From positions 1-64,000 of the forward strand of contig JAPNUX010000001.1 in assembly GCA_026626905.1 (NCBI GenBank): DNA of 64,000 nucleotides, written 5' to 3'. The notes beneath the pieces were generated by a model. That model was not told where the DNA came from and did not search any database. It saw only the letters and a list, made by a program, of their open reading frames with translations. Within the stretch, counting starts at the first letter, position 1. Each line of letters begins with the position of its first letter. Source of the DNA: Desulfurococcus sp. (lineage in GTDB: Archaea; Thermoproteota; Thermoprotei_A; Sulfolobales; Desulfurococcaceae). Shown one piece after another: positions 1 through 64,000 of the stretch. The position numbers were made by a program, and so were the translations under genes.

Positions 1-2025
1 ATAGCGAGGATAGGATGGCTCCCCGACTCCTTCGGGTTCTCAGCCCAACTACCCCAGCTATTAAGAAAAGCTGGTTTAGAAGTATTCGTAACCCATAAGC
101 TTATGTGGAATGATACCAATAAGTTTCCACACACCCTCTTCCAATGGGAGGGTTTAGACGGTACGAGAATCCCAGTCCACATAATATCTGTAACTTACAA
201 CGGTGAAGCTACAGTTGAAGAAATACTTAGGGTTTGGGAGAACCACATCGAGAAGAATTATGGGGCAGCCATTCATACTGTAGGATATGGAAATGGAGGT
301 GGAGGACCTAACGTCTTTATAGCTGAAAGACTATTATGGATTAATAAACTACCTTCAACACCTAGAGTAAAGTACAATTTAGCAGACGAAGACTACGTGA
401 AGTACGTGAAAGAATTATCTCAGAAGCTCCCGGTGTGGAAGGGTGAAATGTACGTTGAAACACACAGGGGAACTTACACAACTAACCATAAGATTAAGGA
501 GTTAGTATCAAGGCTTGAAAGATGTCTTAGAACCACAGAGATCTGGGCCACTATCTCCTGGATTGAAAACCATGCACGTTACCCTAGGGAATCTCTTAGT
601 GAAATCTGGGAGAAGCTCTTGAGGAGCCAGTTCCATGATGTTCTACCAGGTTCAGCAAACTTTGAAGCATACCAGGAGGCTTATAAAGACCTCGAGGAAG
701 CTCTGCAGAAATGCGAGGAGACACTAAGAAGAACGCTCTACACGTTTAGCGGGCCGGAGGATCCTAGTGGAAAGTACATATATGTATTCAACTCTCTACC
801 ATGGACTAGACGAGAAGTAATCACACTACCTAGAGGTACATATGTGTCGAAAAACCTGAAGGTCGCAGGCGCACAGAGCATTGGGGAAAACACTGTAATT
901 GAAATAGAGGTACCAGGTATAGGTTACGGTGTCCTCGAGAAAACATCTAGTGAGCCTGCAGTCCAAGAGGGACCTGTAAAAGTTCAAAGAGAACCCGGTA
1001 GAATAATATTAAGTAACGAGTTCATTGATGTCTTCGTGTATAGTGATGGAAGTATCTCTCTAGTAAGCAGGGAGTTGAAATGGGAAGCTATAGGGAGAGG
1101 AAGCCTGCAGCTTAAAGCACACCAGGATAAGCCAGGTCTATTCGATGCATGGGATATTGAAAAGAGTTCTCTCGAAGACCCTGGTGTACCGTTAAGACCT
1201 CTCGGCGAGCCGAGAGTAGTACTAGAAGGCCCATTAATAGCCTGTGTTGAAATCCCACTAGGATTCAAAAACTCTAAGGTAAACATGAACGTGTGCCTAA
1301 AAGGCTCATCTAAACTACTAGAAGTTAAGATGAATGTAAATTGGAATACAAGAGGATATCTCCTCAAGTTATGGATGAAACCATCAATAAACTCCGATAA
1401 AATACAATGCGAAATACCATTCGGTGTTCTAGAACGGGCTTTAAAACCACAGAGCAAGTGGGATGAAGCGAAATATGAATTCCCAGTCCTCAGATGGATC
1501 GATATATCAGATGGTTCTAAAGGACTTGCAGTAATCTCCACCATTAAACACGGGTATTCCCCCAGAGAAGACTGGATCGGGCTTACAATAGCTAAATCAC
1601 CGTTATTCCCAGACCCCTACTCCAACCTCGAACCATTCAATGTTGAAGTATACCTCTACGCTCATGAAGGAGACTACAGGAAGGGTGAAGTATATAGAAG
1701 AGCATACGAGGTATGGGATAAACTCGAGGTTAAAGCATCTCATAAACCACCCTCAGAGTACGTGAAAACCTATGTTTCCGTGGAAAGTGGTAGCGCCTTG
1801 ATAGAAGCCCTGAAAAAAGCTGAGAGTGGAGAAAGCCTTATAATGAGAATATATGATGCTACTGGAACTGCAAATGAAACTGAAATAAAGCTATGGAAAG
1901 CTTTCAGCATTAGTGAAGCGGATCTCCTCGAAGAACCCTTAAGCTCTCAGGAATACAGCGGAGGAAAATTGCGATTACATCTAAAGGGATTCGAAGTAAA
2001 AACTCTTAGATTAACCCCTTCATAA
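1..2025 (+). CDS. Alpha-mannosidase, glycoside hydrolase family 38 (5' end outside window)
   Basis: The reading frame is open from base 1, so the gene starts upstream of the window; the first ATG inside it (103) is internal. The first visible codons give IGWLPDSFGFS, the GH38 signature containing the catalytic nucleophile Asp (codon 25-27), followed by the metal-site and middle-domain region (SQFHDVLPGS, about 175 residues later) and the long C-terminal beta-rich domain of GH38 enzymes. The family cleaves terminal alpha-mannosides and needs a divalent metal. The gene ends about 130 bases before an ABC importer of the Opp/Dpp type on the same strand, which suggests that mannosides or manno-oligosaccharides are taken up and cut inside the cell. 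No signal peptide can be judged because the N-terminus is missing. Family assignment is firm; the substrate is inferred. Confidence 0.9.
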   Translation: MARIGWLPDSFGFSAQLPQLLRKAGLEVFVTHKLMWNDTNKFPHTLFQWEGLDGTRIPVHIISVTYNGEATVEEILRVWENHIEKNYGAAIHTVGYGNGGGGPNVFIAERLLWINKLPSTPRVKYNLADEDYVKYVKELSQKLPVWKGEMYVETHRGTYTTNHKIKELVSRLERCLRTTEIWATISWIENHARYPRESLSEIWEKLLRSQFHDVLPGSANFEAYQEAYKDLEEALQKCEETLRRTLYTFSGPEDPSGKYIYVFNSLPWTRREVITLPRGTYVSKNLKVAGAQSIGENTVIEIEVPGIGYGVLEKTSSEPAVQEGPVKVQREPGRIILSNEFIDVFVYSDGSISLVSRELKWEAIGRGSLQLKAHQDKPGLFDAWDIEKSSLEDPGVPLRPLGEPRVVLEGPLIACVEIPLGFKNSKVNMNVCLKGSSKLLEVKMNVNWNTRGYLLKLWMKPSINSDKIQCEIPFGVLERALKPQSKWDEAKYEFPVLRWIDISDGSKGLAVISTIKHGYSPREDWIGLTIAKSPLFPDPYSNLEPFNVEVYLYAHEGDYRKGEVYRRAYEVWDKLEVKASHKPPSEYVKTYVSVESGSALIEALKKAESGESLIMRIYDATGTANETEIKLWKAFSISEADLLEEPLSSQEYSGGKLRLHLKGFEVKTLRLTPS

Positions 2026-2120
2026 TTTTTGAAAACCATAATTCTTGTATAACGTAAATGTATGGAATTATAGATCAAAATAGATTATATGAGTATATAT
2101 GGTACGGAATTCTACATAGA

Positions 2121-2133
2121 AAAATTTAAATAC
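2121..2133 (+). promoter_or_regulatory. Likely archaeal TATA box for the ABC importer operon
   Basis: The A/T-only stretch aaaatttaaatac lies 25-45 bases upstream of the two candidate start codons of the substrate-binding protein (2157 and 2169), the usual distance for an archaeal promoter giving a very short leader. A purine-rich BRE-like segment precedes it. Prediction by eye. Confidence 0.5.
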
Positions 2134-2168
2134 TGCTGAACCATACTTTATATTGAATGGGTGAAGTA

Positions 2169-4259
2169 ATGACTACACATAGAATTACAAAAGCTATAAT
2201 TCCTCTGATACTATTAGTATCAACACTACTAACACCCATGATATCACTAATAGCAGTTGGACAGGAAATACCAATACCACTACCACCCGGCGTCACAGCT
2301 AAGAGAGGAGACATCCTCATTGTGGAAAACCATTATGGAACATTCACAGACCCCGATAACTTCAATTACTTAATTCCTGGAAGACCGGGTTTCGGAGCTT
2401 CCGGCTTCTCCCAGGTGTGTGCAGGGTTCCTTTGGTACATTAATACAACTAACAGCGAGCTGATCAACTGGCTGGCAGCCAGTCCACCCGAGTACTCCTC
2501 AGACTATAAGACCATGACAATCTATCTGAGAAAAGGATTATACTGGAATGATGGCCACCCATTCACAGCTGATGACGTAGTATTCACCATTAATCTCTAC
2601 AAGAATACTCCAGGTCTAGTTCCCAATCCAGCTTATAAGGAATGGATTGATAGGGTAGAAAAAGTAGATGACTATACCGTGAAGATATACCTCAGTAAAC
2701 CTAGTCCTAAACTACACATAATACTCTTCACAGTAACAATATATGGCGGCCCCTCAAACGTTATTCTCCCCAAGCACGTATGGGAGGGGCAAGACCCACT
2801 TAAATTCAAATTCTATCCACCGGTGTGCATAGGGCCATATAATCTAAAAGCCATAGATCCCGGTGGAAACTGGTTCCTCTGGGAGAGATATGAGGACTGG
2901 TGGGGCACTAAACTCTATGGAATGAAACCCGGTCCCAAGTACGTCTTATTCCTGCATCCCGGGCCTGAAGAGAAGAAGGCCCTAGCAATGGTTAACCATC
3001 AATTAGACTGCATAAGAACATTCCTTCCAGAAAACTTCGATATAGTATGGAAGAATAATCCATATCTAGGTGGATACTATGGAATGAAAGCACCATATGC
3101 CTTCCCATACGATGCCTGTGTTAAAGGTATAGCGTTCAATGTCCTGAAATATCCATTCAATATAACTGAGGTTAGAAGAGCTTTAACTTTCGCTATAAAC
3201 TTCGAAAATATCTATGAGGCATTCAAAGGACCCGATGGCTCTCTACCAGTTCCCGCAGCACTGCCAGTTGTACCCACTCCATTAGCAGTGGAATTATATT
3301 ATAAGCCTTTAGAAGGAGAATTAGTGAAACTAGGCTATGATCCTGAAACCAAATGGTGGAAGTATGATCCCCAATTAGCTGAGCAGTTATTAACAAGTGT
3401 GGGATTCCGGAGAGGCCCTGACGGCAAGTGGCTCTTACCCAATGGTGAGAAATGGAAGATCACGATAACAGCTCCCTCAGGCTTCGAAATGGAGAGCCAG
3501 AGAATAGCCTTCCTAGTAGCTGACCAATGGAGAGCATTCGGTATAGATGTAGATGTTGCACCTGTAGAGAGTGGCCCATTCTCGACAGCGTGGAGTAGGG
3601 GTGAATTTGAAGTTGGAGCATTCTGGCCTGGATGCTCGCTACTATCGGATCTAACCCTACATATAAATGGGTGGGCTCGCAAGTACTTTGACCCGGGTGC
3701 ACCTAGCGTTGGATGGTCAGACTATAACTTCTCGAAGAAAGCCGAACTAGATAAAATAATAGATGAGATGGAGATGCTACCATCCACGGATCCCAAGGTC
3801 ATAGAGCTCGGGAGACAAGCTCTACTCATCTGGGCTGAGCAATTGCCATGGGTAGGATTCTTCCCAACACCATTCTACACTGTTAACGATAACTACGTGT
3901 GGACTAACTGGCCGTATTATCCAGACAACTACTACATGGATCCAGTATACTGGTGGGCTCAGATGCTCTTCATTATTCTAAGGCTTCAGCCAACAGGTAG
4001 GGTAGACCACTTATATCCCAATGAACCAGGGACTCCTCCAACCTCTAGCTGGCCTCCCATTAAAGCACCAACCACCACGACACCAGGCACTCCGGCAGGA
4101 ACGGTGACTGTCACTCGAACCATAATTACCACGACTACAACTGCTGTGACTACCCCTGTAACTGTTCCTACACTAGATACTACTACTGTGACTGTTGTAG
4201 CCATAATAGCATTAATAATAGGTTTAGCTGTAGGCTGGGTTATTGCAAGAAGACGGTGA
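2169..4259 (+). CDS. ABC transporter substrate-binding protein, family 5 (Opp/Dpp type)
   Basis: This is a solute-binding lipoprotein-like receptor of the SBP_bac_5 family. An N-terminal hydrophobic signal segment (about residues 8-30) is followed by the typical domain start with YxLRKGLYWNDGHPFTADDVVFT, then a second lobe, and at the C-terminus a Thr/Pro-rich linker (about residues 615-670) and one transmembrane helix ending in ARRR, the usual anchor of archaeal binding proteins. An in-frame ATG exists at 2157, but ATG 2169 has GGTGA (2159-2163) at good spacing, so I prefer it. It heads an operon of two permeases and two ATPases and follows an alpha-mannosidase. In hyperthermophiles this receptor family often binds oligosaccharides rather than peptides, so a mannoside substrate is a reasonable inference, not shown by the sequence. 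Confidence 0.9.
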   Translation: MTTHRITKAIIPLILLVSTLLTPMISLIAVGQEIPIPLPPGVTAKRGDILIVENHYGTFTDPDNFNYLIPGRPGFGASGFSQVCAGFLWYINTTNSELINWLAASPPEYSSDYKTMTIYLRKGLYWNDGHPFTADDVVFTINLYKNTPGLVPNPAYKEWIDRVEKVDDYTVKIYLSKPSPKLHIILFTVTIYGGPSNVILPKHVWEGQDPLKFKFYPPVCIGPYNLKAIDPGGNWFLWERYEDWWGTKLYGMKPGPKYVLFLHPGPEEKKALAMVNHQLDCIRTFLPENFDIVWKNNPYLGGYYGMKAPYAFPYDACVKGIAFNVLKYPFNITEVRRALTFAINFENIYEAFKGPDGSLPVPAALPVVPTPLAVELYYKPLEGELVKLGYDPETKWWKYDPQLAEQLLTSVGFRRGPDGKWLLPNGEKWKITITAPSGFEMESQRIAFLVADQWRAFGIDVDVAPVESGPFSTAWSRGEFEVGAFWPGCSLLSDLTLHINGWARKYFDPGAPSVGWSDYNFSKKAELDKIIDEMEMLPSTDPKVIELGRQALLIWAEQLPWVGFFPTPFYTVNDNYVWTNWPYYPDNYYMDPVYWWAQMLFIILRLQPTGRVDHLYPNEPGTPPTSSWPPIKAPTTTTPGTPAGTVTVTRTIITTTTTAVTTPVTVPTLDTTTVTVVAIIALIIGLAVGWVIARRR

Positions 4260-4271
4260 AGGTGATTCTAA

Positions 4272-5264
4272 ATGAATGCTTTTTTAAAATACATATTCAT
4301 GAGGTTTATTTACTTCCTTATAACCATTATATCAGCCTTTAGTATTACATTTATTCTCCTTAGATTTATGCCTGTTGATGCAGTCGAAAATATAGTTGCC
4401 ATGATGACAGCTCAAGGACAGGTAGTGGACCCCGAAGCTTTAAAGATCCTTAGGAGGCAACTCTACGAGCTATTTGGTCTTACAGGTACTATTTGGGATC
4501 AATACTTGAAGTTTCTAAGAAGCGCCTTTACATTTGACTTCGGGCCGTCAATTATGAGTTTTCCTACCCCTGTAGTCGAATTAATAGAAGAACGTCTCCC
4601 ATATACTCTCTGGCTTCTCGGTACATCAATTATAATTTCATGGGTCCTCGGGAATATCATAGGCATGATAGCCTCTCTAAAAGAGGACTCAATAGCTTCA
4701 AAAATCCTGCAGAGTATAGCTGTAACACTCTACCCTATACCATACTACATTCTAGCATTACTCCTCGTATTTCTCTTCATATTCAAGATACCACTATTCC
4801 CTCTTGTAAGCTCGTTCGCAATAAGTCTCAACACTATCCCTGAGATGCTAAGGGCTACGACGCTTCCAGCTCTCTCAATAATATTGATAAGTGCATTGGG
4901 ATGGTGGTTCCTTAGCTCTAGAGCTTTAACACTAAGGGTTTTATCCGAGGATTATGTTAGGTATGCCGTTATAAGAGCCCTCCCTGAAAAGAGAATTATT
5001 GGAAGATACGTATTTAGAAACATACTTACACCACAGGTGACTGCTCTAGGGCTTTCACTTGGACAGATATTTAGTGGTGCACTTCTCACAGAAGTTGTAT
5101 TCGCTTATCCAGGGATTGGCCAGCTACTCTACAGGTCTGTTATGACAGGCGATATCCCAACAGCAATAGGTATTGTCACGCTCTCAATCTATGCTACAGC
5201 CCTGGCTACTTTCATACTCGATGTGATCTACGTTTTCATAGATCCTAGAGTACGGTTGAGGTGA
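4272..5264 (+). CDS. ABC transporter permease, DppB/OppB type
   Basis: A 330-residue polytopic membrane protein of the binding-protein-dependent permease family (BPD_transp_1). It has an N-terminal helix, a periplasmic-side loop (about residues 30-110), then five further helices. The EAA cytoplasmic loop is seen near SEDYVRYAVIRALPEKRIIGRYVFRN, which contacts the ATPase subunits. It begins 12 bases after the binding-protein gene and its stop overlaps the next permease gene by four bases, so the two permeases are translationally coupled. With the following gene it forms the transmembrane channel of the importer. The substrate is not readable from the permease. Confidence 0.92.
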   Translation: MNAFLKYIFMRFIYFLITIISAFSITFILLRFMPVDAVENIVAMMTAQGQVVDPEALKILRRQLYELFGLTGTIWDQYLKFLRSAFTFDFGPSIMSFPTPVVELIEERLPYTLWLLGTSIIISWVLGNIIGMIASLKEDSIASKILQSIAVTLYPIPYYILALLLVFLFIFKIPLFPLVSSFAISLNTIPEMLRATTLPALSIILISALGWWFLSSRALTLRVLSEDYVRYAVIRALPEKRIIGRYVFRNILTPQVTALGLSLGQIFSGALLTEVVFAYPGIGQLLYRSVMTGDIPTAIGIVTLSIYATALATFILDVIYVFIDPRVRLR

Positions 5265-6163
5265 AGATGTTGACTTTAAAACTTTATCTTGTAAATCTAA
5301 TGAGAACTTCCGCTAGTATATATAGGTCAAGCTTGAAATTCAGAGCGGGACTTATATTGTTTTTAATTTTAATACTATTCGCCTTAATCTCTCTATTCGC
5401 TCCTCCCGGATTTGAAAGATGGTTCAAGTACCCGAAGGATGCTCCTCCATCATTTTCAAGCTTAGATCTTCTCTTAGGGACTACTACAACAGGCAGGAGT
5501 GTTTTCTGGTCGGCTACGAGTGCTGTGGCAAACTCGCTGCTGATAGGCTTTACAACAGCTCTCATAGCAGCACATATAGGGCTTTTAACTGGTATCGTGG
5601 CCGGCTATAAAGGAGGGTTAATTGAGAAGCTTTTAATGACTCTAACAGATATATTTATAGTTACACCCCCGCTACCATTACAGGTAGTACTCGTCATGCT
5701 TCTTAAAAACTACATCAACATGTTTCTTATAGCACTAATTCTCTCGATATCCTCATGGCCATGGCCGGCTAGACAGGTTAGAGGGATAATGCTGAGTTTA
5801 AGAGAAAGAGAATTTATAATTACAGCTAGTTTCTCAGGACTAACTGAGTGGGAAATAGTTTTCAGGGAGATACTGCCACATGTGCTTGGATGGCACCTAG
5901 TCAACTTCACCAATACCGTGCTCTATGCTATAGGTAGTGAAGCTGGTCTTGCAATACTAGGGTTATCTATACTCCACAAGGATACCTTGGGTACAATGAT
6001 ATACTGGTCTGTTATAGGCTACCCCTCTCTATTCAGAGGTATTTGGTGGTGGTTTCTGACTCCAGTAATACTCATAATACTGATAATGATAAGCTTGTAC
6101 TTAATTTCCATTGGTATCGCCGAATACATCGAACCTAGAAAGAAGACTAAGGGGGTAGCTTGA
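5261..6163 (+). CDS. ABC transporter permease, DppC/OppC type
   Basis: The second permease of the importer, about 300 residues, with an N-terminal OppC-type region followed by the BPD_transp_1 domain. The coupling loop reads LREREFIITASFSGLTEWEIVFREILPH, a clear EAA motif. GTG at 5261 overlaps the dppB-like stop (GTGA); an ATG two codons later (5267) is an equally possible start. The stop is immediately followed by the ATG of the first ATPase gene at 6164, consistent with one tightly packed transcript. It acts in the cytoplasmic membrane as a heterodimer with the preceding permease. Confidence 0.92.
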   Translation: MKMLTLKLYLVNLMRTSASIYRSSLKFRAGLILFLILILFALISLFAPPGFERWFKYPKDAPPSFSSLDLLLGTTTTGRSVFWSATSAVANSLLIGFTTALIAAHIGLLTGIVAGYKGGLIEKLLMTLTDIFIVTPPLPLQVVLVMLLKNYINMFLIALILSISSWPWPARQVRGIMLSLREREFIITASFSGLTEWEIVFREILPHVLGWHLVNFTNTVLYAIGSEAGLAILGLSILHKDTLGTMIYWSVIGYPSLFRGIWWWFLTPVILIILIMISLYLISIGIAEYIEPRKKTKGVA

Positions 6164-7156
6164 ATGAGAGGAAACTGGATTTTAAAGCTTGAAAGCGTGA
6201 GAGGAGGGTATCAGGTAGGCTCATCCGAAAAAGACTACATAGATGCTGTAAGCAATGTAAGCCTCGAGGTTTACAATGAGGAAGTCCTCGGAATAGTTGG
6301 AGAGTCTGGTAGCGGGAAATCCACACTGGTGAAAATTATATACGGGGATTTAACCCCACCTTTAGTCGTGAAGAGTGGAAAAGTAGTATTAGATGCTAGT
6401 GAGAACCCGGTAGACATGATATCCTTAAAACCTGCAGAGAGAAGAAAACTTTGGTGGAAAACCATTAGCTACATCCCTCAGCAGTCGATGAGTGTTTTAA
6501 ACCCCACGATGAGGATTAGAGATCACTTCATTGAAACACTAAAATATCATGCAGGCATGGAGAAGAATGAGGCAGTAAAGCTTATTTCAAAGCATGTTGA
6601 GGAGGTAGGGTTAACAAGAGATGTTCTCAACGCGTACCCTCATCAGTTAAGCGGTGGTATGAGGCAAAGGATAATAATAGCTCTAGCTCTCATGCTTAAG
6701 CCTAAAGTAATCATAGCGGATGAACCCACCACAGGGCTCGATGTAATCGTTCAGAGGGGAGTGCTTCAAAGCCTGCTTGAAAACGTGAGAAAGTATAAGA
6801 GCACGCTCATCATTGTCAGCCACGATATAGGCGTAATATCGATGATCACGGATAGAATCGCCGTCATGTACGCGGGGAAAATAGTCGAGGTAGGTAAAAC
6901 CGAGAGGATACTGCAGAAACCGCTCCACCCCTATACTAAGGCCCTCATAGAGTCAATTCCATTAATAGGTGATAGAACTCCTAGGAAGGGATTACCGGGA
7001 CTACCGCCGAATCTTAAGTCTCCTCCACCGGGATGCCGCTTCCACCCGCGGTGCCCTCTAGCTAGGGATATCTGCAGGAGGGAGGAGCCACCACTAGTAG
7101 AAGTAGAGCCAGGCCACTACGTTAAATGCTGGCTGTATTCGGAGGGTAGGAAATGA
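6164..7156 (+). CDS. ABC transporter ATP-binding protein, DppD/OppD type
   Basis: A 330-residue ATPase of the oligopeptide/nickel importer class. Walker A is GESGSGKST at residues 46-54, the signature is LSGGMRQR, and Walker B is VIIADEPTTGLD. The C-terminal oligopeptide-transporter tail carries the Cys-containing GCRFHPRCPLARDIC segment that is typical of this class and often coordinates an iron-sulfur cluster. The start ATG directly abuts the permease stop, and the stop overlaps the next ATPase gene (ATGA at 7153). The two ATPases probably act as a heterodimer. Confidence 0.93.
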   Translation: MRGNWILKLESVRGGYQVGSSEKDYIDAVSNVSLEVYNEEVLGIVGESGSGKSTLVKIIYGDLTPPLVVKSGKVVLDASENPVDMISLKPAERRKLWWKTISYIPQQSMSVLNPTMRIRDHFIETLKYHAGMEKNEAVKLISKHVEEVGLTRDVLNAYPHQLSGGMRQRIIIALALMLKPKVIIADEPTTGLDVIVQRGVLQSLLENVRKYKSTLIIVSHDIGVISMITDRIAVMYAGKIVEVGKTERILQKPLHPYTKALIESIPLIGDRTPRKGLPGLPPNLKSPPPGCRFHPRCPLARDICRREEPPLVEVEPGHYVKCWLYSEGRK

Positions 7157-8151
7157 CAGAGGAATCACTCCTCAAAGTAGTAAACGTGACGAAAACCTTT
7201 AGATACGGCGTAGTATTTGGATTTCAATTCAACGCGCTTGAGAACATATATCTAGAGTTAGGCAGTAATCCATCTATCTACACGATAGCAGGGGAAAGCG
7301 GCTCCGGTAAGTCAACGCTAGCAAAGATAATTCTAGGCGTGCTCGAACCCGACTCAGGTGAAGTACTCTACAAGGGTAGGAACGTGCACAAGTTGAGTAA
7401 GGATGAGAAAAAATGGTTTAGAAGAGAAGTTCAACCTATATTCCAAGACCCCTACTCGACATTCAATCCTCTCAGAGACGTCTATTCCTACCTAGTAGAT
7501 ACAGCGTTAAATTTAAAGATAGCCGGCGATAGAAAAGAGGCTGAGGATATAGTAGCAAAGAGCCTTGAATCCGTGGGGCTTCACCCGGAGGAAGTTAAGG
7601 GTAAGAGGCCCTCAGAGTTCTCAGGAGGACAGCTTCAGAGAGTATCAATAGCTAGAGCAATAATACCCAGGCCTAGACTTATAATTGCTGATGAGCCAGT
7701 CTCAATGCTGGATGCTTCACTTAGAACAAACATCCTCGAGATATTCAAGAAGCTTAAAGAAGAAGAGGGTATTTCCTTCATCTACATAACACACGACCTC
7801 TCAACCGCGTACTACGTGAGCAATGAGATAATGATACTACTAAGAGGGCAAACCATGGAGAGAGGCCCTGCAGAGAAAGTTTTAATCGACCCCCTCCACC
7901 CTTATGTTAAAACACTTGTAGAATCCATTCCGGAACCAAACCTCGAGAAGAAGCCATCATGGCTCTCAAAGATAAAGCTGGGAGGTATAGAGGAGAAGGA
8001 GTTCATAGTGAAAGGATGTAGATTTAGAAACAGGTGCCCACATGCATCTGAGAAATGCGAGAGAACACCACCAGAATTCTACATTAAGGATAAGGGAGTC
8101 TGGGTTCGATGCTGGCTCTACGAGAAAGAAGCCTCTCAAGTAAGACAGTAA
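7153..8151 (+). CDS. ABC transporter ATP-binding protein, DppF/OppF type
   Basis: A 332-residue partner ATPase. Walker A is GESGSGKST at residues 47-55, the signature is FSGGQLQR, and Walker B is LIIADEPVSMLD. A C-terminal Cys motif (GCRFRNRCPHASEKC) matches that of the preceding subunit. It overlaps the upstream ATPase by four bases and is the last gene of the operon; about 390 bases of non-coding, decayed sequence follow before an oppositely oriented cluster. Family and operon membership are certain; the transported substrate is inferred from the neighbouring alpha-mannosidase. Confidence 0.93.
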   Translation: MTEESLLKVVNVTKTFRYGVVFGFQFNALENIYLELGSNPSIYTIAGESGSGKSTLAKIILGVLEPDSGEVLYKGRNVHKLSKDEKKWFRREVQPIFQDPYSTFNPLRDVYSYLVDTALNLKIAGDRKEAEDIVAKSLESVGLHPEEVKGKRPSEFSGGQLQRVSIARAIIPRPRLIIADEPVSMLDASLRTNILEIFKKLKEEEGISFIYITHDLSTAYYVSNEIMILLRGQTMERGPAEKVLIDPLHPYVKTLVESIPEPNLEKKPSWLSKIKLGGIEEKEFIVKGCRFRNRCPHASEKCERTPPEFYIKDKGVWVRCWLYEKEASQVRQ

Positions 8152-8341
8152 TTCAAACAGCATTCACCACGATCCAGCAAGCTTCAAGCACAAGGCTTCA
8201 ATCCCCCTTCGGGTTTACCGCTGTTCTACTCTAACTTGTATGGTCACCAGGCTTAAAGATGGAAATATCATCGGGTTTCCATAGCTTCATCATCAAATAT
8301 AGTACTTTCTCTCACATTAATATAAGCCTGAGATTGAAGCC

Positions 8342-8494
8342 TCAGTGAAGTTGGTTTCCACTAGATTCCATGACCGTTGAGTACTCGGAGCCCCGGAGAC
8401 CGCTGTAGCCAACTATATACTCAGCTCTCGTGATGCACTCCAGGAATTTTTCTTCTTCACTAAGGTATGCTATGATAGTGGAATAGGCTTCTCT
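8342..8494 (-). pseudogene. Possible decayed coding fragment in the 8152-8542 gap
   Basis: The gap between the importer operon and the rhamnose cluster has no intact gene. On the minus strand a 50-codon stretch without a start reads like a protein C-terminus (IIAYLSEEEKFLECITRAEYI, then GYSGLRGSEY), in codon usage like real genes here. Further minus-strand fragments lie at lower coordinates, separated by stops. I do not recognise the family. It is best read as an eroded gene, with low certainty. Confidence 0.3.
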
Positions 8495-8542
8495 TCAGGA
8501 GCTGCGACTGCTCTACTGGGAAACCCTGCATAAATTAGTATC

Positions 8543-9679
8543 CTAGGCTACAGCTTCATACTTATACAATTCACGCTCGAACAACATGGATATTTTTACC
8601 GCATAGCTTCGCCTAAGATAATCGATACCTAAACCAGTGAGCAATTTAAATACAGCACTACTCTCGGCCTCTCTTATCAGGGGAGCCCTATACAGGTCTA
8701 TCAGCGTACTTCTTTCTCTAAGTATTTTTCCTCCAAGTTTAATACCGTCCATGTAAGCCTTATGGAGCATCCTGAACACCTCTCTAGCTGAACCTGCTAC
8801 TTTACTCCCTGAAATTATGGAAGCCATAGAGGGGAAAATACCTAGTAGTAGCGTCCTTAACAGTACTCTCCTCCTTAAACCTATACTTCTTATCAGGAGT
8901 TTATACTTGCTATTGCTTACTTCATTTAATACTGTATAATTCCGGGTTGCGAGATAAAGCTGCAAGGGTTTTACCCGCTTAAATGTAGATGATCTACTAT
9001 GAAGGCTAGTAACTATAGGATAAGACACCACTTTGAAGCCGGTGTTCCACAATTCTAATCCTAGTAGGCAGTCATCGTAGTAGGCGAACATTTCATCATA
9101 GAATATTTTATCTTCATAGCCTGTAGCTTTCTTCAAAGCTTCAACATTATATATTGAGTAAGCGCCGTCAGCGTATGTTACATAGAATGCCTTTTTAATA
9201 GTATGCGGGTTTAAACCTTGATATAATTGATGAACCACAAGTAGTTCAGTTAGTATACCGCCTGATGTATCAATCAACCCGGTTTCCAGGTTGATGATTA
9301 CCCCTTGAGCAGCTCCCACATCCCTCATAGACTCCATGTATTCTACGAGTTCTCTTAAGCTACTCTGAAGCGGTATTGCATCATTATTCAATAATACTAC
9401 GTATTTGGAACCTGGATCCCGTGCCTTATAAGCTATATTATTACCTCCTGTGAACCCTAGATTTCTCTCTAATCTAATAACTTTCTTATCCACTGGGAGT
9501 TTTTCAGCGATATTTTTAACTTCCTGATAGCTGCCGTCGGTTGACCCGTTGTCAACTATTATAACCTCGTAGTTAGGGTAGTCGAGTTCTGCTACTGCTT
9601 CCAGGGACTTCTTAACGATATCCAATATCTTCATGCTATTATGGTTTAACCAGAGTATAGAGACACGTGGCCAGGTCAC
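8543..9679 (-). CDS. Glycosyltransferase family 2, rhamnosyltransferase-like
   Basis: A 378-residue GT-A fold enzyme. The N-terminal nucleotide-sugar domain shows the VDNGSTDGS motif, the RNLGFTGGNN segment and the DxD-like LNNDAIP, followed by the acceptor region with YYDDCLLGLELW. The C-terminal third is basic and has an amphipathic, possibly membrane-associated stretch (RRRVLLRTLLLGIFPS). It is the last gene of an apparent operon with rmlC, rmlD, rmlB and rmlA, 36 bases after rmlC, so transfer of rhamnose onto a cell-surface glycan is likely. The exact linkage cannot be deduced. Confidence 0.85.
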   Translation of the reverse strand: MTWPRVSILWLNHNSMKILDIVKKSLEAVAELDYPNYEVIIVDNGSTDGSYQEVKNIAEKLPVDKKVIRLERNLGFTGGNNIAYKARDPGSKYVVLLNNDAIPLQSSLRELVEYMESMRDVGAAQGVIINLETGLIDTSGGILTELLVVHQLYQGLNPHTIKKAFYVTYADGAYSIYNVEALKKATGYEDKIFYDEMFAYYDDCLLGLELWNTGFKVVSYPIVTSLHSRSSTFKRVKPLQLYLATRNYTVLNEVSNSKYKLLIRSIGLRRRVLLRTLLLGIFPSMASIISGSKVAGSAREVFRMLHKAYMDGIKLGGKILRERSTLIDLYRAPLIREAESSAVFKLLTGLGIDYLRRSYAVKISMLFERELYKYEAVA

Positions 9680-9715
9680 GATGCCCGCTCACCTGGACTA
9701 CAAGAGTTTAAGGAT

Positions 9716-10276
9716 TTAAGGGTACTCGAAGTTTACTTCTGCTTCTCTTAGTGGAGGGCACTTCTCGTCTTTACTGCTTACTACTGCTTCTCTTATAGGC
9801 CACTTCACGCCTAGCTCGGGGTCGCTCCAGTTTATGCATCTCTCGCTCTCTCTACTGTACTCTTTTGTCACGAAGTAGAGGACTAGTGTGTTGTCTTCTA
9901 GTGCCTGGAAGCCGTGGGCGAAGCCTGGAGGGATCCAGAGTAGCCGGGGCTCTTCGGCTGAAAGCTCGACCATCACGTGCTTGCCGAACCACGGGGATCC
10001 TCTTCTTATATCCACGGCTACATCGACTATTCTACCGTTTAATACTGTCACCAGCTTGCCTTGCTCCATTGGTTTAAGCTGGTAGTGTAGTCCCCTGATA
10101 ACTCCCCTCTTAGATCTACTTAGATTAGCTTGAACGAACACGTAGTTTACTCCCTCCAGCATGTAGGATGAGTACTTGTATAGCTCTACGAAGAATCCTC
10201 TTTCATCCGGGAATACTACTGGCTCCACTAGAATTAAATCAGGTATTTCAAGCCTCTTGAAGCTCTTGAAGGGCAT
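9716..10276 (-). CDS. rmlC: dTDP-4-dehydrorhamnose 3,5-epimerase
   Basis: A 186-residue cupin enzyme, the family's usual length. Conserved residues are visible: the PDERGFFVELY entry segment, RGLHYQ with the catalytic His (about residue 64), the GRIVDVAVDIRRGSPWFG beta-helix strands, and IPPGFAHGFQAL. It converts dTDP-4-dehydro-6-deoxyglucose to the rhamno isomer, third step of dTDP-L-rhamnose synthesis. It lies between rmlD, ten bases upstream on the same strand, and the glycosyltransferase. Confidence 0.95.
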   Translation of the reverse strand: MPFKSFKRLEIPDLILVEPVVFPDERGFFVELYKYSSYMLEGVNYVFVQANLSRSKRGVIRGLHYQLKPMEQGKLVTVLNGRIVDVAVDIRRGSPWFGKHVMVELSAEEPRLLWIPPGFAHGFQALEDNTLVLYFVTKEYSRESERCINWSDPELGVKWPIREAVVSSKDEKCPPLREAEVNFEYP

Positions 10277-10286
10277 CCCCTCAACT

Positions 10287-11207
10287 CTACCTGCCTAGTA
10301 GTACAGTAGCCTCCTTCTTGAACTCCTTGAGCGCTAGGTTTAAATCGTAGAATGGAGTCTTAAGTATCCTTCTAGCTCTCGATGTATCCAGGCTTGAATC
10401 CCGTGGCCTCCTGGCAATCCACTTCTCTTTAAACTCATCTATTCTAGCCTCTACTACTAGACTACTAGGCAGGCTTAAGGCTTCAGCTGTAATCCTAGCG
10501 AACTCGTAGCGGCTTAACCGGGGCCCGGCTACGTGGAGCACGCCTAGAGGTTTAACCTCTACTACTTCAGCTACTGCTTCAGCTAGCAGCTTATTGTATG
10601 TTGGCGACACGTACTGGTCTACTAGGGCTTTAACCTCCTCCCCTCTACTGAGTTTCTCCACGATGTACTCTGCAAAGCTCTTCTTAGAGCCGCCTACACC
10701 ATATACAGCGCTAGTCCTAATAATAGTGTAGAGGAGGTCGCTGCTCTTAACGATCTCCTCGCCTATCAGCTTTGTTAACCCATAGTAGTTTACAGGGTTA
10801 GGTGTATCATGCTCACTATACAATCCTTTCTCGCCGTCGAACACGTAGTCTGTGGAGATGTATACTACATGAGAGTTCACGACTCTAGCAGTTCTCACAA
10901 TACTGCGAGTAGCTTCAACATTAATCCTCCATGCTTGAATCTTATCTCGCTCGCAGCCATCTACATCAGTGTAAGCGGCTGCGTGAACTATAACCTCTGG
11001 TTTAACCTTGAGTATAAGATCCTCTAGGTGAATCCAGTCTGTGAGATACAGAGGTACAGCTTTAATGTTCCGTGTACTGCTCTCCACGCCTGGAGTCTTA
11101 TGCTCCCTGTAGACTGCTACAACCTCGTAGCCCTTCTCAGCTAGAAGCAGCGTTAGCTTGGAGCCTAGGAGCCCGCTTGCACCAGTCACTAGTACACGGG
11201 CTGCCAC
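10287..11207 (-). CDS. rmlD: dTDP-4-dehydrorhamnose reductase
   Basis: A short-chain dehydrogenase-like reductase that makes dTDP-L-rhamnose. The N-terminal TGASGLLG nucleotide-binding loop, the STDYVF segment and the YGLTK catalytic Tyr/Lys pair are all present. The open frame extends upstream into rmlB, but GTG at 11207 is preceded by a strong ribosome site GGAGGTGA (11220-11213) that also spans the rmlB stop, with five bases of spacing, and gives a protein starting just before the Rossmann strand. I therefore chose 11207. The overlap implies coupled translation with rmlB. Confidence 0.93.
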   Translation of the reverse strand: MAARVLVTGASGLLGSKLTLLLAEKGYEVVAVYREHKTPGVESSTRNIKAVPLYLTDWIHLEDLILKVKPEVIVHAAAYTDVDGCERDKIQAWRINVEATRSIVRTARVVNSHVVYISTDYVFDGEKGLYSEHDTPNPVNYYGLTKLIGEEIVKSSDLLYTIIRTSAVYGVGGSKKSFAEYIVEKLSRGEEVKALVDQYVSPTYNKLLAEAVAEVVEVKPLGVLHVAGPRLSRYEFARITAEALSLPSSLVVEARIDEFKEKWIARRPRDSSLDTSRARRILKTPFYDLNLALKEFKKEATVLLGR

Positions 11208-11212
11208 TCGTG

Positions 11213-12211
11213 TCACCTCCACGGCTCCTCCTTCTTCAAGTAGTAGTCGTCTAGAAGCGGGCGCCACCACCACTCGTTTGAAAGATACCATTCAATAGTC
11301 TTCTTTAATCCCTCAAGCCACGGTGTCCTAGGCTTCCAGCCTAAACTGCGTATTTTATCACCTGTCATCGAGTACCTGTAGTCGTGGCCTGGTCTATCCT
11401 CTGTGTAGTGTATCAGTGTCTCAGGCTTACCCATTAGCCTTAAGATATCTTTCACCACCTCGATATTCTTCTTCTCGTTGCCTCCGGGTACATTATAGAT
11501 TTCTCCAGTCCTCCCCTTACTGATGATTATTTCTAAAGCTTCAGCGAAGTCTTCAACGTAGAGCCAGTCTCTAATCTGGCTTCCACCACCGTATACTGGT
11601 ATAGGCTTACCGCTGAGTGCTCTAATGATTACTCGTGGAATAAGCTTCTCAGGATACTGGTACGGCCCGTAGTTGTTTGAAGGCCTCACTATTATAGCTG
11701 GGATCCGATAGGTCCTCCAGTAGGCTGCTATCAGCAGGTCGCCGGCAGCCTTGCTAGCAGAGTAGGGGCTACTCGGCTGTAGCTTCTCCTCCTCGCTTGC
11801 CGGCGGCAGGTTTAAGCGGTCCCCGTAGACTTCATCAGTGCTTATGTGAATGAGGAGGGGTATTTCAAGTCTTCTAGTTGCCTCGAGGAGCTGGAAGACG
11901 CCTTTAATATTAGTCTCAATGAATGGAGCTGGGTCAACTATACTGCGGTCGACGTGTGTTTCAGCTGCAAAGTTTACTACTACGTCAGGCTTGAATTCTC
12001 TTAGAGTCTTCGAGAGCATCTCGCTGTCAACGATATCTCCTTTAATGAAGGTGAGGCGTTTATCCTCGAGTAGTCCAGCTAGGTTCTCCAGCCGTCCAGC
12101 ATAAGTGAGCTTATCGTAGACTAGGATAACTGTATCCTTATTCTTTTTAAGCATGTAGCGCACGAAGTTGCTGCCTATGAAGCCTGCTCCACCAGTCACG
12201 TAGAGCCTCAT
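11213..12211 (-). CDS. rmlB: dTDP-glucose 4,6-dehydratase
   Basis: A 332-residue extended short-chain dehydrogenase. The N-terminus has the GGAGFIGSN NAD-binding loop (residues 7-15), then STDEVYGD (catalytic Asp/Glu region) and YSASKAAGD (catalytic Tyr and Lys), and the NNYGPYQYPEK substrate motif. It catalyses the second step of dTDP-rhamnose synthesis. It starts with ATG at 12211, 12 bases after the rmlA stop, and overlaps the ribosome site of rmlD. Confidence 0.96.
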   Translation of the reverse strand: MRLYVTGGAGFIGSNFVRYMLKKNKDTVILVYDKLTYAGRLENLAGLLEDKRLTFIKGDIVDSEMLSKTLREFKPDVVVNFAAETHVDRSIVDPAPFIETNIKGVFQLLEATRRLEIPLLIHISTDEVYGDRLNLPPASEEEKLQPSSPYSASKAAGDLLIAAYWRTYRIPAIIVRPSNNYGPYQYPEKLIPRVIIRALSGKPIPVYGGGSQIRDWLYVEDFAEALEIIISKGRTGEIYNVPGGNEKKNIEVVKDILRLMGKPETLIHYTEDRPGHDYRYSMTGDKIRSLGWKPRTPWLEGLKKTIEWYLSNEWWWRPLLDDYYLKKEEPWR

Positions 12212-12223
12212 GCTTAATGCCTC

Positions 12224-13303
12224 CTACAAGTCTACTCTAGACTTCTCTCCAATGATAAACCGGTGTCCTCTGGGGATACTGTTGCCTGAGCTCACTACGG
12301 CTTCAGCTCCAATAATGCTTTCAACTATTCTACCAGCATTTTCTAGTCTTGCTCCATCCATTACTATACTATTCTCTACCTCAACACTCCTCAATACAAC
12401 ATTCTGCCCTATGCTAGTATACGGCCCCACATAGCTGTTCTCACCGAGGATACTGCCCCGCCCTATGTAGGCTGGCCCTCTTACTACAGCACTCGAGGCT
12501 ACCTGTACTCCCTCCTCTACTACTACACGGCCTTCGATGACTGCGCCGGGTTCAACAATACCTTTAATCACTGTCTCCTTGACTCTCTCATCTAGTAGAA
12601 GCCTGTTTGCATCGAGTATATCCTGGGGTGTGCCAGTATCCTTCCACCAGCCTTTCACAATAGCGTAGTCTACGCGGAGACCCCAGTCTAATAGCTTCTG
12701 GATTGCATCAGTGATCTCCAGCTCGCCCCTCCAGCTAGGCTTAAGCTCCTCAATAGCCTTAAATATGTACGGCGGCCTGAAGAAGTATACTCCAACCAGC
12801 GCGTACTCGCTTGGAGGTGCTCTAGGCTTCTCCACCAGCCCGATAAGTCTTCCATTCTCGTCGAATCTAGCTACACCGAACCTCTGGGGGTCTGGGACTC
12901 TAGCTAGAAGTATCATTGCGTCAGCATTACTCTCCTCGAATCTCTCCACAAACCCTCTTATCCCGCTAGCTATAATGTTATCACCGAGGTAGACTACGAA
13001 GGGCTCGTCACCCACGAAGTCTCTCGCCAGGTAGACCGCATGAGCTATACCGTAAGGGTAACCCTGATATATGTAGGTTAAGTTGACGCCGATCCTCGAG
13101 CCATCACCATAATACGCTACAACACGCTCAGGGAAAACGCTACCTAAGATTACAGCAATATCTCTTACACCCGAGTCGCGGAGATCCTCGAGAACCCACT
13201 GGCTAACAGGCTTACCGGCAACAGGGATGAGTTGCTTAGGCCCAGTGTGAGTTAACGGGCGGAGCCTGGTGCCAAGCCCACCGTGAAGCACAACACCTTT
13301 CAC
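12224..13303 (-). CDS. rmlA: Glucose-1-phosphate thymidylyltransferase, long archaeal type
   Basis: A sugar-nucleotidyltransferase with the N-terminal GGLGTRLRPLT and GPKQLIPVAGKP pyrophosphorylase motifs, the YLGDNI metal-site Asp, the GVYFF segment, and a C-terminal left-handed beta-helix of hexapeptide repeats (about residues 240-355). The beta-helix makes it the long form. GTG at 13303 is preferred over TTG at 13321 because GGGGA lies at correct spacing before it and because the protein then begins directly at the first strand. It is the first gene of the rml operon; a TATA-like element lies about 40 bases upstream. Confidence 0.93.
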   Translation of the reverse strand: MKGVVLHGGLGTRLRPLTHTGPKQLIPVAGKPVSQWVLEDLRDSGVRDIAVILGSVFPERVVAYYGDGSRIGVNLTYIYQGYPYGIAHAVYLARDFVGDEPFVVYLGDNIIASGIRGFVERFEESNADAMILLARVPDPQRFGVARFDENGRLIGLVEKPRAPPSEYALVGVYFFRPPYIFKAIEELKPSWRGELEITDAIQKLLDWGLRVDYAIVKGWWKDTGTPQDILDANRLLLDERVKETVIKGIVEPGAVIEGRVVVEEGVQVASSAVVRGPAYIGRGSILGENSYVGPYTSIGQNVVLRSVEVENSIVMDGARLENAGRIVESIIGAEAVVSSGNSIPRGHRFIIGEKSRVDL

Positions 13304-13340
13304 ATTAATCTCCCCTAGCAATTAATCTCCCTGCCCCTAG

Positions 13341-13350
13341 TTAAAATAGC
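13341..13350 (-). promoter_or_regulatory. Likely TATA box of the rml operon
   Basis: On the minus strand the sequence reads gctattttaa, about 25 bases before the predicted transcript start and about 40 before the rmlA GTG. No other AT-rich element stands out between rmlA and the peptidase gene. Prediction by eye. Confidence 0.4.
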
Positions 13351-13505
13351 TTCCTACTTGTTAGAGTGCGATAGGATGCTAGCATTGAATCCTTTCTCAA
13401 AGCTGTCAGCTAGAGGCCTGTATGAGCTTTAATCAATAAAACTATATATTGGAGCCTTAGCCAGGAAACCTTAGGGGATTCATTCCTCTCGAGCTATACT
13501 CCCTC

Positions 13506-15275
13506 CTACTGTTTAAGGTATCTTTCAAGGAAGAGTAGTGCTGGTAGTAGTATTTTCACAGCGTCATCCATTCTAGCTATCATGTGGCCCATATCGGGTG
13601 CTACGTGCACCTCGAATACTCCAGCTTTCTCTAGGAGCTTCTCGATATACTTTAGCACAGGCTTTAATGGTGTTCTCGTATCGTTCTGCGGGTGTATTAT
13701 GCATAATGGCTTCTTAACACTGTCTACGTAGGTTATTGGCGAGCGCTCCCTCCATAGTTCTCTCCTGCCAGCAAATAACACGTCTATGAACTGCCTGAAT
13801 ACAGCGTCACTCAACCCGTACATCTCCTCCCAGTCAACTATACCTGCCCCGGCTACACCACACCTCCATAGTTCTGGGTGCTTACCCATAGCAAGGTATG
13901 TTGTATAGCCACCGTAGCTGTAGCCCATTACAGCTACTCTCTCTGGGTCAGCTATCTTGTTTTCAACACCCCATTTAGCCGCGTATACTACGTCTTCTAG
14001 GTCGCCGCCTCCAGGGTCGCCGATATCTAGTATACGGAAGCTCTCACCATACCCAGTTGACCCACGGAAGTTTGGTGCGAGCACGTGGTAGCCTGCTGCT
14101 ACGAGTGCAGTAATCATCATGCTCCATGAGTCGCGTACCTCGCTCCAGGGGCCGCCGTGCACGTAGACTACTGTGGGCCCTGGCTTAGGAGTACTACTGG
14201 ATAATGCAATATACATTGGTATCTCCAGGCCGTCGAAAGACTTGTATTTAGTGAATACTACTTCAACTAGATTCCTCTCAACATCCTCGGGCAGCTTGTT
14301 ATCAACAATAACTCTCACCTCCCTGTTCTCAACGCTTGCCTCAATTATTCTCGGTGGCTTCAGGAGGTTTGAGACTGCTACGAGAACTCTGCTACCAGTG
14401 AAAACTGGGTGGCCGTGGATAGTGCCTTCAGGCAACTTAACATGCCTTCCATCAAGGAATAGCCTTGACCTCCCATTCTTCTTGCCTACAGCCCATATAA
14501 CTCCACTAGTACTCCACCCGTAGGCATCATGCTCTACTGGATTAAACTCCTCGTAGTCCCTGTACTTGAATTCAACTTTCTTAAGCGTGCCGGCTTCAGG
14601 ATCATACAGGTATAATCTATTCACTCCCTCATAGTCGCTCTCGAAGAGGATTCCTTCATCCCCTACAACGGGATTCTTGTTCTGTGAGCCTGGTTTAGGC
14701 GTGTAAACCTTGAATTCACCTGTATCCAGGTTATACACGAATATCTCGGAGGAGCGGGGATCGCCGCGTAGATTACCGCTCCCAGTAATATACTCGCCCT
14801 TTACATCTGTGACGAATGCAAGACTACTGAGACGGTGTATTTTCTCCCAGCTCCCGTCAAGTCTAGCTAGGTAGATAGCTGTCTCCTCAGCCGTAGCCCC
14901 TGTGAACGCTACCTTCGAGCCATCAAATCCCACGCCAAAGATCCTCATTAAGGGGGTGTCAGCTAGAAGCTTCTCCCCGCCGCTGTAAGCGTCAACGTAG
15001 AATAACTTGTGGAGTTCCCGCCCGCGTGCTACATCCCTAGTAAACACTACGTAGGGGCTTTCAGGTCTAGGTAGAGCTACACCATGCACAGGTTCAACTG
15101 TAAGTCTCCTCCTATCACCACCACTCTCATCCATAGACCAGAGGCTTAACACCCCCTCCAGGGTACTAAGATATACTACTCTCCCGCCAGCCAGGCCGAG
15201 CAGACTGTAGGATGGAGTACGCACTATAGATTCAAGAATACCTGCTATACGGGAGACCTCGGTCAAACCCAGCAC
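13506..15275 (-). CDS. S9-family serine peptidase (acylaminoacyl-peptidase-like)
   Basis: A 589-residue prolyl-oligopeptidase-family enzyme. The N-terminal half (about residues 20-330) is a beta-propeller of WD-like strands; the C-terminal half is an alpha/beta hydrolase domain with the YVHGGPW oxyanion segment, GYSYGG holding the nucleophile Ser (residue 453), Asp in HPQNDTRTP, and His in PDMGHMIAR. No signal peptide is present, so it is cytoplasmic, where such enzymes remove acylated residues or trim peptides. It is a single-gene unit between the rml operon and the toxin-antitoxin region. An AT-rich promoter-like stretch lies at 15301-15315. Confidence 0.92.
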   Translation of the reverse strand: MLGLTEVSRIAGILESIVRTPSYSLLGLAGGRVVYLSTLEGVLSLWSMDESGGDRRRLTVEPVHGVALPRPESPYVVFTRDVARGRELHKLFYVDAYSGGEKLLADTPLMRIFGVGFDGSKVAFTGATAEETAIYLARLDGSWEKIHRLSSLAFVTDVKGEYITGSGNLRGDPRSSEIFVYNLDTGEFKVYTPKPGSQNKNPVVGDEGILFESDYEGVNRLYLYDPEAGTLKKVEFKYRDYEEFNPVEHDAYGWSTSGVIWAVGKKNGRSRLFLDGRHVKLPEGTIHGHPVFTGSRVLVAVSNLLKPPRIIEASVENREVRVIVDNKLPEDVERNLVEVVFTKYKSFDGLEIPMYIALSSSTPKPGPTVVYVHGGPWSEVRDSWSMMITALVAAGYHVLAPNFRGSTGYGESFRILDIGDPGGGDLEDVVYAAKWGVENKIADPERVAVMGYSYGGYTTYLAMGKHPELWRCGVAGAGIVDWEEMYGLSDAVFRQFIDVLFAGRRELWRERSPITYVDSVKKPLCIIHPQNDTRTPLKPVLKYIEKLLEKAGVFEVHVAPDMGHMIARMDDAVKILLPALLFLERYLKQ

Positions 15276-15373
15276 CAGGATACATGTTAAGTAGAATAAA
15301 GTATTAAGCTTTAACCCGCTGAGGCTAAGCTATACTCCACTACTGAGTGAGAGCTTCACTCAGCTTCCAGGTA

Positions 15374-15682
15374 CTACCTGCCCCGGCTTGAAGCCTCCTC
15401 GATTAGCTTCTCTACGAGTTCCACTACTAGTCTAGCTTGTCTTAAAGCATGCTCTGCATCATACTGCGTGTATAGTTCTTCCGCTGGTAGCCCTGTCTCC
15501 TCGTCACCATACATTGATGGCTCTCTTTCCCTCTTTAAACTCCTAGAGATAAATGCTAGTTCAGGTATTCTCTCCCGGAACCATTCTGAGAATCTATTCT
15601 TCTCTCTTCTCAATACGGGTCCCACATCATGCCACTTCGGAGGCTCTACACCCACCACCATTCTCAGAGCTGCTTTCATCAT
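15374..15682 (-). CDS. 5'-truncated HEPN domain protein
   Basis: The 102 residues correspond to the C-terminal two thirds of a HEPN protein of the kind paired with MNT nucleotidyltransferases (LKAALR-like start, WHDVGPVL, then the DAEHALRQARLVVELVEKL helix). The N-terminal helix of about 40 residues expected before it is missing. Its probable partner, the MNT gene at 17180-17695, is on the same strand but separated by an IS607-type element, so I infer that insertion or rearrangement cut the HEPN gene. Just upstream lies a 23-base imperfect duplication. Whether the remaining frame is translated is unknown. Confidence 0.6.
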   Translation of the reverse strand: MMKAALRMVVGVEPPKWHDVGPVLRREKNRFSEWFRERIPELAFISRSLKREREPSMYGDEETGLPAEELYTQYDAEHALRQARLVVELVEKLIEEASSRGR

Positions 15683-15735
15683 GTTAAGATTCGGATTATC
15701 AATGTGTTTTTAAGCTGTTTTCACCATGTTAAGAC
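15668..15735. repeat. 23-base imperfect direct duplication at the HEPN/IS junction
   Basis: Bases 15668-15690 and 15713-15735 match at 20 of 23 positions (agctg-tttca-catgttaaga core), starting 45 bases apart. The duplication lies exactly where the HEPN gene loses its 5' end and before the transposase remnant begins, which suggests a local rearrangement. Confidence 0.6.
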
Positions 15736-15752
15736 GCACCTATGTAAGCTGA

Positions 15753-15932
15753 AGCTACGGGGCTGAAATAGTTGTGGTAAATAGTGGAGAGAAAACGACA
15801 CGCGAAGAGCTAGTCGAGGACTTAATCACGGTAATCTCTCATTTCGCTGGAAAACTGTACGGCGTGGGATCGCACAAGTACAGGAAGGTGGTTGAGGGTG
15901 CGAAACAGCTCATACAGGATCCTCAGCTATAA
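15753..15932 (+). pseudogene. C-terminal remnant of an IS607-type serine recombinase (tnpA)
   Basis: Sixty codons without a start read SYGAEIVVVN, EELVEDLITVISHFAGKLYG and a final KYRKVVEGAKQLIQ, the characteristic end of IS607-family serine resolvases. An in-frame stop precedes it and the catalytic N-terminal domain is absent. It ends inside the start of tnpB, the normal overlap in IS607 elements. The element can therefore no longer make its own recombinase. Confidence 0.7.
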
Positions 15933-17148
15933 AATAAAGCATAGCTACGACGTAAAGGAGTTCCTAGACGACTACAGGAACCTCTTACAGAGGGCGGTAG
16001 ATGCAATCTGGGAGAACATCGAGTGGAGGAGGAAGGGCAAGAGGCTAGTTCCTTTAATCCCGAAGTCGAGGGAGTTCAAGAAGAACCTCAGGAACTCGTT
16101 GCTGAGGGATTGGAGCTACGCCACTCACTACGCCGATTCTGCGGTGAGGGTCGCCTACTCGATTATCGAGTCGTGGAGAAGGAACTACATCAAGGGGAGG
16201 AGGGGTAGGAAGAAGCCAGTAGTTAAGAAGAGGTTTGTTAGAGTTAAAGAGACACTCTACGTGTACAGGAATAAGAAGATTAGAGTCACGGTGAAGCCCA
16301 GGGAGCTGTACTTGGAGTTCGACCTGACGAGGGCGTGGTTTAAAAGGAGGGTTGAAGGTTGCGATCTAGGCGAGCTCATTCTCAAGGAGGATGAATTAAT
16401 AATCATCTTCAGGAAGCCCGCCGATCCAAAGCCGGCGAATAAGATTGCTTGGGATCTCAACTTGCTATCCATGGACGGTTTCTGCGATAAGGGCTGGATC
16501 AGGATTGACTTGAAGCCTCTTTACACGATGCACATCGCGTACGAGAACAAGAGGAGGAAACTACAGAGGTTAAGCAAGGAGAAGCCCAAAACTGCTAGGA
16601 GGTTACTTGAGAAATACTCCAAGAGGCATAAAAATAGGGTCAAGGACTTCCTGCATAAGCTGACAACCGAGCTCGCAAGGGAGTTCAGAGGCTACGAGCA
16701 CGGCTTCGAGAACTTAGAAAAGCAAGGGATGTTCAATAATAAGAGGGTGCATAACAGGGTTATTTCTAGGCAGAACTGGAGGCAAATAGTAACTTTAATG
16801 AGCTATAAAGCGAGAGTCAAACTACTCGACCCAAGAAACTCAACAAAAACCTGCCCCAGATGCGGCGGGAGAATGAAGCGCTTAGAGGGGCAGGTCTTAG
16901 AGTGCGATAGGTGCAGGCTAAGAATAAACAGGCAATTGAATGGAGCCATAAACCTCTACCTAAGGATGTGGGGGTTTCCTCCCTCTCCAAGCACCTTCCA
17001 CCGAGTAGTGACTAAGAGAGTGATCCACTCGTGGAAGATGCACGTGAAGAGAGGGAGCGGGATTACCCTGAAAGGGTGTGAGGCCCATGACGTGCCCCCT
17101 ATGAACCCAGAGGGGGACGAGGCTAATGTGTGCCAAGGCTTATCATAA
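15892..17148 (+). CDS. tnpB: TnpB, RNA-guided nuclease-family protein of an IS607-type element
   Basis: A 418-residue TnpB (OrfB) protein. The N-terminal basic wedge/REC-like part (residues 1-180) is followed by a split RuvC domain: WDLN with Asp188 (RuvC-I), GFENLEKQ with Glu273 (RuvC-II), and a zinc finger with Cys321, 324, 338 and 341. The third RuvC motif reads NRQLNGAIN where many TnpB proteins have DRDxNA, so the usual third acidic residue is Gln348. The start is TTG 15892 or GTG 15898, overlapping the tnpA tail. The C-terminal extension of about 45 residues after the RuvC motif is typical of archaeal members. A guide RNA would be expected from the 3' end of the gene and the bases after it; I cannot delimit it. 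Confidence 0.88.
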   Translation: MRVRNSSYRILSYKIKHSYDVKEFLDDYRNLLQRAVDAIWENIEWRRKGKRLVPLIPKSREFKKNLRNSLLRDWSYATHYADSAVRVAYSIIESWRRNYIKGRRGRKKPVVKKRFVRVKETLYVYRNKKIRVTVKPRELYLEFDLTRAWFKRRVEGCDLGELILKEDELIIIFRKPADPKPANKIAWDLNLLSMDGFCDKGWIRIDLKPLYTMHIAYENKRRKLQRLSKEKPKTARRLLEKYSKRHKNRVKDFLHKLTTELAREFRGYEHGFENLEKQGMFNNKRVHNRVISRQNWRQIVTLMSYKARVKLLDPRNSTKTCPRCGGRMKRLEGQVLECDRCRLRINRQLNGAINLYLRMWGFPPSPSTFHRVVTKRVIHSWKMHVKRGSGITLKGCEAHDVPPMNPEGDEANVCQGLS

Positions 17149-17179
17149 CCCCTGACATGTGATCTAAGCTAAAGCAATG

Positions 17180-17695
17180 TTATTCAATGCTTATCACATC
17201 TCCGAACCTGTAGTTTTTCTTGAGTCTCCAATACCATTTCCTCCCTATTCTTACTCGTTCAGCTCCAAGCTGCTCGAGTTTTTCTCTTAGTTTCACTAGT
17301 ATGTTCTCGAAGAAGCTGTTTTCATCGTAGACTACTACTGCGTCTTCAATCATATCAAGGTATAGAGGGCTGAATCGCGAGGCCTCCTCAGGAGTCTTAA
17401 TTACTGGTGAGAGTGATACAGCATAGCCTTCATCCAGTAGTCTCTCCAAAAGCTCTTCTAACCTGGCTTCAGCTTCACTAAAAAGCCTTAATCTCTCGAA
17501 ACGACTCCTCGGGAGCCCATCGATAACTACTAGCAGGTCTACATCACTATCCCTCCTGTAGTCTCCTCGAGCTACACTACCGTAGACTACCAGTGACTTC
17601 AATCTGCTGTTAACAAGCTTTAGTAGCTCCTCTAGAAGCCTTGAAATAAGCGTCCTGTAAGGCTCAGCTAGATGCTCCAACCCCTTCCTATACAA
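17180..17695 (-). CDS. MNT-type nucleotidyltransferase (antitoxin-like)
   Basis: A 171-residue protein of the minimal nucleotidyltransferase superfamily. The pol-beta signature YGSVARGDYRRDSDVDLLVV (about residues 38-57) gives the GS and DxD catalytic motif. In prokaryotes such proteins are paired with HEPN toxins, which they modify or neutralise. The stop is followed on the same strand by a short possible HEPN start (MNNIALA, minus strand near 17179-17160) and then by the IS607 element; the rest of a HEPN gene lies at 15374-15682. I read this as one MNT-HEPN pair broken by the element. Confidence 0.82.
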   Translation of the reverse strand: MYRKGLEHLAEPYRTLISRLLEELLKLVNSRLKSLVVYGSVARGDYRRDSDVDLLVVIDGLPRSRFERLRLFSEAEARLEELLERLLDEGYAVSLSPVIKTPEEASRFSPLYLDMIEDAVVVYDENSFFENILVKLREKLEQLGAERVRIGRKWYWRLKKNYRFGDVISIE

Positions 17696-17833
17696 GGTAT
17701 CACAGCCCTCTCTAAACTCTAGTTAAAGCAGGGGTACACTCCACACTTACAGTTAATCTATACTGTGATTTAAAATACACCTGCATCTCACGTTGAAGGC
17801 TTCAAGCATTACTAAATAACCATGCTGTGATCC

Positions 17834-18253
17834 ATGATTAGCGTAGAGGATCTTCTAGGTGAGAGGATGTCCTTTGAGGAAGCTAATATTGTTAGGAGGA
17901 GGGCTGAAGCCTTTCTACAGCTCGCCGAGAGACTTATCAGCGAGGGAGAGTATGATCTAGGGGTTTTCAGCTTGGAGCAGTACTGCCAGCTGATATTAAA
18001 GTATAAGCTGCTAGTCAGGAAGGGGTCTTATCCTAGGACGTATTCTATTAGAAGGCTTATCAGGGAGCTCGGAGAGATCGATGGGAGAGTATTAGTCCTA
18101 GTCGACGATGTCAGGAACCTACACTATATTGCAAGACTTGAAGAAGCATATATAGCTTCAAGATACCTTCCAATAGTATACGAGAAGGAGGAGTCTATAG
18201 ACCTTTTAAGGTTTGTTAGAGAGGTGTTCAAGCCTATTGTCGAAGAACTATGA
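17834..18253 (+). CDS. HEPN domain protein (toxin-like)
   Basis: A 139-residue all-helical HEPN protein: an N-terminal helix with RRRAEAFLQLAERLI, the conserved second helix YDLGVFSLEQYCQLILKYKLL, and the C-terminal LEEAYIASRYLP motif. The strict RNase motif Rx4-6H is not obvious; VRNLHYI is the nearest candidate. ATG 17834 follows an AT-rich element (actaaataa, about 17810). It is directly followed by an MNT gene, 16 bases downstream, the standard HEPN/MNT toxin-antitoxin arrangement. The target is unknown. Confidence 0.82.
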   Translation: MISVEDLLGERMSFEEANIVRRRAEAFLQLAERLISEGEYDLGVFSLEQYCQLILKYKLLVRKGSYPRTYSIRRLIRELGEIDGRVLVLVDDVRNLHYIARLEEAYIASRYLPIVYEKEESIDLLRFVREVFKPIVEEL

Positions 18254-18269
18254 GAGTAGAGTATACGGT

Positions 18270-18557
18270 ATGCTGAAGAACTATAAGGATATCGCGGAGA
18301 GAGTAAAAGCGGTAATCCAGGAGGTGGATCCATGCGCGGAAGTATACGTGTTCGGCTCTGTTGTGCGAGTCGAGTTCACGGGAGTAAACGATATAGATAT
18401 ACTAGTAGTCACCGATAGAATTGAGAGGAAGTATGAAATGATGGTTAGAGTATACAAGAGTACTGAGGCTCCTGTAGAACTACACATCACGACGAGAGAA
18501 GGCTACGAGAAATGGTATAAGAGATTCATTAGTAGCAGCGAGATAATGAGAGTGTAG
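18270..18557 (+). CDS. MNT-type nucleotidyltransferase, antitoxin partner of the upstream HEPN gene
   Basis: About 95 residues with the signature VFGSVVRVEFTGVNDIDILVV, i.e. the GS and DxD motif of minimal nucleotidyltransferases. The open frame extends back into the HEPN gene, but ATG 18270 yields the normal family N-terminus (MLKNYKDIAERV) and avoids a 40-base overlap, so I chose it. Known partners of this class add AMP groups to the HEPN toxin. Complete and apparently functional, in contrast to the neighbouring broken systems. Confidence 0.8.
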   Translation: MLKNYKDIAERVKAVIQEVDPCAEVYVFGSVVRVEFTGVNDIDILVVTDRIERKYEMMVRVYKSTEAPVELHITTREGYEKWYKRFISSSEIMRV

Positions 18558-18704
18558 TTTAAAGCGTTTACACTACAAGTGGATACATGATAGTTCCCTG
18601 CGAGAGCTAGAGGAGAGCTCCTGGAAGATGTATTTTGATTAAAGACAGGTAAAACTAGAAGGTTTATTAGTACCCAGCTTATAGTCTTATCTTGGTGCCT
18701 CTCG

Positions 18705-19181
18705 TTGTCTTCAACTATTACTCTACCTGAGATTCTAGTCGAGGAGATCGCTAAGAGAGCTTCTAGAGCAGGTCTTAGTGTAGAAGAGTATCTAGCTGAC
18801 CTGGTCTTCGGTTCCATGGATCCGGATGAAGCAGCAGGTAAGTATATTGAAACCGCTCTCCATCTAGTCGAACAGGCTAGAGAAGAGCTTAGTAGAGGTG
18901 ATTTAAGACAGGCTTCAGAGAAGATCTGGGGTGCCTGCGCGCTAGCTATTAAAGCTCATGCTCTCGCTAGAAGAAAACGTAGACTGGAATCCCATGCAGA
19001 GTTATGGGTGTATAAGAATGAAGTTGCTGTGGAGATTGGTTCATGGGTTAGAATAGTATTCAAGATAGCTGACTCCATGCATAGAAACTTCTATGAGGGG
19101 TTAGCAACCAGGGAGGATGTAGAAGATGCTATCGAGGAGGTTGAGAAGCTAGTGAAAGCTATAGCGGAAAAACTGAAGTAG
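18705..19181 (+). CDS. PaREP1-family protein with N-terminal ribbon-helix-helix-like segment
   Basis: The 158 residues begin with STITLPEILVEEIAKRASRA and GLSVEEYLADLV, the strand-helix-helix pattern of ribbon-helix-helix DNA-binding proteins, and continue into a PaREP1 domain (YIETALHLVEQAREEL, QASEKIWGACALAIKAHAL, then MHRNFYEG). PaREP1 proteins are multicopy and of unknown function in crenarchaea; their helical layout resembles HEPN proteins. The start is TTG 18705 with an AT-rich element about 27 bases upstream. A second, shorter paralogue lies at 25463-25918. Confidence 0.78.
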   Translation: MSSTITLPEILVEEIAKRASRAGLSVEEYLADLVFGSMDPDEAAGKYIETALHLVEQAREELSRGDLRQASEKIWGACALAIKAHALARRKRRLESHAELWVYKNEVAVEIGSWVRIVFKIADSMHRNFYEGLATREDVEDAIEEVEKLVKAIAEKLK

Positions 19182-19205
19182 TAGCATTAAGCTAGCAATT
19201 GAAAA

Positions 19206-19493
19206 TTACTCGATATAATATGCGTGCACGCCCAGGCTCTTAGATACTTCTGCCTGCCGGATATCACTTGTAAGAAGCTCGCCGTGCTTGAATGCATGCA
19301 ATGTATAGAGGGTCGTAGATTGTTATATTGTAGTCTAATGCTATCTCTACTACCTTCTTCCATATAGCATTTGCTACTTCTTTTAAACGTGATCTAAGCT
19401 GTAGACACCTTTCTCAAGGTAATCTTCTACTTCAAGCCAGTTGACTTCTCCCAGCAGGTATTTCGCGAGGGCTTATACATCAATTACTATCAC
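19206..19493 (-). pseudogene. Broken VapC (PIN-domain) toxin gene
   Basis: Starting with GTG 19493, which overlaps the antitoxin stop as in intact vapBC pairs, the translation reads VIVIDV, stop, ALAKYLLGEVNWLEVEDYL, EKGVYSLDHV, then stops and frame changes, then pieces of YDPLYIA and LLTSDIRQAE and a final VHAYYI. These are the ordered motifs of a PIN nuclease. At least two in-frame stops and one or more frameshifts disrupt it. The conserved first Asp region is kept but the protein cannot be made. Confidence 0.75.
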
Positions 19494-19701
19494 GATCCTC
19501 CCTCACATATCTGCTTGTAGTACCAGCTGGAGTTTCAGGTAGCTGCTCTATGACACCTCTAACCTCCACGAGAATCTTCTTACAGTGGAGTTCTTTTACC
19601 CGTCTCTCTATGAACCCACGTATCTCTTCACTCCAGTTAACTACGTCTTTAAACTTATCCATTAACTCTTTAAGTTTACGGGGTACACACACTCTTATCA
19701 C
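19480..19701 (-). CDS. VapB-type antitoxin (partner VapC is broken)
   Basis: The protein reads VIRVCVPRKLKELMDKF with a following WSEEIRGFIERRVKEL helix, the pattern of archaeal VapB antitoxins: a short DNA-binding strand-helix-helix and a C-terminal toxin-binding tail. The open frame reaches back to ATG 19755, but a TATA-like ttatttaaag at 19777-19765 puts the transcript start downstream of that ATG, so GTG 19701 (or a TTG just before it) is more likely. Its stop overlaps the first codons of the degenerate vapC. Confidence 0.65.
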   Translation of the reverse strand: MIRVCVPRKLKELMDKFKDVVNWSEEIRGFIERRVKELHCKKILVEVRGVIEQLPETPAGTTSRYVREDRDSN

Positions 19702-19927
19702 GGTGCTCAAGGCTACGTAAACACCCCAACCGATAAGATGTATTAAAGCTTCCATTAAACTTTAAATAACACTGAGTGAAAATGAAGTACGGTTTCTCGA
19801 GCTGTAGTAACGGTAGCCTTAATGTATTGATGGGGTGTAGCCTGCTCTTGAACCAGGATTCTAGCTCACTGTGAGCCCCTCAACGCGGGATGCTTAGGTA
19901 TTAAAGCCTAGCGGGTTTTATAGTGTA

Positions 19928-20896
19928 GTGGGTGGTGTTACGGGGCTTGTCTTTGGGCCTGTTCCATCGAGGCGGCTGGGTAGGAGTCTAGGTGTAAATA
20001 ATATTCCAGCGAAGACTTGTTCCTGCTCATGCGTGTACTGCCAGCTGGGTAGGACTATCATGCTGACTGCTGAGAGACGAGTCTTCTATAAGCCTGAAGA
20101 TATCTTCACTCAGGTTGAGAGGAGGGTTGAAGAGGCTACTTCAAGAGGGGAGAGGATTGACTACATTACTTTCGTCCCGGATGGAGAGCCGACACTAGAT
20201 GCTAACCTTGGCAGGGAGATCGAGCTTTTAAAGCAGATCGGGATTCCCGTAGCTGTTATAACCAACTCCTCACTCCTCTGGCGGGAGGATGTTAGAAGGG
20301 ATCTAGTGGAAGCCAGCTACGTTTCAGTGAAAGTAGATGCTGTCAGCGAGAACTTGTGGAGGAGGGTGAACAGGCCTCATAGAAGCCTGAAGCTCAGCGA
20401 GATCTTAGAGGGTATAAGAGTCTTCTCAGAGGAGTTCAATGGGGTTATCACTAGTGAAACCATGCTTATAGACAGCGTGAGCTACGAGGGGGAGCTGGAG
20501 AGGATAGCAGGCTTCCTAGCAGAGCTTAGAAGGCTGAGTAAAGCCTATATTGCTATCCCGACGAGGCCTTCAGCAGAGAAGTGGGTTAGACCAGCTAGAG
20601 AGGATGTCTTGAATACTGCCTTCCAGGTTTTCTCGGAGAAGCTTGGTGCCAGTAGAGTTGAATACCTGATAGGCTACGAGGGTAGTGCTTTCTCATCTAC
20701 AGGGAATGCTGAAGAGGATCTACTAAGCATAACAGCCGTCCACCCTATGCGCAGGGATGCGGTAGAAGAGCTATTGAGGAGAGCTGGCTCTAACTGGAGT
20801 ATTGTCGAGAAGCTGCTGAGCGAGGGTAAGCTTATAGAAGTCGAGTACCGAGGCTTCAAGTACTACATGAGGAGGCTTCAAGCTGAAGCTAAGTAA
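19928..20896 (+). CDS. Radical SAM protein (COG0731-type Fe-S oxidoreductase)
   Basis: A 322-residue radical SAM enzyme. The cluster motif is C31-x3-C35-x2-C38 (within CSCSCVYCQLG), preceded by the family hallmark FGPVPSRRLGRSLGVN. Downstream ITFVPDGEPTLD is the GEP-like SAM-binding motif and VITNSSLLWRED follows. The C-terminal 80 residues look like a winged-helix segment. Members are widespread in archaea and anaerobic bacteria with no agreed function. The GTG start at 19928 is preceded by gttttatag, a plausible TATA element close to the start. It stands alone in a toxin-antitoxin-rich region. Confidence 0.85.
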   Translation: MGGVTGLVFGPVPSRRLGRSLGVNNIPAKTCSCSCVYCQLGRTIMLTAERRVFYKPEDIFTQVERRVEEATSRGERIDYITFVPDGEPTLDANLGREIELLKQIGIPVAVITNSSLLWREDVRRDLVEASYVSVKVDAVSENLWRRVNRPHRSLKLSEILEGIRVFSEEFNGVITSETMLIDSVSYEGELERIAGFLAELRRLSKAYIAIPTRPSAEKWVRPAREDVLNTAFQVFSEKLGASRVEYLIGYEGSAFSSTGNAEEDLLSITAVHPMRRDAVEELLRRAGSNWSIVEKLLSEGKLIEVEYRGFKYYMRRLQAEAK

Positions 20897-21006
20897 ACGC
20901 ATAGAAGCATTTAATTCCAGCATTAAGTTTAAACTCGAAGAAGGATGCGTCTATTGACTAGGTTTATATCCTGTAATACACAAGCATTTACATAGGTGTA
21001 TACTTT

Positions 21007-21240
21007 ATGAGCGAGTATGTGATCATCTCCGCTAGAGTTAAAAGAGAGCTTCTAGAAGAGGCTAAGCGATTAAACATCAATATCTCAGAGCTCATTAGAA
21101 ATGCTCTTGAGAATGAAGTACGCCGCCGTAGACTCGCTATTCTAGAAGAGAGGCTGAAGCAGAAGCGTGATGTACTAGCTGGAATGGATGTCAGCGAAAT
21201 GGTAGAACTAATTCGCGAAGATAGGGAGGTAGAACATTAA
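21007..21240 (+). CDS. VapB/CopG-type antitoxin (partner VapC lost)
   Basis: A 77-residue protein: an N-terminal ribbon-helix-helix (VIISARVKRELLEEAKRLNI, ISELIRNALENEV), a charged helix and an acidic tail (ELIREDREVEH) as in archaeal VapB proteins. Immediately after it, overlapping its stop, lie about 20 codons of a degenerate PIN gene and nothing more. The antitoxin is therefore now solitary. Confidence 0.75.
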   Translation: MSEYVIISARVKRELLEEAKRLNINISELIRNALENEVRRRRLAILEERLKQKRDVLAGMDVSEMVELIREDREVEH

Positions 21241-21305
21241 AGCTAATATACCTAGGTATTTCAGCCCTCGTAACCCAAATACTCCTAGTAGAGTGTGTAG
21301 GGATA
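21237..21305 (+). pseudogene. 5' remnant of a VapC (PIN-domain) gene
   Basis: Reading from the overlap with the antitoxin stop gives LKLIYLGISALVTQILLVEC, recognisable against the PIN start KLIYLDTSALVKxYLxE with the catalytic Asp changed to Gly and the start codon lost. The similarity fades after about 23 codons. The position matches the normal vapBC overlap. Confidence 0.6.
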
Positions 21306-21338
21306 AGCTTTCTAGCCGTCTACTGCTCTCAGCCCTTG

Positions 21339-22240
21339 TTACTGACCTCTGAATTCTATGGTAGAGCCAACGTACGCTTCGCCATAGCGCTCCGGGTGTT
21401 TTGTCTTCAATAGCTCTCTAATTCCCTCACCGCTGCAGTGGATTGGGTATATTCTCTTTACTCCGAGGCCTACAAGGTGTTCTACTACCTTCTCCAGCTT
21501 GTAGCCTGGTGCACCTGCTAGGTGGAAGCCTCCTATGACAGCGTAGGGTTTAACTCCTAGTTCTCTTACAGTCTTCTCGACAATCCTGTCTACGCTGGAT
21601 GACTGCATCCAGCTAGTACTACAAGCCCTAACCCCTTAACGTTGACTGCTAGTGCCTGCTCGTAGGGTGGGCCGTAGAGCTCGCCTACAACTGCTACTCC
21701 TTCACTCAGCTTAATTGTACTGTAGACTCTAACCACGTGCTTAAACCCTACGCTCTTAATCCACTCCTCGGTGTTCTGGGATGCATGCCCTGGAATATAG
21801 ACTGTGATACTCCCGTTGACTCCAGCAATATATTCAAGTCCCCTGACATGGTCTCCATGCTCATGTGATATAACAATAAAGCTTGCTTTCTCTAAGCTCT
21901 TATCGAGTACCTCTACATTATGCTGTAGAACAAGAGGGTCTGGGCCGGCATCGAATAGGATCACGTTGAATGGTGTTTCAACTAGGATTGATAAACCCCA
22001 TGCATCCACTAGCTCACTGTTGAATGGGTTAGGGCTATTGTCTACTAGCACTGTTAGTTTAACCCAGGGTACCTCGCCTAGCTCTGATACTACTCCAGCT
22101 TCTCCACCTATAGTAGTATTGAATGAGGTTGTAGTATTATAGCTGTATTTGAGTGCAGGCTTCACGTAGAGTACTGTTAGGAGGAGTACTATCAGGAATA
22201 AAGCTAGCACTAATGATAGAAGCCTTGCCAAGACCCTCAC
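21339..22240 (-). pseudogene. Metallo-beta-lactamase-fold hydrolase, interrupted by one frameshift
   Basis: Two overlapping frames together make one membrane-anchored hydrolase of the 7,8-dihydropterin synthase-like metallo-hydrolase group. The first (start 22240) has an N-terminal hydrophobic helix (residues 7-25), VDNSPNP, FDAGPDP, the zinc motif HEHGDH, and runs to LAGCSHPA then a stop. The second frame resumes at VDRIVEKTVREL and continues to GGFHLAG and PIHCSG near the C-terminus. A single missing base at about 21593-21596 (CCAGCG where CCAGGCG would read through) restores the expected GCSHPGVDRIV. It is either a recent pseudogene or an assembly error; every catalytic motif survives. Confidence 0.8.
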
Positions 22241-22328
22241 TATGATACCTGGATAATGCTAAAGCCACTAAAATATACTCCAGGTATTATTATTGTAGTT
22301 TTCATGTACATCCTCTTAAGCTAGGTGT

Positions 22329-22643
22329 TCACGGCTTAAATCCAGTACCCGGCTCTCTCGCTCTTCCTTCCCTTATCGAGAGGGGTATCTCTAAACCTAA
22401 TGCCTCTCGTATACTCCTAATGCTTAGGAAGAGGTTTACTCTATCAAGCTTCAGGAATGGAGAGAGTATTACGACAACTGCTCTAGCTTTAGCGATATCA
22501 TGGGAGAGTACTCTATTAAACTGTGCAACGTCAATAATTCTAGTTGAAGCCTTAAAGAACTCTTCCCTCAACTTCTTCAGTAAAGGCCCTTTCCCTATAC
22601 GCTCGTGTAGGAATCTTCGTAGAGGCCCTTCTCCTAGGGTACT
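22329..22643 (-). pseudogene. Fragment of a phospholipase D-like domain protein
   Basis: A start-less stretch of about 105 codons reads GPLLKKLREEFF and then FNRVLSHDIAKARAVVVILSP and FLKLDRVNLFL, the entry of a PLD-like domain seen at the end of helicase and nuclease-type proteins. Both ends are missing: an in-frame stop lies upstream at 22644-22646, and the HxK catalytic part is absent downstream. I infer a gene remnant. Confidence 0.5.
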
Positions 22644-22819
22644 CTAACACTCCAGATAAGGATTGCTGTCTTCACTTATATGATTTCTTCAGAGGTAGTC
22701 TATACAAATCAACTCCAAGCCGGCTCTAGGAGTAGCTATTCAAGTGCAACCCGGTGTAGAGAGCTAGGTGTATTGATAACTCGTAGCCGGTATCATGAAG
22801 TCTGTGAGGGTTCTAGGTG

Positions 22820-23656
22820 CTACTGTAAGCCTAGTAGCTGGATTAAACCTTTCTCCTGGATTAGCCTTGCTATCTTCCTCTGTCTTCTACTCCTTGTCTT
22901 CATGAGTGTCTCTGTGAGTGCATCGTAGAGTGCTGGTTTAACTGCATCGAGTAGCATGTAGCTGTTGATTGGTCTGCCCATTACTAGTGGTGTAGTAATG
23001 TAGAAGAGGTAGATTAATGGCGTGTTGAAGGGTGCAAGCTTTAGCAGGTTCCTCCAGACTCTCCTGCTTCCTCCACGCTTATAGTACTCTAATGCCTCTA
23101 GCTTAGCGTAAAAGACTAGTTTTCTACGCTGTAGTTCTTCCTCGAGGGGGAGGTGGATAATATAGTATTCTTCTGGTAGCTGCACGATTCGCCCGTGTAT
23201 AATAGGCTGCTCGTGAACTAGCCCCTTGTATACTGTCCTCGACTTCCTGAATACTCTAATCTGTGTGTCCGGGTAGAAGGGGCCTAGGAGAATCCTGCCT
23301 TTATGAGTGTTGACGCGTGTAACACTGAAAGCTACTACTTCCTCGGGTGTTTTTGCTACTAGGTCTCTCAGCACGCTTTTAAGTCTCCTCCCTAATCTTT
23401 CATCAGTGTCCAGGTAGAGGATCCACTCGTAGCTAGCCATTCTTAAAGCGAACATTCTATCCGGGTCAGCGTAGCCCCAAGGCTTCCTCTGGTAGACTCT
23501 AGCACCAAAGCTTCTAGCTATCTCTACAGTTTCATCTGCGCTAAATCCATCGATAACAATTATCTCATCTACAATATCCTTAACATTACTTAGCAAGTGT
23601 GGAAGCTGCTTAGCTGAATTCCTCGTGAATGTTATAAATGATATCTTAGCATCCAT
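22820..23656 (-). CDS. Glycosyltransferase family 2 (WaaE-like)
   Basis: A 278-residue GT2 enzyme. ISFITFTRNSAKQLPHLLSN and IDGFSADETVEIA open the GT-A domain, YLDTDERL is the metal-binding DxD, and KGLVHEQP plus the YYIIHLPL segment match WaaE/KdtX-like family members that act on lipid or surface sugars. The last 80 residues are hydrophobic and basic (NTPLIYLFYITTPLVMG), suggesting membrane association. It lies away from the main glycan cluster. A decayed paralogous fragment sits at 31626-32015, so the locus was once duplicated. Confidence 0.85.
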   Translation of the reverse strand: MDAKISFITFTRNSAKQLPHLLSNVKDIVDEIIVIDGFSADETVEIARSFGARVYQRKPWGYADPDRMFALRMASYEWILYLDTDERLGRRLKSVLRDLVAKTPEEVVAFSVTRVNTHKGRILLGPFYPDTQIRVFRKSRTVYKGLVHEQPIIHGRIVQLPEEYYIIHLPLEEELQRRKLVFYAKLEALEYYKRGGSRRVWRNLLKLAPFNTPLIYLFYITTPLVMGRPINSYMLLDAVKPALYDALTETLMKTRSRRQRKIARLIQEKGLIQLLGLQ

Positions 23657-23837
23657 TAATCCTGGTCACCAGTAGCCTCGACTAGACTCCATTGTAGTAT
23701 ACTAGGGTCTAATTTTATTCCTTCCTCTGATTTTGACAGGTAGAGTAGCTGGAGTTCTCGTGAAATATTCACTCTGTAGAAGACTTAGTAATGCGTGACC
23801 TGGTGGTTTTCTAGAGTATTCAGGGATGAGTGCGGGT

Positions 23838-24713
23838 TTAGTAGGTTTCTCTTGTGAGCTTAGAGTATGCTAGCTTCCCGAATCTCCTGTCTCTGAGGGC
23901 TTTTAGAGTATTGAGTACTGTAGCTCTGGTTTGCGTGTCCCCGGCTAGTTTTAAGGCTAGTAGTGTAGTCCACTTGGCTAGAGGGATCCTGTAGGGGGTT
24001 GTTATGAGCTCTGAGTTCACGAGCCTATGGATTTCTAGTGCTTCTCTGATTGCTGCTTCCACTTTAAGTTCCCTGGCGAGTTCTCGTGCTCTTGGAGTGT
24101 AGAGGTAGTTTAGCGTGGCGTAGTCGTTGAGCGTGTAGAGTCTCTCCTTGTAGACTGCGTGTGCTGCAACTACTACTAGCTCGGCTTCACTGCTCAGCAC
24201 AGGGGCTTTCACGCTGTAAACACCGTCTTCAATAGTGTACTCTAGTAGCTTCTCTCCATTAAGGTATACTGTGCTAGCGAGAGTAGGGTTTACGTAGAGG
24301 TCTACAATAGTGCTACCACGAGTTAGAGTTACACAGTAGGGCTCGGCAACCTCGATCCTATAGCCTAGCTTCCTCAATCTCTCAACTGCTCTACCCACGT
24401 GTCTTCTATCAATGAGTACATCTATATCTGAGGGCACGTAGACTACTGGTTTTCTAGTCTTGAATAAAACGTATCTTAACCCGTCTAAAGCACTTGTTAT
24501 CTCGCTGAGCCTAGCTTGGAATAACTTGAATCTAGCTTCTTCTCTAAGCCTTATCTCGCCTTCTACCCTGGCTGCACGGAGGAAGTGGAGTAGTACTTTA
24601 TTCAGGGAAGCTATCCTAATGTATTCTTCAATTCCAGCTGGATTACCGTTGAAGACTCCGTGTACTACTGTATTGAATACTACTCTAAATGCTGTTTTAC
24701 TGTACCTCGCCAA
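23838..24713 (-). CDS. Putative nucleotidyltransferase-fold protein
   Basis: A 291-residue protein. The centre (about residues 80-180) contains VPSDIDVLIDRRHVGRAVERL and GYRIEV, and later IVDLYVNP, the pattern of the uncharacterised nucleotidyltransferase family NTP_transf_5 (DxD in a pol-beta-like fold). The flanking N- and C-terminal parts are helical. It overlaps by 17 bases the 3' end of a degraded kinase gene on the same strand and lies near a glycosyltransferase, so it may have belonged to a glycan-modification set. The substrate is unknown. Confidence 0.6.
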   Translation of the reverse strand: MARYSKTAFRVVFNTVVHGVFNGNPAGIEEYIRIASLNKVLLHFLRAARVEGEIRLREEARFKLFQARLSEITSALDGLRYVLFKTRKPVVYVPSDIDVLIDRRHVGRAVERLRKLGYRIEVAEPYCVTLTRGSTIVDLYVNPTLASTVYLNGEKLLEYTIEDGVYSVKAPVLSSEAELVVVAAHAVYKERLYTLNDYATLNYLYTPRARELARELKVEAAIREALEIHRLVNSELITTPYRIPLAKWTTLLALKLAGDTQTRATVLNTLKALRDRRFGKLAYSKLTRETY

Positions 24714-25335
24714 CTACTCTTAACACCTCTCTAAGAGACACGCTGATGCTAGCTCTACTAGTATCTACTACCGGTGTCTTAAGAATTGAGGCTAGTGTAT
24801 CGTAGACTACTAGCTCGAATGGTATTAAGGCTTCATCCCTCCAGCCTCTACGCCTCTCTAATAGTATATTCCTGTCGGCTCGCACATAGATTAGCTTACT
24901 ACAGGAGCTTACAGCTAATGCTAGAGTAATCCTGCCAGGCAGGCTTCTAATAGCACTAGGCCATCTTAGAGTAGCCGTAAGCCAGACTAGAAAGTCTAGT
25001 ATCCCTCGCTCAGCAATCAAGATATCAGCGTGCAGCTTCTTCAACTTAAACCTCCAGAGGTAGACGGGTGTAATAGAAGCAAGCTCTATGAAAGCCCAGA
25101 GCCAGTCATCCTCTCAGGGATGCAGAATATGGTAGTAGGGGTTGCAGGAGCCCTTAAACACTTCGAATCTACCTAGTATTCTAGCGAGAATAGAGGCTAG
25201 GGTATGAGTCCCCCGGAGCCACGTGAAGCTGACTCTAAACCCTTCTCCCTGAAGTATCTAGCTGTAAGCCGGGCTAGCGTAGACTTACCAGACCCGTCAG
25301 CACCAGAAAAAACAGAGGATGAGCTTGCCCGTCAC
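24697..25335 (-). pseudogene. Thymidylate-kinase-like P-loop kinase, inactivated
   Basis: Piecing the minus-strand frames together from GTG 25335 gives TGKLILFF, the P-loop SGADGSGKST, LARLTARYFREKG, FTWLRGTHTLASILARI, NPYYHILHP, DDWLWAFIELASITPVYL and then the intact stretch from 25044 with ILIAERGILDFLVWL and LIYVRAD-ILLERR. To read through, one extra base just before the P-loop, one missing base near 25239 and a TGA near 25115 must be ignored. The order of motifs matches thymidylate-kinase-like proteins often found in glycan loci. The last 115 codons remain open. Confidence 0.7.
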
Positions 25336-25462
25336 TAAGACACCAGTAAGCTTAACCCCTCATATGTAAGCCGGGAAGTAGTTAAATACCCCGTGTACTC
25401 AGAGGAAGACAAGGCATTCTAGTCTTAATTAACTACTACACGTACAGCACTAATCGGGGTAG

Positions 25463-25918
25463 GTGTTGGCTGAGAGAGCTGGTATGACGCTTGAAGAGTA
25501 TACTATTGAATTGTTATCGCAGAGCTTGGATCCCAGGGATAGAGCTGTAGAGTATATTGAGGTGGCTCAAGAGCTTCTCGTGGAAGCCCGGAGAGAGCTT
25601 GAGGAGAAGGATTACAGGCAGGCTGCCGGGAGGCTGTGGGGCTCGGCAGCTCTAGCAGTAGAAGCCTACGCTTTAAAACGAGAGGGGAGGAGGCTTGTAA
25701 GCCACAGGGAGCTATGGGAGTATAAGGAGAAGCTTATAGAAGAGCTGGGTGAATGGGTTTATGATGCATGGATAGCAGCAGGTAGCATGCACACGTGTTT
25801 CTATGAGGGGTGGTGTAGTACTGGAGATGTCGAGAAGGCTTTGAAGCGTGTTGAAAGATTTGTGGAGTCGGTGAGAAGAGTTTTAGAGGAGCCTGGGTAT
25901 TCTTCTAGTGGGGTTTAA
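25463..25918 (+). CDS. PaREP1-family protein, shortened N-terminus
   Basis: A 151-residue paralogue of the protein at 18705. The PaREP1 part is complete (YIEVAQELLVEARREL, QAAGRLWGSAALAVEAYAL, MHTCFYEGW). Before it only the end of the ribbon-helix-helix-like segment remains (AERAGMTLEEYTIELL); the first beta-strand is lost. The start is GTG 25463, with an in-frame stop directly upstream. The missing strand suggests loss of DNA binding or a recombined 5' end. Function unknown. Confidence 0.7.
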   Translation: MLAERAGMTLEEYTIELLSQSLDPRDRAVEYIEVAQELLVEARRELEEKDYRQAAGRLWGSAALAVEAYALKREGRRLVSHRELWEYKEKLIEELGEWVYDAWIAAGSMHTCFYEGWCSTGDVEKALKRVERFVESVRRVLEEPGYSSSGV

Positions 25919-25946
25919 AGCCTTTCATGTGGAATGCTGTGGTATG

Positions 25947-26294
25947 CTAGGGATTTTCTGCGAGTTCTTCTAGTACTCTCTCAACAGCTTCTCTAACTGT
26001 GACCCCGGTTACCGTTATGATCTTTATGCCTAGTGCTGTTAGTGCTGCGTAAGCGTTCGGGCCGGGGCTTGGACCAGCGTAGACTTCTACACCGTGGTCT
26101 GCGAGGGCTTGGGCTGCTTTAACACCTGCACCACTCCCGGCTTCCGCGCCTGGGTTTGCTACTACTTCAACACTAAGGATTCTCCTGGTTGAAGGGTCTA
26201 CTGATACTATCGTGATTGTTGGAGCTCTACCAAACCTCTCGGCTACAAGGTCGTCTAGTCCACCCCTGCTTGTCGGGATGCCTATCCGCTTCAC
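25947..26294 (-). CDS. NifX/NifB-C-type dinitrogenase iron-molybdenum cofactor family protein
   Basis: A 115-residue single-domain protein of the family that binds FeMo-cofactor precursors or iron-sulfur clusters (RIGIPTSRGGLDDLVAERFG at the start, GVEVYAGPSPGPNAYAAL, and a final GITV-like strand). There is no nitrogenase in the window; in archaea such proteins lie next to MinD-like ATPases with ferredoxin inserts, as here. A role in iron-sulfur or metal-cluster handling is inferred. It is last in a four-gene minus-strand set, 35 bases after the ATPase stop. Confidence 0.85.
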   Translation of the reverse strand: MKRIGIPTSRGGLDDLVAERFGRAPTITIVSVDPSTRRILSVEVVANPGAEAGSGAGVKAAQALADHGVEVYAGPSPGPNAYAALTALGIKIITVTGVTVREAVERVLEELAENP

Positions 26295-26329
26295 TCCACG
26301 CTCACCTCTCAGCTCTCATAATACTTGCC

Positions 26330-27346
26330 TCAAGGCTTTAATTCTTTACCCGGCTTAACTAGGATGGGTACGTAGGGCTCTGGCTTCTCAGGCTTATAAC
26401 GCCTCCACCAGCTTCTCCAGTCGCTTAAAACTTCTCCAGCGATATACTCGGCTATCTCTCCTACTGCTTTAGCAGCCGGGGACTCCGGGTATGCTTTAAC
26501 GAGGGGTTTTTCTTCTACGAGGGCTCTTGCAACACTCTCATCGAATGGTATTACGCCTGCAATAGGCATGTTGCTGCGTTTAGCGTACTCGTAGAGTATA
26601 GAGGTGTATTCTGGGTTTAAATCGTACTTGTTTACTACTAGCATTGGCGCTATATTGAAGTGTTTTGTCAGCTTATGTATTCTCTCGAGGTCGCTGAAGC
26701 TGGCTGGAGTAGGCTCAGCTACTAGTACTGCTATGTGAGCGCCGGTTAGACTCGAGATAACCTGGCATCCTATTCCTGCTGCAGCATCTATTAGTATTAC
26801 TGCATCTCTCCCACCTGCTAGAGCTTTAGCTTTATTCTTTACTTCTGTCACAAGCTTACCTGAGTTAGGCTTTCCTGGAGCAACCTCGGATGAGACTATG
26901 GGGAACCCGTACCTCGTCTCCTTCTTCACTCTTAGTACTCCAGCCTTCAAGTTGAACTTGTAGCGTATCGCCTTCACTGGGCAAGCCATGCTGCAGGTTA
27001 TACAGCCCTCGCATATGTACGGGTTTATCGTGTAGTGGCCGCCGACAACTTCCACTGCACCGAAGGGGCAGACCTCTCTGCACACCCCGCAGTCAGTACA
27101 GAGTTCTCTAGTAATGTAGGCTACACGCCCCTCATGGTAGTCTTCTACTTGGTCCCATTCTTCTACTCCGAGAGCTAGGTGGAGGTTTGGTGCTTCAGCA
27201 TCAGCATCTGCTGCTATCAACGGGTAGCCTTTCTCAGCGAGGAGGACTGCAAGGCTTGCTGCTATTGTTGACTTGCCTACACCACCTTTACCGCTTGCTA
27301 CAACTATTTCAACTTGTCCTTTAACTGCAGGCGTCATCCCTGCCAC
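26330..27346 (-). CDS. MinD-superfamily ATPase with inserted ferredoxin domain (first of two)
   Basis: A 338-residue deviant-Walker ATPase (COG1149). The P-loop KGGVGKST occurs near residue 16-26 and Asp-containing DADAEAPN follows. Between about residues 60 and 105 a 2[4Fe-4S] ferredoxin insert shows CTDCGVCREVCPFGAV and CEGCITCSMACPVKAI. The C-terminus has VLVAEPTPASFSDLERI and a tail of about 30 extra residues. The family is thought to act in iron-sulfur cluster assembly or electron-linked ATPase roles. It lies two bases from its paralogue, so the two are surely co-transcribed and may form a heterodimer. Confidence 0.92.
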   Translation of the reverse strand: MAGMTPAVKGQVEIVVASGKGGVGKSTIAASLAVLLAEKGYPLIAADADAEAPNLHLALGVEEWDQVEDYHEGRVAYITRELCTDCGVCREVCPFGAVEVVGGHYTINPYICEGCITCSMACPVKAIRYKFNLKAGVLRVKKETRYGFPIVSSEVAPGKPNSGKLVTEVKNKAKALAGGRDAVILIDAAAGIGCQVISSLTGAHIAVLVAEPTPASFSDLERIHKLTKHFNIAPMLVVNKYDLNPEYTSILYEYAKRSNMPIAGVIPFDESVARALVEEKPLVKAYPESPAAKAVGEIAEYIAGEVLSDWRSWWRRYKPEKPEPYVPILVKPGKELKP

Positions 27347-27348
27347 CT

Positions 27349-28248
27349 CTACTTCTGGGAGACCTCGTCTTCTACTGCGTTAGCAATCTCTACGAGGGCT
27401 TTCGAAGCCGGGTCGTCAGGGTATGCTATAGCCACCGGCCGTCCTTCTACGTAGGCTTGCACTGCTCTCCTTGAATACGGGATCCTGAAGACTCTTGCTA
27501 CACTGTATTCTTCAGCGAGCTTTAAGAGAGGTTCTTCTCTCCCTAACCCTACTCTATTGATAACCATCCAGACTTTAATCTTCATGCCTTGAGCAGTCTC
27601 GAGTATTGCTTTAACATCGTGGAGGCCTAGCGGGGTAGCCTCAGTTACAGCTATGAGGAGCCGGGATCCCTGGATACTCATGCTTATATGGTTTCCTGTC
27701 CCTGGCCCTGTATCTACTAGTAGGAGGTCGCTGCCTTCCGCTTCTCTTAAAGCTCTATTCTTAACAACTCTAACTACTGGTGGTGTATGCTCTTCTCCTT
27801 CTCTCAGCACGCCTGTTATAAGGCGTAGCTTGAAGCCATCTCCTTCAACTATTGTCGAGTAGCTGTATCCTACCACTCTCCTCCCGTCGGCGAGTATAGC
27901 TTTCTCAGGGCAGGCTGCAAGGCAAGCTTTACACCCGCTGCAGAGCCGGGGGAGTATGAATGGTGGTGTATTCTTACTCATTACTATAGCACCTGTATCA
28001 CATACTTTAGCGCAGACACCACACTTCGTGCACTTCGAGTAGTCTATGAATGGGAAGAAGATTTCAACAGGGGCTTCAGATTCAAGCTTCTTTAAGCCTA
28101 GGAGTATATGGTCGTTTGGTGCTTCAACATCAAGGTCTGCTAGAACTACACGGTAGCCTCTTCGAGCCATTAGTACAGCTAGGTTTGTAGCAACAAAGCT
28201 CTTCCCAGTACCACCCTTCCCCCCGCTCACAGAAACCTGGACTACCAT
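27349..28248 (-). CDS. MinD-superfamily ATPase with inserted ferredoxin domain (second)
   Basis: A 299-residue paralogue of the next gene. The P-loop is GGKGGTGKS at about residues 9-17, followed by DLDVEAPND. The ferredoxin insert shows CTKCGVCAKVCDTGAIV and CSGCKACLAACPEKAI, eight cysteines for two [4Fe-4S] clusters. LIAVTEATPLGLHDVKAIL and NRVGLG are the switch and base-binding elements. It lies 21 bases after a small cysteine-containing protein and two bases before the first ATPase listed here. Confidence 0.92.
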   Translation of the reverse strand: MVVQVSVSGGKGGTGKSFVATNLAVLMARRGYRVVLADLDVEAPNDHILLGLKKLESEAPVEIFFPFIDYSKCTKCGVCAKVCDTGAIVMSKNTPPFILPRLCSGCKACLAACPEKAILADGRRVVGYSYSTIVEGDGFKLRLITGVLREGEEHTPPVVRVVKNRALREAEGSDLLLVDTGPGTGNHISMSIQGSRLLIAVTEATPLGLHDVKAILETAQGMKIKVWMVINRVGLGREEPLLKLAEEYSVARVFRIPYSRRAVQAYVEGRPVAIAYPDDPASKALVEIANAVEDEVSQK

Positions 28249-28269
28249 CCCCGGTGCACCATTCTACTT

Positions 28270-28704
28270 CTAGCGGGCTGTAAGCCTCATGTATAAGGGG
28301 TGGGCGACAACCATGCTGTTGAGTGTAAGGTCATCTAGCCCTCTAGCTTTCTCAATAGCCTCGTCGAGTAATCGTGCAGCCTCCTCGGGGAGGCTGGGTG
28401 GAGGGCAAGTATACTCTATGCATCCTCTACGCTTTACTGAAGGGTCTCCTTCATGCTTCTTGAAGCATGCGTCAGCATCAATCATTTCTTTGAAGCCTTC
28501 AATATAGAATACTCCTGGCCCCGCAGCATACACTAGGTCTGATAGCCTCTCCCCATTCAAGCTCATGTATGAGAGCTCAGCTAGTGCTGCAACACGGCTT
28601 ACAGTAAAGGGGTGAGTACACCCCATCCTGTAGAGAATATAGGCTACTACATCCCGTCCTCTAATCAGCTCTACCACCCTGAAGTAAACAATTGTAGAAG
28701 CCAT
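28270..28704 (-). CDS. Conserved-looking protein of unknown function in the MinD cluster
   Basis: About 144 residues that I do not recognise. ATG 28704 is chosen because GGGGGG lies seven bases upstream; the frame itself extends to 28740. It has cysteines in GCTHPF, ADACFKK and GCIEYTCPPP, possible metal or cluster ligands, and a helical C-terminus. It is the first gene of the set with two ferredoxin-type ATPases and a NifX-like protein, so a part in the same metal-cluster process is plausible by context only. Confidence 0.6.
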   Translation of the reverse strand: MASTIVYFRVVELIRGRDVVAYILYRMGCTHPFTVSRVAALAELSYMSLNGERLSDLVYAAGPGVFYIEGFKEMIDADACFKKHEGDPSVKRRGCIEYTCPPPSLPEEAARLLDEAIEKARGLDDLTLNSMVVAHPLYMRLTAR

Positions 28705-28972
28705 TATATTCCCCCCGTATTCACGCAGCTGCTTTAACAATACCTGCAGAGATAAAAGGGATCCTCGGCGCTAACCCCCAGCGGACTCTACTCTCATAGC
28801 TTATTATAGCTGGCTTCTAGTCAAATCCCGCGGGCCCGCATTCTTCCTAATTCCTCCATAGCCATCTCTAGTCTCTCAGCCTGTTCAAACACTATTTAAT
28901 GGTTGATCCTTCAACGAGCTTCATGATTTCTCTAGACTCTAAGATTAAAGCTTATAAACCCTATAGTGAGAA

Positions 28973-29356
28973 TCAACGACTAGAAGCAATCAAAAAAGAC
29001 TGAAAGAGAAGTGCCTCGATTTTTCTAAGCTGCCTGGTTTCCGGGTCGACTTCTAGTCTTAAGCCTTCTAAAGCGTCTACGCCTAGTACTTCAGCATCTC
29101 CTTCTTCTGCGAAGACAATAATTCTTGTTGCTTTCTCACCTAGACATTCTAGAATAGCTTCACCTATCTCGCGTTCAAGTATTCTTCCATCAATAGTTTT
29201 AAACTTCCATTTCGTGAACGGCTTTAACCCTATACTCTCAAGTCTTCTCCTCCATATCCAGGTGTATGTTGAACCTGTATCTACTAGTAGCTCGTGGTCG
29301 AAGAATTCACCGCTTACAGGATTAAAGACTCTAACTTTAGCTCGTGTATGACCCAT
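28973..29356 (-). CDS. Retropepsin-like aspartic protease-fold protein
   Basis: A 127-residue protein with the aspartyl protease signature LLVDTGSTYTWI (residues 23-34), a second strand region GEAILECLGEKATRIIVF, and EVLGVDALEGLRL, where the family has LGxxxL. The size equals one retropepsin monomer, so it would act as a homodimer. Such proteins are common and uncharacterised in crenarchaea. It is preceded by a decayed, repeat-bearing intergenic region and has no obvious operon partner. Confidence 0.78.
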   Translation of the reverse strand: MGHTRAKVRVFNPVSGEFFDHELLVDTGSTYTWIWRRRLESIGLKPFTKWKFKTIDGRILEREIGEAILECLGEKATRIIVFAEEGDAEVLGVDALEGLRLEVDPETRQLRKIEALLFQSFLIASSR

Positions 29357-29546
29357 ACACTACCACCATAACATTTCTACCTGCATTGCATCTATTAACA
29401 TTATGAAGTATACAGCGTGCACGTAGTAGAGTCTTATATAGTGATTGACAGGCTTACTCCTTCCTTCTTCAACTCTATAAACCTTTTGATCTCACCTCAA
29501 GTAGAAGGGGCTAGTGAAGTAGCATACAGTATACTGATGTATCTTC

Positions 29547-29718
29547 TCAAAAACCCAGTAGGTTCTTGCAGGTCTTAACAATCTTCTGAACCCTGAATTC
29601 AAGAATACTGATAGAGTCGTATGCTCTTACAGCAGGCTTAACCCTCAAGTACCCTGCAATCAATTACGATGCTAGGGGCATCCAGCATGTTAAAAGCAAT
29701 CTCTAGCAGGGAAGTCAC
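29547..29718 (-). pseudogene. Possible remnant of an archaeal AAA ATPase gene
   Basis: Minus-strand fragments read TSLLEIAFNMLDAPSIVIDC and RVLEG followed by a stop, then, one frame over, RAYDSISILEFRVQKIVKTC. The first piece resembles the post-P-loop segment of archaeal-type ATPases (LL...LDxPxIxIDxR). No P-loop is found upstream. It lies in the 687-base region between 29357 and 30043, which holds no intact gene. Confidence 0.35.
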
Positions 29719-29765
29719 CCATCCTCCTAAATCCTCTCCTTAAGCCTCAAATCAAAAGTCACTAC

Positions 29766-29807
29766 GACTACTACCCCTAGAAGCAACTACTACCCCTAGT
29801 AGTAGTT
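29766..29807. repeat. Tandem 14-base repeat ending in a perfect hairpin
   Basis: The unit actactacccctag occurs twice at a 20-base period (from about 29767 and 29787). The second copy forms a perfect nine-base inverted repeat, aactactac (29785-29793) and gtagtagtt (29799-29807), around a five-base loop, followed by a T/A-rich run. It could be a terminator or the residue of a mobile element end. Confidence 0.6.
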
Positions 29808-29910
29808 AAATCTATCTGTTAATCATAAAGCCTAAGACACTTATTACACTACGTGAACACTGGTGGACACCATATATCTGTGTATTCAAATTACCCCGAC
29901 ACGTCAAAGC

Positions 29911-29992
29911 CTCAGTTTTGCTTGTTTTAAACTCGTTAAGTGCAGGCCCCGCTTAATCTCTAACTCTTAGTTTTGCTTGTTTTGAACTGGTT
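29911..29992. repeat. 27-base direct repeat, two copies
   Basis: Bases 29911-29937 and 29966-29992 match at 24 of 27 positions (core agttttgcttgtttt, then aact). A weaker third relative (agttttaaacttta) lies near 30032. The 55-base period gives only a 28-base spacer and the unit is unlike crenarchaeal CRISPR repeats that I know, and no cas gene is present. Confidence 0.55.
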
Positions 29993-30043
29993 CCCACCTA
30001 GGGGTTTCCACTGTTGTTCTATATGCTTGACTAGTTTTAAACT

Positions 30044-30502
30044 TTACTTCAATGAGGATGTTGTTAGCATTCCGCGGACTCGTGGAAAACCCCCTCGTAG
30101 AATGCTAGCCGAAAAACTTATAAATCCATCTTCAACGAGTGTTGAAGACTTGTCTACTAGCTCACGCTGCAGGTTGAATTTGGTTGTCGAGAACCTCCTG
30201 TATCCTTTTCTACTAGCGATCTTACTAGCTGTTCTCCTCCAGGTTCTCCATAAATCAGCCCATGCCTCCTTCGGGGCAGTCTTCTTAATGAACTGTAGCA
30301 TTATGATGTCTACTGTAGTTATAGCTCCCTCAGCCACTCCTGTGTCTTCTTCTCTTGAAGCTTTCTCAGGGTTCGCTAGGTACTTTAGGTAGTTCCAGTC
30401 CTGCCTTGATATAGAGTACTTGTACTCGAAGCCCCTGTAGCATGTCCTCCCACTCCTCGTTTTAACCAGCCTCTTAACCCTCCTCCTCTTCAAGAAACCC
30501 AT
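30044..30502 (-). CDS. Hypothetical basic protein
   Basis: A 152-residue frame with gene-like codon use but no family I recognise. The N-terminus is strongly basic (MGFLKRRRVKRLVKTRSGR), followed by YRGFEYKYSISRQDWNYLKYL, and the middle contains AWADLWRTWRRTASKIASRK, suggesting nucleic acid binding. It lies alone in a region of repeats and remnants, so it may derive from a virus or plasmid. An eight-base inverted repeat (30065-30072 with 30100-30107) lies inside its 3' end. A plus-strand frame over the same bases looks like a shadow. Confidence 0.4.
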   Translation of the reverse strand: MGFLKRRRVKRLVKTRSGRTCYRGFEYKYSISRQDWNYLKYLANPEKASREEDTGVAEGAITTVDIIMLQFIKKTAPKEAWADLWRTWRRTASKIASRKGYRRFSTTKFNLQRELVDKSSTLVEDGFISFSASILRGGFPRVRGMLTTSSLK

Positions 30503-30738
30503 GAAGTTTGAGAATTCCCTGCACCTGTATAACTATAGATACCGCATTTAAGACCGCCCTTCAATAGCACTCACCCTAGTAGTGCTTTAACTTAATCTAC
30601 CTCCCGAGTCCTGCTAGAACTATTATACTGAACAGTTCTTGGTTAAGGTATTCTAGGGCTTCAACTAAGGGTATGATATAGACGTGAAGAGAGATCTCTC
30701 GATGAAATGCTAGATGCTAGTGACATTGTTGAGCCATA

Positions 30739-31470
30739 CTACACGAAGAGAACACCTATACCATACCCGCCTTGCCTCCAGTCCTTAACGATCTCAAGGT
30801 GCTTGTAGTCTTTCTTTACTTCACTCCAAAATCTAGGTACACCACCCACGTTCCCAGGAGGGCCTGGAACTATGTCGTGGAAAGCTATGATCCCGCCTTT
30901 CCTGACTAGCGGGGAGTACATCTCGAAGTCCCTCCTAACACCTTCATAGCTGTGATCACCATCTACGAATAGGAAGTCCAGCTTCCTCCCAGCCAGGATC
31001 CCCTCGACCTCCCTAAGCGTCTCTGGATCGTGAGAATCCCTCCTAAGAAGTACTATCCTCTGCTTGCCCCTCGCGAAGGACTTATACAGGGGTATCCTCC
31101 ACTCCGGGTAGCCCCCGCCGAAAAGGCCTTCAGGCAGGTCAATACTAATTATCAAAGCCTCCGGGTCTGCTACACCGGCGAAGAGGAATAGCGTGCCACC
31201 TCTCGCAGTGCCAATCTCGAGTAGCGTCCGAGGCCTGAGTTCACCTGTAATTTTTAATAGCTCAGTGATCTCCTCTTTGACCTGTGCTGGGGCGATTAAG
31301 AAGATAGACTGTAGCTTGCGTGGCAGGGGAAGCCTCTCGTGGAAGCTATAGGCTAACTCAACCATGTCATGTATATTCTGCGTTTTTCGTATCGTAAAGC
31401 GCAGGTAGGGTATCACGATTATGCGACACAGGGAACCCTTAATGGAATCCTTAACCCTATGTGGGAGCAA
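30739..31470 (-). CDS. SAM-dependent methyltransferase, cephalosporin hydroxylase/CmcI-like
   Basis: A 243-residue class I methyltransferase. Motif I is LLEIGTARGGTLFLF (about residues 85-99), IISIDLPEG is the acidic motif, FLFVDGDHSYEGVRRDFEMY is the DGDH signature of the Methyltransf_24/CmcI group, and GGIIAFHDIVPG follows. Such enzymes modify small molecules or sugars. It is the downstream-most intact gene of the glycan cluster, about 1.3 kb from the nearest intact glycosyltransferase, with a decayed gene between. The region 30503-30738 beyond it holds no intact gene, only a short minus-strand fragment (VYIIPLVEALEYLNQELF). Confidence 0.82.
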   Translation of the reverse strand: MLPHRVKDSIKGSLCRIIVIPYLRFTIRKTQNIHDMVELAYSFHERLPLPRKLQSIFLIAPAQVKEEITELLKITGELRPRTLLEIGTARGGTLFLFAGVADPEALIISIDLPEGLFGGGYPEWRIPLYKSFARGKQRIVLLRRDSHDPETLREVEGILAGRKLDFLFVDGDHSYEGVRRDFEMYSPLVRKGGIIAFHDIVPGPPGNVGGVPRFWSEVKKDYKHLEIVKDWRQGGYGIGVLFV

Positions 31471-31625
31471 ATCCGTGCACCTAGTATCTATCTATAGACC
31501 TGCAATAATTTAAACTAGGCATGGCTTCAGCTATATGCTGCTCAAACACGCCTCTGTCAGAGACAACGCCTTGGAGAGCCATGGAAAACCTATATAGTCA
31601 CTAGCGGTTAATAACTAGAGTCCCA

Positions 31626-32015
31626 GTAATTCGATAAGATTTTTTAGATCAGCTTGGCTATCTTTTTCTGCTTCTCACTTCTATTTTTCACGAGTGTATG
31701 GGCTAAGCCCTCGTAGAGGGCCAGCTTCACTGTAGCCGGGAGAGTAGCTGTATTTAACGGTTTCTCCTGCCTCCCGATAGAGCGATATGGTAGAGGCCTA
31801 TGAGTGGAATACTGAAAGGTGTAAGCTTCCACAATAACCTCCTGACCCTGTTACGTGTTTTATGCTCGTAATACTCTAAAGCTTCCAGTCTAGCGTAGTA
31901 AGTCCATTTTCTGGGCTAAAAGCCTTGCCCCGTTCCCAAGTGGATTATATGATATTTTCTAGAGGGAATGAGTTAGCCCATGGACTATAGGTTGCTCGTG
32001 CACTAGACCCTAGAC
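31626..32015 (-). pseudogene. Decayed 3' half of a WaaE-like family 2 glycosyltransferase
   Basis: The minus strand contains, in order, GLVHEQPIVHG, a damaged middle, RLEALEYY-like codons in another frame, LLWKLTPFSIPLI-like codons, and an open C-terminus LALYEGLAHTLVKNRSEKQKKIAKLI. Each piece aligns with the intact enzyme at 22820-23656 (GLVHEQPIIHG, KLEALEYY, LLKLAPFNTPLI, LYDALTETLMKTRSRRQRKIARLI). Several stops and frameshifts are present. The 5' half is missing; the remnant begins at the stop codon of the next gene upstream. Confidence 0.75.
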
Positions 32016-33095
32016 ACGAATTATGTATAGATTTGCACTTTGTTTTAACATATTGTCATTTAAAGTAAGGCTACTAATCTCGTTGATGTAATCAGTCATA
32101 AATCGAGTTATAGGTATAAAGCTTTTTGCACAAGTTCTGATACTGCGAGGGGCTAATATTAGAGGGTAATATGGCCCTCTGTTATATGCGCACTCGATAT
32201 TTCTTTTCTTCTTAAGTAAATAATCCAGGTAAGCAATTAGTCCTCTGGTCGCATGCTTACTGGATGGAGGGGGCAGAGATATCGCTCTTGCGAGATATCT
32301 AAGAATGATCAATGGCTTCATAGAATGCAATACGCCTACATAATAATGATGAATATTTAACATTCTATTGCGAAATAGATAAATGTATGAAAAGTTGCTT
32401 AGATGGCCTTGTTTATGAAATCCTGCTACAACGGGGACGGATACTACTTTAAAACCGTGAGACCATAAGTATAAGCTTAGTTCGTCATCTTCAGCGTACA
32501 TAAAGTAATTTCTACAAAATAAGCTTTCTCTTAGCTTTAATACCTTATCCAGTTTTACTACCATGCATGCACCATTTGCTAGTGAAATATAGCTAGGTTC
32601 AGGTGGGCATTCATCAAGTTTCAGCCCCCCGCATCTTCTTATCACGTTGCCATGAATATCGATAAAAGCTCCTGCATCGAGTACACGCTCTCCTCCTTCG
32701 AGCGATAGGTTTATTCCCTGTGCTATAGCAAGATCTTCTCTTTCTATTATAACACGTAATATATCTTCTATTCCTTCAGGGTCAACAATGTAATCATCGT
32801 TCAGTATAATAACATACCTACAAGTTTGTTTAATTAATTTGCTAACCAAGGAGTGTGCTCCAGCGTAACCATAGTTATGCTTTAACTTAAAAATTTTTAT
32901 ATCATTACCAAATTCTTCTTCTATGCTTTGTATTGTTGAATCAGTTGAGTTATTATCAACTACTATGACCTTATCCACGCTTCTCGCGGATAAAATCGAG
33001 TTTATAGCTTTAAAGACAAGTGAGCCATGCCTACTTATACTGTTAAAAGTTAATATCAATGCACATGCTCTAGGAGGTTTTATTAAAGATGTCAT
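32010..33095 (-). CDS. Glycosyltransferase family 2
   Basis: A 361-residue GT-A enzyme: ALILTFNSISRHGSL and VVDNNSTDSTI, NYGYAGAHSL, LNDDYIVDPEG (DxD), GACMVV, and the acceptor/base motif YAEDDELSLYLW. The body is AT-rich like the three genes upstream of it. Its last codons (YIIRV, stop) run into the decayed WaaE-like remnant, whose frame continues after the same stop, so the C-terminus may have been replaced by recombination. It overlaps the upstream membrane-protein gene by four bases. Probably a sugar transferase for a surface polysaccharide or glycoprotein glycan. Confidence 0.85.
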   Translation of the reverse strand: MTSLIKPPRACALILTFNSISRHGSLVFKAINSILSARSVDKVIVVDNNSTDSTIQSIEEEFGNDIKIFKLKHNYGYAGAHSLVSKLIKQTCRYVIILNDDYIVDPEGIEDILRVIIEREDLAIAQGINLSLEGGERVLDAGAFIDIHGNVIRRCGGLKLDECPPEPSYISLANGACMVVKLDKVLKLRESLFCRNYFMYAEDDELSLYLWSHGFKVVSVPVVAGFHKQGHLSNFSYIYLFRNRMLNIHHYYVGVLHSMKPLIILRYLARAISLPPPSSKHATRGLIAYLDYLLKKKRNIECAYNRGPYYPLILAPRSIRTCAKSFIPITRFMTDYINEISSLTLNDNMLKQSANLYIIRV

Positions 33096-34768
33096 TTTCT
33101 CACAGAGATAAAAGAATATTTAGAGTTATATATAACGTTATATTCTATTGAATATTTTGCTAAGGCATTAGCTATATCAAATAATTGTCCTTCATATACG
33201 TAATACTTAGAGAATTTACTTATACTACTTATTACTACGAGATCAGAACTATCCTTTAATGAAAGATGTATTAGATAATTAGTTGCGGATAGGAGGCTAC
33301 TAAGAGGCAGGGAAGTATACGTGTCGATGTAGATATCGATATGGTAACATGAATAGCGTGTATGACTAAGTTTTTGGAGATAGGGCTCACCGAGAAATCT
33401 ATACGCAAAAATCGCCGTGGTATATATGTATTTGTTGGAATCATCGATATATCTTAAATCTCTGAGCTTAATAGCATCTATATCAGAGTTTCCCGAGAGT
33501 AAATTAGCAGGCCATAGGAATGTTGCAATCAGAGTAATGATCGAAATAATAAACGCTAAATATTTTGCAACGTTTCTATTCCTTATACTCTCGAATAACA
33601 GAGCAAATGCGATTGGTCCACCTAATATAAAGTTATACATCAAGACGCGGTCCGGATAAAGGCCTGCTCCCAGCCTCTTTATTACGAAGAACAATAGCGA
33701 AATCGCCAACGTAACAATGTTTAGTATTTTTATTAACAATATAGGACTTCTCGCATCGATGTTGTTGGTTGATTTTGAGGTTTTTCTTGTGTAAGGCTTT
33801 AAAAAACAAAAGAAGATGCTCATTATGTAAAGTGAGTATAGAATTGCCAGCAAGTATAAACGCGATGGTTGGATAGGAGCCATGATATGCTGAGGAAATG
33901 GATTACGAGAGGCCTCTTTCTCATCAAAAAGGGTCGATAGAGTATACACGGTTATCAATAGATAGTGGTCAAAACCGAAGGTAATATATCCATGAATTAA
34001 GAATGTACTAATAAACAACATGAATACTATGACGACTATTATTCTTAAGTAGCGTATGGTCTCCGCAATATTTTTTCTATTAGAGGCAACTATTTTGAAT
34101 ACTGTAAGTGCAAGAAATGATATAAAGAATATTAATACCAATAGTATCGCAGTCGCGATATGTATTAGTGGTAGAGATAATGTTGCCAAGAACAAAATAA
34201 CAAAAACTTTTCTTTCATTATTTAACAGACGAATCACTGCTAATAACATCATGGCTATAATGGGCGATACTAGCGAGAGAACAGTTTTCGTCACAAAAAG
34301 AGCGGGCAATGGACTGAAGAGAAGAGGAAGAATTACAGCAAGCGACGTATAGTTGTCCATAGTTCGTAATATGCTTCTGGTAGCCAAAAGGGTAATAATG
34401 GTTGTTTCCATGAATCCAATTATTTGAATAATATGTATACATGTAAGTGTAGTCAACGATGATAATCTCTCCAGAGCTACTACTGTAAATATAAGTCCTC
34501 CATAATAGAAATAGGAATGGAAATGAGATGCTGTCGTGTTCCATCGATAGTTAGAAAGCGTATATTTAATAACACCTATTTCTCCCCAAATATCTGACCC
34601 GAAGATCTCATAACGTAGATTAACAGCCATTATCCAGGATACAGATATAAGCAACAATGACCATGTTCTAAAGATTTTATTGCTACCTTTATGAGATAAA
34701 TTAACGATCAATAGGCCAATCACAAATATGAATATAACTAAAGGTATATTAATTGCCAGCATTTTCAA
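33092..34768 (-). CDS. Polytopic membrane protein, possible GT-C glycosyltransferase or polymerase
   Basis: A 558-residue protein with roughly a dozen predicted hydrophobic helices spread over residues 1-430 and a soluble C-terminal part of about 120 residues. The first extracellular loop contains GSDIWGEIG, an acidic motif like those of GT-C enzymes that use lipid-linked sugars. The C-terminal domain contains LYPDRVLMYNFILGG. It lies between two glycosyltransferases with four-base overlaps on both sides, so it is part of the same machine; lipid-linked sugar transfer or polymerisation is inferred. The gene is very AT-rich (one 60-base line near its 3' end has only 14 G or C). Confidence 0.6.
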   Translation of the reverse strand: MKMLAINIPLVIFIFVIGLLIVNLSHKGSNKIFRTWSLLLISVSWIMAVNLRYEIFGSDIWGEIGVIKYTLSNYRWNTTASHFHSYFYYGGLIFTVVALERLSSLTTLTCIHIIQIIGFMETTIITLLATRSILRTMDNYTSLAVILPLLFSPLPALFVTKTVLSLVSPIIAMMLLAVIRLLNNERKVFVILFLATLSLPLIHIATAILLVLIFFISFLALTVFKIVASNRKNIAETIRYLRIIVVIVFMLFISTFLIHGYITFGFDHYLLITVYTLSTLFDEKEASRNPFPQHIMAPIQPSRLYLLAILYSLYIMSIFFCFLKPYTRKTSKSTNNIDARSPILLIKILNIVTLAISLLFFVIKRLGAGLYPDRVLMYNFILGGPIAFALLFESIRNRNVAKYLAFIISIITLIATFLWPANLLSGNSDIDAIKLRDLRYIDDSNKYIYTTAIFAYRFLGEPYLQKLSHTRYSCYHIDIYIDTYTSLPLSSLLSATNYLIHLSLKDSSDLVVISSISKFSKYYVYEGQLFDIANALAKYSIEYNVIYNSKYSFISVRK

Positions 34769-36069
34769 GCCCCACTTCTTTTCAAATTCTTCAGGAGTTT
34801 AAAGTATACGTTTATATACTTCATCGAAATTAAATCACAATTTAGTGATTCTATAACTAATTTTCTCCGCAATTCTGAATACTTGGCGAAATAATCTAGT
34901 TTATGAATAAACTCTAACATGGCTTTGAAAAGCTCATCTGCAGTTGGAGAATCTATAACTATCCCAATATATCTGCGAAAATCCTGGGAGATCATAACTA
35001 CAGCAGGTAAGTACCTATAAGCAATAATAGGAACACCATAAGCAAGCGCCTCTACTAATGTCATCGAGAACCCCTCATAAGCAGATGGTATAACTACACA
35101 ATCAGCTGTTTTGTAAAGAAATTCAAGCATTTGCTCGGAGACATTGCCCCAAAATATGACATTTTCTATTAGACCTAATTTCAAGGCTAATTCTTTCATA
35201 TCACGTAGCAAAGGTCCACTACCTGCAATGATCAGTTTTATATTCTTCGGATGTGTATATGTAAATGTTTTTGATTCGTATCTCAAATATTTGATAAGTT
35301 TAGAGAAAGCAAATAGCAAATTGTCGATGTTTTTTTCTTTATCTATCCTGGAAACACAAAGAAATATCAATGACTTCTTATGTAAGACATCTCTACGATC
35401 TATTTCCTTGACCTTATGGACATTGGCATCTATTGCTACACAAGGAGGTATAATGGATGCTTTCTCTGCAATGTTCCATTTTTTCGCATATATAAAGGTT
35501 AATGGATTTGTGAACACCAAATAATCCAAGATATTACTACATAAACGTTGCACTACTTCATTTAAGAGAGATGTAAAGGTTCTCCTTTTTATAAGCCACA
35601 TAACAAGATCCCTTCCATGAGCAGTTGTTATAAACAATGGAATTTCACTATATCCGATTAATTTCATTAATAATTTAACTAACATAGCAGCTATAGCGAC
35701 ATCTGTTATATTATGAATATGAATTATATGAGGCTTAAATTTCACCAAGCTTTTTACTATTATTATAGTCCATACCGGTATTGATATTAAATATAAAATA
35801 TATGCTGGTAGAAGTTTAAATAACCTATATGGTATGGTCTTTACAGGCAGCACTAGTATGTTATACCTTCTCAAGCTTGCTCTTAAGATATCCTGGTTTA
35901 TCCTTTCTTCTTTGGGAATAACTAAAATGCATTCAAAACGCTTATCCTGACATATTCTACTGAGTATATTATATGTAAATTTTTCAACGCCCCCTATTCT
36001 AATTGGAAAAATACCATACTGGGATATCATTAGTAGCCTTATACTGTCTAACACTTTATTCGGGCTCAA
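34765..36069 (-). CDS. Glycosyltransferase family 4
   Basis: A 434-residue GT-B enzyme. The N-terminal acceptor domain has RIGGVEKFTYNILSRI and HIIHIHNITDVAIAAML; the C-terminal nucleotide-sugar domain has CVSRIDKEKNIDNLLFAF, LIIAGSGPLLRDM, the VIFWGNV segment, and the EX7E motif in SAYEGFSMTLVEALAYGVPIIA. It overlaps the membrane-protein gene by four bases and follows the phosphodiesterase-like gene by 22 bases. Codons are AT-rich. The sugar donor is not readable. Confidence 0.9.
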   Translation of the reverse strand: MSPNKVLDSIRLLMISQYGIFPIRIGGVEKFTYNILSRICQDKRFECILVIPKEERINQDILRASLRRYNILVLPVKTIPYRLFKLLPAYILYLISIPVWTIIIVKSLVKFKPHIIHIHNITDVAIAAMLVKLLMKLIGYSEIPLFITTAHGRDLVMWLIKRRTFTSLLNEVVQRLCSNILDYLVFTNPLTFIYAKKWNIAEKASIIPPCVAIDANVHKVKEIDRRDVLHKKSLIFLCVSRIDKEKNIDNLLFAFSKLIKYLRYESKTFTYTHPKNIKLIIAGSGPLLRDMKELALKLGLIENVIFWGNVSEQMLEFLYKTADCVVIPSAYEGFSMTLVEALAYGVPIIAYRYLPAVVMISQDFRRYIGIVIDSPTADELFKAMLEFIHKLDYFAKYSELRRKLVIESLNCDLISMKYINVYFKLLKNLKRSGA

Positions 36070-36091
36070 ATTACTTTCAGAAACAGCTTGA

Positions 36092-37189
36092 TTACGTTAC
36101 TCCGAGTACTTTCTTAACCTTAGTAGCTATATCATAGATGCTACTTGCCTGTTCAACGTTGCTTATGTAAGAGCCACAAACATGGTAGTTCAAACCTTTA
36201 CCGCTTTTACATATGTAGCCGTGCATACCACGTGGAACTTTCCATGGTATCGCCCTTGTGGGTAACCAGAAGCTAGGTAGTAAAATAATTCCAGGCTTAA
36301 GAACCAAGGCTTCATCCCCGAACTCCTTACTTGGGATAGGTACATCGTATATGTACGCATTTTCAGAATTAACTACATCTTGCAAATAGAAGTCTAATTT
36401 CTCGCGAAGAATCCTCCCTACTTCTCTCGCATTTCTGTTAAAATACCATAGTCTTACTAATGTGGATTCTATAGAGATCATATAATCAATTCCGAGTATA
36501 TAATCAATATTACTAATAATTTTAAGTATATCTATGGCTTTTACGACTGGAACCATTCCATGATCGGAGTATAGCAAAAAAGGTATATTTCTTTCATCAA
36601 GTTTTTTTAGAAGGGTGAGAATATTGCTTATTCTCTGCCTTATGTCGACTGTTAATCTGCCCCGCATGTGACCTAAAGTGTCAAGTTCACTGTATGTAAG
36701 GACAATCACATCGAAACCAGGCTTAAAGATAGCATTTACGATTTTTTCAATATCTTGAATTAAGGTTTTTACTATAATTATCTTAATTTTAAATCCGTGG
36801 TTTATGAGCTCGTCGATTAATGTTGGAAGTTTAGATTCATGCGGTCTTAGTGGATCGAATCTATCCTCAAAGGTAAAATATGGCGACAAATCTGGGGGAA
36901 GAACTGGTAAATACCTTTTACGGATCAGTTTTTCCAATGCCCACATTACAACCCATTTATTTATATTAATTTGCAACATTTTGCCAGGATACGTGTTCAG
37001 CTTCCATAATGTCCATATTCTCATTTTGTGTTGGCTATTTCCACTAAGTGCGACATAGTGTAGACCTGTACTAAAACCTAAAGGCGTGTACAGGGGATTA
37101 ACATAAAACTTCTTGTATAAATCCCTCTCCACGGTTAATAGTTGGATAAAGTCTAACGCATCAATGGAAAGTAGAACAAATGGCTTCAT
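36092..37189 (-). CDS. Alkaline-phosphatase-superfamily (type I phosphodiesterase-like) protein
   Basis: A 365-residue protein. LLSIDALDF at the N-terminus gives the first metal-binding Asp; YSELDTLGHM supplies the second Asp and His; LLYSDHGMVP supplies Asp-His; HGYICKSG near the C-terminus supplies the last His. These are the ordered motifs of nucleotide pyrophosphatase/phosphodiesterase-type enzymes. In surface-glycan loci such proteins may hydrolyse activated sugars or transfer phospho-groups. It overlaps the next gene upstream by four bases. The nucleophile Thr/Ser region after ALDF is not clear, so activity is uncertain. Confidence 0.72.
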   Translation of the reverse strand: MKPFVLLSIDALDFIQLLTVERDLYKKFYVNPLYTPLGFSTGLHYVALSGNSQHKMRIWTLWKLNTYPGKMLQININKWVVMWALEKLIRKRYLPVLPPDLSPYFTFEDRFDPLRPHESKLPTLIDELINHGFKIKIIIVKTLIQDIEKIVNAIFKPGFDVIVLTYSELDTLGHMRGRLTVDIRQRISNILTLLKKLDERNIPFLLYSDHGMVPVVKAIDILKIISNIDYILGIDYMISIESTLVRLWYFNRNAREVGRILREKLDFYLQDVVNSENAYIYDVPIPSKEFGDEALVLKPGIILLPSFWLPTRAIPWKVPRGMHGYICKSGKGLNYHVCGSYISNVEQASSIYDIATKVKKVLGVT

Positions 37190-38202
37190 TCAACTCGCCA
37201 ACGTAAATGTAATATCGGCTGGTAAAATGATTTCCAAACATTAACTATAGTCCTTAGCTCTCTAAGGGTATTTTTAAGCCTGTCTTTATCGGAATCCTGG
37301 TAAAGTATAAAATTATGCAATGTCACCAAGAGCTTAAGCCACAGTTCGACAAATGAATTTGTGGAAATTATATACTTAATGCCTAGAGGAAGAGCTAGAA
37401 GGTCGTCTAAATGATGAGAGTTGATACCACGTAGTATAAAACGTAATAGAATAATACTTTTCCTCTTTGGAATTGCAGCATCGATCTTTTGAAGTTTTAC
37501 TATAAGATCTTTAAAAATTCCATAATAATGATCTATCCAAGAGATCATTTCACGCAGTATCGTTGAATAATTAAATGAGTCTTTATGCACAAGATATCTT
37601 GCATTATTGATCTTCAATATGGCTTCTGGATTATCTACGAATTGAGCAAGGGACCTGGCTATTAGTATAATCTTGAATAAACTATATCCAGCTTCAACTT
37701 TATTGTTGTTGACAATAGAATCTGCGAATGAAAACAGCTTATTTATGATTAAACGAATAACTTCAACAGCCGGGACTGAAAACTCTTTAACCAGCATAAA
37801 CTTGGTAATATCCACGAAACCGTATACACGTTTACCATAGACCTTAAGGTCTAATGCTGACAAGCTTAAATCATCTACGAGTTCGCTGTAATGACACACT
37901 CCTATGGATACTGTTATATCAAGATTATACTTACTTAAACACTTTGAGAAATTATTTTTAAAAAATATTTCGAGAAGATATCTGTGAAACGCCTCTTTTA
38001 GATCTGTTACTACAAGCAAGTCTAAATCACTGATGCAATGCCCGCTAATACATAGTGCTTTTTCTCGTGCAAAGGAGCCTAGCATATAGATTGACAAAAT
38101 ATGAGTTCTTAACGAGGGTGATGCTCTGACAGCTTCTTCAACACAATGGTTGACAACGCCGGATATATTGTTATACGAAGCTGGGTCTTCGGGAATTTTC
38201 AT
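37186..38202 (-). CDS. Nucleotidyltransferase-domain protein
   Basis: A 338-residue protein with a pol-beta-type signature MLGSFAREKALC and SDLDLLVVTDL in its first 75 residues (GS, then DxD), followed by a long helical region. It overlaps the phosphodiesterase-like gene and follows a glycosyltransferase by 12 bases. Unlike the small MNT antitoxins in this window it is long and embedded in the glycan operon, so transfer of a nucleotide or phospho-group to a sugar or carrier is possible, but no substrate can be assigned. Confidence 0.6.
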   Translation of the reverse strand: MKIPEDPASYNNISGVVNHCVEEAVRASPSLRTHILSIYMLGSFAREKALCISGHCISDLDLLVVTDLKEAFHRYLLEIFFKNNFSKCLSKYNLDITVSIGVCHYSELVDDLSLSALDLKVYGKRVYGFVDITKFMLVKEFSVPAVEVIRLIINKLFSFADSIVNNNKVEAGYSLFKIILIARSLAQFVDNPEAILKINNARYLVHKDSFNYSTILREMISWIDHYYGIFKDLIVKLQKIDAAIPKRKSIILLRFILRGINSHHLDDLLALPLGIKYIISTNSFVELWLKLLVTLHNFILYQDSDKDRLKNTLRELRTIVNVWKSFYQPILHLRWRVE

Positions 38203-38214
38203 AGGCTCTGTCCT

Positions 38215-39492
38215 CTATTTGAGAGCTTCATAAAGCTTCATGATTTTATCAAGGATATTCTGGCAACTAAAGAAAGATGAGAGCTTGTTAAGCATTTTGA
38301 CAGTTTTTTCCTGGTAATTCCCATTTTGCACCTTAGAGTTAACTATTTCTTTCATGGCCTTAATTAAGCAAGTATGGTCTCCCGGAGCGCATATATACAG
38401 AAACGGATATAGCTTTGCGTATTCGATCAGTCCGCCAACATTGGTTATAATTATAGGTTTCTTATATAACATCGCCTCAAATGCAGTTAATCCAAACACC
38501 TCAGGCCACCGAGGAGCTAGTATAATGCCCTTCGCATTAGAATATAATTCGTTTAATTCTCCATCTGTTACTTCAGTTAATATTAAAATATCCTTTACGT
38601 TTGTTACCTTCTCGATCAAAGGCTTAAATTGTTTATCAATTGTTCCAGCCATGACTAACTTTATATTTGTACTATGATTTATTAAGTGGTTATACTTAAA
38701 AATTATAAAAGCCTTTATGAGATCATGAACACCCTTATGTAATGATATCTTTCCAACATATAATAGATATTCAGAGTTTTCAAGCCCATATCGTTTAAGA
38801 AGTTCATTAGTAGTTGACTGTGTTTTTGATTCAATTAGTGAAACACAATTTGGTATTATAATTATTTTACGTTCTAATTTATTAAGGTATCTTACATGTA
38901 CATTTTTAACATATTCGCTGGGCGATATAAAGATTGATGCTGCTCGCGTAAGTAGTTGTGCAAATAGTTTAAGGAGAATATATAGAATGGCAGCCTTAAA
39001 CCCGTATACCGCAATTCCGCACCTAAGACACCTTCTTATCGTTGGTTTTTTGCATACCATAAGTTTGCTTAGGTCGAACATATCTCGCTTTAAACATATA
39101 AAACCATAATCATGTAAATGCACTATTAATGGTATTCTTAGAATACTGGCTACAGGTAGTACTGTAATAGCTGATAATCCATGTGCGTGAATTATATCTG
39201 GTCTATGCTTCATTACAATTCGTAAAATATAGGCGAGAAACACGGGGTCTGGAAATGGTGGGGGGAGTTTCCTGCCAAAAAATGACGCTAGTGTACGTAT
39301 GCTTTTAGTTGCAACCCTGTATCTACTAATATATGCATTATCATAATAGCATATCATATGGACATCATAGCCTTTCTTAGACGATTCCTTGAAAAGTAAT
39401 CGTGTATATCTTGTAATACCACCAGGGCTTATGCACTGGTCCGTTACTAATAACACTCTAAATACGTTAAGTTTAGTTCTAGGGTTAATCAT
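38215..39492 (-). CDS. Glycosyltransferase family 4
   Basis: A 425-residue GT-B enzyme. ISPGGITRYTRLLFKE and PDIIHAHGLSAITVLP mark the N-terminal domain; YVGKISLHKGVHDLIKAF, LVMAGTID and RWPEVFGLTAFEAMLYKKPIII (EX7E) mark the donor domain. A Cys-rich segment (VCKKPTIRRCLRCG, about residue 145-160) resembles those of GT4 proteins that may bind a metal. It overlaps the upstream GT4 gene by four bases and marks the end of the AT-rich block. Confidence 0.9.
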   Translation of the reverse strand: MINPRTKLNVFRVLLVTDQCISPGGITRYTRLLFKESSKKGYDVHMICYYDNAYISRYRVATKSIRTLASFFGRKLPPPFPDPVFLAYILRIVMKHRPDIIHAHGLSAITVLPVASILRIPLIVHLHDYGFICLKRDMFDLSKLMVCKKPTIRRCLRCGIAVYGFKAAILYILLKLFAQLLTRAASIFISPSEYVKNVHVRYLNKLERKIIIIPNCVSLIESKTQSTTNELLKRYGLENSEYLLYVGKISLHKGVHDLIKAFIIFKYNHLINHSTNIKLVMAGTIDKQFKPLIEKVTNVKDILILTEVTDGELNELYSNAKGIILAPRWPEVFGLTAFEAMLYKKPIIITNVGGLIEYAKLYPFLYICAPGDHTCLIKAMKEIVNSKVQNGNYQEKTVKMLNKLSSFFSCQNILDKIMKLYEALK

Positions 39493-40661
39493 TGTATTTT
39501 AACCTTGAGAATAGAATATATTGAACATAGTTTTCTGGCTACCTCGCTCCAAGTTAAGAGCTTTCTCTTGACTTCCATGATGTTCCTGCGGAACTCTTCA
39601 TATAAATTATCATTAGTTAGCAGGGTTAAGAGTGCATTAGCCAGTGCCGGCGGATCATTAGGCGGTACCAGGATGCCCGTCTCCATATGCTTTACTCTGT
39701 AGGGTAGGGCGCCGATCCTCGTAGCTATGATCGGGGCACCTCTAGCGTACGCTTCATCTACTACTAAGGGGTACGCTTCGCCAGCATGCCTCGTGGGGAA
39801 GACAAACACTTTCGAGGAATCCAGGAGTGATATCTTCTCCCCCTCGCTAATGTAACCTATCAGTTTAACTCTGTCTTCTAAGCCTAATTTCTTGATAAGA
39901 TCCTCTACCTTCTTTCTATAGCGGCTATTAGATGGCTTCCCGACTATAACCACCATAAAGTCTTCAATTTTACGTGAAATCAGAGGGATCGCTCTTATTA
40001 AAATATCTACTCCTTTTGACTCGTCCACCCTCCCAATATACGAGATAACGTTTTCACTATCAATATAATATTTATTTCTAAATAGCTGTTCATCTTTTGG
40101 CTTCTCAAGGTACTCCTCATGTATACCGTGCGGTACAACCTCGGATTCAAGCCCATATTCTTCTCTCAATATTTTCCTGTCTCTTTCATTCAACGTGATA
40201 GCGTAGTCTGCTAGCTTTACTGCTTTCTTCTGAACCCACTTCTGATATCTTCCCCCAAGTATCCTTATCAAGGTGTTCACGTGTTCTTGTAGGTAGTTAA
40301 GTGCTAAGAAATCCATAACAATGGGCTTCCCCTTCTTTTTAGCATATCTCGCTAAGACTATGTTGAATAGAGAGTTCTGACTGTGTATGTGGACTATGTC
40401 AGCATCCCCTAAAGGTGGCTTCTCTAAAGGTATCGTTAAATCATTATATAAAAACTTAATAGAATTCAATCTAACGATCTTTATTCCATTAAGGAATTCT
40501 TCTCTAGGTCTATCGTTTACATTGACATTTGAGGTCACCACTATGACTTCGTGGCTCAGTTTGGCTTGTTCTTCAGCTAGATATTGTACGGCTCTTTCCA
40601 GGCCACCTACAACCGGATAGTAATTAGTGGATACGTGGAGAATCTTCATTGCCGACTCCAT
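39489..40661 (-). CDS. Glycosyltransferase family 4
   Basis: A 390-residue GT-B enzyme: YYPVVGGLERAVQYLAEEQ, DIVHIHSQNSLFNIVLA, YIGRVDESKGVDILIRAI, VIVGKPSNS, VKLIGYISEGEKISLL and FPTRHAGEAYPLVVDEAYARG. The donor-site EX7E is present (GEAYPLVVDEA). It overlaps the GT2 gene upstream by 16 bases. Base composition is intermediate between the AT-rich block and the rest of the chromosome. Confidence 0.9.
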   Translation of the reverse strand: MESAMKILHVSTNYYPVVGGLERAVQYLAEEQAKLSHEVIVVTSNVNVNDRPREEFLNGIKIVRLNSIKFLYNDLTIPLEKPPLGDADIVHIHSQNSLFNIVLARYAKKKGKPIVMDFLALNYLQEHVNTLIRILGGRYQKWVQKKAVKLADYAITLNERDRKILREEYGLESEVVPHGIHEEYLEKPKDEQLFRNKYYIDSENVISYIGRVDESKGVDILIRAIPLISRKIEDFMVVIVGKPSNSRYRKKVEDLIKKLGLEDRVKLIGYISEGEKISLLDSSKVFVFPTRHAGEAYPLVVDEAYARGAPIIATRIGALPYRVKHMETGILVPPNDPPALANALLTLLTNDNLYEEFRRNIMEVKRKLLTWSEVARKLCSIYSILKVKIQ

Positions 40662-41566
40662 TGGGCTAGGTTATACGAGATCACGCCATCCTTCAAGCCT
40701 TTGAGTATCCAGGGGAGGCTCCATGGCTTGTAGAGTGTTAAAAGCATGGTAGACATCAATGTGTACCATACGCGTTTAAGCGTGGATTCGCTCCACTTGA
40801 AAATGAATATGGTGTGATTGTGCGCTTTCCAGTACATCCTCTCCCTCATAGTCATTCTCGGCCTGTTACCGCCGTGTTCAACTGCTAAGTGTACTGCCAC
40901 TACTCTAGGATCCATTAAGAGCTTGTATCCCAGCCTCTTTATCTGCTGGTGCACATCACTCTCCTCTCTGAAACCTGTTGGTGTATCAAATAGTTCATCA
41001 TAACGTATCTTGTTTAGCAATTCTCTCCTCACAGCATAGAATTGCCGCAGGAATTCAGCGTACCTCGGGCCATTCCTCACATCGAGGAATATGTAGCCGA
41101 TCATCCTTGTAAGCTGGTCAGCCAGACTTATTGGAGTGTTCAAGTAAAAGTCTGGGTCCACGGCTTGCCTCCTAGCATTTATGACCCTACCACCAACAGC
41201 TCCTATTTCGCTATCGATGTCAAAATCTTTGACTAGAAAGCTTAAGGATGATTCAATAGGTAATAGGTCGTCGTCAGCCATCAATGCGTACCTGTAGCTG
41301 TCTTCCAAGTTTAAGGCTATTTCAATTAGTAGGTTTCTAGCCCTAACAGAACCCAGTCTACCAAGCTTGAGAGTATAAACTAACCTGGAATCATTATTAA
41401 ACTTCTCGAGCACAAGCCTATACTTCGATAATATATCGGTAGCTGAGGCTTGAGCTACAACAATTACCCTGCTAACATGCCTGGATTCAAGCCATCTGGG
41501 TAGGGTTAACTCCAGAATCTCGGATCGATCGTAGCTAGGGATGAGTACAGCTAGCTCGCCAGGCAC
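40646..41566 (-). CDS. Glycosyltransferase family 2
   Basis: A 306-residue GT-A enzyme: VLIPSYDRSEILELTLPRWL, LGRLGSVRARNLLIE, LMADDDLLPIE (DxD), then VGGRVINAR and FREESDVHQQIKRLGYKLL. A C-terminal hydrophobic stretch (YTLMSTMLLTLYKPWSLP) suggests membrane contact. The start is at 41566, inside the end of a truncated GT4 fragment, and the end overlaps the next GT4 gene. Confidence 0.88.
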   Translation of the reverse strand: MPGELAVLIPSYDRSEILELTLPRWLESRHVSRVIVVAQASATDILSKYRLVLEKFNNDSRLVYTLKLGRLGSVRARNLLIEIALNLEDSYRYALMADDDLLPIESSLSFLVKDFDIDSEIGAVGGRVINARRQAVDPDFYLNTPISLADQLTRMIGYIFLDVRNGPRYAEFLRQFYAVRRELLNKIRYDELFDTPTGFREESDVHQQIKRLGYKLLMDPRVVAVHLAVEHGGNRPRMTMRERMYWKAHNHTIFIFKWSESTLKRVWYTLMSTMLLTLYKPWSLPWILKGLKDGVISYNLAQWSRQ

Positions 41567-41832
41567 GCTACCTCGCCTGTTTCTCTTAGATTATTTCTTT
41601 CGTGTATAGATAAAATTGACTTAAGTCTAATTACGTGGACACAGTTAATGAGATCTTCCCTGAGGAGGCTTTCCGCTTCGCTACTTCTTAACCATCTATT
41701 ATAGGTTACGGCGTGGGCATCGTAGCATTGAGAAATCATGTACTTGGCTATCCTCTTAACAATCTCTTCAACGCCGTCTATAATAGGGTAGTAAAACGGG
41801 GCTACGTGGACTATCCTCATTGTCCTTGCCAC
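41551..41832 (-). pseudogene. N-terminal fragment of a family 4 glycosyltransferase
   Basis: The 93 residues start as a normal GT4 (RIVHVAPFYYPIIDGVEEIV, KRIAKYM, later HVIRLKSIL) but stop where the next gene begins; the remaining 300 residues, including the donor domain, are absent. The frame reads directly into the start region of the GT2 gene at 41566. I infer a deletion joining two genes, leaving a non-functional fragment. Confidence 0.65.
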
Positions 41833-42533
41833 TCAGCTATTATAAAGTGCCTTGATGGTTTGCTAACTGTATAGGCTAAGCTTTTTAATATGTTCTCAAC
41901 ATTTTCTTCTCCACGATGAAGCTCCATGATTATTCTCGGGTGAAAACGCTTCAGCGTGTTAATCCCTCCAAGAACTACTTTCTCGCCGGCTCCCTCAACA
42001 TCAATTAGTATAAGGCTTCTCTTACTTAGTTCAATCTTGAGTTCCTCAAGGATTTTGTCGAGTGGTTTCGCTAAACGTTCTGTCTGCGTGTTGGAGAGAC
42101 AAGATGCTATTGCTACTTTCTTTTCTTCATCGGCGCACGCAACGTCTAATACTATCACAGAATCTTTCAGTATACTGTTTATTGCCAAGTTAGCTTTCAG
42201 GATGCTGAATGCTACAGGGTCTGGCTCTATAGCTATCTTCACTGCATGGGGATTTAATTTATGAGCTTTTAAAATATAATATCCCTCAGCTGCTCCAATA
42301 TCTATAAATACATCAGCTTCCTTCAGCCAGGCCTCCAAAGTATCCTGTATTTCGGGCTCAATTAAATCTAAGGTCATGGAGAATATTCTAAAGTCCTTGG
42401 GGAACAAGAGGTAGCCATACCGCGTCCTAACTACAACCCACTTGGGCAATGGAAGTGCCCTTAGTAAATACTCACCAAGCTTATATGCTAGTTTTGAATC
42501 CCTATATTTGAAGTATCTGCGGAGGAATTTCAA
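41817..42533 (-). CDS. FkbM-family methyltransferase
   Basis: A 238-residue class I methyltransferase. VFIDIGAAEGYYILKAH is motif I (about residues 94-110), IAIEPDPVAFSILKANL is the acidic motif, and LILIDVEGAGEKVVLGG is the FkbM hallmark IDVEGxE. These enzymes O-methylate sugars or lipids. It lies among glycosyltransferases and overlaps the GT4 fragment by 16 bases, so methylation of a glycan residue is likely. Confidence 0.88.
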   Translation of the reverse strand: MKFLRRYFKYRDSKLAYKLGEYLLRALPLPKWVVVRTRYGYLLFPKDFRIFSMTLDLIEPEIQDTLEAWLKEADVFIDIGAAEGYYILKAHKLNPHAVKIAIEPDPVAFSILKANLAINSILKDSVIVLDVACADEEKKVAIASCLSNTQTERLAKPLDKILEELKIELSKRSLILIDVEGAGEKVVLGGINTLKRFHPRIIMELHRGEENVENILKSLAYTVSKPSRHFIIAEWQGQ

Positions 42534-42576
42534 TCCTGCTATCCCACCAGGTTTCTAAATCAGTTACTCTTACCGC

Positions 42577-43695
42577 TTATTTCTCCTGTTTCTCCCAGAT
42601 TATATCTTTTGTGTATAGGTTTCTTACTGCTGCTATTACTAGTATTGCTTGTGTTGTAATCCATGTTCTATAGGGTTTGTATGCTAGTAGTAGCATGCTG
42701 AGTAATAATACTATTAGTGCAAGCCTGCCTCCAGCTATTATTGAAGCTACTAGCAGGATTAAGGCTACGAGTAGTATCCACGGGTTTACTAGGTGGAGGT
42801 AGGATTCAACAGCTAGTATACTCTTAAAGCCCCCCGGCGCCCTCCTAATCATCCCTAGAGTTCTCATGAAGTGCTGGATTAAGTGCTGGGCTCTCCTAAC
42901 CCTCCACCATAAATATTCTTTCAAGGGAGTTTTCTCAACGCAGACTACATCTCCTGCTATAATAGTCCTCCAGCCTCTAACAGCTATCCTAGTAGCAGTA
43001 TGACTATCATCTGAGCCTAAGTCTAGTGGGAATCCTCCAGCCTCCACTAGAAGCTTCTTCCTGAATGCTTCAAGCTCACCATGGAATACTGGCGTCGAGT
43101 ATAGCTTGCTTTCAGCAAGCCTCACAGTATTATAGAACCCTCTATACCCCTCTTCAACACCACCCGGCCCCTCTCTCTCAGGCTTCTTTAAGCATGAAAC
43201 AGCACCGACACGAGGATCAGATAAGTAAGCTGTAATCCTCCTTAAAGCATCCCGTTGAAGCCACCATGAGTCAGCATCTGTTACAACTATAATCTCACTA
43301 TCACTCGAAGCATGCTTCAACGCGTTATTCAAAGCATGAGCCTTACCCCTCCTCTCAGACTCCACGATAAGCTTAACATTCAAGTCCCTGTGCCTCCCAG
43401 CCCACTCCTCCACAAGCCTTGGTGTTCCATCACTACTAGCAGAATCCACTACTAAAACCTCAATTCTATCCCTCGGGTAATCCTGAGCATAAATATCATC
43501 AAGCTTACCTTGAATCAACCCAGCTTCATTATACGTCGGCAGTATGATAGTGATCTTAGGTGTGTAGTTGTAGTCAACCTTTAAATCCCATGGCTTGTTA
43601 AGCCACCTCTTAAGATACAGGTAGTAGGCTAAAGGCACAGTAAAGTGCACGATTGCTAGTATTAGGGCTGTGGCGACTAGGAGGCTTGTATTCAA
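42577..43695 (-). CDS. Membrane glycosyltransferase family 2
   Basis: A 372-residue enzyme with an N-terminal helix (residues 6-28), a GT-A domain (IILPTYNEAGLIQGKLDDIY, VVDSASSDGT, VTDADSWW as DxD, then LGSDDSHTATRIAVRGW and the RRAQHLIQHF QxxRW-like motif), and a C-terminal cluster of three or four helices. This layout is that of processive or polyprenyl-linked-sugar glycosyltransferases. The TTG start at 43695 precedes the first helix. It seems a separate unit from the cluster downstream, 43 bases away. Confidence 0.88.
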   Translation of the reverse strand: MNTSLLVATALILAIVHFTVPLAYYLYLKRWLNKPWDLKVDYNYTPKITIILPTYNEAGLIQGKLDDIYAQDYPRDRIEVLVVDSASSDGTPRLVEEWAGRHRDLNVKLIVESERRGKAHALNNALKHASSDSEIIVVTDADSWWLQRDALRRITAYLSDPRVGAVSCLKKPEREGPGGVEEGYRGFYNTVRLAESKLYSTPVFHGELEAFRKKLLVEAGGFPLDLGSDDSHTATRIAVRGWRTIIAGDVVCVEKTPLKEYLWWRVRRAQHLIQHFMRTLGMIRRAPGGFKSILAVESYLHLVNPWILLVALILLVASIIAGGRLALIVLLLSMLLLAYKPYRTWITTQAILVIAAVRNLYTKDIIWEKQEK

Positions 43696-43873
43696 TTCTG
43701 CAGTTGAACTCCAGGAATTTTCCTATAGATGAGTATCCATGATGAAGGCCGTGGTGGTGTCTTAATTCTATGATAAACTCCTATTTTCTTTACTAGCTTT
43801 AGTGCTGGCGGTATACACTGCTAGCGTTACCCTTAGTGAAGTCATCGTGGGTTTTAGTTGAAGCCTCCTAGTT

Positions 43874-44299
43874 CTAACCGTATATCCTGTAGTGTACTGG
43901 TTGATTCAAGTAGAATAATCCGAGTGTTAGCAGCCGTTTCACGTTTCCTAGTATCTCAGTTAACCTGCCTCCTAGTGCTACGAGGATCCCGTAGAGTATT
44001 GCTCTACCCTTTAGAGATGCAAGTTCTACTTTAAGGAATATTTCGCGGAGTATTCCCGTTAGCACAGGTGATTTAACCCTGGGTAGTCTTCTAACAAGCA
44101 GGAGGAGAATGCGTGTAACCCGGGGGAGAGTATACCATGAGCGGTTAGCTATAGCCTTCCGAATATACTTCTCCACGACCCCCCGGGTTACTCTCCTAGG
44201 GACGAGAATTTCAGCCACTCTTCTCTCAGCCCCCTCAAGGATACGCTCGCTGAATCCTGCTACAGCTTTCTCAGCTAGACTTGAAGCTATAAGCGTCAA
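43874..44299 (-). CDS. Hypothetical protein
   Basis: A 141-residue basic, mostly helical protein that I do not recognise. It includes VEKYIRKAIANRSWYTLPRV and hydrophobic patches (TRILLLLVRRL, AILYGILVALGG) that could touch a membrane. The TTG start at 44299 follows an AT-rich stretch. It lies between two glycosyltransferase genes in the same direction, which is the only hint of a role. Confidence 0.45.
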   Translation of the reverse strand: MTLIASSLAEKAVAGFSERILEGAERRVAEILVPRRVTRGVVEKYIRKAIANRSWYTLPRVTRILLLLVRRLPRVKSPVLTGILREIFLKVELASLKGRAILYGILVALGGRLTEILGNVKRLLTLGLFYLNQPVHYRIYG

Positions 44300-44383
44300 G
44301 GTAAACCACGCTAAAGCAGCTAGATTATACTGTAATAGCCTAAGGTATAAAAGCCTTATTCCCCCTGCTACGAATACCGTGCT

Positions 44384-45304
44384 CTAAGCCTCCCGCCCTC
44401 TTAGTTCTTCTATCTTCCTCAGTAGTCTAATCTCCATTCTCTTAACGTATAATGCTAGAACTGCTAGTAGAGAAGAGATGAAGCCTGTTAGAGCTAGTGC
44501 TATAGCTACCAGTCCCTTTACATGATACTTAACTCCCGTGAAGAAGTAGTGGTAGCCTACATGAGCTCCTAGAAGCAGCCCTGGTAGTAGGAGTAGTGAG
44601 CCTAAAGCAAATATCAGAAATGCAGGATTATACCTCCACGTCAATCTAACCATGTCTAAAGCTATCTTAAAGCCGTGTTTAACCCCAAGCTTCTTCTCCC
44701 CCAGCCTCCTCCTGTACTCTACTGGCGTCTCCTTAATCCTCCTGCCTGTTGCAGCCATGTGAGCAGCTATCTCTGATTCAACACTAAAACCATGCATCTC
44801 GAAATCTACTTCCCTCAGCACTCGTGTCCTAGAAGCATACATGCCGCTTAATACATCTGTAAGCTTAACACCAAAGAGAGCATTGAATAGCAGGGTGAGA
44901 GCACGATTCCCAATCCTGTAGACTAAGCTCTGACTCCTCTTATCCCATACTCTAGCTCCTACAACATGATCATACCCCTCTTTAAGCCAGACTAGTAGAT
45001 CACATACACGGCTACCCGGGTAAGTATAATCTCCATCCATGAAGACAACAAAAGGCGTGTCAACATACCTTAAAGCAGTCTTAACAGCAGCAGCCTTACC
45101 CACCCCCTCCTGGAATACAACTCTAACACCCCTCCCCCTAGCAATCTCAACAGTACCATCACTACTATACCCATCCACCACGAGAATCCTCTCAACCGGG
45201 ACACCAGCATTAAGCAGCTCATCTATAACGAGGCCTATAGCTTCAGCTTCATTCAGAGTAGGGAGGACAATAGTAGCCTCCTCAAAAAGCCTCCCGCAAT
45301 CCAA
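44384..45304 (-). CDS. Dolichyl-phosphate sugar synthase-like glycosyltransferase family 2
   Basis: A 306-residue GT2 enzyme of the DPM1/AglJ type. IVLPTLNEAEAIGLVIDELL, VVDGYSSDGTVEIA, VFMDGDYTYPG (DxD) and VLSGMYASR are the hallmarks. Two C-terminal helices (FLIFALGSLLLLPGLLLGA and ALALTGFISSLLAVLALYV) anchor it in the membrane. Enzymes of this group charge a dolichyl-phosphate carrier, so this is a good candidate for the first lipid-linked step of the surface-glycan pathway. The start is TTG 45304. Confidence 0.87.
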   Translation of the reverse strand: MDCGRLFEEATIVLPTLNEAEAIGLVIDELLNAGVPVERILVVDGYSSDGTVEIARGRGVRVVFQEGVGKAAAVKTALRYVDTPFVVFMDGDYTYPGSRVCDLLVWLKEGYDHVVGARVWDKRSQSLVYRIGNRALTLLFNALFGVKLTDVLSGMYASRTRVLREVDFEMHGFSVESEIAAHMAATGRRIKETPVEYRRRLGEKKLGVKHGFKIALDMVRLTWRYNPAFLIFALGSLLLLPGLLLGAHVGYHYFFTGVKYHVKGLVAIALALTGFISSLLAVLALYVKRMEIRLLRKIEELRGREA

Positions 45305-45460
45305 GAGTAAACACCCTTCAATACTGAGAGCAGCTTAAACCTGAGCCAAGCCCACTATACTCTCAGAAGGGAGCTTGGATTTAAACCCGTAGGGTAGATT
45401 ATGCTAGAATCAGGTTTAAAGAGTACACTAAAAGGTAAGCGTAAGGCAAACTGGATTAAA

Positions 45461-45736
45461 CTACTTGTCCTCTGCTGGTAGAATATTCTTGAGGAGGTTT
45501 AAGAGCTCGCTTAAAGCTTCATCTTCATCCTCACCATTAACCCTTAATACTATTTCATCACCGTAGTCTACTCCAAGTGAGAGAACCTGTAGAATATTCT
45601 TAGCACTCGCAGACTTCCCTCCCTTAACAACAATCACCTCTGATTTAAATCTCCGAGCAGTCTCCACGAATCTAGCAGCCGGCCTAGCATGCAGCCCACT
45701 CTTATTCACTACTGTAACTTTAACCTCACGCATCAT
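45461..45736 (-). CDS. ptsH: Phosphocarrier protein HPr
   Basis: A 91-residue protein of normal HPr length. VNKSGLHARPAARFVE holds the active-site His (residue 16 counting from 45736) that accepts phosphate from enzyme I. GGKSASAKNILQVLSLG is the second conserved region; the residue in the place of the regulatory Ser46 is Asn, so HPr-kinase control is unlikely. Two ATGs stand in tandem (45736, 45733); GGTGA fits the second slightly better. It is the last gene of the PTS operon, 50 bases after ptsI. Confidence 0.95.
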   Translation of the reverse strand: MMREVKVTVVNKSGLHARPAARFVETARRFKSEVIVVKGGKSASAKNILQVLSLGVDYGDEIVLRVNGEDEDEALSELLNLLKNILPAEDK

Positions 45737-45786
45737 CAGTCACCAGAGAGTGTTAAGTATTATGGCATAGCTTTAAGAATTATCCT

Positions 45787-47481
45787 CTACCACGGGATCT
45801 CTACACCAAGCTCTCTACTCAGGAATCCTCTAGCCTTCTCTCTAACCTCGCCGCCATTATCTAGTTTTAATGCTTCTTCAGCTAGCTTCACGCTACTAGT
45901 ATACTCGATCCCGTTGACCACCCATTTAACTAGTGGTATTAGCGCTGGCGAGACACTAAGCTCGTCTACACCAAGGCCTACAAGTATTGGTATAGCTAGC
46001 GGGTTTCCGGCTAGCTCACCGCACACATGGACTGGGATACCTGCTCTATGAGCCTCCCTCGATACTACTTCTATAGCTCTAAGTACAGCTGGATGCATGT
46101 CATCGTAGAGGTATGATACATTCTCGTTAACTCTATCAGCTGCAAAAATATACTGGGTTAAATCATTAGTACCTATACTGAGGAAGTCTACTTCTCTAGC
46201 AATCTTATCAGCCATGTAGACTACTGAGGGAACCTCCACCATGATGCCGAAGTCGACTCTAACATTAAGCTCTCTCGACGCTTCCTCTATAATTTTCTTT
46301 AGCTCTCTAACTTCTTCTAGAGTACTCACCATTGGAGCCATAACCTTAATATTACTATGCCTGGATGCAGCCTTGAAGACAGCTTTCAACTGGTCTTCAA
46401 GAACCCCTCTATACTTGAATAGTAGTCTAATACCTCTAAGCCCTAGAAACGGGTTACTCTCTCTTGGAGCCGGCATGTAGGGTAGTGGTTTATCCCCGCC
46501 TACATCAAGTAGCCTGATAACCAGTGGCTTACCCTCAAGCTTCTCAGCCATTCTAGCGAAGACTTCAGCAAGCTTTTCAACAGGGGGAGGACTACTCGCT
46601 CCTAGATAGTAGAATTCAACTCTGAATAATCCTACTCCTTCAGCACCATTCATTAAAGCAGTATTCAAGTCGTCTTCACCCCCGATATTCGCTGCTACAG
46701 TAATTCTTCTTCCATCTCTCGTTGAAGCCAGTTTACCTTTAACTTCCATGAACTTCTTGGATAGCTCGTCGAAAGCCTGTTTTCTAGCCATCAGCTTTCT
46801 CAATGTATCCTCGCCTGGGTCAGCTATTACAAGCCCTGTAAACCCGTCTACTACTACAAGGCTCGCAGTACTCAGTGATCTCACTGCATCTCTAACACCG
46901 AATACAGCTGGAACCCCGAGGCTTCTAGCTATTATTGCTGCATGCGAAGTATAACTACCCTTCTCAGCTATAACAGCCTTTAAGCCCCTTCTAGCAAGCC
47001 TTAAGAGCTGGGATGGGTAGACCTCCACGGCAACTAGTACTGAGCCTTCTCCAATATTAACCCCGCCTGCTCCCCTCAGTAATCCAGCCAGGCTATCTCT
47101 TATCTCAATCAAGTCTTCTACTTTAAGCTGAGTTAAAGCTGCACCAGACGACTCTAAGAGCTCCTTGTACTTCTCGAAGACTACTGCAAGAGCTTCAAGA
47201 GCACTCCTCCCTCCTCTAACCTCTCCTACAGCCTCATCCACCAGGGCTTCAACCATAAGCTTGTGGGCTTCAAGTATCTCAGCTACATCCCTCGGTGCAT
47301 CCTTCTTAAGCTCGTCGAGCTCAGCTAGCAGCTTACTCTTAGCTTCAAGTAGAGCACGCTCAGCTTCAACACCCTTATAGTCTACTCCCTCCCCTAGACT
47401 TACAGTTAAGCTTACAGGTCTACCGTAGCCTACACCCCAGGATACCGGGATCCCTTTAAGCCTCCTCTCCACGAACCCCAC
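45787..47481 (-). CDS. ptsI: Phosphoenolpyruvate-protein phosphotransferase (enzyme I)
   Basis: A 564-residue enzyme I of usual length. The N-terminal HPr-binding domain is followed by the phospho-His domain with GSYTSHAAIIARSLGVPAVF (His180), and the C-terminal PEP-binding barrel has GVGLFRVEFYYLG, RLLDVGGDKPLPYM, NPFLGLRGIRLL, DFLSIGTNDLTQYIFAADR and the catalytic Cys in VHVCGELAGNP. It takes phosphate from PEP and passes it to HPr. The start lies seven bases after nagA, consistent with one transcript. Confidence 0.96.
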   Translation of the reverse strand: MGFVERRLKGIPVSWGVGYGRPVSLTVSLGEGVDYKGVEAERALLEAKSKLLAELDELKKDAPRDVAEILEAHKLMVEALVDEAVGEVRGGRSALEALAVVFEKYKELLESSGAALTQLKVEDLIEIRDSLAGLLRGAGGVNIGEGSVLVAVEVYPSQLLRLARRGLKAVIAEKGSYTSHAAIIARSLGVPAVFGVRDAVRSLSTASLVVVDGFTGLVIADPGEDTLRKLMARKQAFDELSKKFMEVKGKLASTRDGRRITVAANIGGEDDLNTALMNGAEGVGLFRVEFYYLGASSPPPVEKLAEVFARMAEKLEGKPLVIRLLDVGGDKPLPYMPAPRESNPFLGLRGIRLLFKYRGVLEDQLKAVFKAASRHSNIKVMAPMVSTLEEVRELKKIIEEASRELNVRVDFGIMVEVPSVVYMADKIAREVDFLSIGTNDLTQYIFAADRVNENVSYLYDDMHPAVLRAIEVVSREAHRAGIPVHVCGELAGNPLAIPILVGLGVDELSVSPALIPLVKWVVNGIEYTSSVKLAEEALKLDNGGEVREKARGFLSRELGVEIPW

Positions 47482-47488
47482 CAGCCTA

Positions 47489-48655
47489 CTATAGTACTCT
47501 CACGCCTTGAACATACAGGGATTCAACATTCAAGTCTTCATCTAATACTACCAGGTCAGCTGAGAAGCCGGGTATAATTGCACCAGTATTACGTAGCCCT
47601 ACAGCTGAAGCAGGATTATAGGTTAGCATTCTCACAGCATCCTTCAACGGGACTCCTAGCTTAACTAGGTTTCTCAAAGCTTTATCCATTGTGAGAGTAC
47701 TCCCTGCGAGTGTTCCATCCTTCAGCCTGCTAACACCACCTTCAACAATAATCTCTAAGCCTCCAAGCGTGTACCTTCCATCCGGGAGGTCTGTAGCTGC
47801 AATAGAGTCTGTGACAGCTACAATCCTCTCCACACCAGCATGTCTTATCGTGAACTCAATCATCCTGGGCGAGACGTGTATGAAGTCGCATATAAGCTCC
47901 AAGTATACTTGAGGGCTCTCTAAGAGTGCGACTATAACACCAGGCTCTCTATGGTGCACTGGCCTCATCCCATTATAGAGGTGTGTAGCCCTATTAGCTC
48001 CAGCTATTATAGCTGCCTTAGCCTCCTCGAATGACGCGTTAGTATGACCTATTGAAACGTAAACCCCGAGGCTTCTAGCATACTCTATGAACTCTAATGC
48101 TCCTTCAAGCTCAGGGGCAATTGTTATAGTTTTCAAGCTACCCTTAGATGCCTCCCAGTACTCTCTCAGCTCACTAATACTCGGGGGCCGAAGAAACTCG
48201 GGGTTCTGGGCTCCAGCTCTCTCCCTGCTTAAGTATGGTCCCTCTAAGTGTAATCCTTCAACTAAAGCTCCTTCAATCCTACTCCTCTGGGATTCGATAA
48301 ATCTAGCAACACCTCTAGCAGCTGTGAGAAGGGTTTCACGGGATGCTGTCACAGTAGTAGGGAGGAATCTAGCCACGCCGTGAGTAGCGTAGGCTCTACT
48401 CAACTCTGCTAGCGTCTCCTCTACTCTCTCAACCAAGCCTTCTAGAGCACTATTCGTGATATCATACCCTTTAATCCCATGAGTGTGTATATCAATAAAG
48501 CCTGGTGCTAGTATCCTACCCTCAAGGTTCTCGCCGCCGGGATTCCTCCCAGCGTAGACTCTCCTAACTACTCCTCCTTCTACTTCAACTGTCCCAGGAT
48601 AGATCTCCTCGAATGGTGTTACAACTCTAGCATTAGTTAAAACTAGCTTGCTCAT
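47489..48655 (-). CDS. nagA: N-acetylglucosamine-6-phosphate deacetylase
   Basis: About 388 residues of the NagA amidohydrolase family. GFIDIHTHG (His57, His59), LEGPYLS (metal-binding Glu), SIGHTNAS, THLYNGMRPVHHREPG, and the catalytic Asp in VAVTDSIAATDLPDG are all present, with GSTLTMDKALRNLV and AVGL near the end. It removes acetyl from GlcNAc-6-phosphate. ATG 48655 is chosen over 48700 because the longer form would overlap the SIS gene. It lies inside the PTS operon, so the imported and phosphorylated sugar is probably N-acetylated. Confidence 0.94.
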   Translation of the reverse strand: MSKLVLTNARVVTPFEEIYPGTVEVEGGVVRRVYAGRNPGGENLEGRILAPGFIDIHTHGIKGYDITNSALEGLVERVEETLAELSRAYATHGVARFLPTTVTASRETLLTAARGVARFIESQRSRIEGALVEGLHLEGPYLSRERAGAQNPEFLRPPSISELREYWEASKGSLKTITIAPELEGALEFIEYARSLGVYVSIGHTNASFEEAKAAIIAGANRATHLYNGMRPVHHREPGVIVALLESPQVYLELICDFIHVSPRMIEFTIRHAGVERIVAVTDSIAATDLPDGRYTLGGLEIIVEGGVSRLKDGTLAGSTLTMDKALRNLVKLGVPLKDAVRMLTYNPASAVGLRNTGAIIPGFSADLVVLDEDLNVESLYVQGVRVL

Positions 48656-48665
48656 CCCAGCCCGC

Positions 48666-49400
48666 CTACAGGTATCTAAGTCTATCTCTGTATCTCTCAA
48701 CTACCCTAATATTATGCTCCTGGGCGCCGGGTAGATGCGAGCTCATGAATACAGGTGGCTCAACTCCTCTCTCAGCAAGCTTCCCTACAGCTAGTGCCGT
48801 GATAGCGTGAGCTATAAAAGCTGAGAGTATCGTGGAGACAGGGAACACTTTTACCTTGAGGCCAGGCACCTCTAGTACTGCATCTCCTCGAGGAACCTTA
48901 TTGTCTACAACAACATCAGCAACCTCGTAGAGCCTCCTACCATACTTGTTTCTAGGGGGCAGGCTCTTCGAGTACTCGACTGAAGTCACAGCTATTACAG
49001 GACACCCCATGGATCTAGCTTTCAAGGCAGCCTCCACTGGGAACGTGTTAACCCCTGAATTCGAGACTACTAGAACTACATCTCCTTCTCTAACACCCAT
49101 GTGCTTTAAGACTACTTCAGCATACCCTTCAACATGCTCCATGCTAGTAGACTTGAATGCACCGTGATACACGTTTATATCAGTGTTAACCAGTGGGTTT
49201 ACGGGGACTAGTCCTCCAGCCCTATAAGAGAGCTCTTCTCCAATTATTGCTGAATGCCCTGCTCCAACCACGTGGAGTACTCCGCCTCTTTCAAGGGAGC
49301 TGGCTAGAAGCTCCGCGGCTCTCTCAATACTCTCCTTCTCCTCCTCTACAATCCTCTTAATTAGAGAGGAGACTGTAAGGTATAGTTCCTCTAGTATCAT
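48666..49400 (-). CDS. SIS-domain phosphosugar-binding protein (UPF0309-like)
   Basis: A 244-residue single-SIS protein: GVLHVVGAGHSAIIGEEL (phosphosugar loop) and GDVVLVVSNSGVNTFPVEAAL (SIS SxSG motif), then a C-terminal SSHLPGAQEHN segment. SIS proteins isomerise, deaminate or sense amino-sugar phosphates. It lies between the EIIA gene and nagA, ten bases from nagA. No separate GlcN-6-phosphate deaminase gene is in the window, so this protein may perform that step or a related isomerisation; that is inference. Confidence 0.85.
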   Translation of the reverse strand: MILEELYLTVSSLIKRIVEEEKESIERAAELLASSLERGGVLHVVGAGHSAIIGEELSYRAGGLVPVNPLVNTDINVYHGAFKSTSMEHVEGYAEVVLKHMGVREGDVVLVVSNSGVNTFPVEAALKARSMGCPVIAVTSVEYSKSLPPRNKYGRRLYEVADVVVDNKVPRGDAVLEVPGLKVKVFPVSTILSAFIAHAITALAVGKLAERGVEPPVFMSSHLPGAQEHNIRVVERYRDRLRYL

Positions 49401-49468
49401 GCAAGCCCACCAGTAGGCTCACACGCGTGACAAGGCGGCTTACACCCTATAAAATAGCAGAGTTCACG

Positions 49469-49924
49469 CTACCCGCTTACATCCCGAGGCGTGAAGCATT
49501 CTACTACAGCTAGAATATCACGGGGGTCTCTAGCAGACATTAATGCTGAGCGGGCTTCCTCGTTGGACAGTAGCTCTGCGATCACTTGGAGGGCTTGTAG
49601 ATGAGACTTCTTGTCGGGTGAAGCGAAAGCTATAACTACTTTAACCGGGTCGTTAGGAGACCCGAAGTTAACAGGCTTTCTCAAGACAACAATACTGAAG
49701 CCAGGCTTCAAAGCACCATCCTCAGGTCTTGCGTGTGGTAGTGCTACACCTGGAGCTATAACAGCGTAGGGGCCTAGCTCTCTAACAGTATTAATCATGG
49801 CGTCAATATACTTCTCCTCAATCCTCCCCCTCTTATACAGGATTCCCCCGGCTACTCGGACAGCCTCCTCCCAGCCTCCGACTTCAACATCTACAAGTAT
49901 ATCTTCTAGCGTCAGCCAGTCCAC
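49469..49924 (-). CDS. PTS EIIA component (mannitol/fructose/ascorbate type)
   Basis: A 151-residue PTS_EIIA_2 domain. The phosphorylated His is in VALPHARPEDG (His64), and the second conserved His is in DKKSHLQALQVIAELL. PVNFGSPNDPVKVVIAF lies between them. It takes phosphate from HPr and passes it to EIIB. Its ATG 49924 is 26 bases after the EIIB stop. A complete single-domain protein, as in ascorbate-family systems with separate subunits. Confidence 0.93.
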   Translation of the reverse strand: MDWLTLEDILVDVEVGGWEEAVRVAGGILYKRGRIEEKYIDAMINTVRELGPYAVIAPGVALPHARPEDGALKPGFSIVVLRKPVNFGSPNDPVKVVIAFASPDKKSHLQALQVIAELLSNEEARSALMSARDPRDILAVVECFTPRDVSG

Positions 49925-49950
49925 GGAACCCCACCGCTTAAACCCTTAGC

Positions 49951-50262
49951 CTACAATGCAATAATGCCTTTTTCTAGGAGTGCCTGGAGGAGTTTCTCTC
50001 TAATCTCCTTCTTATCCACCAGGTTCTTCAACCCGACAACTATTTTCCCTGAGCCTTTAAGCTCGCTTACGTGGAGAACTGAGGCTACTATGACATCAGC
50101 ATCACTACTCTTAGCACTAACTAGCTCTGAGTGCTCTACTTTAGCAGGTATCTTCAGCTCTCTCAACACATCTTCTACAAACATCCTCATGATCAGTGAG
50201 CTACCCTGTCCTACCCCGCATACAGTTAAAACCTTGAGAGGCCTGTTCAACAAGTACTTCAC
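49951..50262 (-). CDS. PTS EIIB component (ascorbate-family type)
   Basis: A 103-residue PTS_IIB domain with the phospho-Cys loop VLTVCGVGQGSSLIM (Cys15) at the N-terminus, then DVIVASVLHVSEL. The length and motif match UlaB/SgaB-like subunits. It receives phosphate from EIIA and donates it to the sugar bound in EIIC. It lies 65 bases after the EIIC gene. Confidence 0.92.
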   Translation of the reverse strand: MKYLLNRPLKVLTVCGVGQGSSLIMRMFVEDVLRELKIPAKVEHSELVSAKSSDADVIVASVLHVSELKGSGKIVVGLKNLVDKKEIREKLLQALLEKGIIAL

Positions 50263-50327
50263 GAGGAACCACCAGCTAAATCATATGGATTAGGGAACTA
50301 AAAAACAATATTATAGGGTTCCCGCAG

Positions 50328-51638
50328 CTACGAGCCGAAGATAGGCTTTAAGATCAACATTAGTATTAACACTATTGCATACCAGTCTGGGTCTCCTAGT
50401 GTAGCCAGCTCAGGCCCGTACGTTAAGACCTTTAATCCTAGAGCCTGCCCTATTGCTAGTATAAAGCCATTTAATGCTCCAGCGAATACAGCTCCCTTCC
50501 ACCCGCCAGTCTTATTCCCGAAGACAGCTGCAGCACCACCAGGGAAGAACAGCATTATCATTGGTGGAACTATTACTGAGAAGCCAGTCCACATGAATAC
50601 AGCCATCATCACTAGGAATACTATGAGGCCGCTGATGAAGCCGATGATAACAGCTGTAGGAGCGTAGGGGAAGACTACCGGGCAGTCTACTGCTGGTATA
50701 GCTCCCGGAATCACTTTTTCAGATATACCCTTGAACGCTGGGATTATCTCGCCAACAAATATTTTTACTCCTGTGAGCAGGACGACTATGGCTGCAGCAA
50801 AGTATAATCCTCTTATTATAGCCCATACTATAGGGTTCAAGCCTCCCGTTAACCCTGCCACAGTCTCCGGAGCCTTGAATAAGCCTATGATTGACGCGAT
50901 AACCATTATCAACCCTAGAATTATCGCAGTGCTAATAGAGTAGTCCTTGAAGAACGATATAGATTCAGGTATCTTCAACTCCTCAGTACTCTCCTCGGGT
51001 CTACCAATATACTTTCCAACCTTGAATCCTATCCACGCGACTAGAGAAGATGTATGCGCGTAGCCTATCTCCTCTGAACCTGTTAGAGTCTTCATAGCAC
51101 CATGCATGTACTTAGGCTGTATTGTCCAGTATAACGCCATTACAATAGAGCCTATTAAGACAACCTGCCACATAGATGCCTTGGGGTTCACTGTTAGAAT
51201 AGTTGCAACAACTAGCAGTGAAACCCACCACATTAAATGCCCTGTTAAGTAGACGTGGCGGAATACAGGTATAAGCCTCACGATTATTAAGTGGAGAATG
51301 AATCCGAGAGTCATTACTGTGACAGCATAGCTACCGTAGGTACTTATCAGCGTGTTCATAGGCACGTAGTTAGGTGGGTACTGCGGGGATGCACCGGTTG
51401 CAGCATACACGATGTTCTGGAAGTTCACGAGCTCGTTGACGAATAAGCCTGCTCCAGCCAGCATTAAGACTACTCCAATCATGACTTTAATAGTCCCGCT
51501 TACAATCTCATTGAACGGCTTCTTCTGGAGGGATAGGCCGATTAAGGCTACTAGGCCTAGGAGTATAGCTGGATTCTGAAGGATATTTGTTCCAATCCAT
51601 ATGATAATGTCTTCAATAGTCACATTTAACCCCCACAT
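50328..51638 (-). CDS. PTS EIIC component, ascorbate (UlaA/SgaT) family
   Basis: A 436-residue transporter with ten or more hydrophobic helices. The order is typical of the UlaA/SgaT family: GLSLQKKPFNEIVSGTIKV at the start, GSYAVTVMTLGFILHLIIVRL, GHLMWWVSLLVVA, the YAHTSSLVAWIGFKVGK segment, then FVGEIIPAFKGISEKVIPGA and DCPVVFPYAPTAVIIGF. It carries sugar across the membrane as it is phosphorylated by EIIB. It is first in the operon; TATA-like stretches lie at 51653-51668. ATG 51638 would be nearly leaderless; GTG 51623 with GGGGG six bases before it is the alternative. Confidence 0.93.
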   Translation of the reverse strand: MWGLNVTIEDIIIWIGTNILQNPAILLGLVALIGLSLQKKPFNEIVSGTIKVMIGVVLMLAGAGLFVNELVNFQNIVYAATGASPQYPPNYVPMNTLISTYGSYAVTVMTLGFILHLIIVRLIPVFRHVYLTGHLMWWVSLLVVATILTVNPKASMWQVVLIGSIVMALYWTIQPKYMHGAMKTLTGSEEIGYAHTSSLVAWIGFKVGKYIGRPEESTEELKIPESISFFKDYSISTAIILGLIMVIASIIGLFKAPETVAGLTGGLNPIVWAIIRGLYFAAAIVVLLTGVKIFVGEIIPAFKGISEKVIPGAIPAVDCPVVFPYAPTAVIIGFISGLIVFLVMMAVFMWTGFSVIVPPMIMLFFPGGAAAVFGNKTGGWKGAVFAGALNGFILAIGQALGLKVLTYGPELATLGDPDWYAIVLILMLILKPIFGS

Positions 51639-51652
51639 AGCTTATCTAGAAC

Positions 51653-51668
51653 TCTATAAACTTATAAA
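51653..51668 (-). promoter_or_regulatory. Likely promoter of the PTS operon
   Basis: On the minus strand the bases read atttataagtttatag, two overlapping TATA-like boxes 15-30 bases before ATG 51638 and 30-45 before GTG 51623. The stretch is clearly more AT-rich than its surroundings. Any operator or regulator site is not visible. Confidence 0.45.
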
Positions 51669-51742
51669 TCTAATCTTATAATGTAAGCCCACCTACATCC
51701 TCCTAGAATAGCATCTGTAGCAGGATTATGCTGAAGTATAAG

Positions 51743-52624
51743 CTAGCCTCCCATGCTCTCAGCTTTTAAGCTGTGGTTGCCGTGGCTTCGAGCTGCTTTA
51801 ACTCTAAAGTTCTCGAGGAGGTGGCCTGGTATAGAGCAGCATGCATCGTAGAGCTCGGAGTCCTCGTTGAGTAGGCTGGGGTGTGGGTTAGCTACTCTCT
51901 CAACTAATCCTTCTCTAACAGCCACTGTATCCAGCTCTCTTTTAACTCCATGAGGCCTCATGCATCCAAGATATAATCTTCCATTAAACACTCTTCTAGC
52001 CTCCCTCAAGTTCTCTACTAGAATAGATGCCGGCGGCTCTCCTACTAGCTTTGATTCAGGTATGTATACTAGGAGTGTAGCTTCCTCCAGCCCGTAGTCT
52101 TCCACAGTCTTCAACTCCTTCTTGAAGACCTCTATCGTGAAGCCTGGATGCCACAGGTAGAGGTGGGGGACTACGTGTAATCCTTCTTCAACCATTAGCT
52201 CTAATACCTCACTGTACACTGAGGTATTGAAGGGTAGCCCTCTAATGTACTTTGCGATGTAATCGCTTAGCGTGAACTCGTAGTCTACAACATCGACTAC
52301 TTCTCTAAGCCTCCCTAGTACCTCTCTACTCCTCTGGAGCCCGGGGTGAATGTTGAAGACGAAGCCATACCTCCTCTTAGCTTCTCTTAAAGACTCAATA
52401 AATTCTTCTACAGGTAGCACTCCGCTCCTAGTGAAACCACCACTCACTAGTACTCCTCTAACCCCCTGCTCGTAGAGTTCTCCTAGTACTTCAAGAACTC
52501 TCTCCCTTGGCAGGGGAGTCATGTGCCTGAGATACCTGCCCCTGCAGAACCTGCAGTTAAGCCAGCAAGCTGAGCCTGTTATAGATACTGAGGTGAACTT
52601 TACAGCATGGATAAAGTACTTCAA
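51743..52624 (-). CDS. Radical SAM protein, LipS-type lipoyl synthase component
   Basis: A 293-residue radical SAM enzyme. The cluster motif is in SACWLNCRFCRGRYL (C-x3-C-x2-C), followed by VLVSGGFTRSGVLP as the SAM-binding GGE-like element, and DACCSIPGHLLENFR near the end offers further Cys ligands. It overlaps a second radical SAM gene by four bases. In archaea two such proteins, LipS1 and LipS2, together insert sulfur into octanoyl groups. Their position beside a split lipoate ligase makes this assignment convincing; which one is LipS1 or LipS2 I leave open. Confidence 0.75.
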   Translation of the reverse strand: MKYFIHAVKFTSVSITGSACWLNCRFCRGRYLRHMTPLPRERVLEVLGELYEQGVRGVLVSGGFTRSGVLPVEEFIESLREAKRRYGFVFNIHPGLQRSREVLGRLREVVDVVDYEFTLSDYIAKYIRGLPFNTSVYSEVLELMVEEGLHVVPHLYLWHPGFTIEVFKKELKTVEDYGLEEATLLVYIPESKLVGEPPASILVENLREARRVFNGRLYLGCMRPHGVKRELDTVAVREGLVERVANPHPSLLNEDSELYDACCSIPGHLLENFRVKAARSHGNHSLKAESMGG

Positions 52625-53550
52625 GCTCTAACACCTATACTCTCAAGCTCCTCTCTCACCCTCCCCCACTGCTCTCTCAGGAGGCTTAGAGAAGGATAGT
52701 TGTATATGGAGCTAGGGAGCTCAGTGTAGAATGGTCTATTGCATCCAGGGCAGCCGCGGGTCTGGAGGTCTCTATAGAAGTCTACTCTCGGCTTCCTCCT
52801 GAATCTATGTGAGTCTACATCAATGTACTCCAGCGGGTTCTCACCGCTCTCAAGTAGTTCAACCGCGATCTGGAGGATCCTGTAGTATCCTTTATCAATA
52901 CTCCTCCTGGAAGCTGGATCAAAGTAGTTGAATAGTGCTACACGGGCTCCAGTAGAGTATATTTTCACTAGTGTTTCAAGAGCCTCCTTCAAGCTCTCCC
53001 CTAGCCCTGCTATCACGTGCACGTAGACGTTGCCCCTCCCAAACACTCTGACACCACTCTCAATAAACCTCCAGTACAAGCTCCAAGTGTACGGTTTACC
53101 CCACTTCACGAATAACTCTTCTGTCAGAGTATCCAAGCCTACTCCCAGCGTGTCAACTCCCAGCCTCTTAAACTCCTCTAGGATGCCTGCGGGGACAGGG
53201 GTTATAGCAAGAGATAGAGGCCTGCTTGAAACACCTCTAATAGCTCTCACGAACTCCACGGCCTCCTCAATAAACTTCTCCTTGATTACTGTCTGAAAGC
53301 ATATTCTCTCGAATACATCCCTCCACGCTGCTAGTACTTCACTCAACTCAACACTCGGCCACACCATCTTACCCAGCCAGTCACCCTTGAAGAACCTCCA
53401 TGATTGAGTGCAGTAGAGGCAGCCTCCCAGGCATCCTGTCTTAGAGTACTGGAGGAAGTATGCTGTGAAAGGCTCCTCCATGCTTTTAACAGATTGAAGG
53501 CCTAGCTTAGCGAGAGTACCTATCGAGGCCCTGATAAGCATATACTCCAC
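52621..53550 (-). CDS. Radical SAM protein, LipS-type lipoyl synthase component (partner)
   Basis: A 309-residue radical SAM enzyme. SKTGCLGGCLYCTQSWRF is the C-x3-C-x2-C motif, LSLAITPVP and LGVGLDTLTEELFVKWG follow, and TRGCPGCNRPFYTELP near the C-terminus supplies the Cys pair of an auxiliary cluster. It starts at 53550, back to back with the lipoate ligase gene at 53592, so a divergent promoter lies in about 40 bases. Together with the next gene it probably makes lipoyl from octanoyl groups on the ligase products. Confidence 0.78.
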   Translation of the reverse strand: MEYMLIRASIGTLAKLGLQSVKSMEEPFTAYFLQYSKTGCLGGCLYCTQSWRFFKGDWLGKMVWPSVELSEVLAAWRDVFERICFQTVIKEKFIEEAVEFVRAIRGVSSRPLSLAITPVPAGILEEFKRLGVDTLGVGLDTLTEELFVKWGKPYTWSLYWRFIESGVRVFGRGNVYVHVIAGLGESLKEALETLVKIYSTGARVALFNYFDPASRRSIDKGYYRILQIAVELLESGENPLEYIDVDSHRFRRKPRVDFYRDLQTRGCPGCNRPFYTELPSSIYNYPSLSLLREQWGRVREELESIGVRA

Positions 53551-53591
53551 CAGTACTATAACAGTTTTATAGTGGTGGAGGCTATTAACAC

Positions 53592-54371
53592 GTGGATCAG
53601 GGGCTTCAAGCCTTGAAGCTTAGAGTCATAGTTGACACTGAAGGCTCAAGCGCGTACTGGAATATGGGTATGGATGAAGCAGTCTTAAACCTCAGGGTAG
53701 AGGGTAGAGTACCAGATACTCTTAGACTCTACGTTTTCAAGCCTTCAGCTGCCACCATAGGCTACTTCCAGAAGATTAGTGAATCCGTGGATGTAGACTA
53801 CGCTACCTCACACGGCATTGATGTGACGAGGAGGATTAGCGGGGGCGGCTCAGTCTACCATGATTCAAACGGCGAGGTAACATACAGTGTAGTCCTCCCA
53901 GCTACAGGAGTACTAAGTGATGTCGCAGAAAGCTACAGGATTATATGTGGTGGGATAGTAGAAGCTATAAGAATTCTAGGCGGCGAAGCATCCTTCATGC
54001 CAGTCAACGATGTAGTAGTAAAAGGAAGAAAGATATCTGGTAGCGCGCAGGCACGCCGAAAAGGATTTCTACTACAGCACGGGACGCTAATGTACGCTAC
54101 AGACCTCGATGAAGCTGCTAGAGTTCTCAGAGCACCTAGAGTAAAGCTTGAAGCTAAAGGAGTCTCAAGTATAAGGGAGAGAGTTATAACGCTCAGAGAA
54201 GCTCTCTCCAGGGATGTAGGTAGAGAGGAGGTTGTAGAAGCACTACTCAAAGGCTTCACTAGAGCCTTAAACGCTGAGGTATACTTCGACGAGTACAGTG
54301 AGGATGAGTTAAAGCTAGCTGAAGAACTCTCAGCTAAGTATAAGAGTAGAGAGTGGATTTACAAGAGGTGA
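53592..54371 (+). CDS. lplA: Lipoate/octanoate-protein ligase, catalytic subunit
   Basis: A 259-residue ligase of the LplA N-terminal type. YWNMGMDEAVL and RRISGGGSVYHDSNGEVTYS are the substrate-binding motifs, and VKGRKISGSAQARRKGFLLQ with HGTLMY carries the catalytic Lys. It lacks the C-terminal accessory domain, which is encoded by the next gene. GTG 53592 is near-leaderless after ttttatag; TTG 53616 would start just before the first strand and is an alternative. The pair activates lipoate or octanoate and loads it on acceptor proteins. Confidence 0.9.
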   Translation: MDQGLQALKLRVIVDTEGSSAYWNMGMDEAVLNLRVEGRVPDTLRLYVFKPSAATIGYFQKISESVDVDYATSHGIDVTRRISGGGSVYHDSNGEVTYSVVLPATGVLSDVAESYRIICGGIVEAIRILGGEASFMPVNDVVVKGRKISGSAQARRKGFLLQHGTLMYATDLDEAARVLRAPRVKLEAKGVSSIRERVITLREALSRDVGREEVVEALLKGFTRALNAEVYFDEYSEDELKLAEELSAKYKSREWIYKR

Positions 54372-54380
54372 GGTAGAGTA

Positions 54381-54677
54381 TTGAAGGCTAGGAGGACTAT
54401 TAGAGAAGAGAAGACTCTTGATGTTGAAGTAGAAGTTGAAGGAGGAGTCATAAAGCACGTGGAGATCTCAGGGGACTTCTTCGCCTACCCTAGTGAAGCA
54501 GTCGAAGAACTCGAGGAGGCTTTAAAAGGCTGCGGGAGCGTAGACTGCATTAACAGCGTCTTCGAGAAGCTGAGAGGAGTACTTCTAGTAGGCGTTAAAC
54601 TAGGCTCCCTGAGAGAAGCTGTTATCAGTGTATTCACGTCACTTACCAGTGAATCCTATCCCGGGGAGTCGAAGTAG
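54381..54677 (+). CDS. lplB: Lipoate-protein ligase accessory (C-terminal domain) subunit
   Basis: A 98-residue protein matching the separate C-terminal domain of archaeal lipoate ligases (KTLDVEVEVEGGVIKHVEIS, GDFFAYP, later LGSLREAV). It starts with TTG nine bases after lplA, so the two subunits are co-made. It is needed for lipoate activation in the bipartite archaeal enzyme. Its last 22 bases overlap the end of the convergent gene at 54656. Confidence 0.88.
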   Translation: MKARRTIREEKTLDVEVEVEGGVIKHVEISGDFFAYPSEAVEELEEALKGCGSVDCINSVFEKLRGVLLVGVKLGSLREAVISVFTSLTSESYPGESK

Positions 54678-55513
54678 ACTATAATGTTCAGTCTACCACC
54701 GATAGCTGCAAGTCTCTCTGAAACCCTGCTTAGAATACTACTACAGTAGTCTAAGGGGTGTGCTGAAAGACACTTCTTGTATAAGTGCGTGAAAGCTGTA
54801 GCTAGCTCAGCGTAGTATGATGCAGCTTCATCCAGGCTTAAAGCAGGTAGCTCGTCGAGAGCACTATTGAAGAGGTTGAGTAAAGCCTCAGTGAACTCAG
54901 CGTGTAGAAGACTCCCTGAATCCTCGTTGAGAGATAATTCTTTAATAGCTTCAACTTTAACAGGTAGCCATCCAGCACCTCTAGCATTCGCGAGCACTCT
55001 GAGAATCCTTGAGGAGAACACTGGAGGTAGTGCTTGAAGAGGGCCTCTCACAACATCCTTTAAGAAGTCAGTGACCCTGGAGTCAGGCTTCCCTGAAAGC
55101 ATCTTCACGACAAGCCTGCTGAGAGCCGTGTAGACACCCTCATGAAATCCCGCTTCGGCAAGAGATTCTAGCACTACTATACCGCAGGAAGCCAGGCTTG
55201 GATCTCCTTCAATACTAGATGAAATCATTAATTCAAGCTCTCCAATCACTCTTCTAGCATCAACCCCTAGAGTGACACGCTTAATGAAGCCAGCGTACTC
55301 CTCTAAGCCTACTAGAGGCTTAATACTACAGAGTGATCTTACAGCATCCTGGAATACTCTTGAAGAATAACTCTGAGAGAACCCGCCTTTAAACCACTCG
55401 ACAACCTCCCTGCTGCATGAAGCATTCTTCACGCATGAAGCCAGAGCACTCGGCTCGACAATACTAGTCAAAGCTGACACCACGCTGCAAACCACTCGAG
55501 TAAGCCTCGACAA
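54656..55513 (-). CDS. Hypothetical helical protein
   Basis: A 285-residue protein that I do not recognise. It is almost entirely helical, with a repeated pattern of about 40 residues that might be HEAT-like, and has seven cysteines, among them LASCVKNASCSREV and SLASCGIVVL. It has no signal or membrane helix. It is convergent with lplB, with tail-to-tail overlap, and divergent from the feoA gene. Neither neighbour explains it. Confidence 0.5.
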   Translation of the reverse strand: MSRLTRVVCSVVSALTSIVEPSALASCVKNASCSREVVEWFKGGFSQSYSSRVFQDAVRSLCSIKPLVGLEEYAGFIKRVTLGVDARRVIGELELMISSSIEGDPSLASCGIVVLESLAEAGFHEGVYTALSRLVVKMLSGKPDSRVTDFLKDVVRGPLQALPPVFSSRILRVLANARGAGWLPVKVEAIKELSLNEDSGSLLHAEFTEALLNLFNSALDELPALSLDEAASYYAELATAFTHLYKKCLSAHPLDYCSSILSRVSERLAAIGGRLNIIVYFDSPG

Positions 55514-55621
55514 CCTTAAGGATTAAAGTAAACCCTATTAACTACACTACTGTAGAACAGCAGGAGTATTCATCTCCACAGGCTTATTAACCCTGATTAA
55601 AATTTTAAAACTATTGAGAGG

Positions 55622-55900
55622 GTGTTAGGCTTACCTAACATTCCTATAGAGGGGGGGGATGTGACGCTAGATGAAGTACCGCCAGGCTCGAAGGTGAGAA
55701 TAGTGGATATAGCCCACCACGGGGGGTGGGTTTACAGGCTCTACCAGCTAGGCGTTTACACAGGGGTGGTAGTTGAAGTAGTCTACAATGAGGGGAGGGG
55801 GCCGGTAGTAATATCTGTAAACAGCTCGGAGGTTGTAGTAGGAAGAGGACTAGCCCGGAGGATCATAGTAGAACCTGTTAAAGGTGAGAGTAGTGCCTAA
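55622..55900 (+). CDS. feoA: FeoA-domain protein
   Basis: A 92-residue SH3-like FeoA protein (TLDEVPPGSKVRIVDIAHHG, then YRLYQLGVYTGVVVEVV, and EVVVGRGLARRIIVE). It supports FeoB in ferrous iron uptake. GTG 55622 gives the longest form. GTG 55661 starts at the domain itself, has GAGG eight bases upstream, and fits better with the aattttaaaa box at 55601-55610, so the mature start may be there. It overlaps feoB, indicating coupling. Confidence 0.85.
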   Translation: MLGLPNIPIEGGDVTLDEVPPGSKVRIVDIAHHGGWVYRLYQLGVYTGVVVEVVYNEGRGPVVISVNSSEVVVGRGLARRIIVEPVKGESSA

Positions 55901-57956
55901 GACAATCAAAGTTCTACTCCTAGGGCAGCCTAATGTAGGTAAGTCGAGTTTATTCAATACTCTTACAAAAGCCCATGTTGAGGTAGGCAACTGGCCTGGT
56001 AAAACTGTTGTAGTCCATAAGGGTGAAGTATCCTACAGGGATTACAGGATTGTAATCTATGATCTACCGGGAATATACGGTTTCACAACGCTAACACAAG
56101 AGGAGCTTGTCGCCAGGGAAGCCCTGCTACTCGAGAAGCCTGATGTAGTAGTAGTTATAGTTGACTCGACGATACCTGAGAGAACAATGAACCTGGCAGT
56201 CCAGGTTCTAGAGCTAACAGGCAGAGTAGTAATAGTATTCTCTAAGACAGACTTAGCTCACGGGAAGGGGATTCATGTAAACTACGAGGGGCTGGCTAGA
56301 GAGCTGGGAGTACCTGTTGTACCTGTATCCATAGCAGGAGAATTCGAGGCTGAGGAGCTACTGGAAACCATAGTTAGAGCTTCAAGTGGAGTTAGAGAGC
56401 CGTTGAGAGTAGACTACGGCCTGCTCAACGAGTACATTACTGCTATAGAAGATATTCTCTCTAAGACTAAACTAGAGTATCCTGCTAGATGGGTTGCACT
56501 AAGGCTTCTCGAAGGCGATAGAGTACTATGGGAGCAGGTTAAGCAGGCTCTGCCATCAGACTCCATTAAAGCTATTGAGGATATCCTCGAGGAAGTCAAC
56601 AGGCTGGTAGGTGATCCAGCTGAGAAGATCACGGAAGCCCGCTTCAAGTTCATTGAAAGCATTGCTTCAAAGCATATAGCGAAGGCTAAAATCAAGGCTT
56701 CTCCAGCACCCTCCCTCCTCTACAAGCCTGTAGTAGGGTTAACTGTAGCTGTTGGATTATACCTCCTAGTATTCACAGCTGTATTCGCGTTGAATACAGG
56801 GTTCCCCTTAAACGTCATACTTTCATCTCTAGGCTTAGAGAATGCTGCAGCACTTGTTGAAGAGTACTCTCTAAGCGGCTTGATAGATAAAGGGTTCAGC
56901 CTGCTCACAGGTATCCTGGAGCCTCTACGAGACTCTAATCCTGCACTCTACAGTTTCATAGCTGACGGGGTTGTAGGCGGAGTTGCCGGCATACTAGTAT
57001 TCCTGCCTTTAATTCTAATAGTAGTCTTAATCCAGGTGGTCATAGAGGACAGCGGGCTTGCACCAAGGCTGGCAGTAGCCTCCCACAGCCTCTTCTCGAA
57101 GATCGGTGCCAGCGGGCATGCATTCTTCCCATTCATGCTGGGCTTCGGGTGTAACGTGCCAGCTATAATGGCTACTAGAACCAACCCGAATAGTCTTGAG
57201 AGGCTTAGATTAATACTCACGCTTTCATTCATACCCTGCCAGGCTAGACTAGTTGTTCTACTAGCCTTCACAGCCGCTGTCACCAGGTTCTTCTCAGGTC
57301 TTATAATAGCAGCCTCATACATCCTTGCTATAGCAGCCTTCATCCTAGTAAACTATGCTCTCTACAAGCTCAGCAGGAGTGGTGAGAGGGAGCCGCAGCT
57401 ACTAATGGAGGTTCCAGCCCTCCACAAGCCTCTAGCTAGAGTAGTCTACTGGAAGACAGCTGCCACAGTCAAGCATTTCCTGAGGAAAGCTGGCTTCATA
57501 ATCTTCACTGCCAGCATAGTATTCTGGTTCCTAATGTACTTTACGCCTAGCTTAGAGTACACTGAGGATATCAATACGAGTATTGCTGCACAGCTCTCGA
57601 GAAGCATTGAAGTAATTGTAGCCCCCTTGGGGATTACGGGGGCTAGCGCCTGGATAGCCTCTCTAGCAGTCATAGTAGGCTTCATCGCTAAAGAGCTCGT
57701 GGTTTCAGCTATGCTTATAGCAACAGGCTCTGACACTATGAGGGATGCAATGGCTTTAATAGGGTTAAGCGACCCCCAGCTACTATCTCTAGCAGTCTTC
57801 GTGACCCTCTACGTGCCCTGCCTTGCAACTATCGCGACAATATACTCTGAGACAAGGAGCTTAAAGTGGACTCTACTAGCTGTAGCAATCTCGCTTTCAG
57901 TAGCATACGTCTTTGCTTCTCTCGTAGGACTGGTAGCCATGCTGGCAGTAGGCTAG
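55893..57956 (+). CDS. feoB: Ferrous iron transport protein B
   Basis: About 687 residues. The cytoplasmic G domain has G1 GQPNVGKS (residues 11-18), the GNWPGKTVVV switch, G3 DLPGIYGF and G4-like FSKTD, followed by a helical GDI domain, then the membrane part with two Gate motifs (GFGCNVPAIMATR and VPCLATIATIYSE). It imports Fe2+. GTG 55893 is preferred to 55884 because GGTGA lies five bases before it. The G4 motif reads FSKTDL rather than the usual NKxD, so guanine specificity could be altered. Confidence 0.94.
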   Translation: MPKTIKVLLLGQPNVGKSSLFNTLTKAHVEVGNWPGKTVVVHKGEVSYRDYRIVIYDLPGIYGFTTLTQEELVAREALLLEKPDVVVVIVDSTIPERTMNLAVQVLELTGRVVIVFSKTDLAHGKGIHVNYEGLARELGVPVVPVSIAGEFEAEELLETIVRASSGVREPLRVDYGLLNEYITAIEDILSKTKLEYPARWVALRLLEGDRVLWEQVKQALPSDSIKAIEDILEEVNRLVGDPAEKITEARFKFIESIASKHIAKAKIKASPAPSLLYKPVVGLTVAVGLYLLVFTAVFALNTGFPLNVILSSLGLENAAALVEEYSLSGLIDKGFSLLTGILEPLRDSNPALYSFIADGVVGGVAGILVFLPLILIVVLIQVVIEDSGLAPRLAVASHSLFSKIGASGHAFFPFMLGFGCNVPAIMATRTNPNSLERLRLILTLSFIPCQARLVVLLAFTAAVTRFFSGLIIAASYILAIAAFILVNYALYKLSRSGEREPQLLMEVPALHKPLARVVYWKTAATVKHFLRKAGFIIFTASIVFWFLMYFTPSLEYTEDINTSIAAQLSRSIEVIVAPLGITGASAWIASLAVIVGFIAKELVVSAMLIATGSDTMRDAMALIGLSDPQLLSLAVFVTLYVPCLATIATIYSETRSLKWTLLAVAISLSVAYVFASLVGLVAMLAVG

Positions 57957-58939
57957 TCGCCACACTTCGAGGATCTCACGCTTCTACTCACTACTATATC
58001 CATTGCAGCCTCAACAATATCTGTTAGATACGCGATTATACGCATCAAGTGTACTACCGCGCTTGCATCAATATCCCTGCTCTTCAACTCCTCCTCCAGG
58101 CTCCTTAGCTTCAATATGGATTCCTCCACGCTGAGAGGCCTGCCTGGATCCTCGAGTATACTAGTGTACTCGCTGAGAATATTAATCATGGCTTCACGGA
58201 TCCTCTCCATGAAGCCTTCAACACTCTCCAGCTCGCCTGCACTCCTACCCCTAGACCAGTAGTATAACTGGACTATGTGGTCGCCTATTCTCTCAAGAGT
58301 TTTAAGCGTGCTTGCAATAGAGAGGGCTTCGCTAAGAGACTTCAACCCGGTTTTATCTAGTGGTAGCCTGCCCTGCATAACCATATTCAACTGCCTAATA
58401 GAGTAGAGGTATAGCTTGTCGATTAATCCATCCCTCTCCTCTACGTCGAGAGCCAGCCTGCTTCTAATGGATTCTTCAACCTCCCTTATGAATAATGGTA
58501 GAGCCCTACTCATCTTTCTAACAGCCTCGATTAAGGGTAGTGATGCCACGTCAACCAGGCAGGCGAAGGTTATATAGCCTTCCCCCTCCTCGATGACCTC
58601 TAAGCCGATTAAGCTTGACTCGAGAACCCTGTACACTCTCTCCCTGAACTCACTGCACTTCAACCCGCATTTAACTCTAATCAAGTCTACTCCATTAACG
58701 TAGAGTGACACCAGCTTCAGGAATGCCTCGTTAAACCCTATGCCCTCGTAGTCTACTGTAAAGCAGCTCTGCTGAACAGGCTTTCTAGTAGTAGACGGCC
58801 TTACGATCAACGTGTAGTCTTCAGCTACTTCAACTTCTACTTCATCTCCTCTCTTCAAGCCGTGGTAGCGCAGCCACTTCTTCGGCAGGGATACCCCTAG
58901 CGATGCAGCCCCCATCTTCTGGAGTCTCCTCCTGTACAC
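57953..58939 (-). CDS. Phosphate uptake regulator with AbrB and PhoU domains
   Basis: A 328-residue archaeal regulator. The N-terminus is an AbrB/SpoVT-like DNA-binding domain (GAASLGVSLPKKWLRYHG, LKRGDEVEVEVAEDYTLIVRP), and two PhoU-like helical repeats follow (about residues 110-325, including LKTLERIGDHIVQLYYW with ExxxD metal ligands). It lies divergently from the pst operon with about 80-120 bases between, so it probably controls phosphate uptake genes. Its end overlaps the feoB stop by four bases. Confidence 0.85.
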   Translation of the reverse strand: MYRRRLQKMGAASLGVSLPKKWLRYHGLKRGDEVEVEVAEDYTLIVRPSTTRKPVQQSCFTVDYEGIGFNEAFLKLVSLYVNGVDLIRVKCGLKCSEFRERVYRVLESSLIGLEVIEEGEGYITFACLVDVASLPLIEAVRKMSRALPLFIREVEESIRSRLALDVEERDGLIDKLYLYSIRQLNMVMQGRLPLDKTGLKSLSEALSIASTLKTLERIGDHIVQLYYWSRGRSAGELESVEGFMERIREAMINILSEYTSILEDPGRPLSVEESILKLRSLEEELKSRDIDASAVVHLMRIIAYLTDIVEAAMDIVVSRSVRSSKCGD

Positions 58940-59020
58940 TCCACGACACCATTCTACTGGTACGTATCACATATACGGTTTAAGAATGCTCTTACAGTAC
59001 GACCATACCCCTACACCGTG

Positions 59021-59028
59021 TATTTAAT
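59021..59028 (+). promoter_or_regulatory. Likely TATA box of the pst operon
   Basis: The sequence tatttaat lies about 25-40 bases upstream of the two ATGs of pstS (59051, 59063). It would lie inside the coding region if the longer GTG 59018 start were used, which argues against that start. Confidence 0.45.
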
Positions 59029-59062
59029 CAGTAAAGTTCATTCAGCCAGCATGGTGCATGTT

Positions 59063-60175
59063 ATGGAGAAACCCGTGCTTCAGATCGCAGTTGTAGTTGT
59101 AGCAGTAGCTACTATAGCTCTAGCACTATACCTCCTCCTCCCACTATTCTCACCAGGTTCAACCCAGCAGTCAATAGTGATTAACGGGGCTGGAGCAACA
59201 TTCCCAGCCCCCCAGGTGCTTGAGTGGGCTAAGAGATTCAGCATGGAGACCGGGATTACAGTAGAGTATAATCCTGTTGGGAGTGGTGCTGGTAGAGCAA
59301 TGCTCTTCAATAAAACTGTTCTATTCGCATTCAGCGACCCGCCCTTAGAGAGAGACCTCTACCTTGAATACCAGGGTAAAATACTCCAGATACCAGTAGT
59401 CATAGGAGCAATAGCAATATCCTACAATATACCGGAGCTACCGAAGAACATTCACCTTAACTTGACAGGCGAGCTACTAGCCTTAATATACAAGGGTGAG
59501 ATCTCAAAGTGGAGTGATGAGAGAATTAAGAGAGTAAACCCTGAGGTAGCAAGCCTCCTCCCAGATAAGGATATAGTTGTAGTTCATAGAACAGACTCCA
59601 GCGGGACCACAAGGATCTTCACAGGCTACCTGCATAAAGTCGCTCCTAGTATATGGGGGTCTGATCTCGTCGGCTTCACAGTAGACTGGCCGGTGGACAA
59701 GCTTGGCAGAGGGCTAGGTGGTAAGGGTAATGAGGGTGTAGCCCAGCTAATACAGCAAACCCCTTACTCCATAGGCTACGTTGAAACAGGGTATGCTTTA
59801 GCAGTAAACATGCCTATAGCAAAGCTAATGAATAGGGATGGATACTACACGCTTCCAACTCGTGAATCAGTTCTCTCAGCCCTCGAGAACGCTGTAAGCA
59901 AGCTGCCAGACTCCCCGTTAGACGACTTCAGCATGGATCTCGATGTAGCTCTAGACGCACCTGGCTCTAACTCCTATCCTATAGCAGCATTCTCCCACAT
60001 GGTACTCTACGCTAAATACGATGATCCACTAGTAGCTAAAGCTCTAGCAGACTTCATCAGATTCATTGTAACCAAGGGTCAGCAGTATCTTCTCCCAGGA
60101 TACTACCCGCTCCCCGATAGAATAGTAAGCCTAGGCTTAAAGGCTGCAGAGATACTAGAGAAGACTGGTGGCTGA
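59063..60175 (+). CDS. pstS: Phosphate ABC transporter substrate-binding protein
   Basis: About 370 residues of the PstS family. An N-terminal hydrophobic helix (residues 4-25) serves as signal or anchor; INGAGATFPAPQVLEWAKRF opens the mature domain, VEYNPVGSGAGRAM and FAFSDPPL follow, and VVHRTDSSGTTRIFTGYL and GNEGVAQLI are the phosphate-binding segments. ATG 59063 is chosen since GGTG lies six bases before it and a TATA-like box precedes. It heads pstC, pstA, pstB and a PhoU-type gene. Confidence 0.93.
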   Translation: MEKPVLQIAVVVVAVATIALALYLLLPLFSPGSTQQSIVINGAGATFPAPQVLEWAKRFSMETGITVEYNPVGSGAGRAMLFNKTVLFAFSDPPLERDLYLEYQGKILQIPVVIGAIAISYNIPELPKNIHLNLTGELLALIYKGEISKWSDERIKRVNPEVASLLPDKDIVVVHRTDSSGTTRIFTGYLHKVAPSIWGSDLVGFTVDWPVDKLGRGLGGKGNEGVAQLIQQTPYSIGYVETGYALAVNMPIAKLMNRDGYYTLPTRESVLSALENAVSKLPDSPLDDFSMDLDVALDAPGSNSYPIAAFSHMVLYAKYDDPLVAKALADFIRFIVTKGQQYLLPGYYPLPDRIVSLGLKAAEILEKTGG

Positions 60176-61086
60176 GATTTAGGAGAGATAAGAGCTTCTT
60201 CTACATTCTTTTAACCCCTTCTCTCATCCCTCTCATAATACTCGCTCTCCTAACCCTCCACGTCCTCCTTATATCTCTAGATGCATTCAAATCCTACGGA
60301 GTTAACCTAATCCTAGGGGTGGTATGGGATCCACCCTCCCAGTCGTATGGTTTACTTCCAGCTCTAGCTGGAACACTAATCTCAAGTTTTATTTCAGCTA
60401 TTATTGCAACCCCTATCTCAGTATCCTTGATGTTTCTCATCGGGGATCTCCTACCTAAATCTGCCTCGAGGATCCTTCACAGGCTTGTCGAGGTCATGGG
60501 TTCAATCCCCACAGTAATCTACGGGCTGTGGGGCAGCACTATTGTAGCAGAGTTTCTGAGAAGCCAGGTTTACAGCCCGCTGTACAGCTACCTCGGCTTC
60601 CTACCGTTGTTCTCCTGTGAGCCTTTAAGCGGCCAGAGTATTCTGACAGCCGGGGTAGTCTTAGGGTTCTCGATAATCCCGTTTGCTTCATCCCTCCTGA
60701 TTGAAGGCTACCGTGCGCTCCCCGTTAAGTATCTTGAAGCAGCCTACTCTCTTGGATTCTATAGGTTTGAAGCCTACAGGCTTCTCCTCGGTGTCATGAA
60801 GCCCATTATTGTTGCCTCAGTACTCTTATCTCTCAGCAGGGCTCTAGGAGAGACAACAATAGTCACCTTAACTATTGGCAACGCGTACCTGCTATCCCCC
60901 TGCCTCTTCAACCCTGGTTCAACTATTTCATCATGGGTTGTAAACCAGTTTGAGAGCTCCTTCCTCTACCCGGGCGCGTTTCAAGCACTCTACTCTGGTG
61001 TACTACTAGTAATGATCCTCGCGTTAATCTTCAGCTACATTGGTGTCTCCTTGATTAACAAGTGGCAGGGTGTAATCTATGGCTAG
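60172..61086 (+). CDS. pstC: Phosphate ABC transporter permease, no canonical start codon
   Basis: The frame with the PstC domain (LPALAGTLISSFISAI, IPTVIYGLWG, LGFYRFEAYRLL, SLSRALGETTIVTL) has its first GTG at 60319. However, the preceding 49 codons are clearly coding and in frame: FRRDKSFFYILLTPSLIPLI is the expected basic start and first helix. No ATG, GTG or TTG lies in that stretch before an upstream stop; CTG 60172, overlapping the pstS stop, is the nearest candidate. So it may use a CTG start or depend on coupling, or carry a sequence error. A protein from 60319 would lack the first transmembrane helix. Confidence 0.78.
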   Translation: MRFRRDKSFFYILLTPSLIPLIILALLTLHVLLISLDAFKSYGVNLILGVVWDPPSQSYGLLPALAGTLISSFISAIIATPISVSLMFLIGDLLPKSASRILHRLVEVMGSIPTVIYGLWGSTIVAEFLRSQVYSPLYSYLGFLPLFSCEPLSGQSILTAGVVLGFSIIPFASSLLIEGYRALPVKYLEAAYSLGFYRFEAYRLLLGVMKPIIVASVLLSLSRALGETTIVTLTIGNAYLLSPCLFNPGSTISSWVVNQFESSFLYPGAFQALYSGVLLVMILALIFSYIGVSLINKWQGVIYG

Positions 61087-61924
61087 AAGACTCAGATTCA
61101 TCTTAGATAGATTGATGTTAACCCTGGTGGCTGCAGCAGGATCCCTAGGCCTTCTAGTATTATTCTCCCTGCTCTACAGTACAGTGGTTAAAGGACTACC
61201 CGTTCTACTGGAGAGGGGTGTTTCATTCCTCACAGACCTTCCTCCAACCCCCCTGGAGGAGGGTGGAGGTATTGCTCCAGCACTCGTGGGGACACTGCTC
61301 TCGTCGAGTATAGCGGTGGCTCTAGCAGTAGTACTAGCGTTCTTTACATCTTTCTTTACTCGTGAATACATGTTCTCGAAGACCTCTAAGCTCATTGAGT
61401 CTGTTATAAGAGCTTACAATGGTATCCCGACAATCATTGTCTCAATGTTCGTTTACATGGTAATAGTTGTATGGATGAGGCGCCCGAGCATTCTAGCAGG
61501 AGCTATAGCACTCTTCATTGCAGTCCTCCCTACAGCCCACTACTATCTTTCAACAGCATTAAGGAGTGTTGAGGAAAGGTATAGGGAGGCAGCTCTCTCA
61601 CTAGGCTTCAAGAGAATCCATGTATTCAGGTACATCTATCTCGGTATAGCCGGCAAGCAGATAGCCTCGGGAGTCCTGGTGACATTCATTAGAGCTATAG
61701 GGGAGACAGCCCCCCTCCTCTTTACAATCGGCTTCCTCACGAATGCAGTCTTCAAGGGTATTGATCAACCGGGTAATGCTATCTCCCTCCTAATATTCAA
61801 TTATGCTAGAACCCCTTACAGAAGCTACCATGAGGTAGCATGGGCTGCAACACTGGTTCTCATGGTGATTGTTCTAATAGCTGCACTAATCATCGAGGTC
61901 TCTATGAGGGAGGTGAGGAAGTAG
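61079..61924 (+). CDS. pstA: Phosphate ABC transporter permease
   Basis: A 281-residue membrane protein with about six helices. FLTDLPPTPLEEGGGIAPAL is the PstA-type extracellular loop, YNGIPTIIVSMFVYMVIVV is the permease hallmark, and the EAA loop reads ERYREAALSLGFKRIHVFRYI. It overlaps the pstC end by eight bases, and its stop overlaps the pstB start. With PstC it makes the phosphate channel. Confidence 0.92.
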   Translation: MARRLRFILDRLMLTLVAAAGSLGLLVLFSLLYSTVVKGLPVLLERGVSFLTDLPPTPLEEGGGIAPALVGTLLSSSIAVALAVVLAFFTSFFTREYMFSKTSKLIESVIRAYNGIPTIIVSMFVYMVIVVWMRRPSILAGAIALFIAVLPTAHYYLSTALRSVEERYREAALSLGFKRIHVFRYIYLGIAGKQIASGVLVTFIRAIGETAPLLFTIGFLTNAVFKGIDQPGNAISLLIFNYARTPYRSYHEVAWAATLVLMVIVLIAALIIEVSMREVRK

Positions 61925-62679
61925 TGTCGGCTTACATAGTTGAAGTAAAGAACCTTGTTGTTAAATTCGATGGGAAGACAGTTTTAAACGGGGTTTCAAT
62001 GAGCATTAAACGCAATACTATATCAGTCGTGATGGGTCCAAGCGGCTCTGGCAAGTCTACTCTACTCAGAGTACTGAATAGACTGATAGATGTGAATCCT
62101 GAGGCAGAAGTATCCGGTAGCGTAGTAGTATTAGGGAGGGATTTATACGAGTGGGATCCCTACGAGCTGAGGAGGCATGTAGTGTTAGTTCAGCAGGAGC
62201 CAACACCCTTCCCTAATCTAAGCATATTCGATAATGTAGCTCTACCAGCAAGAGTAAACGGGGTTGCAAGAGGAAGAAGGGATCTAGAGAAGCTTGTGAA
62301 GTGGGCTCTAGAGAAGGTGATGCTCTGGGATGAAGTCAAGGATAGACTGGATAAGCCTCCCACAATACTGAGCGGGGGGCAGAAGCAGAGGCTCTGCATG
62401 GCTAGAGCTCTAGCTCTTCACCCCGAGATCCTCCTGCTCGATGAGCCGACAGCTAACATAGACCCAGTTAACACTATTAAGATCGAGGAGAGCTTAAGAG
62501 AACTGCGGAATGAAACCACAGTGATCATGGTGACCCACATGCCCCATCAGGCTGTTAGAGTCGGCGACTACATATACATTCTATTCGATGGTAGAGTCGT
62601 CGAGGAGGGGCCGGTTGAAGATGTCACCCTCCACCCGAGGCACGAGGTGACAGTTAAGCTCCTTGAGGGAGCGTGGTAG
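61924..62679 (+). CDS. pstB: Phosphate ABC transporter ATP-binding protein
   Basis: About 251 residues. Walker A is GPSGSGKST (residues 38-46), Q-loop LVQQEPTPFPNLSIFDN, signature LSGGQKQR, Walker B ILLLDEPTANID and the H-loop MVTHMPHQ. All match PstB, in which the N-terminal YDLYEWDPYELRR-like region also appears. GTG 61924 is chosen since GAGGTGAGG lies just upstream and the longer frame has no homologous sequence. It energises phosphate import. Confidence 0.95.
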   Translation: MSAYIVEVKNLVVKFDGKTVLNGVSMSIKRNTISVVMGPSGSGKSTLLRVLNRLIDVNPEAEVSGSVVVLGRDLYEWDPYELRRHVVLVQQEPTPFPNLSIFDNVALPARVNGVARGRRDLEKLVKWALEKVMLWDEVKDRLDKPPTILSGGQKQRLCMARALALHPEILLLDEPTANIDPVNTIKIEESLRELRNETTVIMVTHMPHQAVRVGDYIYILFDGRVVEEGPVEDVTLHPRHEVTVKLLEGAW

Positions 62680-62680
62680 C

Positions 62681-63298
62681 ATGAGCTATGATCTAACTAG
62701 TCTTAGAAACCAGGTAGCCCGCCTCTACCTTGAAGCTCTAAGCCTGCTCAGAGATCTCGCCATGCTACTCGAGCCTGGAGATGAAGTGAGGAGAGAAATT
62801 GGAAGAATATTCCAGGAGAAAGGCGAGCTACTCATGGTTACCCGTGATCAGCTCATTAACAGTATTCTAGTCTATATTGCTAGAGTACAGCCGCTGGGCC
62901 CTAGTCTCGTAGAAGCGAGTAACCTGCTCTACTTAACCTACGATGTCTACAGGTTCGCGAGGTACGCTAGAGAGATATACATAGCTGACGTAAAGGGTGT
63001 AAGCCTCTCTACGCCGAGGTTGAAGAGTATTGTTGAGCCAGCCTTAAGAATAGCAGTTGAAGCAGCTGAAAACGCTTATAGAGTCTACTTCGAGGATTGC
63101 ACTACATGTATTGATAGTTTAAGAAGGCTTGGAGAAGAGTCAGATAAACTCTACTTAAACCAGCTTGAGAAGATATCGTCAACTCCCCTCGTAGAGAACA
63201 CTGATGCAGTAGCCCTCCTAGTGCTAAGGCATGTAGAACGCATAGTAGACCATGCTGAGGGAATAGCATTAATGAAAACTAGAATAGCGAGACGGTGA
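62681..63298 (+). CDS. phoU: PhoU-domain phosphate transport regulator
   Basis: About 205 residues forming two PhoU helical bundles (YLEALSLLRDLAMLLEPGDE, then AVALLVLRHVERIVDHAEGI with metal ligands). ATG 62681 follows the pstB stop by one base. Bacterial PhoU proteins restrain the Pst transporter; the archaeal counterpart is likely to act in the same way. Together with the AbrB-PhoU regulator upstream, the locus has two PhoU-type proteins. Confidence 0.85.
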   Translation: MSYDLTSLRNQVARLYLEALSLLRDLAMLLEPGDEVRREIGRIFQEKGELLMVTRDQLINSILVYIARVQPLGPSLVEASNLLYLTYDVYRFARYAREIYIADVKGVSLSTPRLKSIVEPALRIAVEAAENAYRVYFEDCTTCIDSLRRLGEESDKLYLNQLEKISSTPLVENTDAVALLVLRHVERIVDHAEGIALMKTRIARR

Positions 63299-63380
63299 CC
63301 TATAAAACACTACTCCACTCTTCACACAGAGAATAGCGTTTAAAACACCAAAACACGCTAAGAAATATATCTTGGAAGGT

Positions 63381-63470
63381 AGCCGGGTCGTCTAGCGGCC
63401 AAGGATGCGGGGCTTTGGTCCTTACACGGGAGGAAACCCCGAGACCGGGGTTCGAATCCCCGCCCGGCTA
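63381..63470 (+). tRNA. tRNA-Gln (anticodon TTG) with a 17-base intron
   Basis: The acceptor stem agccggg pairs with cccggct (63463-63469), and discriminator A is at 63470. The D-stem gtct/ggat, the T-arm cgggg-ttcgaat-ccccg (446-462) and the anticodon stem cggggc...ccccg are all visible. The anticodon is ttg at 63415-63417. Between G37 (63418) and A38 (63436) lie 17 extra bases (63419-63435), whose ends can form a 4-bp helix tcct/agga, as in the bulge-helix-bulge motif of archaeal pre-tRNAs. The CCA tail is not encoded. Confidence 0.9.
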
Positions 63471-63520
63471 CCTTAAACATTATTAATTCCTTCAGCCGAT
63501 ACCCTATGGAGGTGGCGGGT

Positions 63521-64000
63521 TTGACTGAGCTTGTATACCAGTACGACTCCTACATCAAGGAGTATGAGGCAGTTGTGAAGAGTGTTACCGGGAGCAAAGT
63601 CTTCCTAGATAAAACTATATTCCACCCTCGGAGCGGCGGTGTTGAAAACGATACAGGATTCATTATTGCAGGGGGTAGGAGCCTGAGGGTTGTAAGCGTC
63701 TACTACGATAAGGAGACTGGGGATGTAGCACATGAAGTAGATGATCCATCACAGCTAGCCCCAGGCCTAAAGGTTAAGCTACAGCTGGACTGGGAGAGAA
63801 GGTACAGGTTGATGAGGCTTCACACAGCAGCCCACATACTCTCAGCAGTAATGTACAGGGATTACGGGGCGCTGATCACAGGTGGCAACATAACTCCTGA
63901 ATACGCCTACGACGATTACAGCCTAGAGGAGTTCAAGCGGGAGGTCTTCGAGGAGGCTATCGCTAAAGCAAACAAGGTGGTAGCAGAAAACATAGAGGTG
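63521..64000 (+). CDS. Alanyl-tRNA editing protein, AlaX type (3' end outside window)
   Basis: The visible 160 residues match the AlaX/AlaRS editing domain. FHPRSGGVENDTGFI is the glycine-rich entry, and RLHTAAHILSAVM carries the zinc and catalytic His101 and His105. It hydrolyses mischarged Ser- or Gly-tRNA-Ala. TTG 63521 is preferred because GGAGGTG (63508-63514) lies six bases before it; ATG 63506 is in frame and possible. The frame is open to base 64000. No catalytic aminoacylation domain precedes it, which excludes a full AlaRS unless it lies differently. Confidence 0.88.
   Translation, partial: MTELVYQYDSYIKEYEAVVKSVTGSKVFLDKTIFHPRSGGVENDTGFIIAGGRSLRVVSVYYDKETGDVAHEVDDPSQLAPGLKVKLQLDWERRYRLMRLHTAAHILSAVMYRDYGALITGGNITPEYAYDDYSLEEFKREVFEEAIAKANKVVAENIEV

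Follow-up and report, generated by a model that had tools for sequence, protein, structure and literature searches.

A phosphotransferase operon in a hyperthermophilic crenarchaeote and its possible use for N-acetylmuramic acid

The 64,000-nucleotide stretch of Desulfurococcus sp. DNA analyzed here (the window) carries an ascorbate-type phosphotransferase system (PTS) in one operon with an N-acetylglucosamine-6-phosphate (GlcNAc-6P) deacetylase, NagA, and a SIS protein. Which sugar does this operon take up, and at what step does the SIS protein act? By a narrow balance of probability, we suggest that the operon is a PTS route for N-acetylmuramic acid (MurNAc), or a small MurNAc-containing fragment, of bacterial cell walls.

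Operon layout and the phosphotransfer chain

The operon consists of seven complete ORFs in one direction, spaced by 7–68 bases, as the preliminary description had reported:

50328..51638, minus strand: EIIC, UlaA/GAT type, 436 aa (profile matches, residue alignment)
49951..50262, minus strand: EIIB, ascorbate type, phospho-Cys in VCGVGQGSS, GTG start (profiles, alignment)
49469..49924, minus strand: EIIA, mannitol/fructose/ascorbate class, phospho-His in LPHARP, GTG start (profiles, alignment)
48666..49400, minus strand: SIS protein, UPF0309/COG4821/NagS family, 244 aa; proposed MurNAc-6-phosphate etherase (profile, NagS residues)
47489..48655, minus strand: NagA, N-acetylglucosamine-6-phosphate deacetylase, 388 aa, ATG start at 48655 (profile)
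45787..47481, minus strand: PTS enzyme I (EI), phospho-His180, PEP-binding residues present, GTG start (profiles, alignment)
45461..45736, minus strand: HPr, phospho-His in GLHARPAA (profiles, alignment)

In the order EIIC-EIIB-EIIA-SIS-NagA-EI-HPr, the intergenic gaps are 65, 26, 68, 10, 7 and 50 bases. A longer NagA ORF from 48700 would overlap the SIS gene, and the ATG at 48655 is the natural start.

EI, HPr, EIIA, EIIB and EIIC were all found, together with the phospho-His and phospho-Cys residues. HPr matched the PTS-HPr profile (5e-29), EI scored 434.7 bits against PTS_I_fam (cut-off 341.7), and EIIA and EIIB matched PTS_EIIA_2 (1e-32) and PTS_IIB (4e-11), respectively. In alignments, EI His180 corresponds to E. 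coli His189, and EI residues R296, R332, E431, D455 and R465 are retained. With the motifs of HPr, EIIA and EIIB also intact, every phospho-site is visible, as had been claimed, and by standard PTS chemistry these residues would permit a phosphate relay from PEP through EI, HPr and EIIA to EIIB. HPr carries an Asn at the position of the regulatory Ser46. The host genome (99.9% complete) contains single copies of EIIA_2 and HPr, and the operon is a real one that encodes a complete set of PTS components.

The PTS was already known in hyperthermophilic crenarchaea from Thermofilum pendens (PMC2678158); what is new here is the functional reading, not a crenarchaeal PTS itself. The literature that we searched on the Thermofilum system, a search outside which the original genome paper lay, contained neither a SIS role nor a substrate proposal. 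No EIIC, HPr or SIS-family gene was found in the genome of either congener (2/2). The LipS1-LipS2-LplA genes adjoining the operon are syntenic in both congeners, despite their missing EIIC, HPr and SIS family.

Residues of EIIC, NagA and the SIS protein

The window EIIC is a full-length homolog of UlaA, in line with the ascorbate/UlaA-like EII first described: it matched EIIC-GAT (1e-100), the UlaA model NF006919 (446.1 bits; cut-off 380) and the structure 4rp8 (1e-54). EIIC, EIIB and EIIA share about 30%, 40% and 36% identity with E. coli UlaABC, respectively, and the active-site His/Asp residues are retained (UlaA H135, H194 and D314 in the EIIC alignment). Unlike the E. coli system, however, the window operon contains EI and HPr but no ulaD-G, and the ascorbate contacts of its EIIC are replaced. 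Of the contact residues listed for UlaA (PMC6048161), Q139, Q195, M410 and T86 are W, T, D and N in the window EIIC, and ascorbate is therefore, judging from sequence, an unlikely substrate. The W, T and D replacements are common to this whole EIIC type. Pasteurella UlaA shows that T86 by itself is dispensable.

An ascorbate PTS accompanied by NagA and SIS as unrelated passengers is barely credible to us. Ascorbate-type models are indeed the best or near-best match for EIIC, EIIB and EIIA, but besides the four replaced contacts, the operon is devoid of any ascorbate-6-phosphate catabolic gene and the SIS family is present in 10 of the 12 HPr genomes of the order. Given these replacements and a complete NagA, the earlier preference for an N-acetylated amino sugar over ascorbate holds. 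NagA scored 300.9 bits against TIGR00221 (nagA; cut-off 225.7), and its metal and catalytic motifs (HLEGP, GHT, THLYN, TDS) align with solved NagA. A Gln in place of His (AGAQNP) was considered as a mark of another substrate and rejected, since B. subtilis NagA (2vhl) shares this Gln.

The SIS protein scored 295.5 bits against PRK02947/UPF0309 (cut-off 135). The sole characterized member of this family, Streptomyces coelicolor NagS (SCO4393, PDB 9eol), carries out a C2–C3 elimination on GlcNAc-6P (PMC12680351). The window protein shares the NagS fold (TM 0.91; 38% identity in the structural match) and all of its essential residues, with NagS H53, R64, E94 and D179 corresponding to H49, R60, E88 and D173. 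NagS S91 is replaced by Thr and N228 by His, the latter being a feature of the window SIS clade. A literature search for UPF0309, COG4821 or PRK02947 by name found no paper.

In a PDB ranking for the SIS structure model, NagS and BH3325 were followed by MurQ structures, with GmhA close behind. The protein is not MurQ itself, as it scored 24.9 bits against the MurQ model TIGR00274 (cut-off 302). The SIS-family and MurQ profiles match weakly (43 columns, 16% probability), and sequence homology alone was accordingly kept out of our argument. In the alignment, the column of MurQ Glu83, which together with Glu114 we take to be catalytic, is an invariant Arg in the SIS family, a replacement that speaks against the MurNAc reading; Glu114 has no clear register.

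Co-occurrence with AnmK and MurQ, and gene neighborhoods

We surveyed more than 400 related genomes, comprising 214 of the order and 250 drawn from the phylum. Within the order, AnmK occurs in 13/214 genomes, and all 13 have the SIS family over cut-off, compared with 39/214 overall (Fisher p = 4e-11; genome-level p-values, here and below, are too small, the genomes being related). MurQ was found in none of the 214 genomes. In the phylum sample, 18/250 genomes carry AnmK. MurQ is present in 13 of the 18, always without the SIS family; four others (G257, G294, G349 and G354) have SIS and no MurQ, and one (G247) has neither. Among intact AnmK genomes, 16 have SIS only, 12 MurQ only, none both and one neither (genome-level p = 2.5e-7); counted by family, SIS versus MurQ is 5 versus 6 (p = 0.002). 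AnmK and HPr displayed no co-occurrence pattern (one genome with both; p = 0.54), which counts against the MurNAc reading, and a literature search on archaeal AnmK found nothing relevant.

Because the SIS family associates with AnmK and excludes MurQ, MurNAc is favored over plain GlcNAc; from the original proposal of a GlcNAc-like sugar, an N-acetylated amino sugar survives, while these patterns point to MurNAc. Neither AnmK nor a BadF-type kinase was found in the host genome, which leaves the PTS as the only candidate found there for supplying a phosphorylated substrate. The missing AnmK is also a point against the MurNAc reading.

Of 44 SIS loci, 27 have NagA within 6 kb, 13 have PTS genes, nine have an AmiE/PBP4B-like hydrolase, and seven each have AnmK and GH84 within that distance. 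The AmiE-like gene of the relatives has yfeW/PBP4B as its best family, and archaeal MurQ has partners of the same kind (NagK-like kinase, AmiE-like). One relative, L009, combines PTS, Gly1-GlmS, NagA, AnmK, AmiE-like, SIS and GH84 genes in a single stretch. Across order and phylum, the SIS family thus keeps the company of MurQ-type partners (AnmK, PBP4B/AmiE-like, NagA, PTS), of which the window operon itself has NagA and PTS only. The window SIS belongs to an 11-member clade in which AnmK linkage is seen only for L097 (AnmK-AmiE-SIS-NagA). Its nearest relatives, L107 and L119, and likewise L126, are linked to oxidoreductase (GFO/IDH/MocA), TIM-barrel isomerase-like (AP_endonuc_2) and ceramidase-like genes; the neighbors of L107 and L119 could mean another substrate for window-type SIS proteins, contrary to the MurNAc reading.

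The layout recalls E. coli murR-murQ-murP-yfeW, where PTS uptake as the 6-phosphate is followed by a SIS-fold enzyme and then NagA, and where yfeW/PBP4B follows murQ-murP, like the PBP4B-like neighbor in relatives of the window operon. In contrast to that system, the window EIIC is of UlaA/GAT type and not MurP, the SIS protein is not MurQ, and the candidate deaminase is a GlmS paralog and not NagB.

The proposed route and its alternatives

In the MurNAc route, the UlaA-type EIIC would bring MurNAc in as its 6-phosphate, and the SIS protein would cleave D-lactate off C3 by C2–C3 elimination and rehydration, yielding GlcNAc-6P; co-occurrence and NagS chemistry suggest that it may take the role of MurQ without being MurQ. 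NagA, by its family function, would deacetylate GlcNAc-6P, and the resulting GlcN-6-phosphate (GlcN-6P) would be deaminated to fructose-6-phosphate by a GlmS paralog that has lost its glutaminase site and lies at another genomic locus. PTS specificity is the weakest link.

The preliminary description instead had the PTS make GlcNAc-6P and NagA deacetylate it, with SIS as the GlcN-6P deaminase or isomerase. GlcN-6P deaminases with SIS domains do exist, and the 27/44 loci with NagA nearby fit such a route, but NagA fails to separate the two since the MurNAc route needs it too. Moreover, the SIS family is NagS/UPF0309, and not NagB-II/GlmD or AgaS, and the exclusivity of MurQ and SIS among AnmK genomes would be left unexplained, making this route unlikely in our estimation. 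In relatives, the clusters with SIS and NagA also include a distinct candidate deaminase of GlmS or GlmD type (the host has one elsewhere); SIS therefore more likely acts before NagA, and the claim that it converts the deacetylated sugar is probably wrong, as it is probably not a GlcN-6P isomerase or deaminase.

If C2–C3 elimination by SIS is accepted, the substrate could still be some other N-acetylated amino sugar, one bearing either an acidic group or a substituent at C3, and MurNAc be used only in AnmK-bearing relatives. The linkages of L107, L119 and L126 to genes other than AnmK, the His at NagS N228 and the two distinct EIIC types that accompany SIS-family genes would suit this idea. 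We nonetheless find it rather unlikely: L097 lies in the same clade with the same His, the extra genes of L107 and L119 are absent from the window operon, and the L009 EIIC, from a MurNAc-type cluster, has 63% identity to the window EIIC and identical pocket residues. Alternatively, SIS might dehydrate GlcNAc-6P to 6P-chromogen I, as NagS does, before deacetylation by NagA. The identity to NagS and the retained essential residues are compatible with this, and Streptomyces NagA accepts 6P-chromogen I, but NagS homologs at 26–36% identity had nil or negligible GlcNAc-6P dehydratase activity (PMC12680351). NagS is a dehydratase restricted to Streptomycetaceae and belongs to a toxicity pathway, and a product that is toxic in Streptomyces makes little sense for an uptake operon, so we judge this very improbable.

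The MurNAc reading has a wider form, which we offer tentatively and at a little below even confidence: UPF0309/COG4821 would be a second, non-orthologous MurNAc-6P etherase in archaea of several families, GlmS would have been reversed through loss of its glutaminase Cys, and a UlaA-type PTS would replace MurP here. If true, this would give a role to a large family of SIS proteins now annotated only as sugar isomerase domain protein, explain the absence of MurQ in many AnmK-bearing archaea, and mean that hyperthermophilic archaea scavenge bacterial peptidoglycan. It would also suggest that Streptomyces NagS descends from an etherase-type enzyme that came to use GlcNAc-6P itself.

For the deaminase step, Gly1-GlmS is a better candidate than the SIS protein. 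Besides a canonical GlmS (L049) that retains Cys1, the host genome has a paralog on contig C3 (L048; 96257–98089) with Gly1 in place of the Cys1 nucleophile of glutamine-dependent GlmS. C1G and N98D are found together in 11/11 copies compared (L048 and 10 others), and since both Cys1 and Asn98 of the glutaminase are changed, Gly1-GlmS should be unable to use glutamine as nitrogen donor by the usual mechanism. Set beside GlmS and GlmD/NagB-II, it is like GlmS throughout the isomerase site, which is intact in the compared copies.

An intact PTS operon with a UlaA-type EIIC

The seven genes of the operon (window 45461-51638, minus strand), encoding EIIC, EIIB, EIIA, a SIS protein, NagA, EI and HPr, are whole, co-directional and securely assigned by family models. 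Intergenic gaps are 65, 26, 68, 10, 7 and 50 bases, bearing out the preliminary description of a one-direction PTS operon with gaps of 7 to 68. NagA starts at 48655 rather than 48700. The phospho-sites it had proposed for EI, HPr, EIIA and EIIB also hold upon sequence comparison: EI keeps the phospho-His and tested PEP-binding residues of the E. coli enzyme, and the phospho-residues of HPr, EIIA and EIIB are present. HPr has Asn at the position of bacterial Ser46, and HPr-kinase-type control is therefore not expected. A genome-wide search found no further EIIA_2 or HPr in this 1.27 Mb genome (99.9% complete).

As first proposed, the EII class is ascorbate/UlaA-like, since EIIC exceeds the cut-off of the ascorbate model and matches the solved UlaA structure. 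The UlaA residues that hold ascorbate have been listed (PMC6048161). In our alignment, EIIC keeps the active His135, His194 and Asp314 together with Tyr87, Ile358 and Phe362, whereas four ascorbate contacts differ (Gln139 to Trp, Gln195 to Thr, Met410 to Asp and Thr86 to Asn), which makes ascorbate an unlikely substrate on sequence grounds. The Trp, Thr and Asp (UlaA 139, 195 and 410) are common to all archaeal EIICs of the window type and to that of Thermoflexus. A second archaeal EIIC type, ~33% identical to the window EIIC and with other pocket residues, adjoins SIS, NagA or EIIA at four loci (L042, L106, L188 and L206).

Distribution of the SIS family relative to AnmK and MurQ

Bacterial MurNAc catabolism via a PTS is known, and we favor a reading in which this PTS would deliver MurNAc 6-phosphate to the SIS protein as a candidate etherase. 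Among the 214 genomes surveyed in the order, anhydro-MurNAc kinase (AnmK) occurs in 13. SIS-family matches above the cut-off come from 39 genomes, among them all 13 with AnmK, and a search of all 214 found the MurNAc-6P etherase MurQ in none. AnmK was also found in 18 of 250 genomes sampled from the phylum: 13 have MurQ, none of these 13 with the SIS family, four have SIS without MurQ, and the last, a MAG of 90% completeness with MurQ-bearing congeners, lacks both. Combined, with two AnmK fragments left out, the AnmK genomes comprise 16 with SIS only, 12 with MurQ only, none with both and one with neither (p = 2.5e-7, made too small by the kinship of genomes); the same tally by family, 5 (SIS) versus 6 (MurQ), gives a safer p = 0.002. 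Such a distribution is that of a single function which either of two different families fills. Of the 12 genomes with HPr, 10 likewise have the SIS family (p = 7e-7).

A search for this gene order in other Thermoproteota had been suggested. Clusters with PTS, SIS and NagA genes do recur, some of them with further genes: two Desulfurococcales MAG contigs (L009 and L003) combine window-type EIIC and SIS with AnmK, a hydrolase of beta-lactamase fold whose nearest family is PBP4B, GH84, NagA and a GlmS-like gene, and L009 additionally carries EI, HPr and EIIA. In E. coli, yfeW (PBP4B) directly follows murQ-murP. Within 6 kb of SIS (44 loci), we counted NagA at 27, PTS genes at 13, AmiE/PBP4B-like genes at nine, and AnmK, GH84 and GlmS-like genes at seven each. 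Archaeal MurQ neighbors include NagK-like and AmiE-like genes. In phylum genomes outside the order, loci L189-L197 place canonical MurQ beside a BadF/NagK-like kinase, forming MurNAc-type clusters of the classical kind.

Searches of the window genome found neither AnmK nor a BadF-type kinase. With no such kinase, the PTS alone emerged as a candidate source of the SIS substrate, and, lacking AnmK, the organism so far shows no other MurNAc gene.

The SIS protein and a candidate deaminase

MurQ cleaves the C3 ether of MurNAc-6P via the same kind of C2-C3 elimination as NagS, suggesting a possible mechanistic link between NagS and MurQ for the SIS protein. The window protein is filed as UPF0309/NagS family (COG4821; PRK02947 295.5 bits, cut-off 135), not as MurQ. 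Its PDB relatives are S. coelicolor NagS (4e-48) and B. halodurans BH3325 (6e-46), and its model (pLDDT 87.6) matches, in order, NagS (TM 0.91), BH3325, H. influenzae MurQ and GmhA. The alignment places Arg in this family at the column of the catalytic MurQ Glu83, so that the protein, if an etherase, would use another residue set than MurQ. All four essential NagS residues (H53, R64, E94 and D179) are kept as H49, R60, E88 and D173. NagS itself dehydrates GlcNAc-6P to a 2,3-dehydro sugar, an activity that homologues outside Streptomycetaceae reportedly do not share (PMC12680351).

The window protein sits in a clade of 11 rows (support 100/99), of which a single one, L097, is linked to AnmK. 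The rows nearest to the window protein come from clusters that contain GFO/IDH/MocA, AP_endonuc_2 and ceramidase-like genes; a second substrate could exist in this clade. Six loci (L107, L119, L126, L204, L213 and L215) show this second context, in varying combinations of the GFO/IDH/MocA oxidoreductase, AP_endonuc_2 TIM barrel and ceramidase-like protein. An outlying SIS-family pair on a very long branch (L135 7915-8709, without the RAGG motif, and L218 from 8586) occurs in two AnmK genomes.

The SIS protein had been assigned the conversion of the deacetylated sugar. This role is not required, given a candidate deaminase that often accompanies SIS and NagA in clusters and also occurs in the window genome on a different contig from the operon:

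G000:C3 96257-98089 (L048 2258-4090): GlmS paralogue in which VGGIFA replaces MCGI; C1G/N98D subfamily, at least eleven archaeal genomes

Both substitutions occur in the 10 copies from relatives that were compared as well as in L048, the isomerase residues checked are those of canonical archaeal GlmS, and the organism's canonical GlmS (L049) retains Cys1 and Asn98. Such a glutaminase-less GlmS could act as a GlcN-6P deaminase.

PTS has been reported in crenarchaea (PMC2678158) and is known in Haloarcula (PMC2405797). None of the literature searched describes a UlaA-type EII together with a UPF0309 candidate etherase, NagA and Gly1-GlmS.

Gain or loss within the genus

Beside the operon lies a block syntenic in both congeners:

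Window 51743-54677: two-part lipoyl synthase (LipS1 and LipS2), a gene resembling lipoate ligase, and a small conserved gene

Synteny extends from LipS1 to beyond LplA and stops at LipS1, exactly where the operon starts. Because searches of both congeners found no EIIC, HPr or SIS family, and synteny breaks at this point, the operon was gained or lost within the genus. Close EIIC relatives are scattered among Thermococcus sp. JdFR-02 (75%), Desulfurococcales MAGs, Thermofilum sp. NZ13, Baldrarchaeota and the bacterium Thermoflexus, which is compatible with horizontal transfer. Window 32000-39000 has a GC of 0.33-0.36 against about 0.46 around it and lies near glycosyltransferase genes reaching 45304; it may be an acquired glycosylation island adjoining the operon. 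At L005 1610-2899 (G029:C24), one in-frame TAA splits EIIC, either a decaying gene or an assembly error, and the adjoining PTS, SIS and NagA genes are intact.
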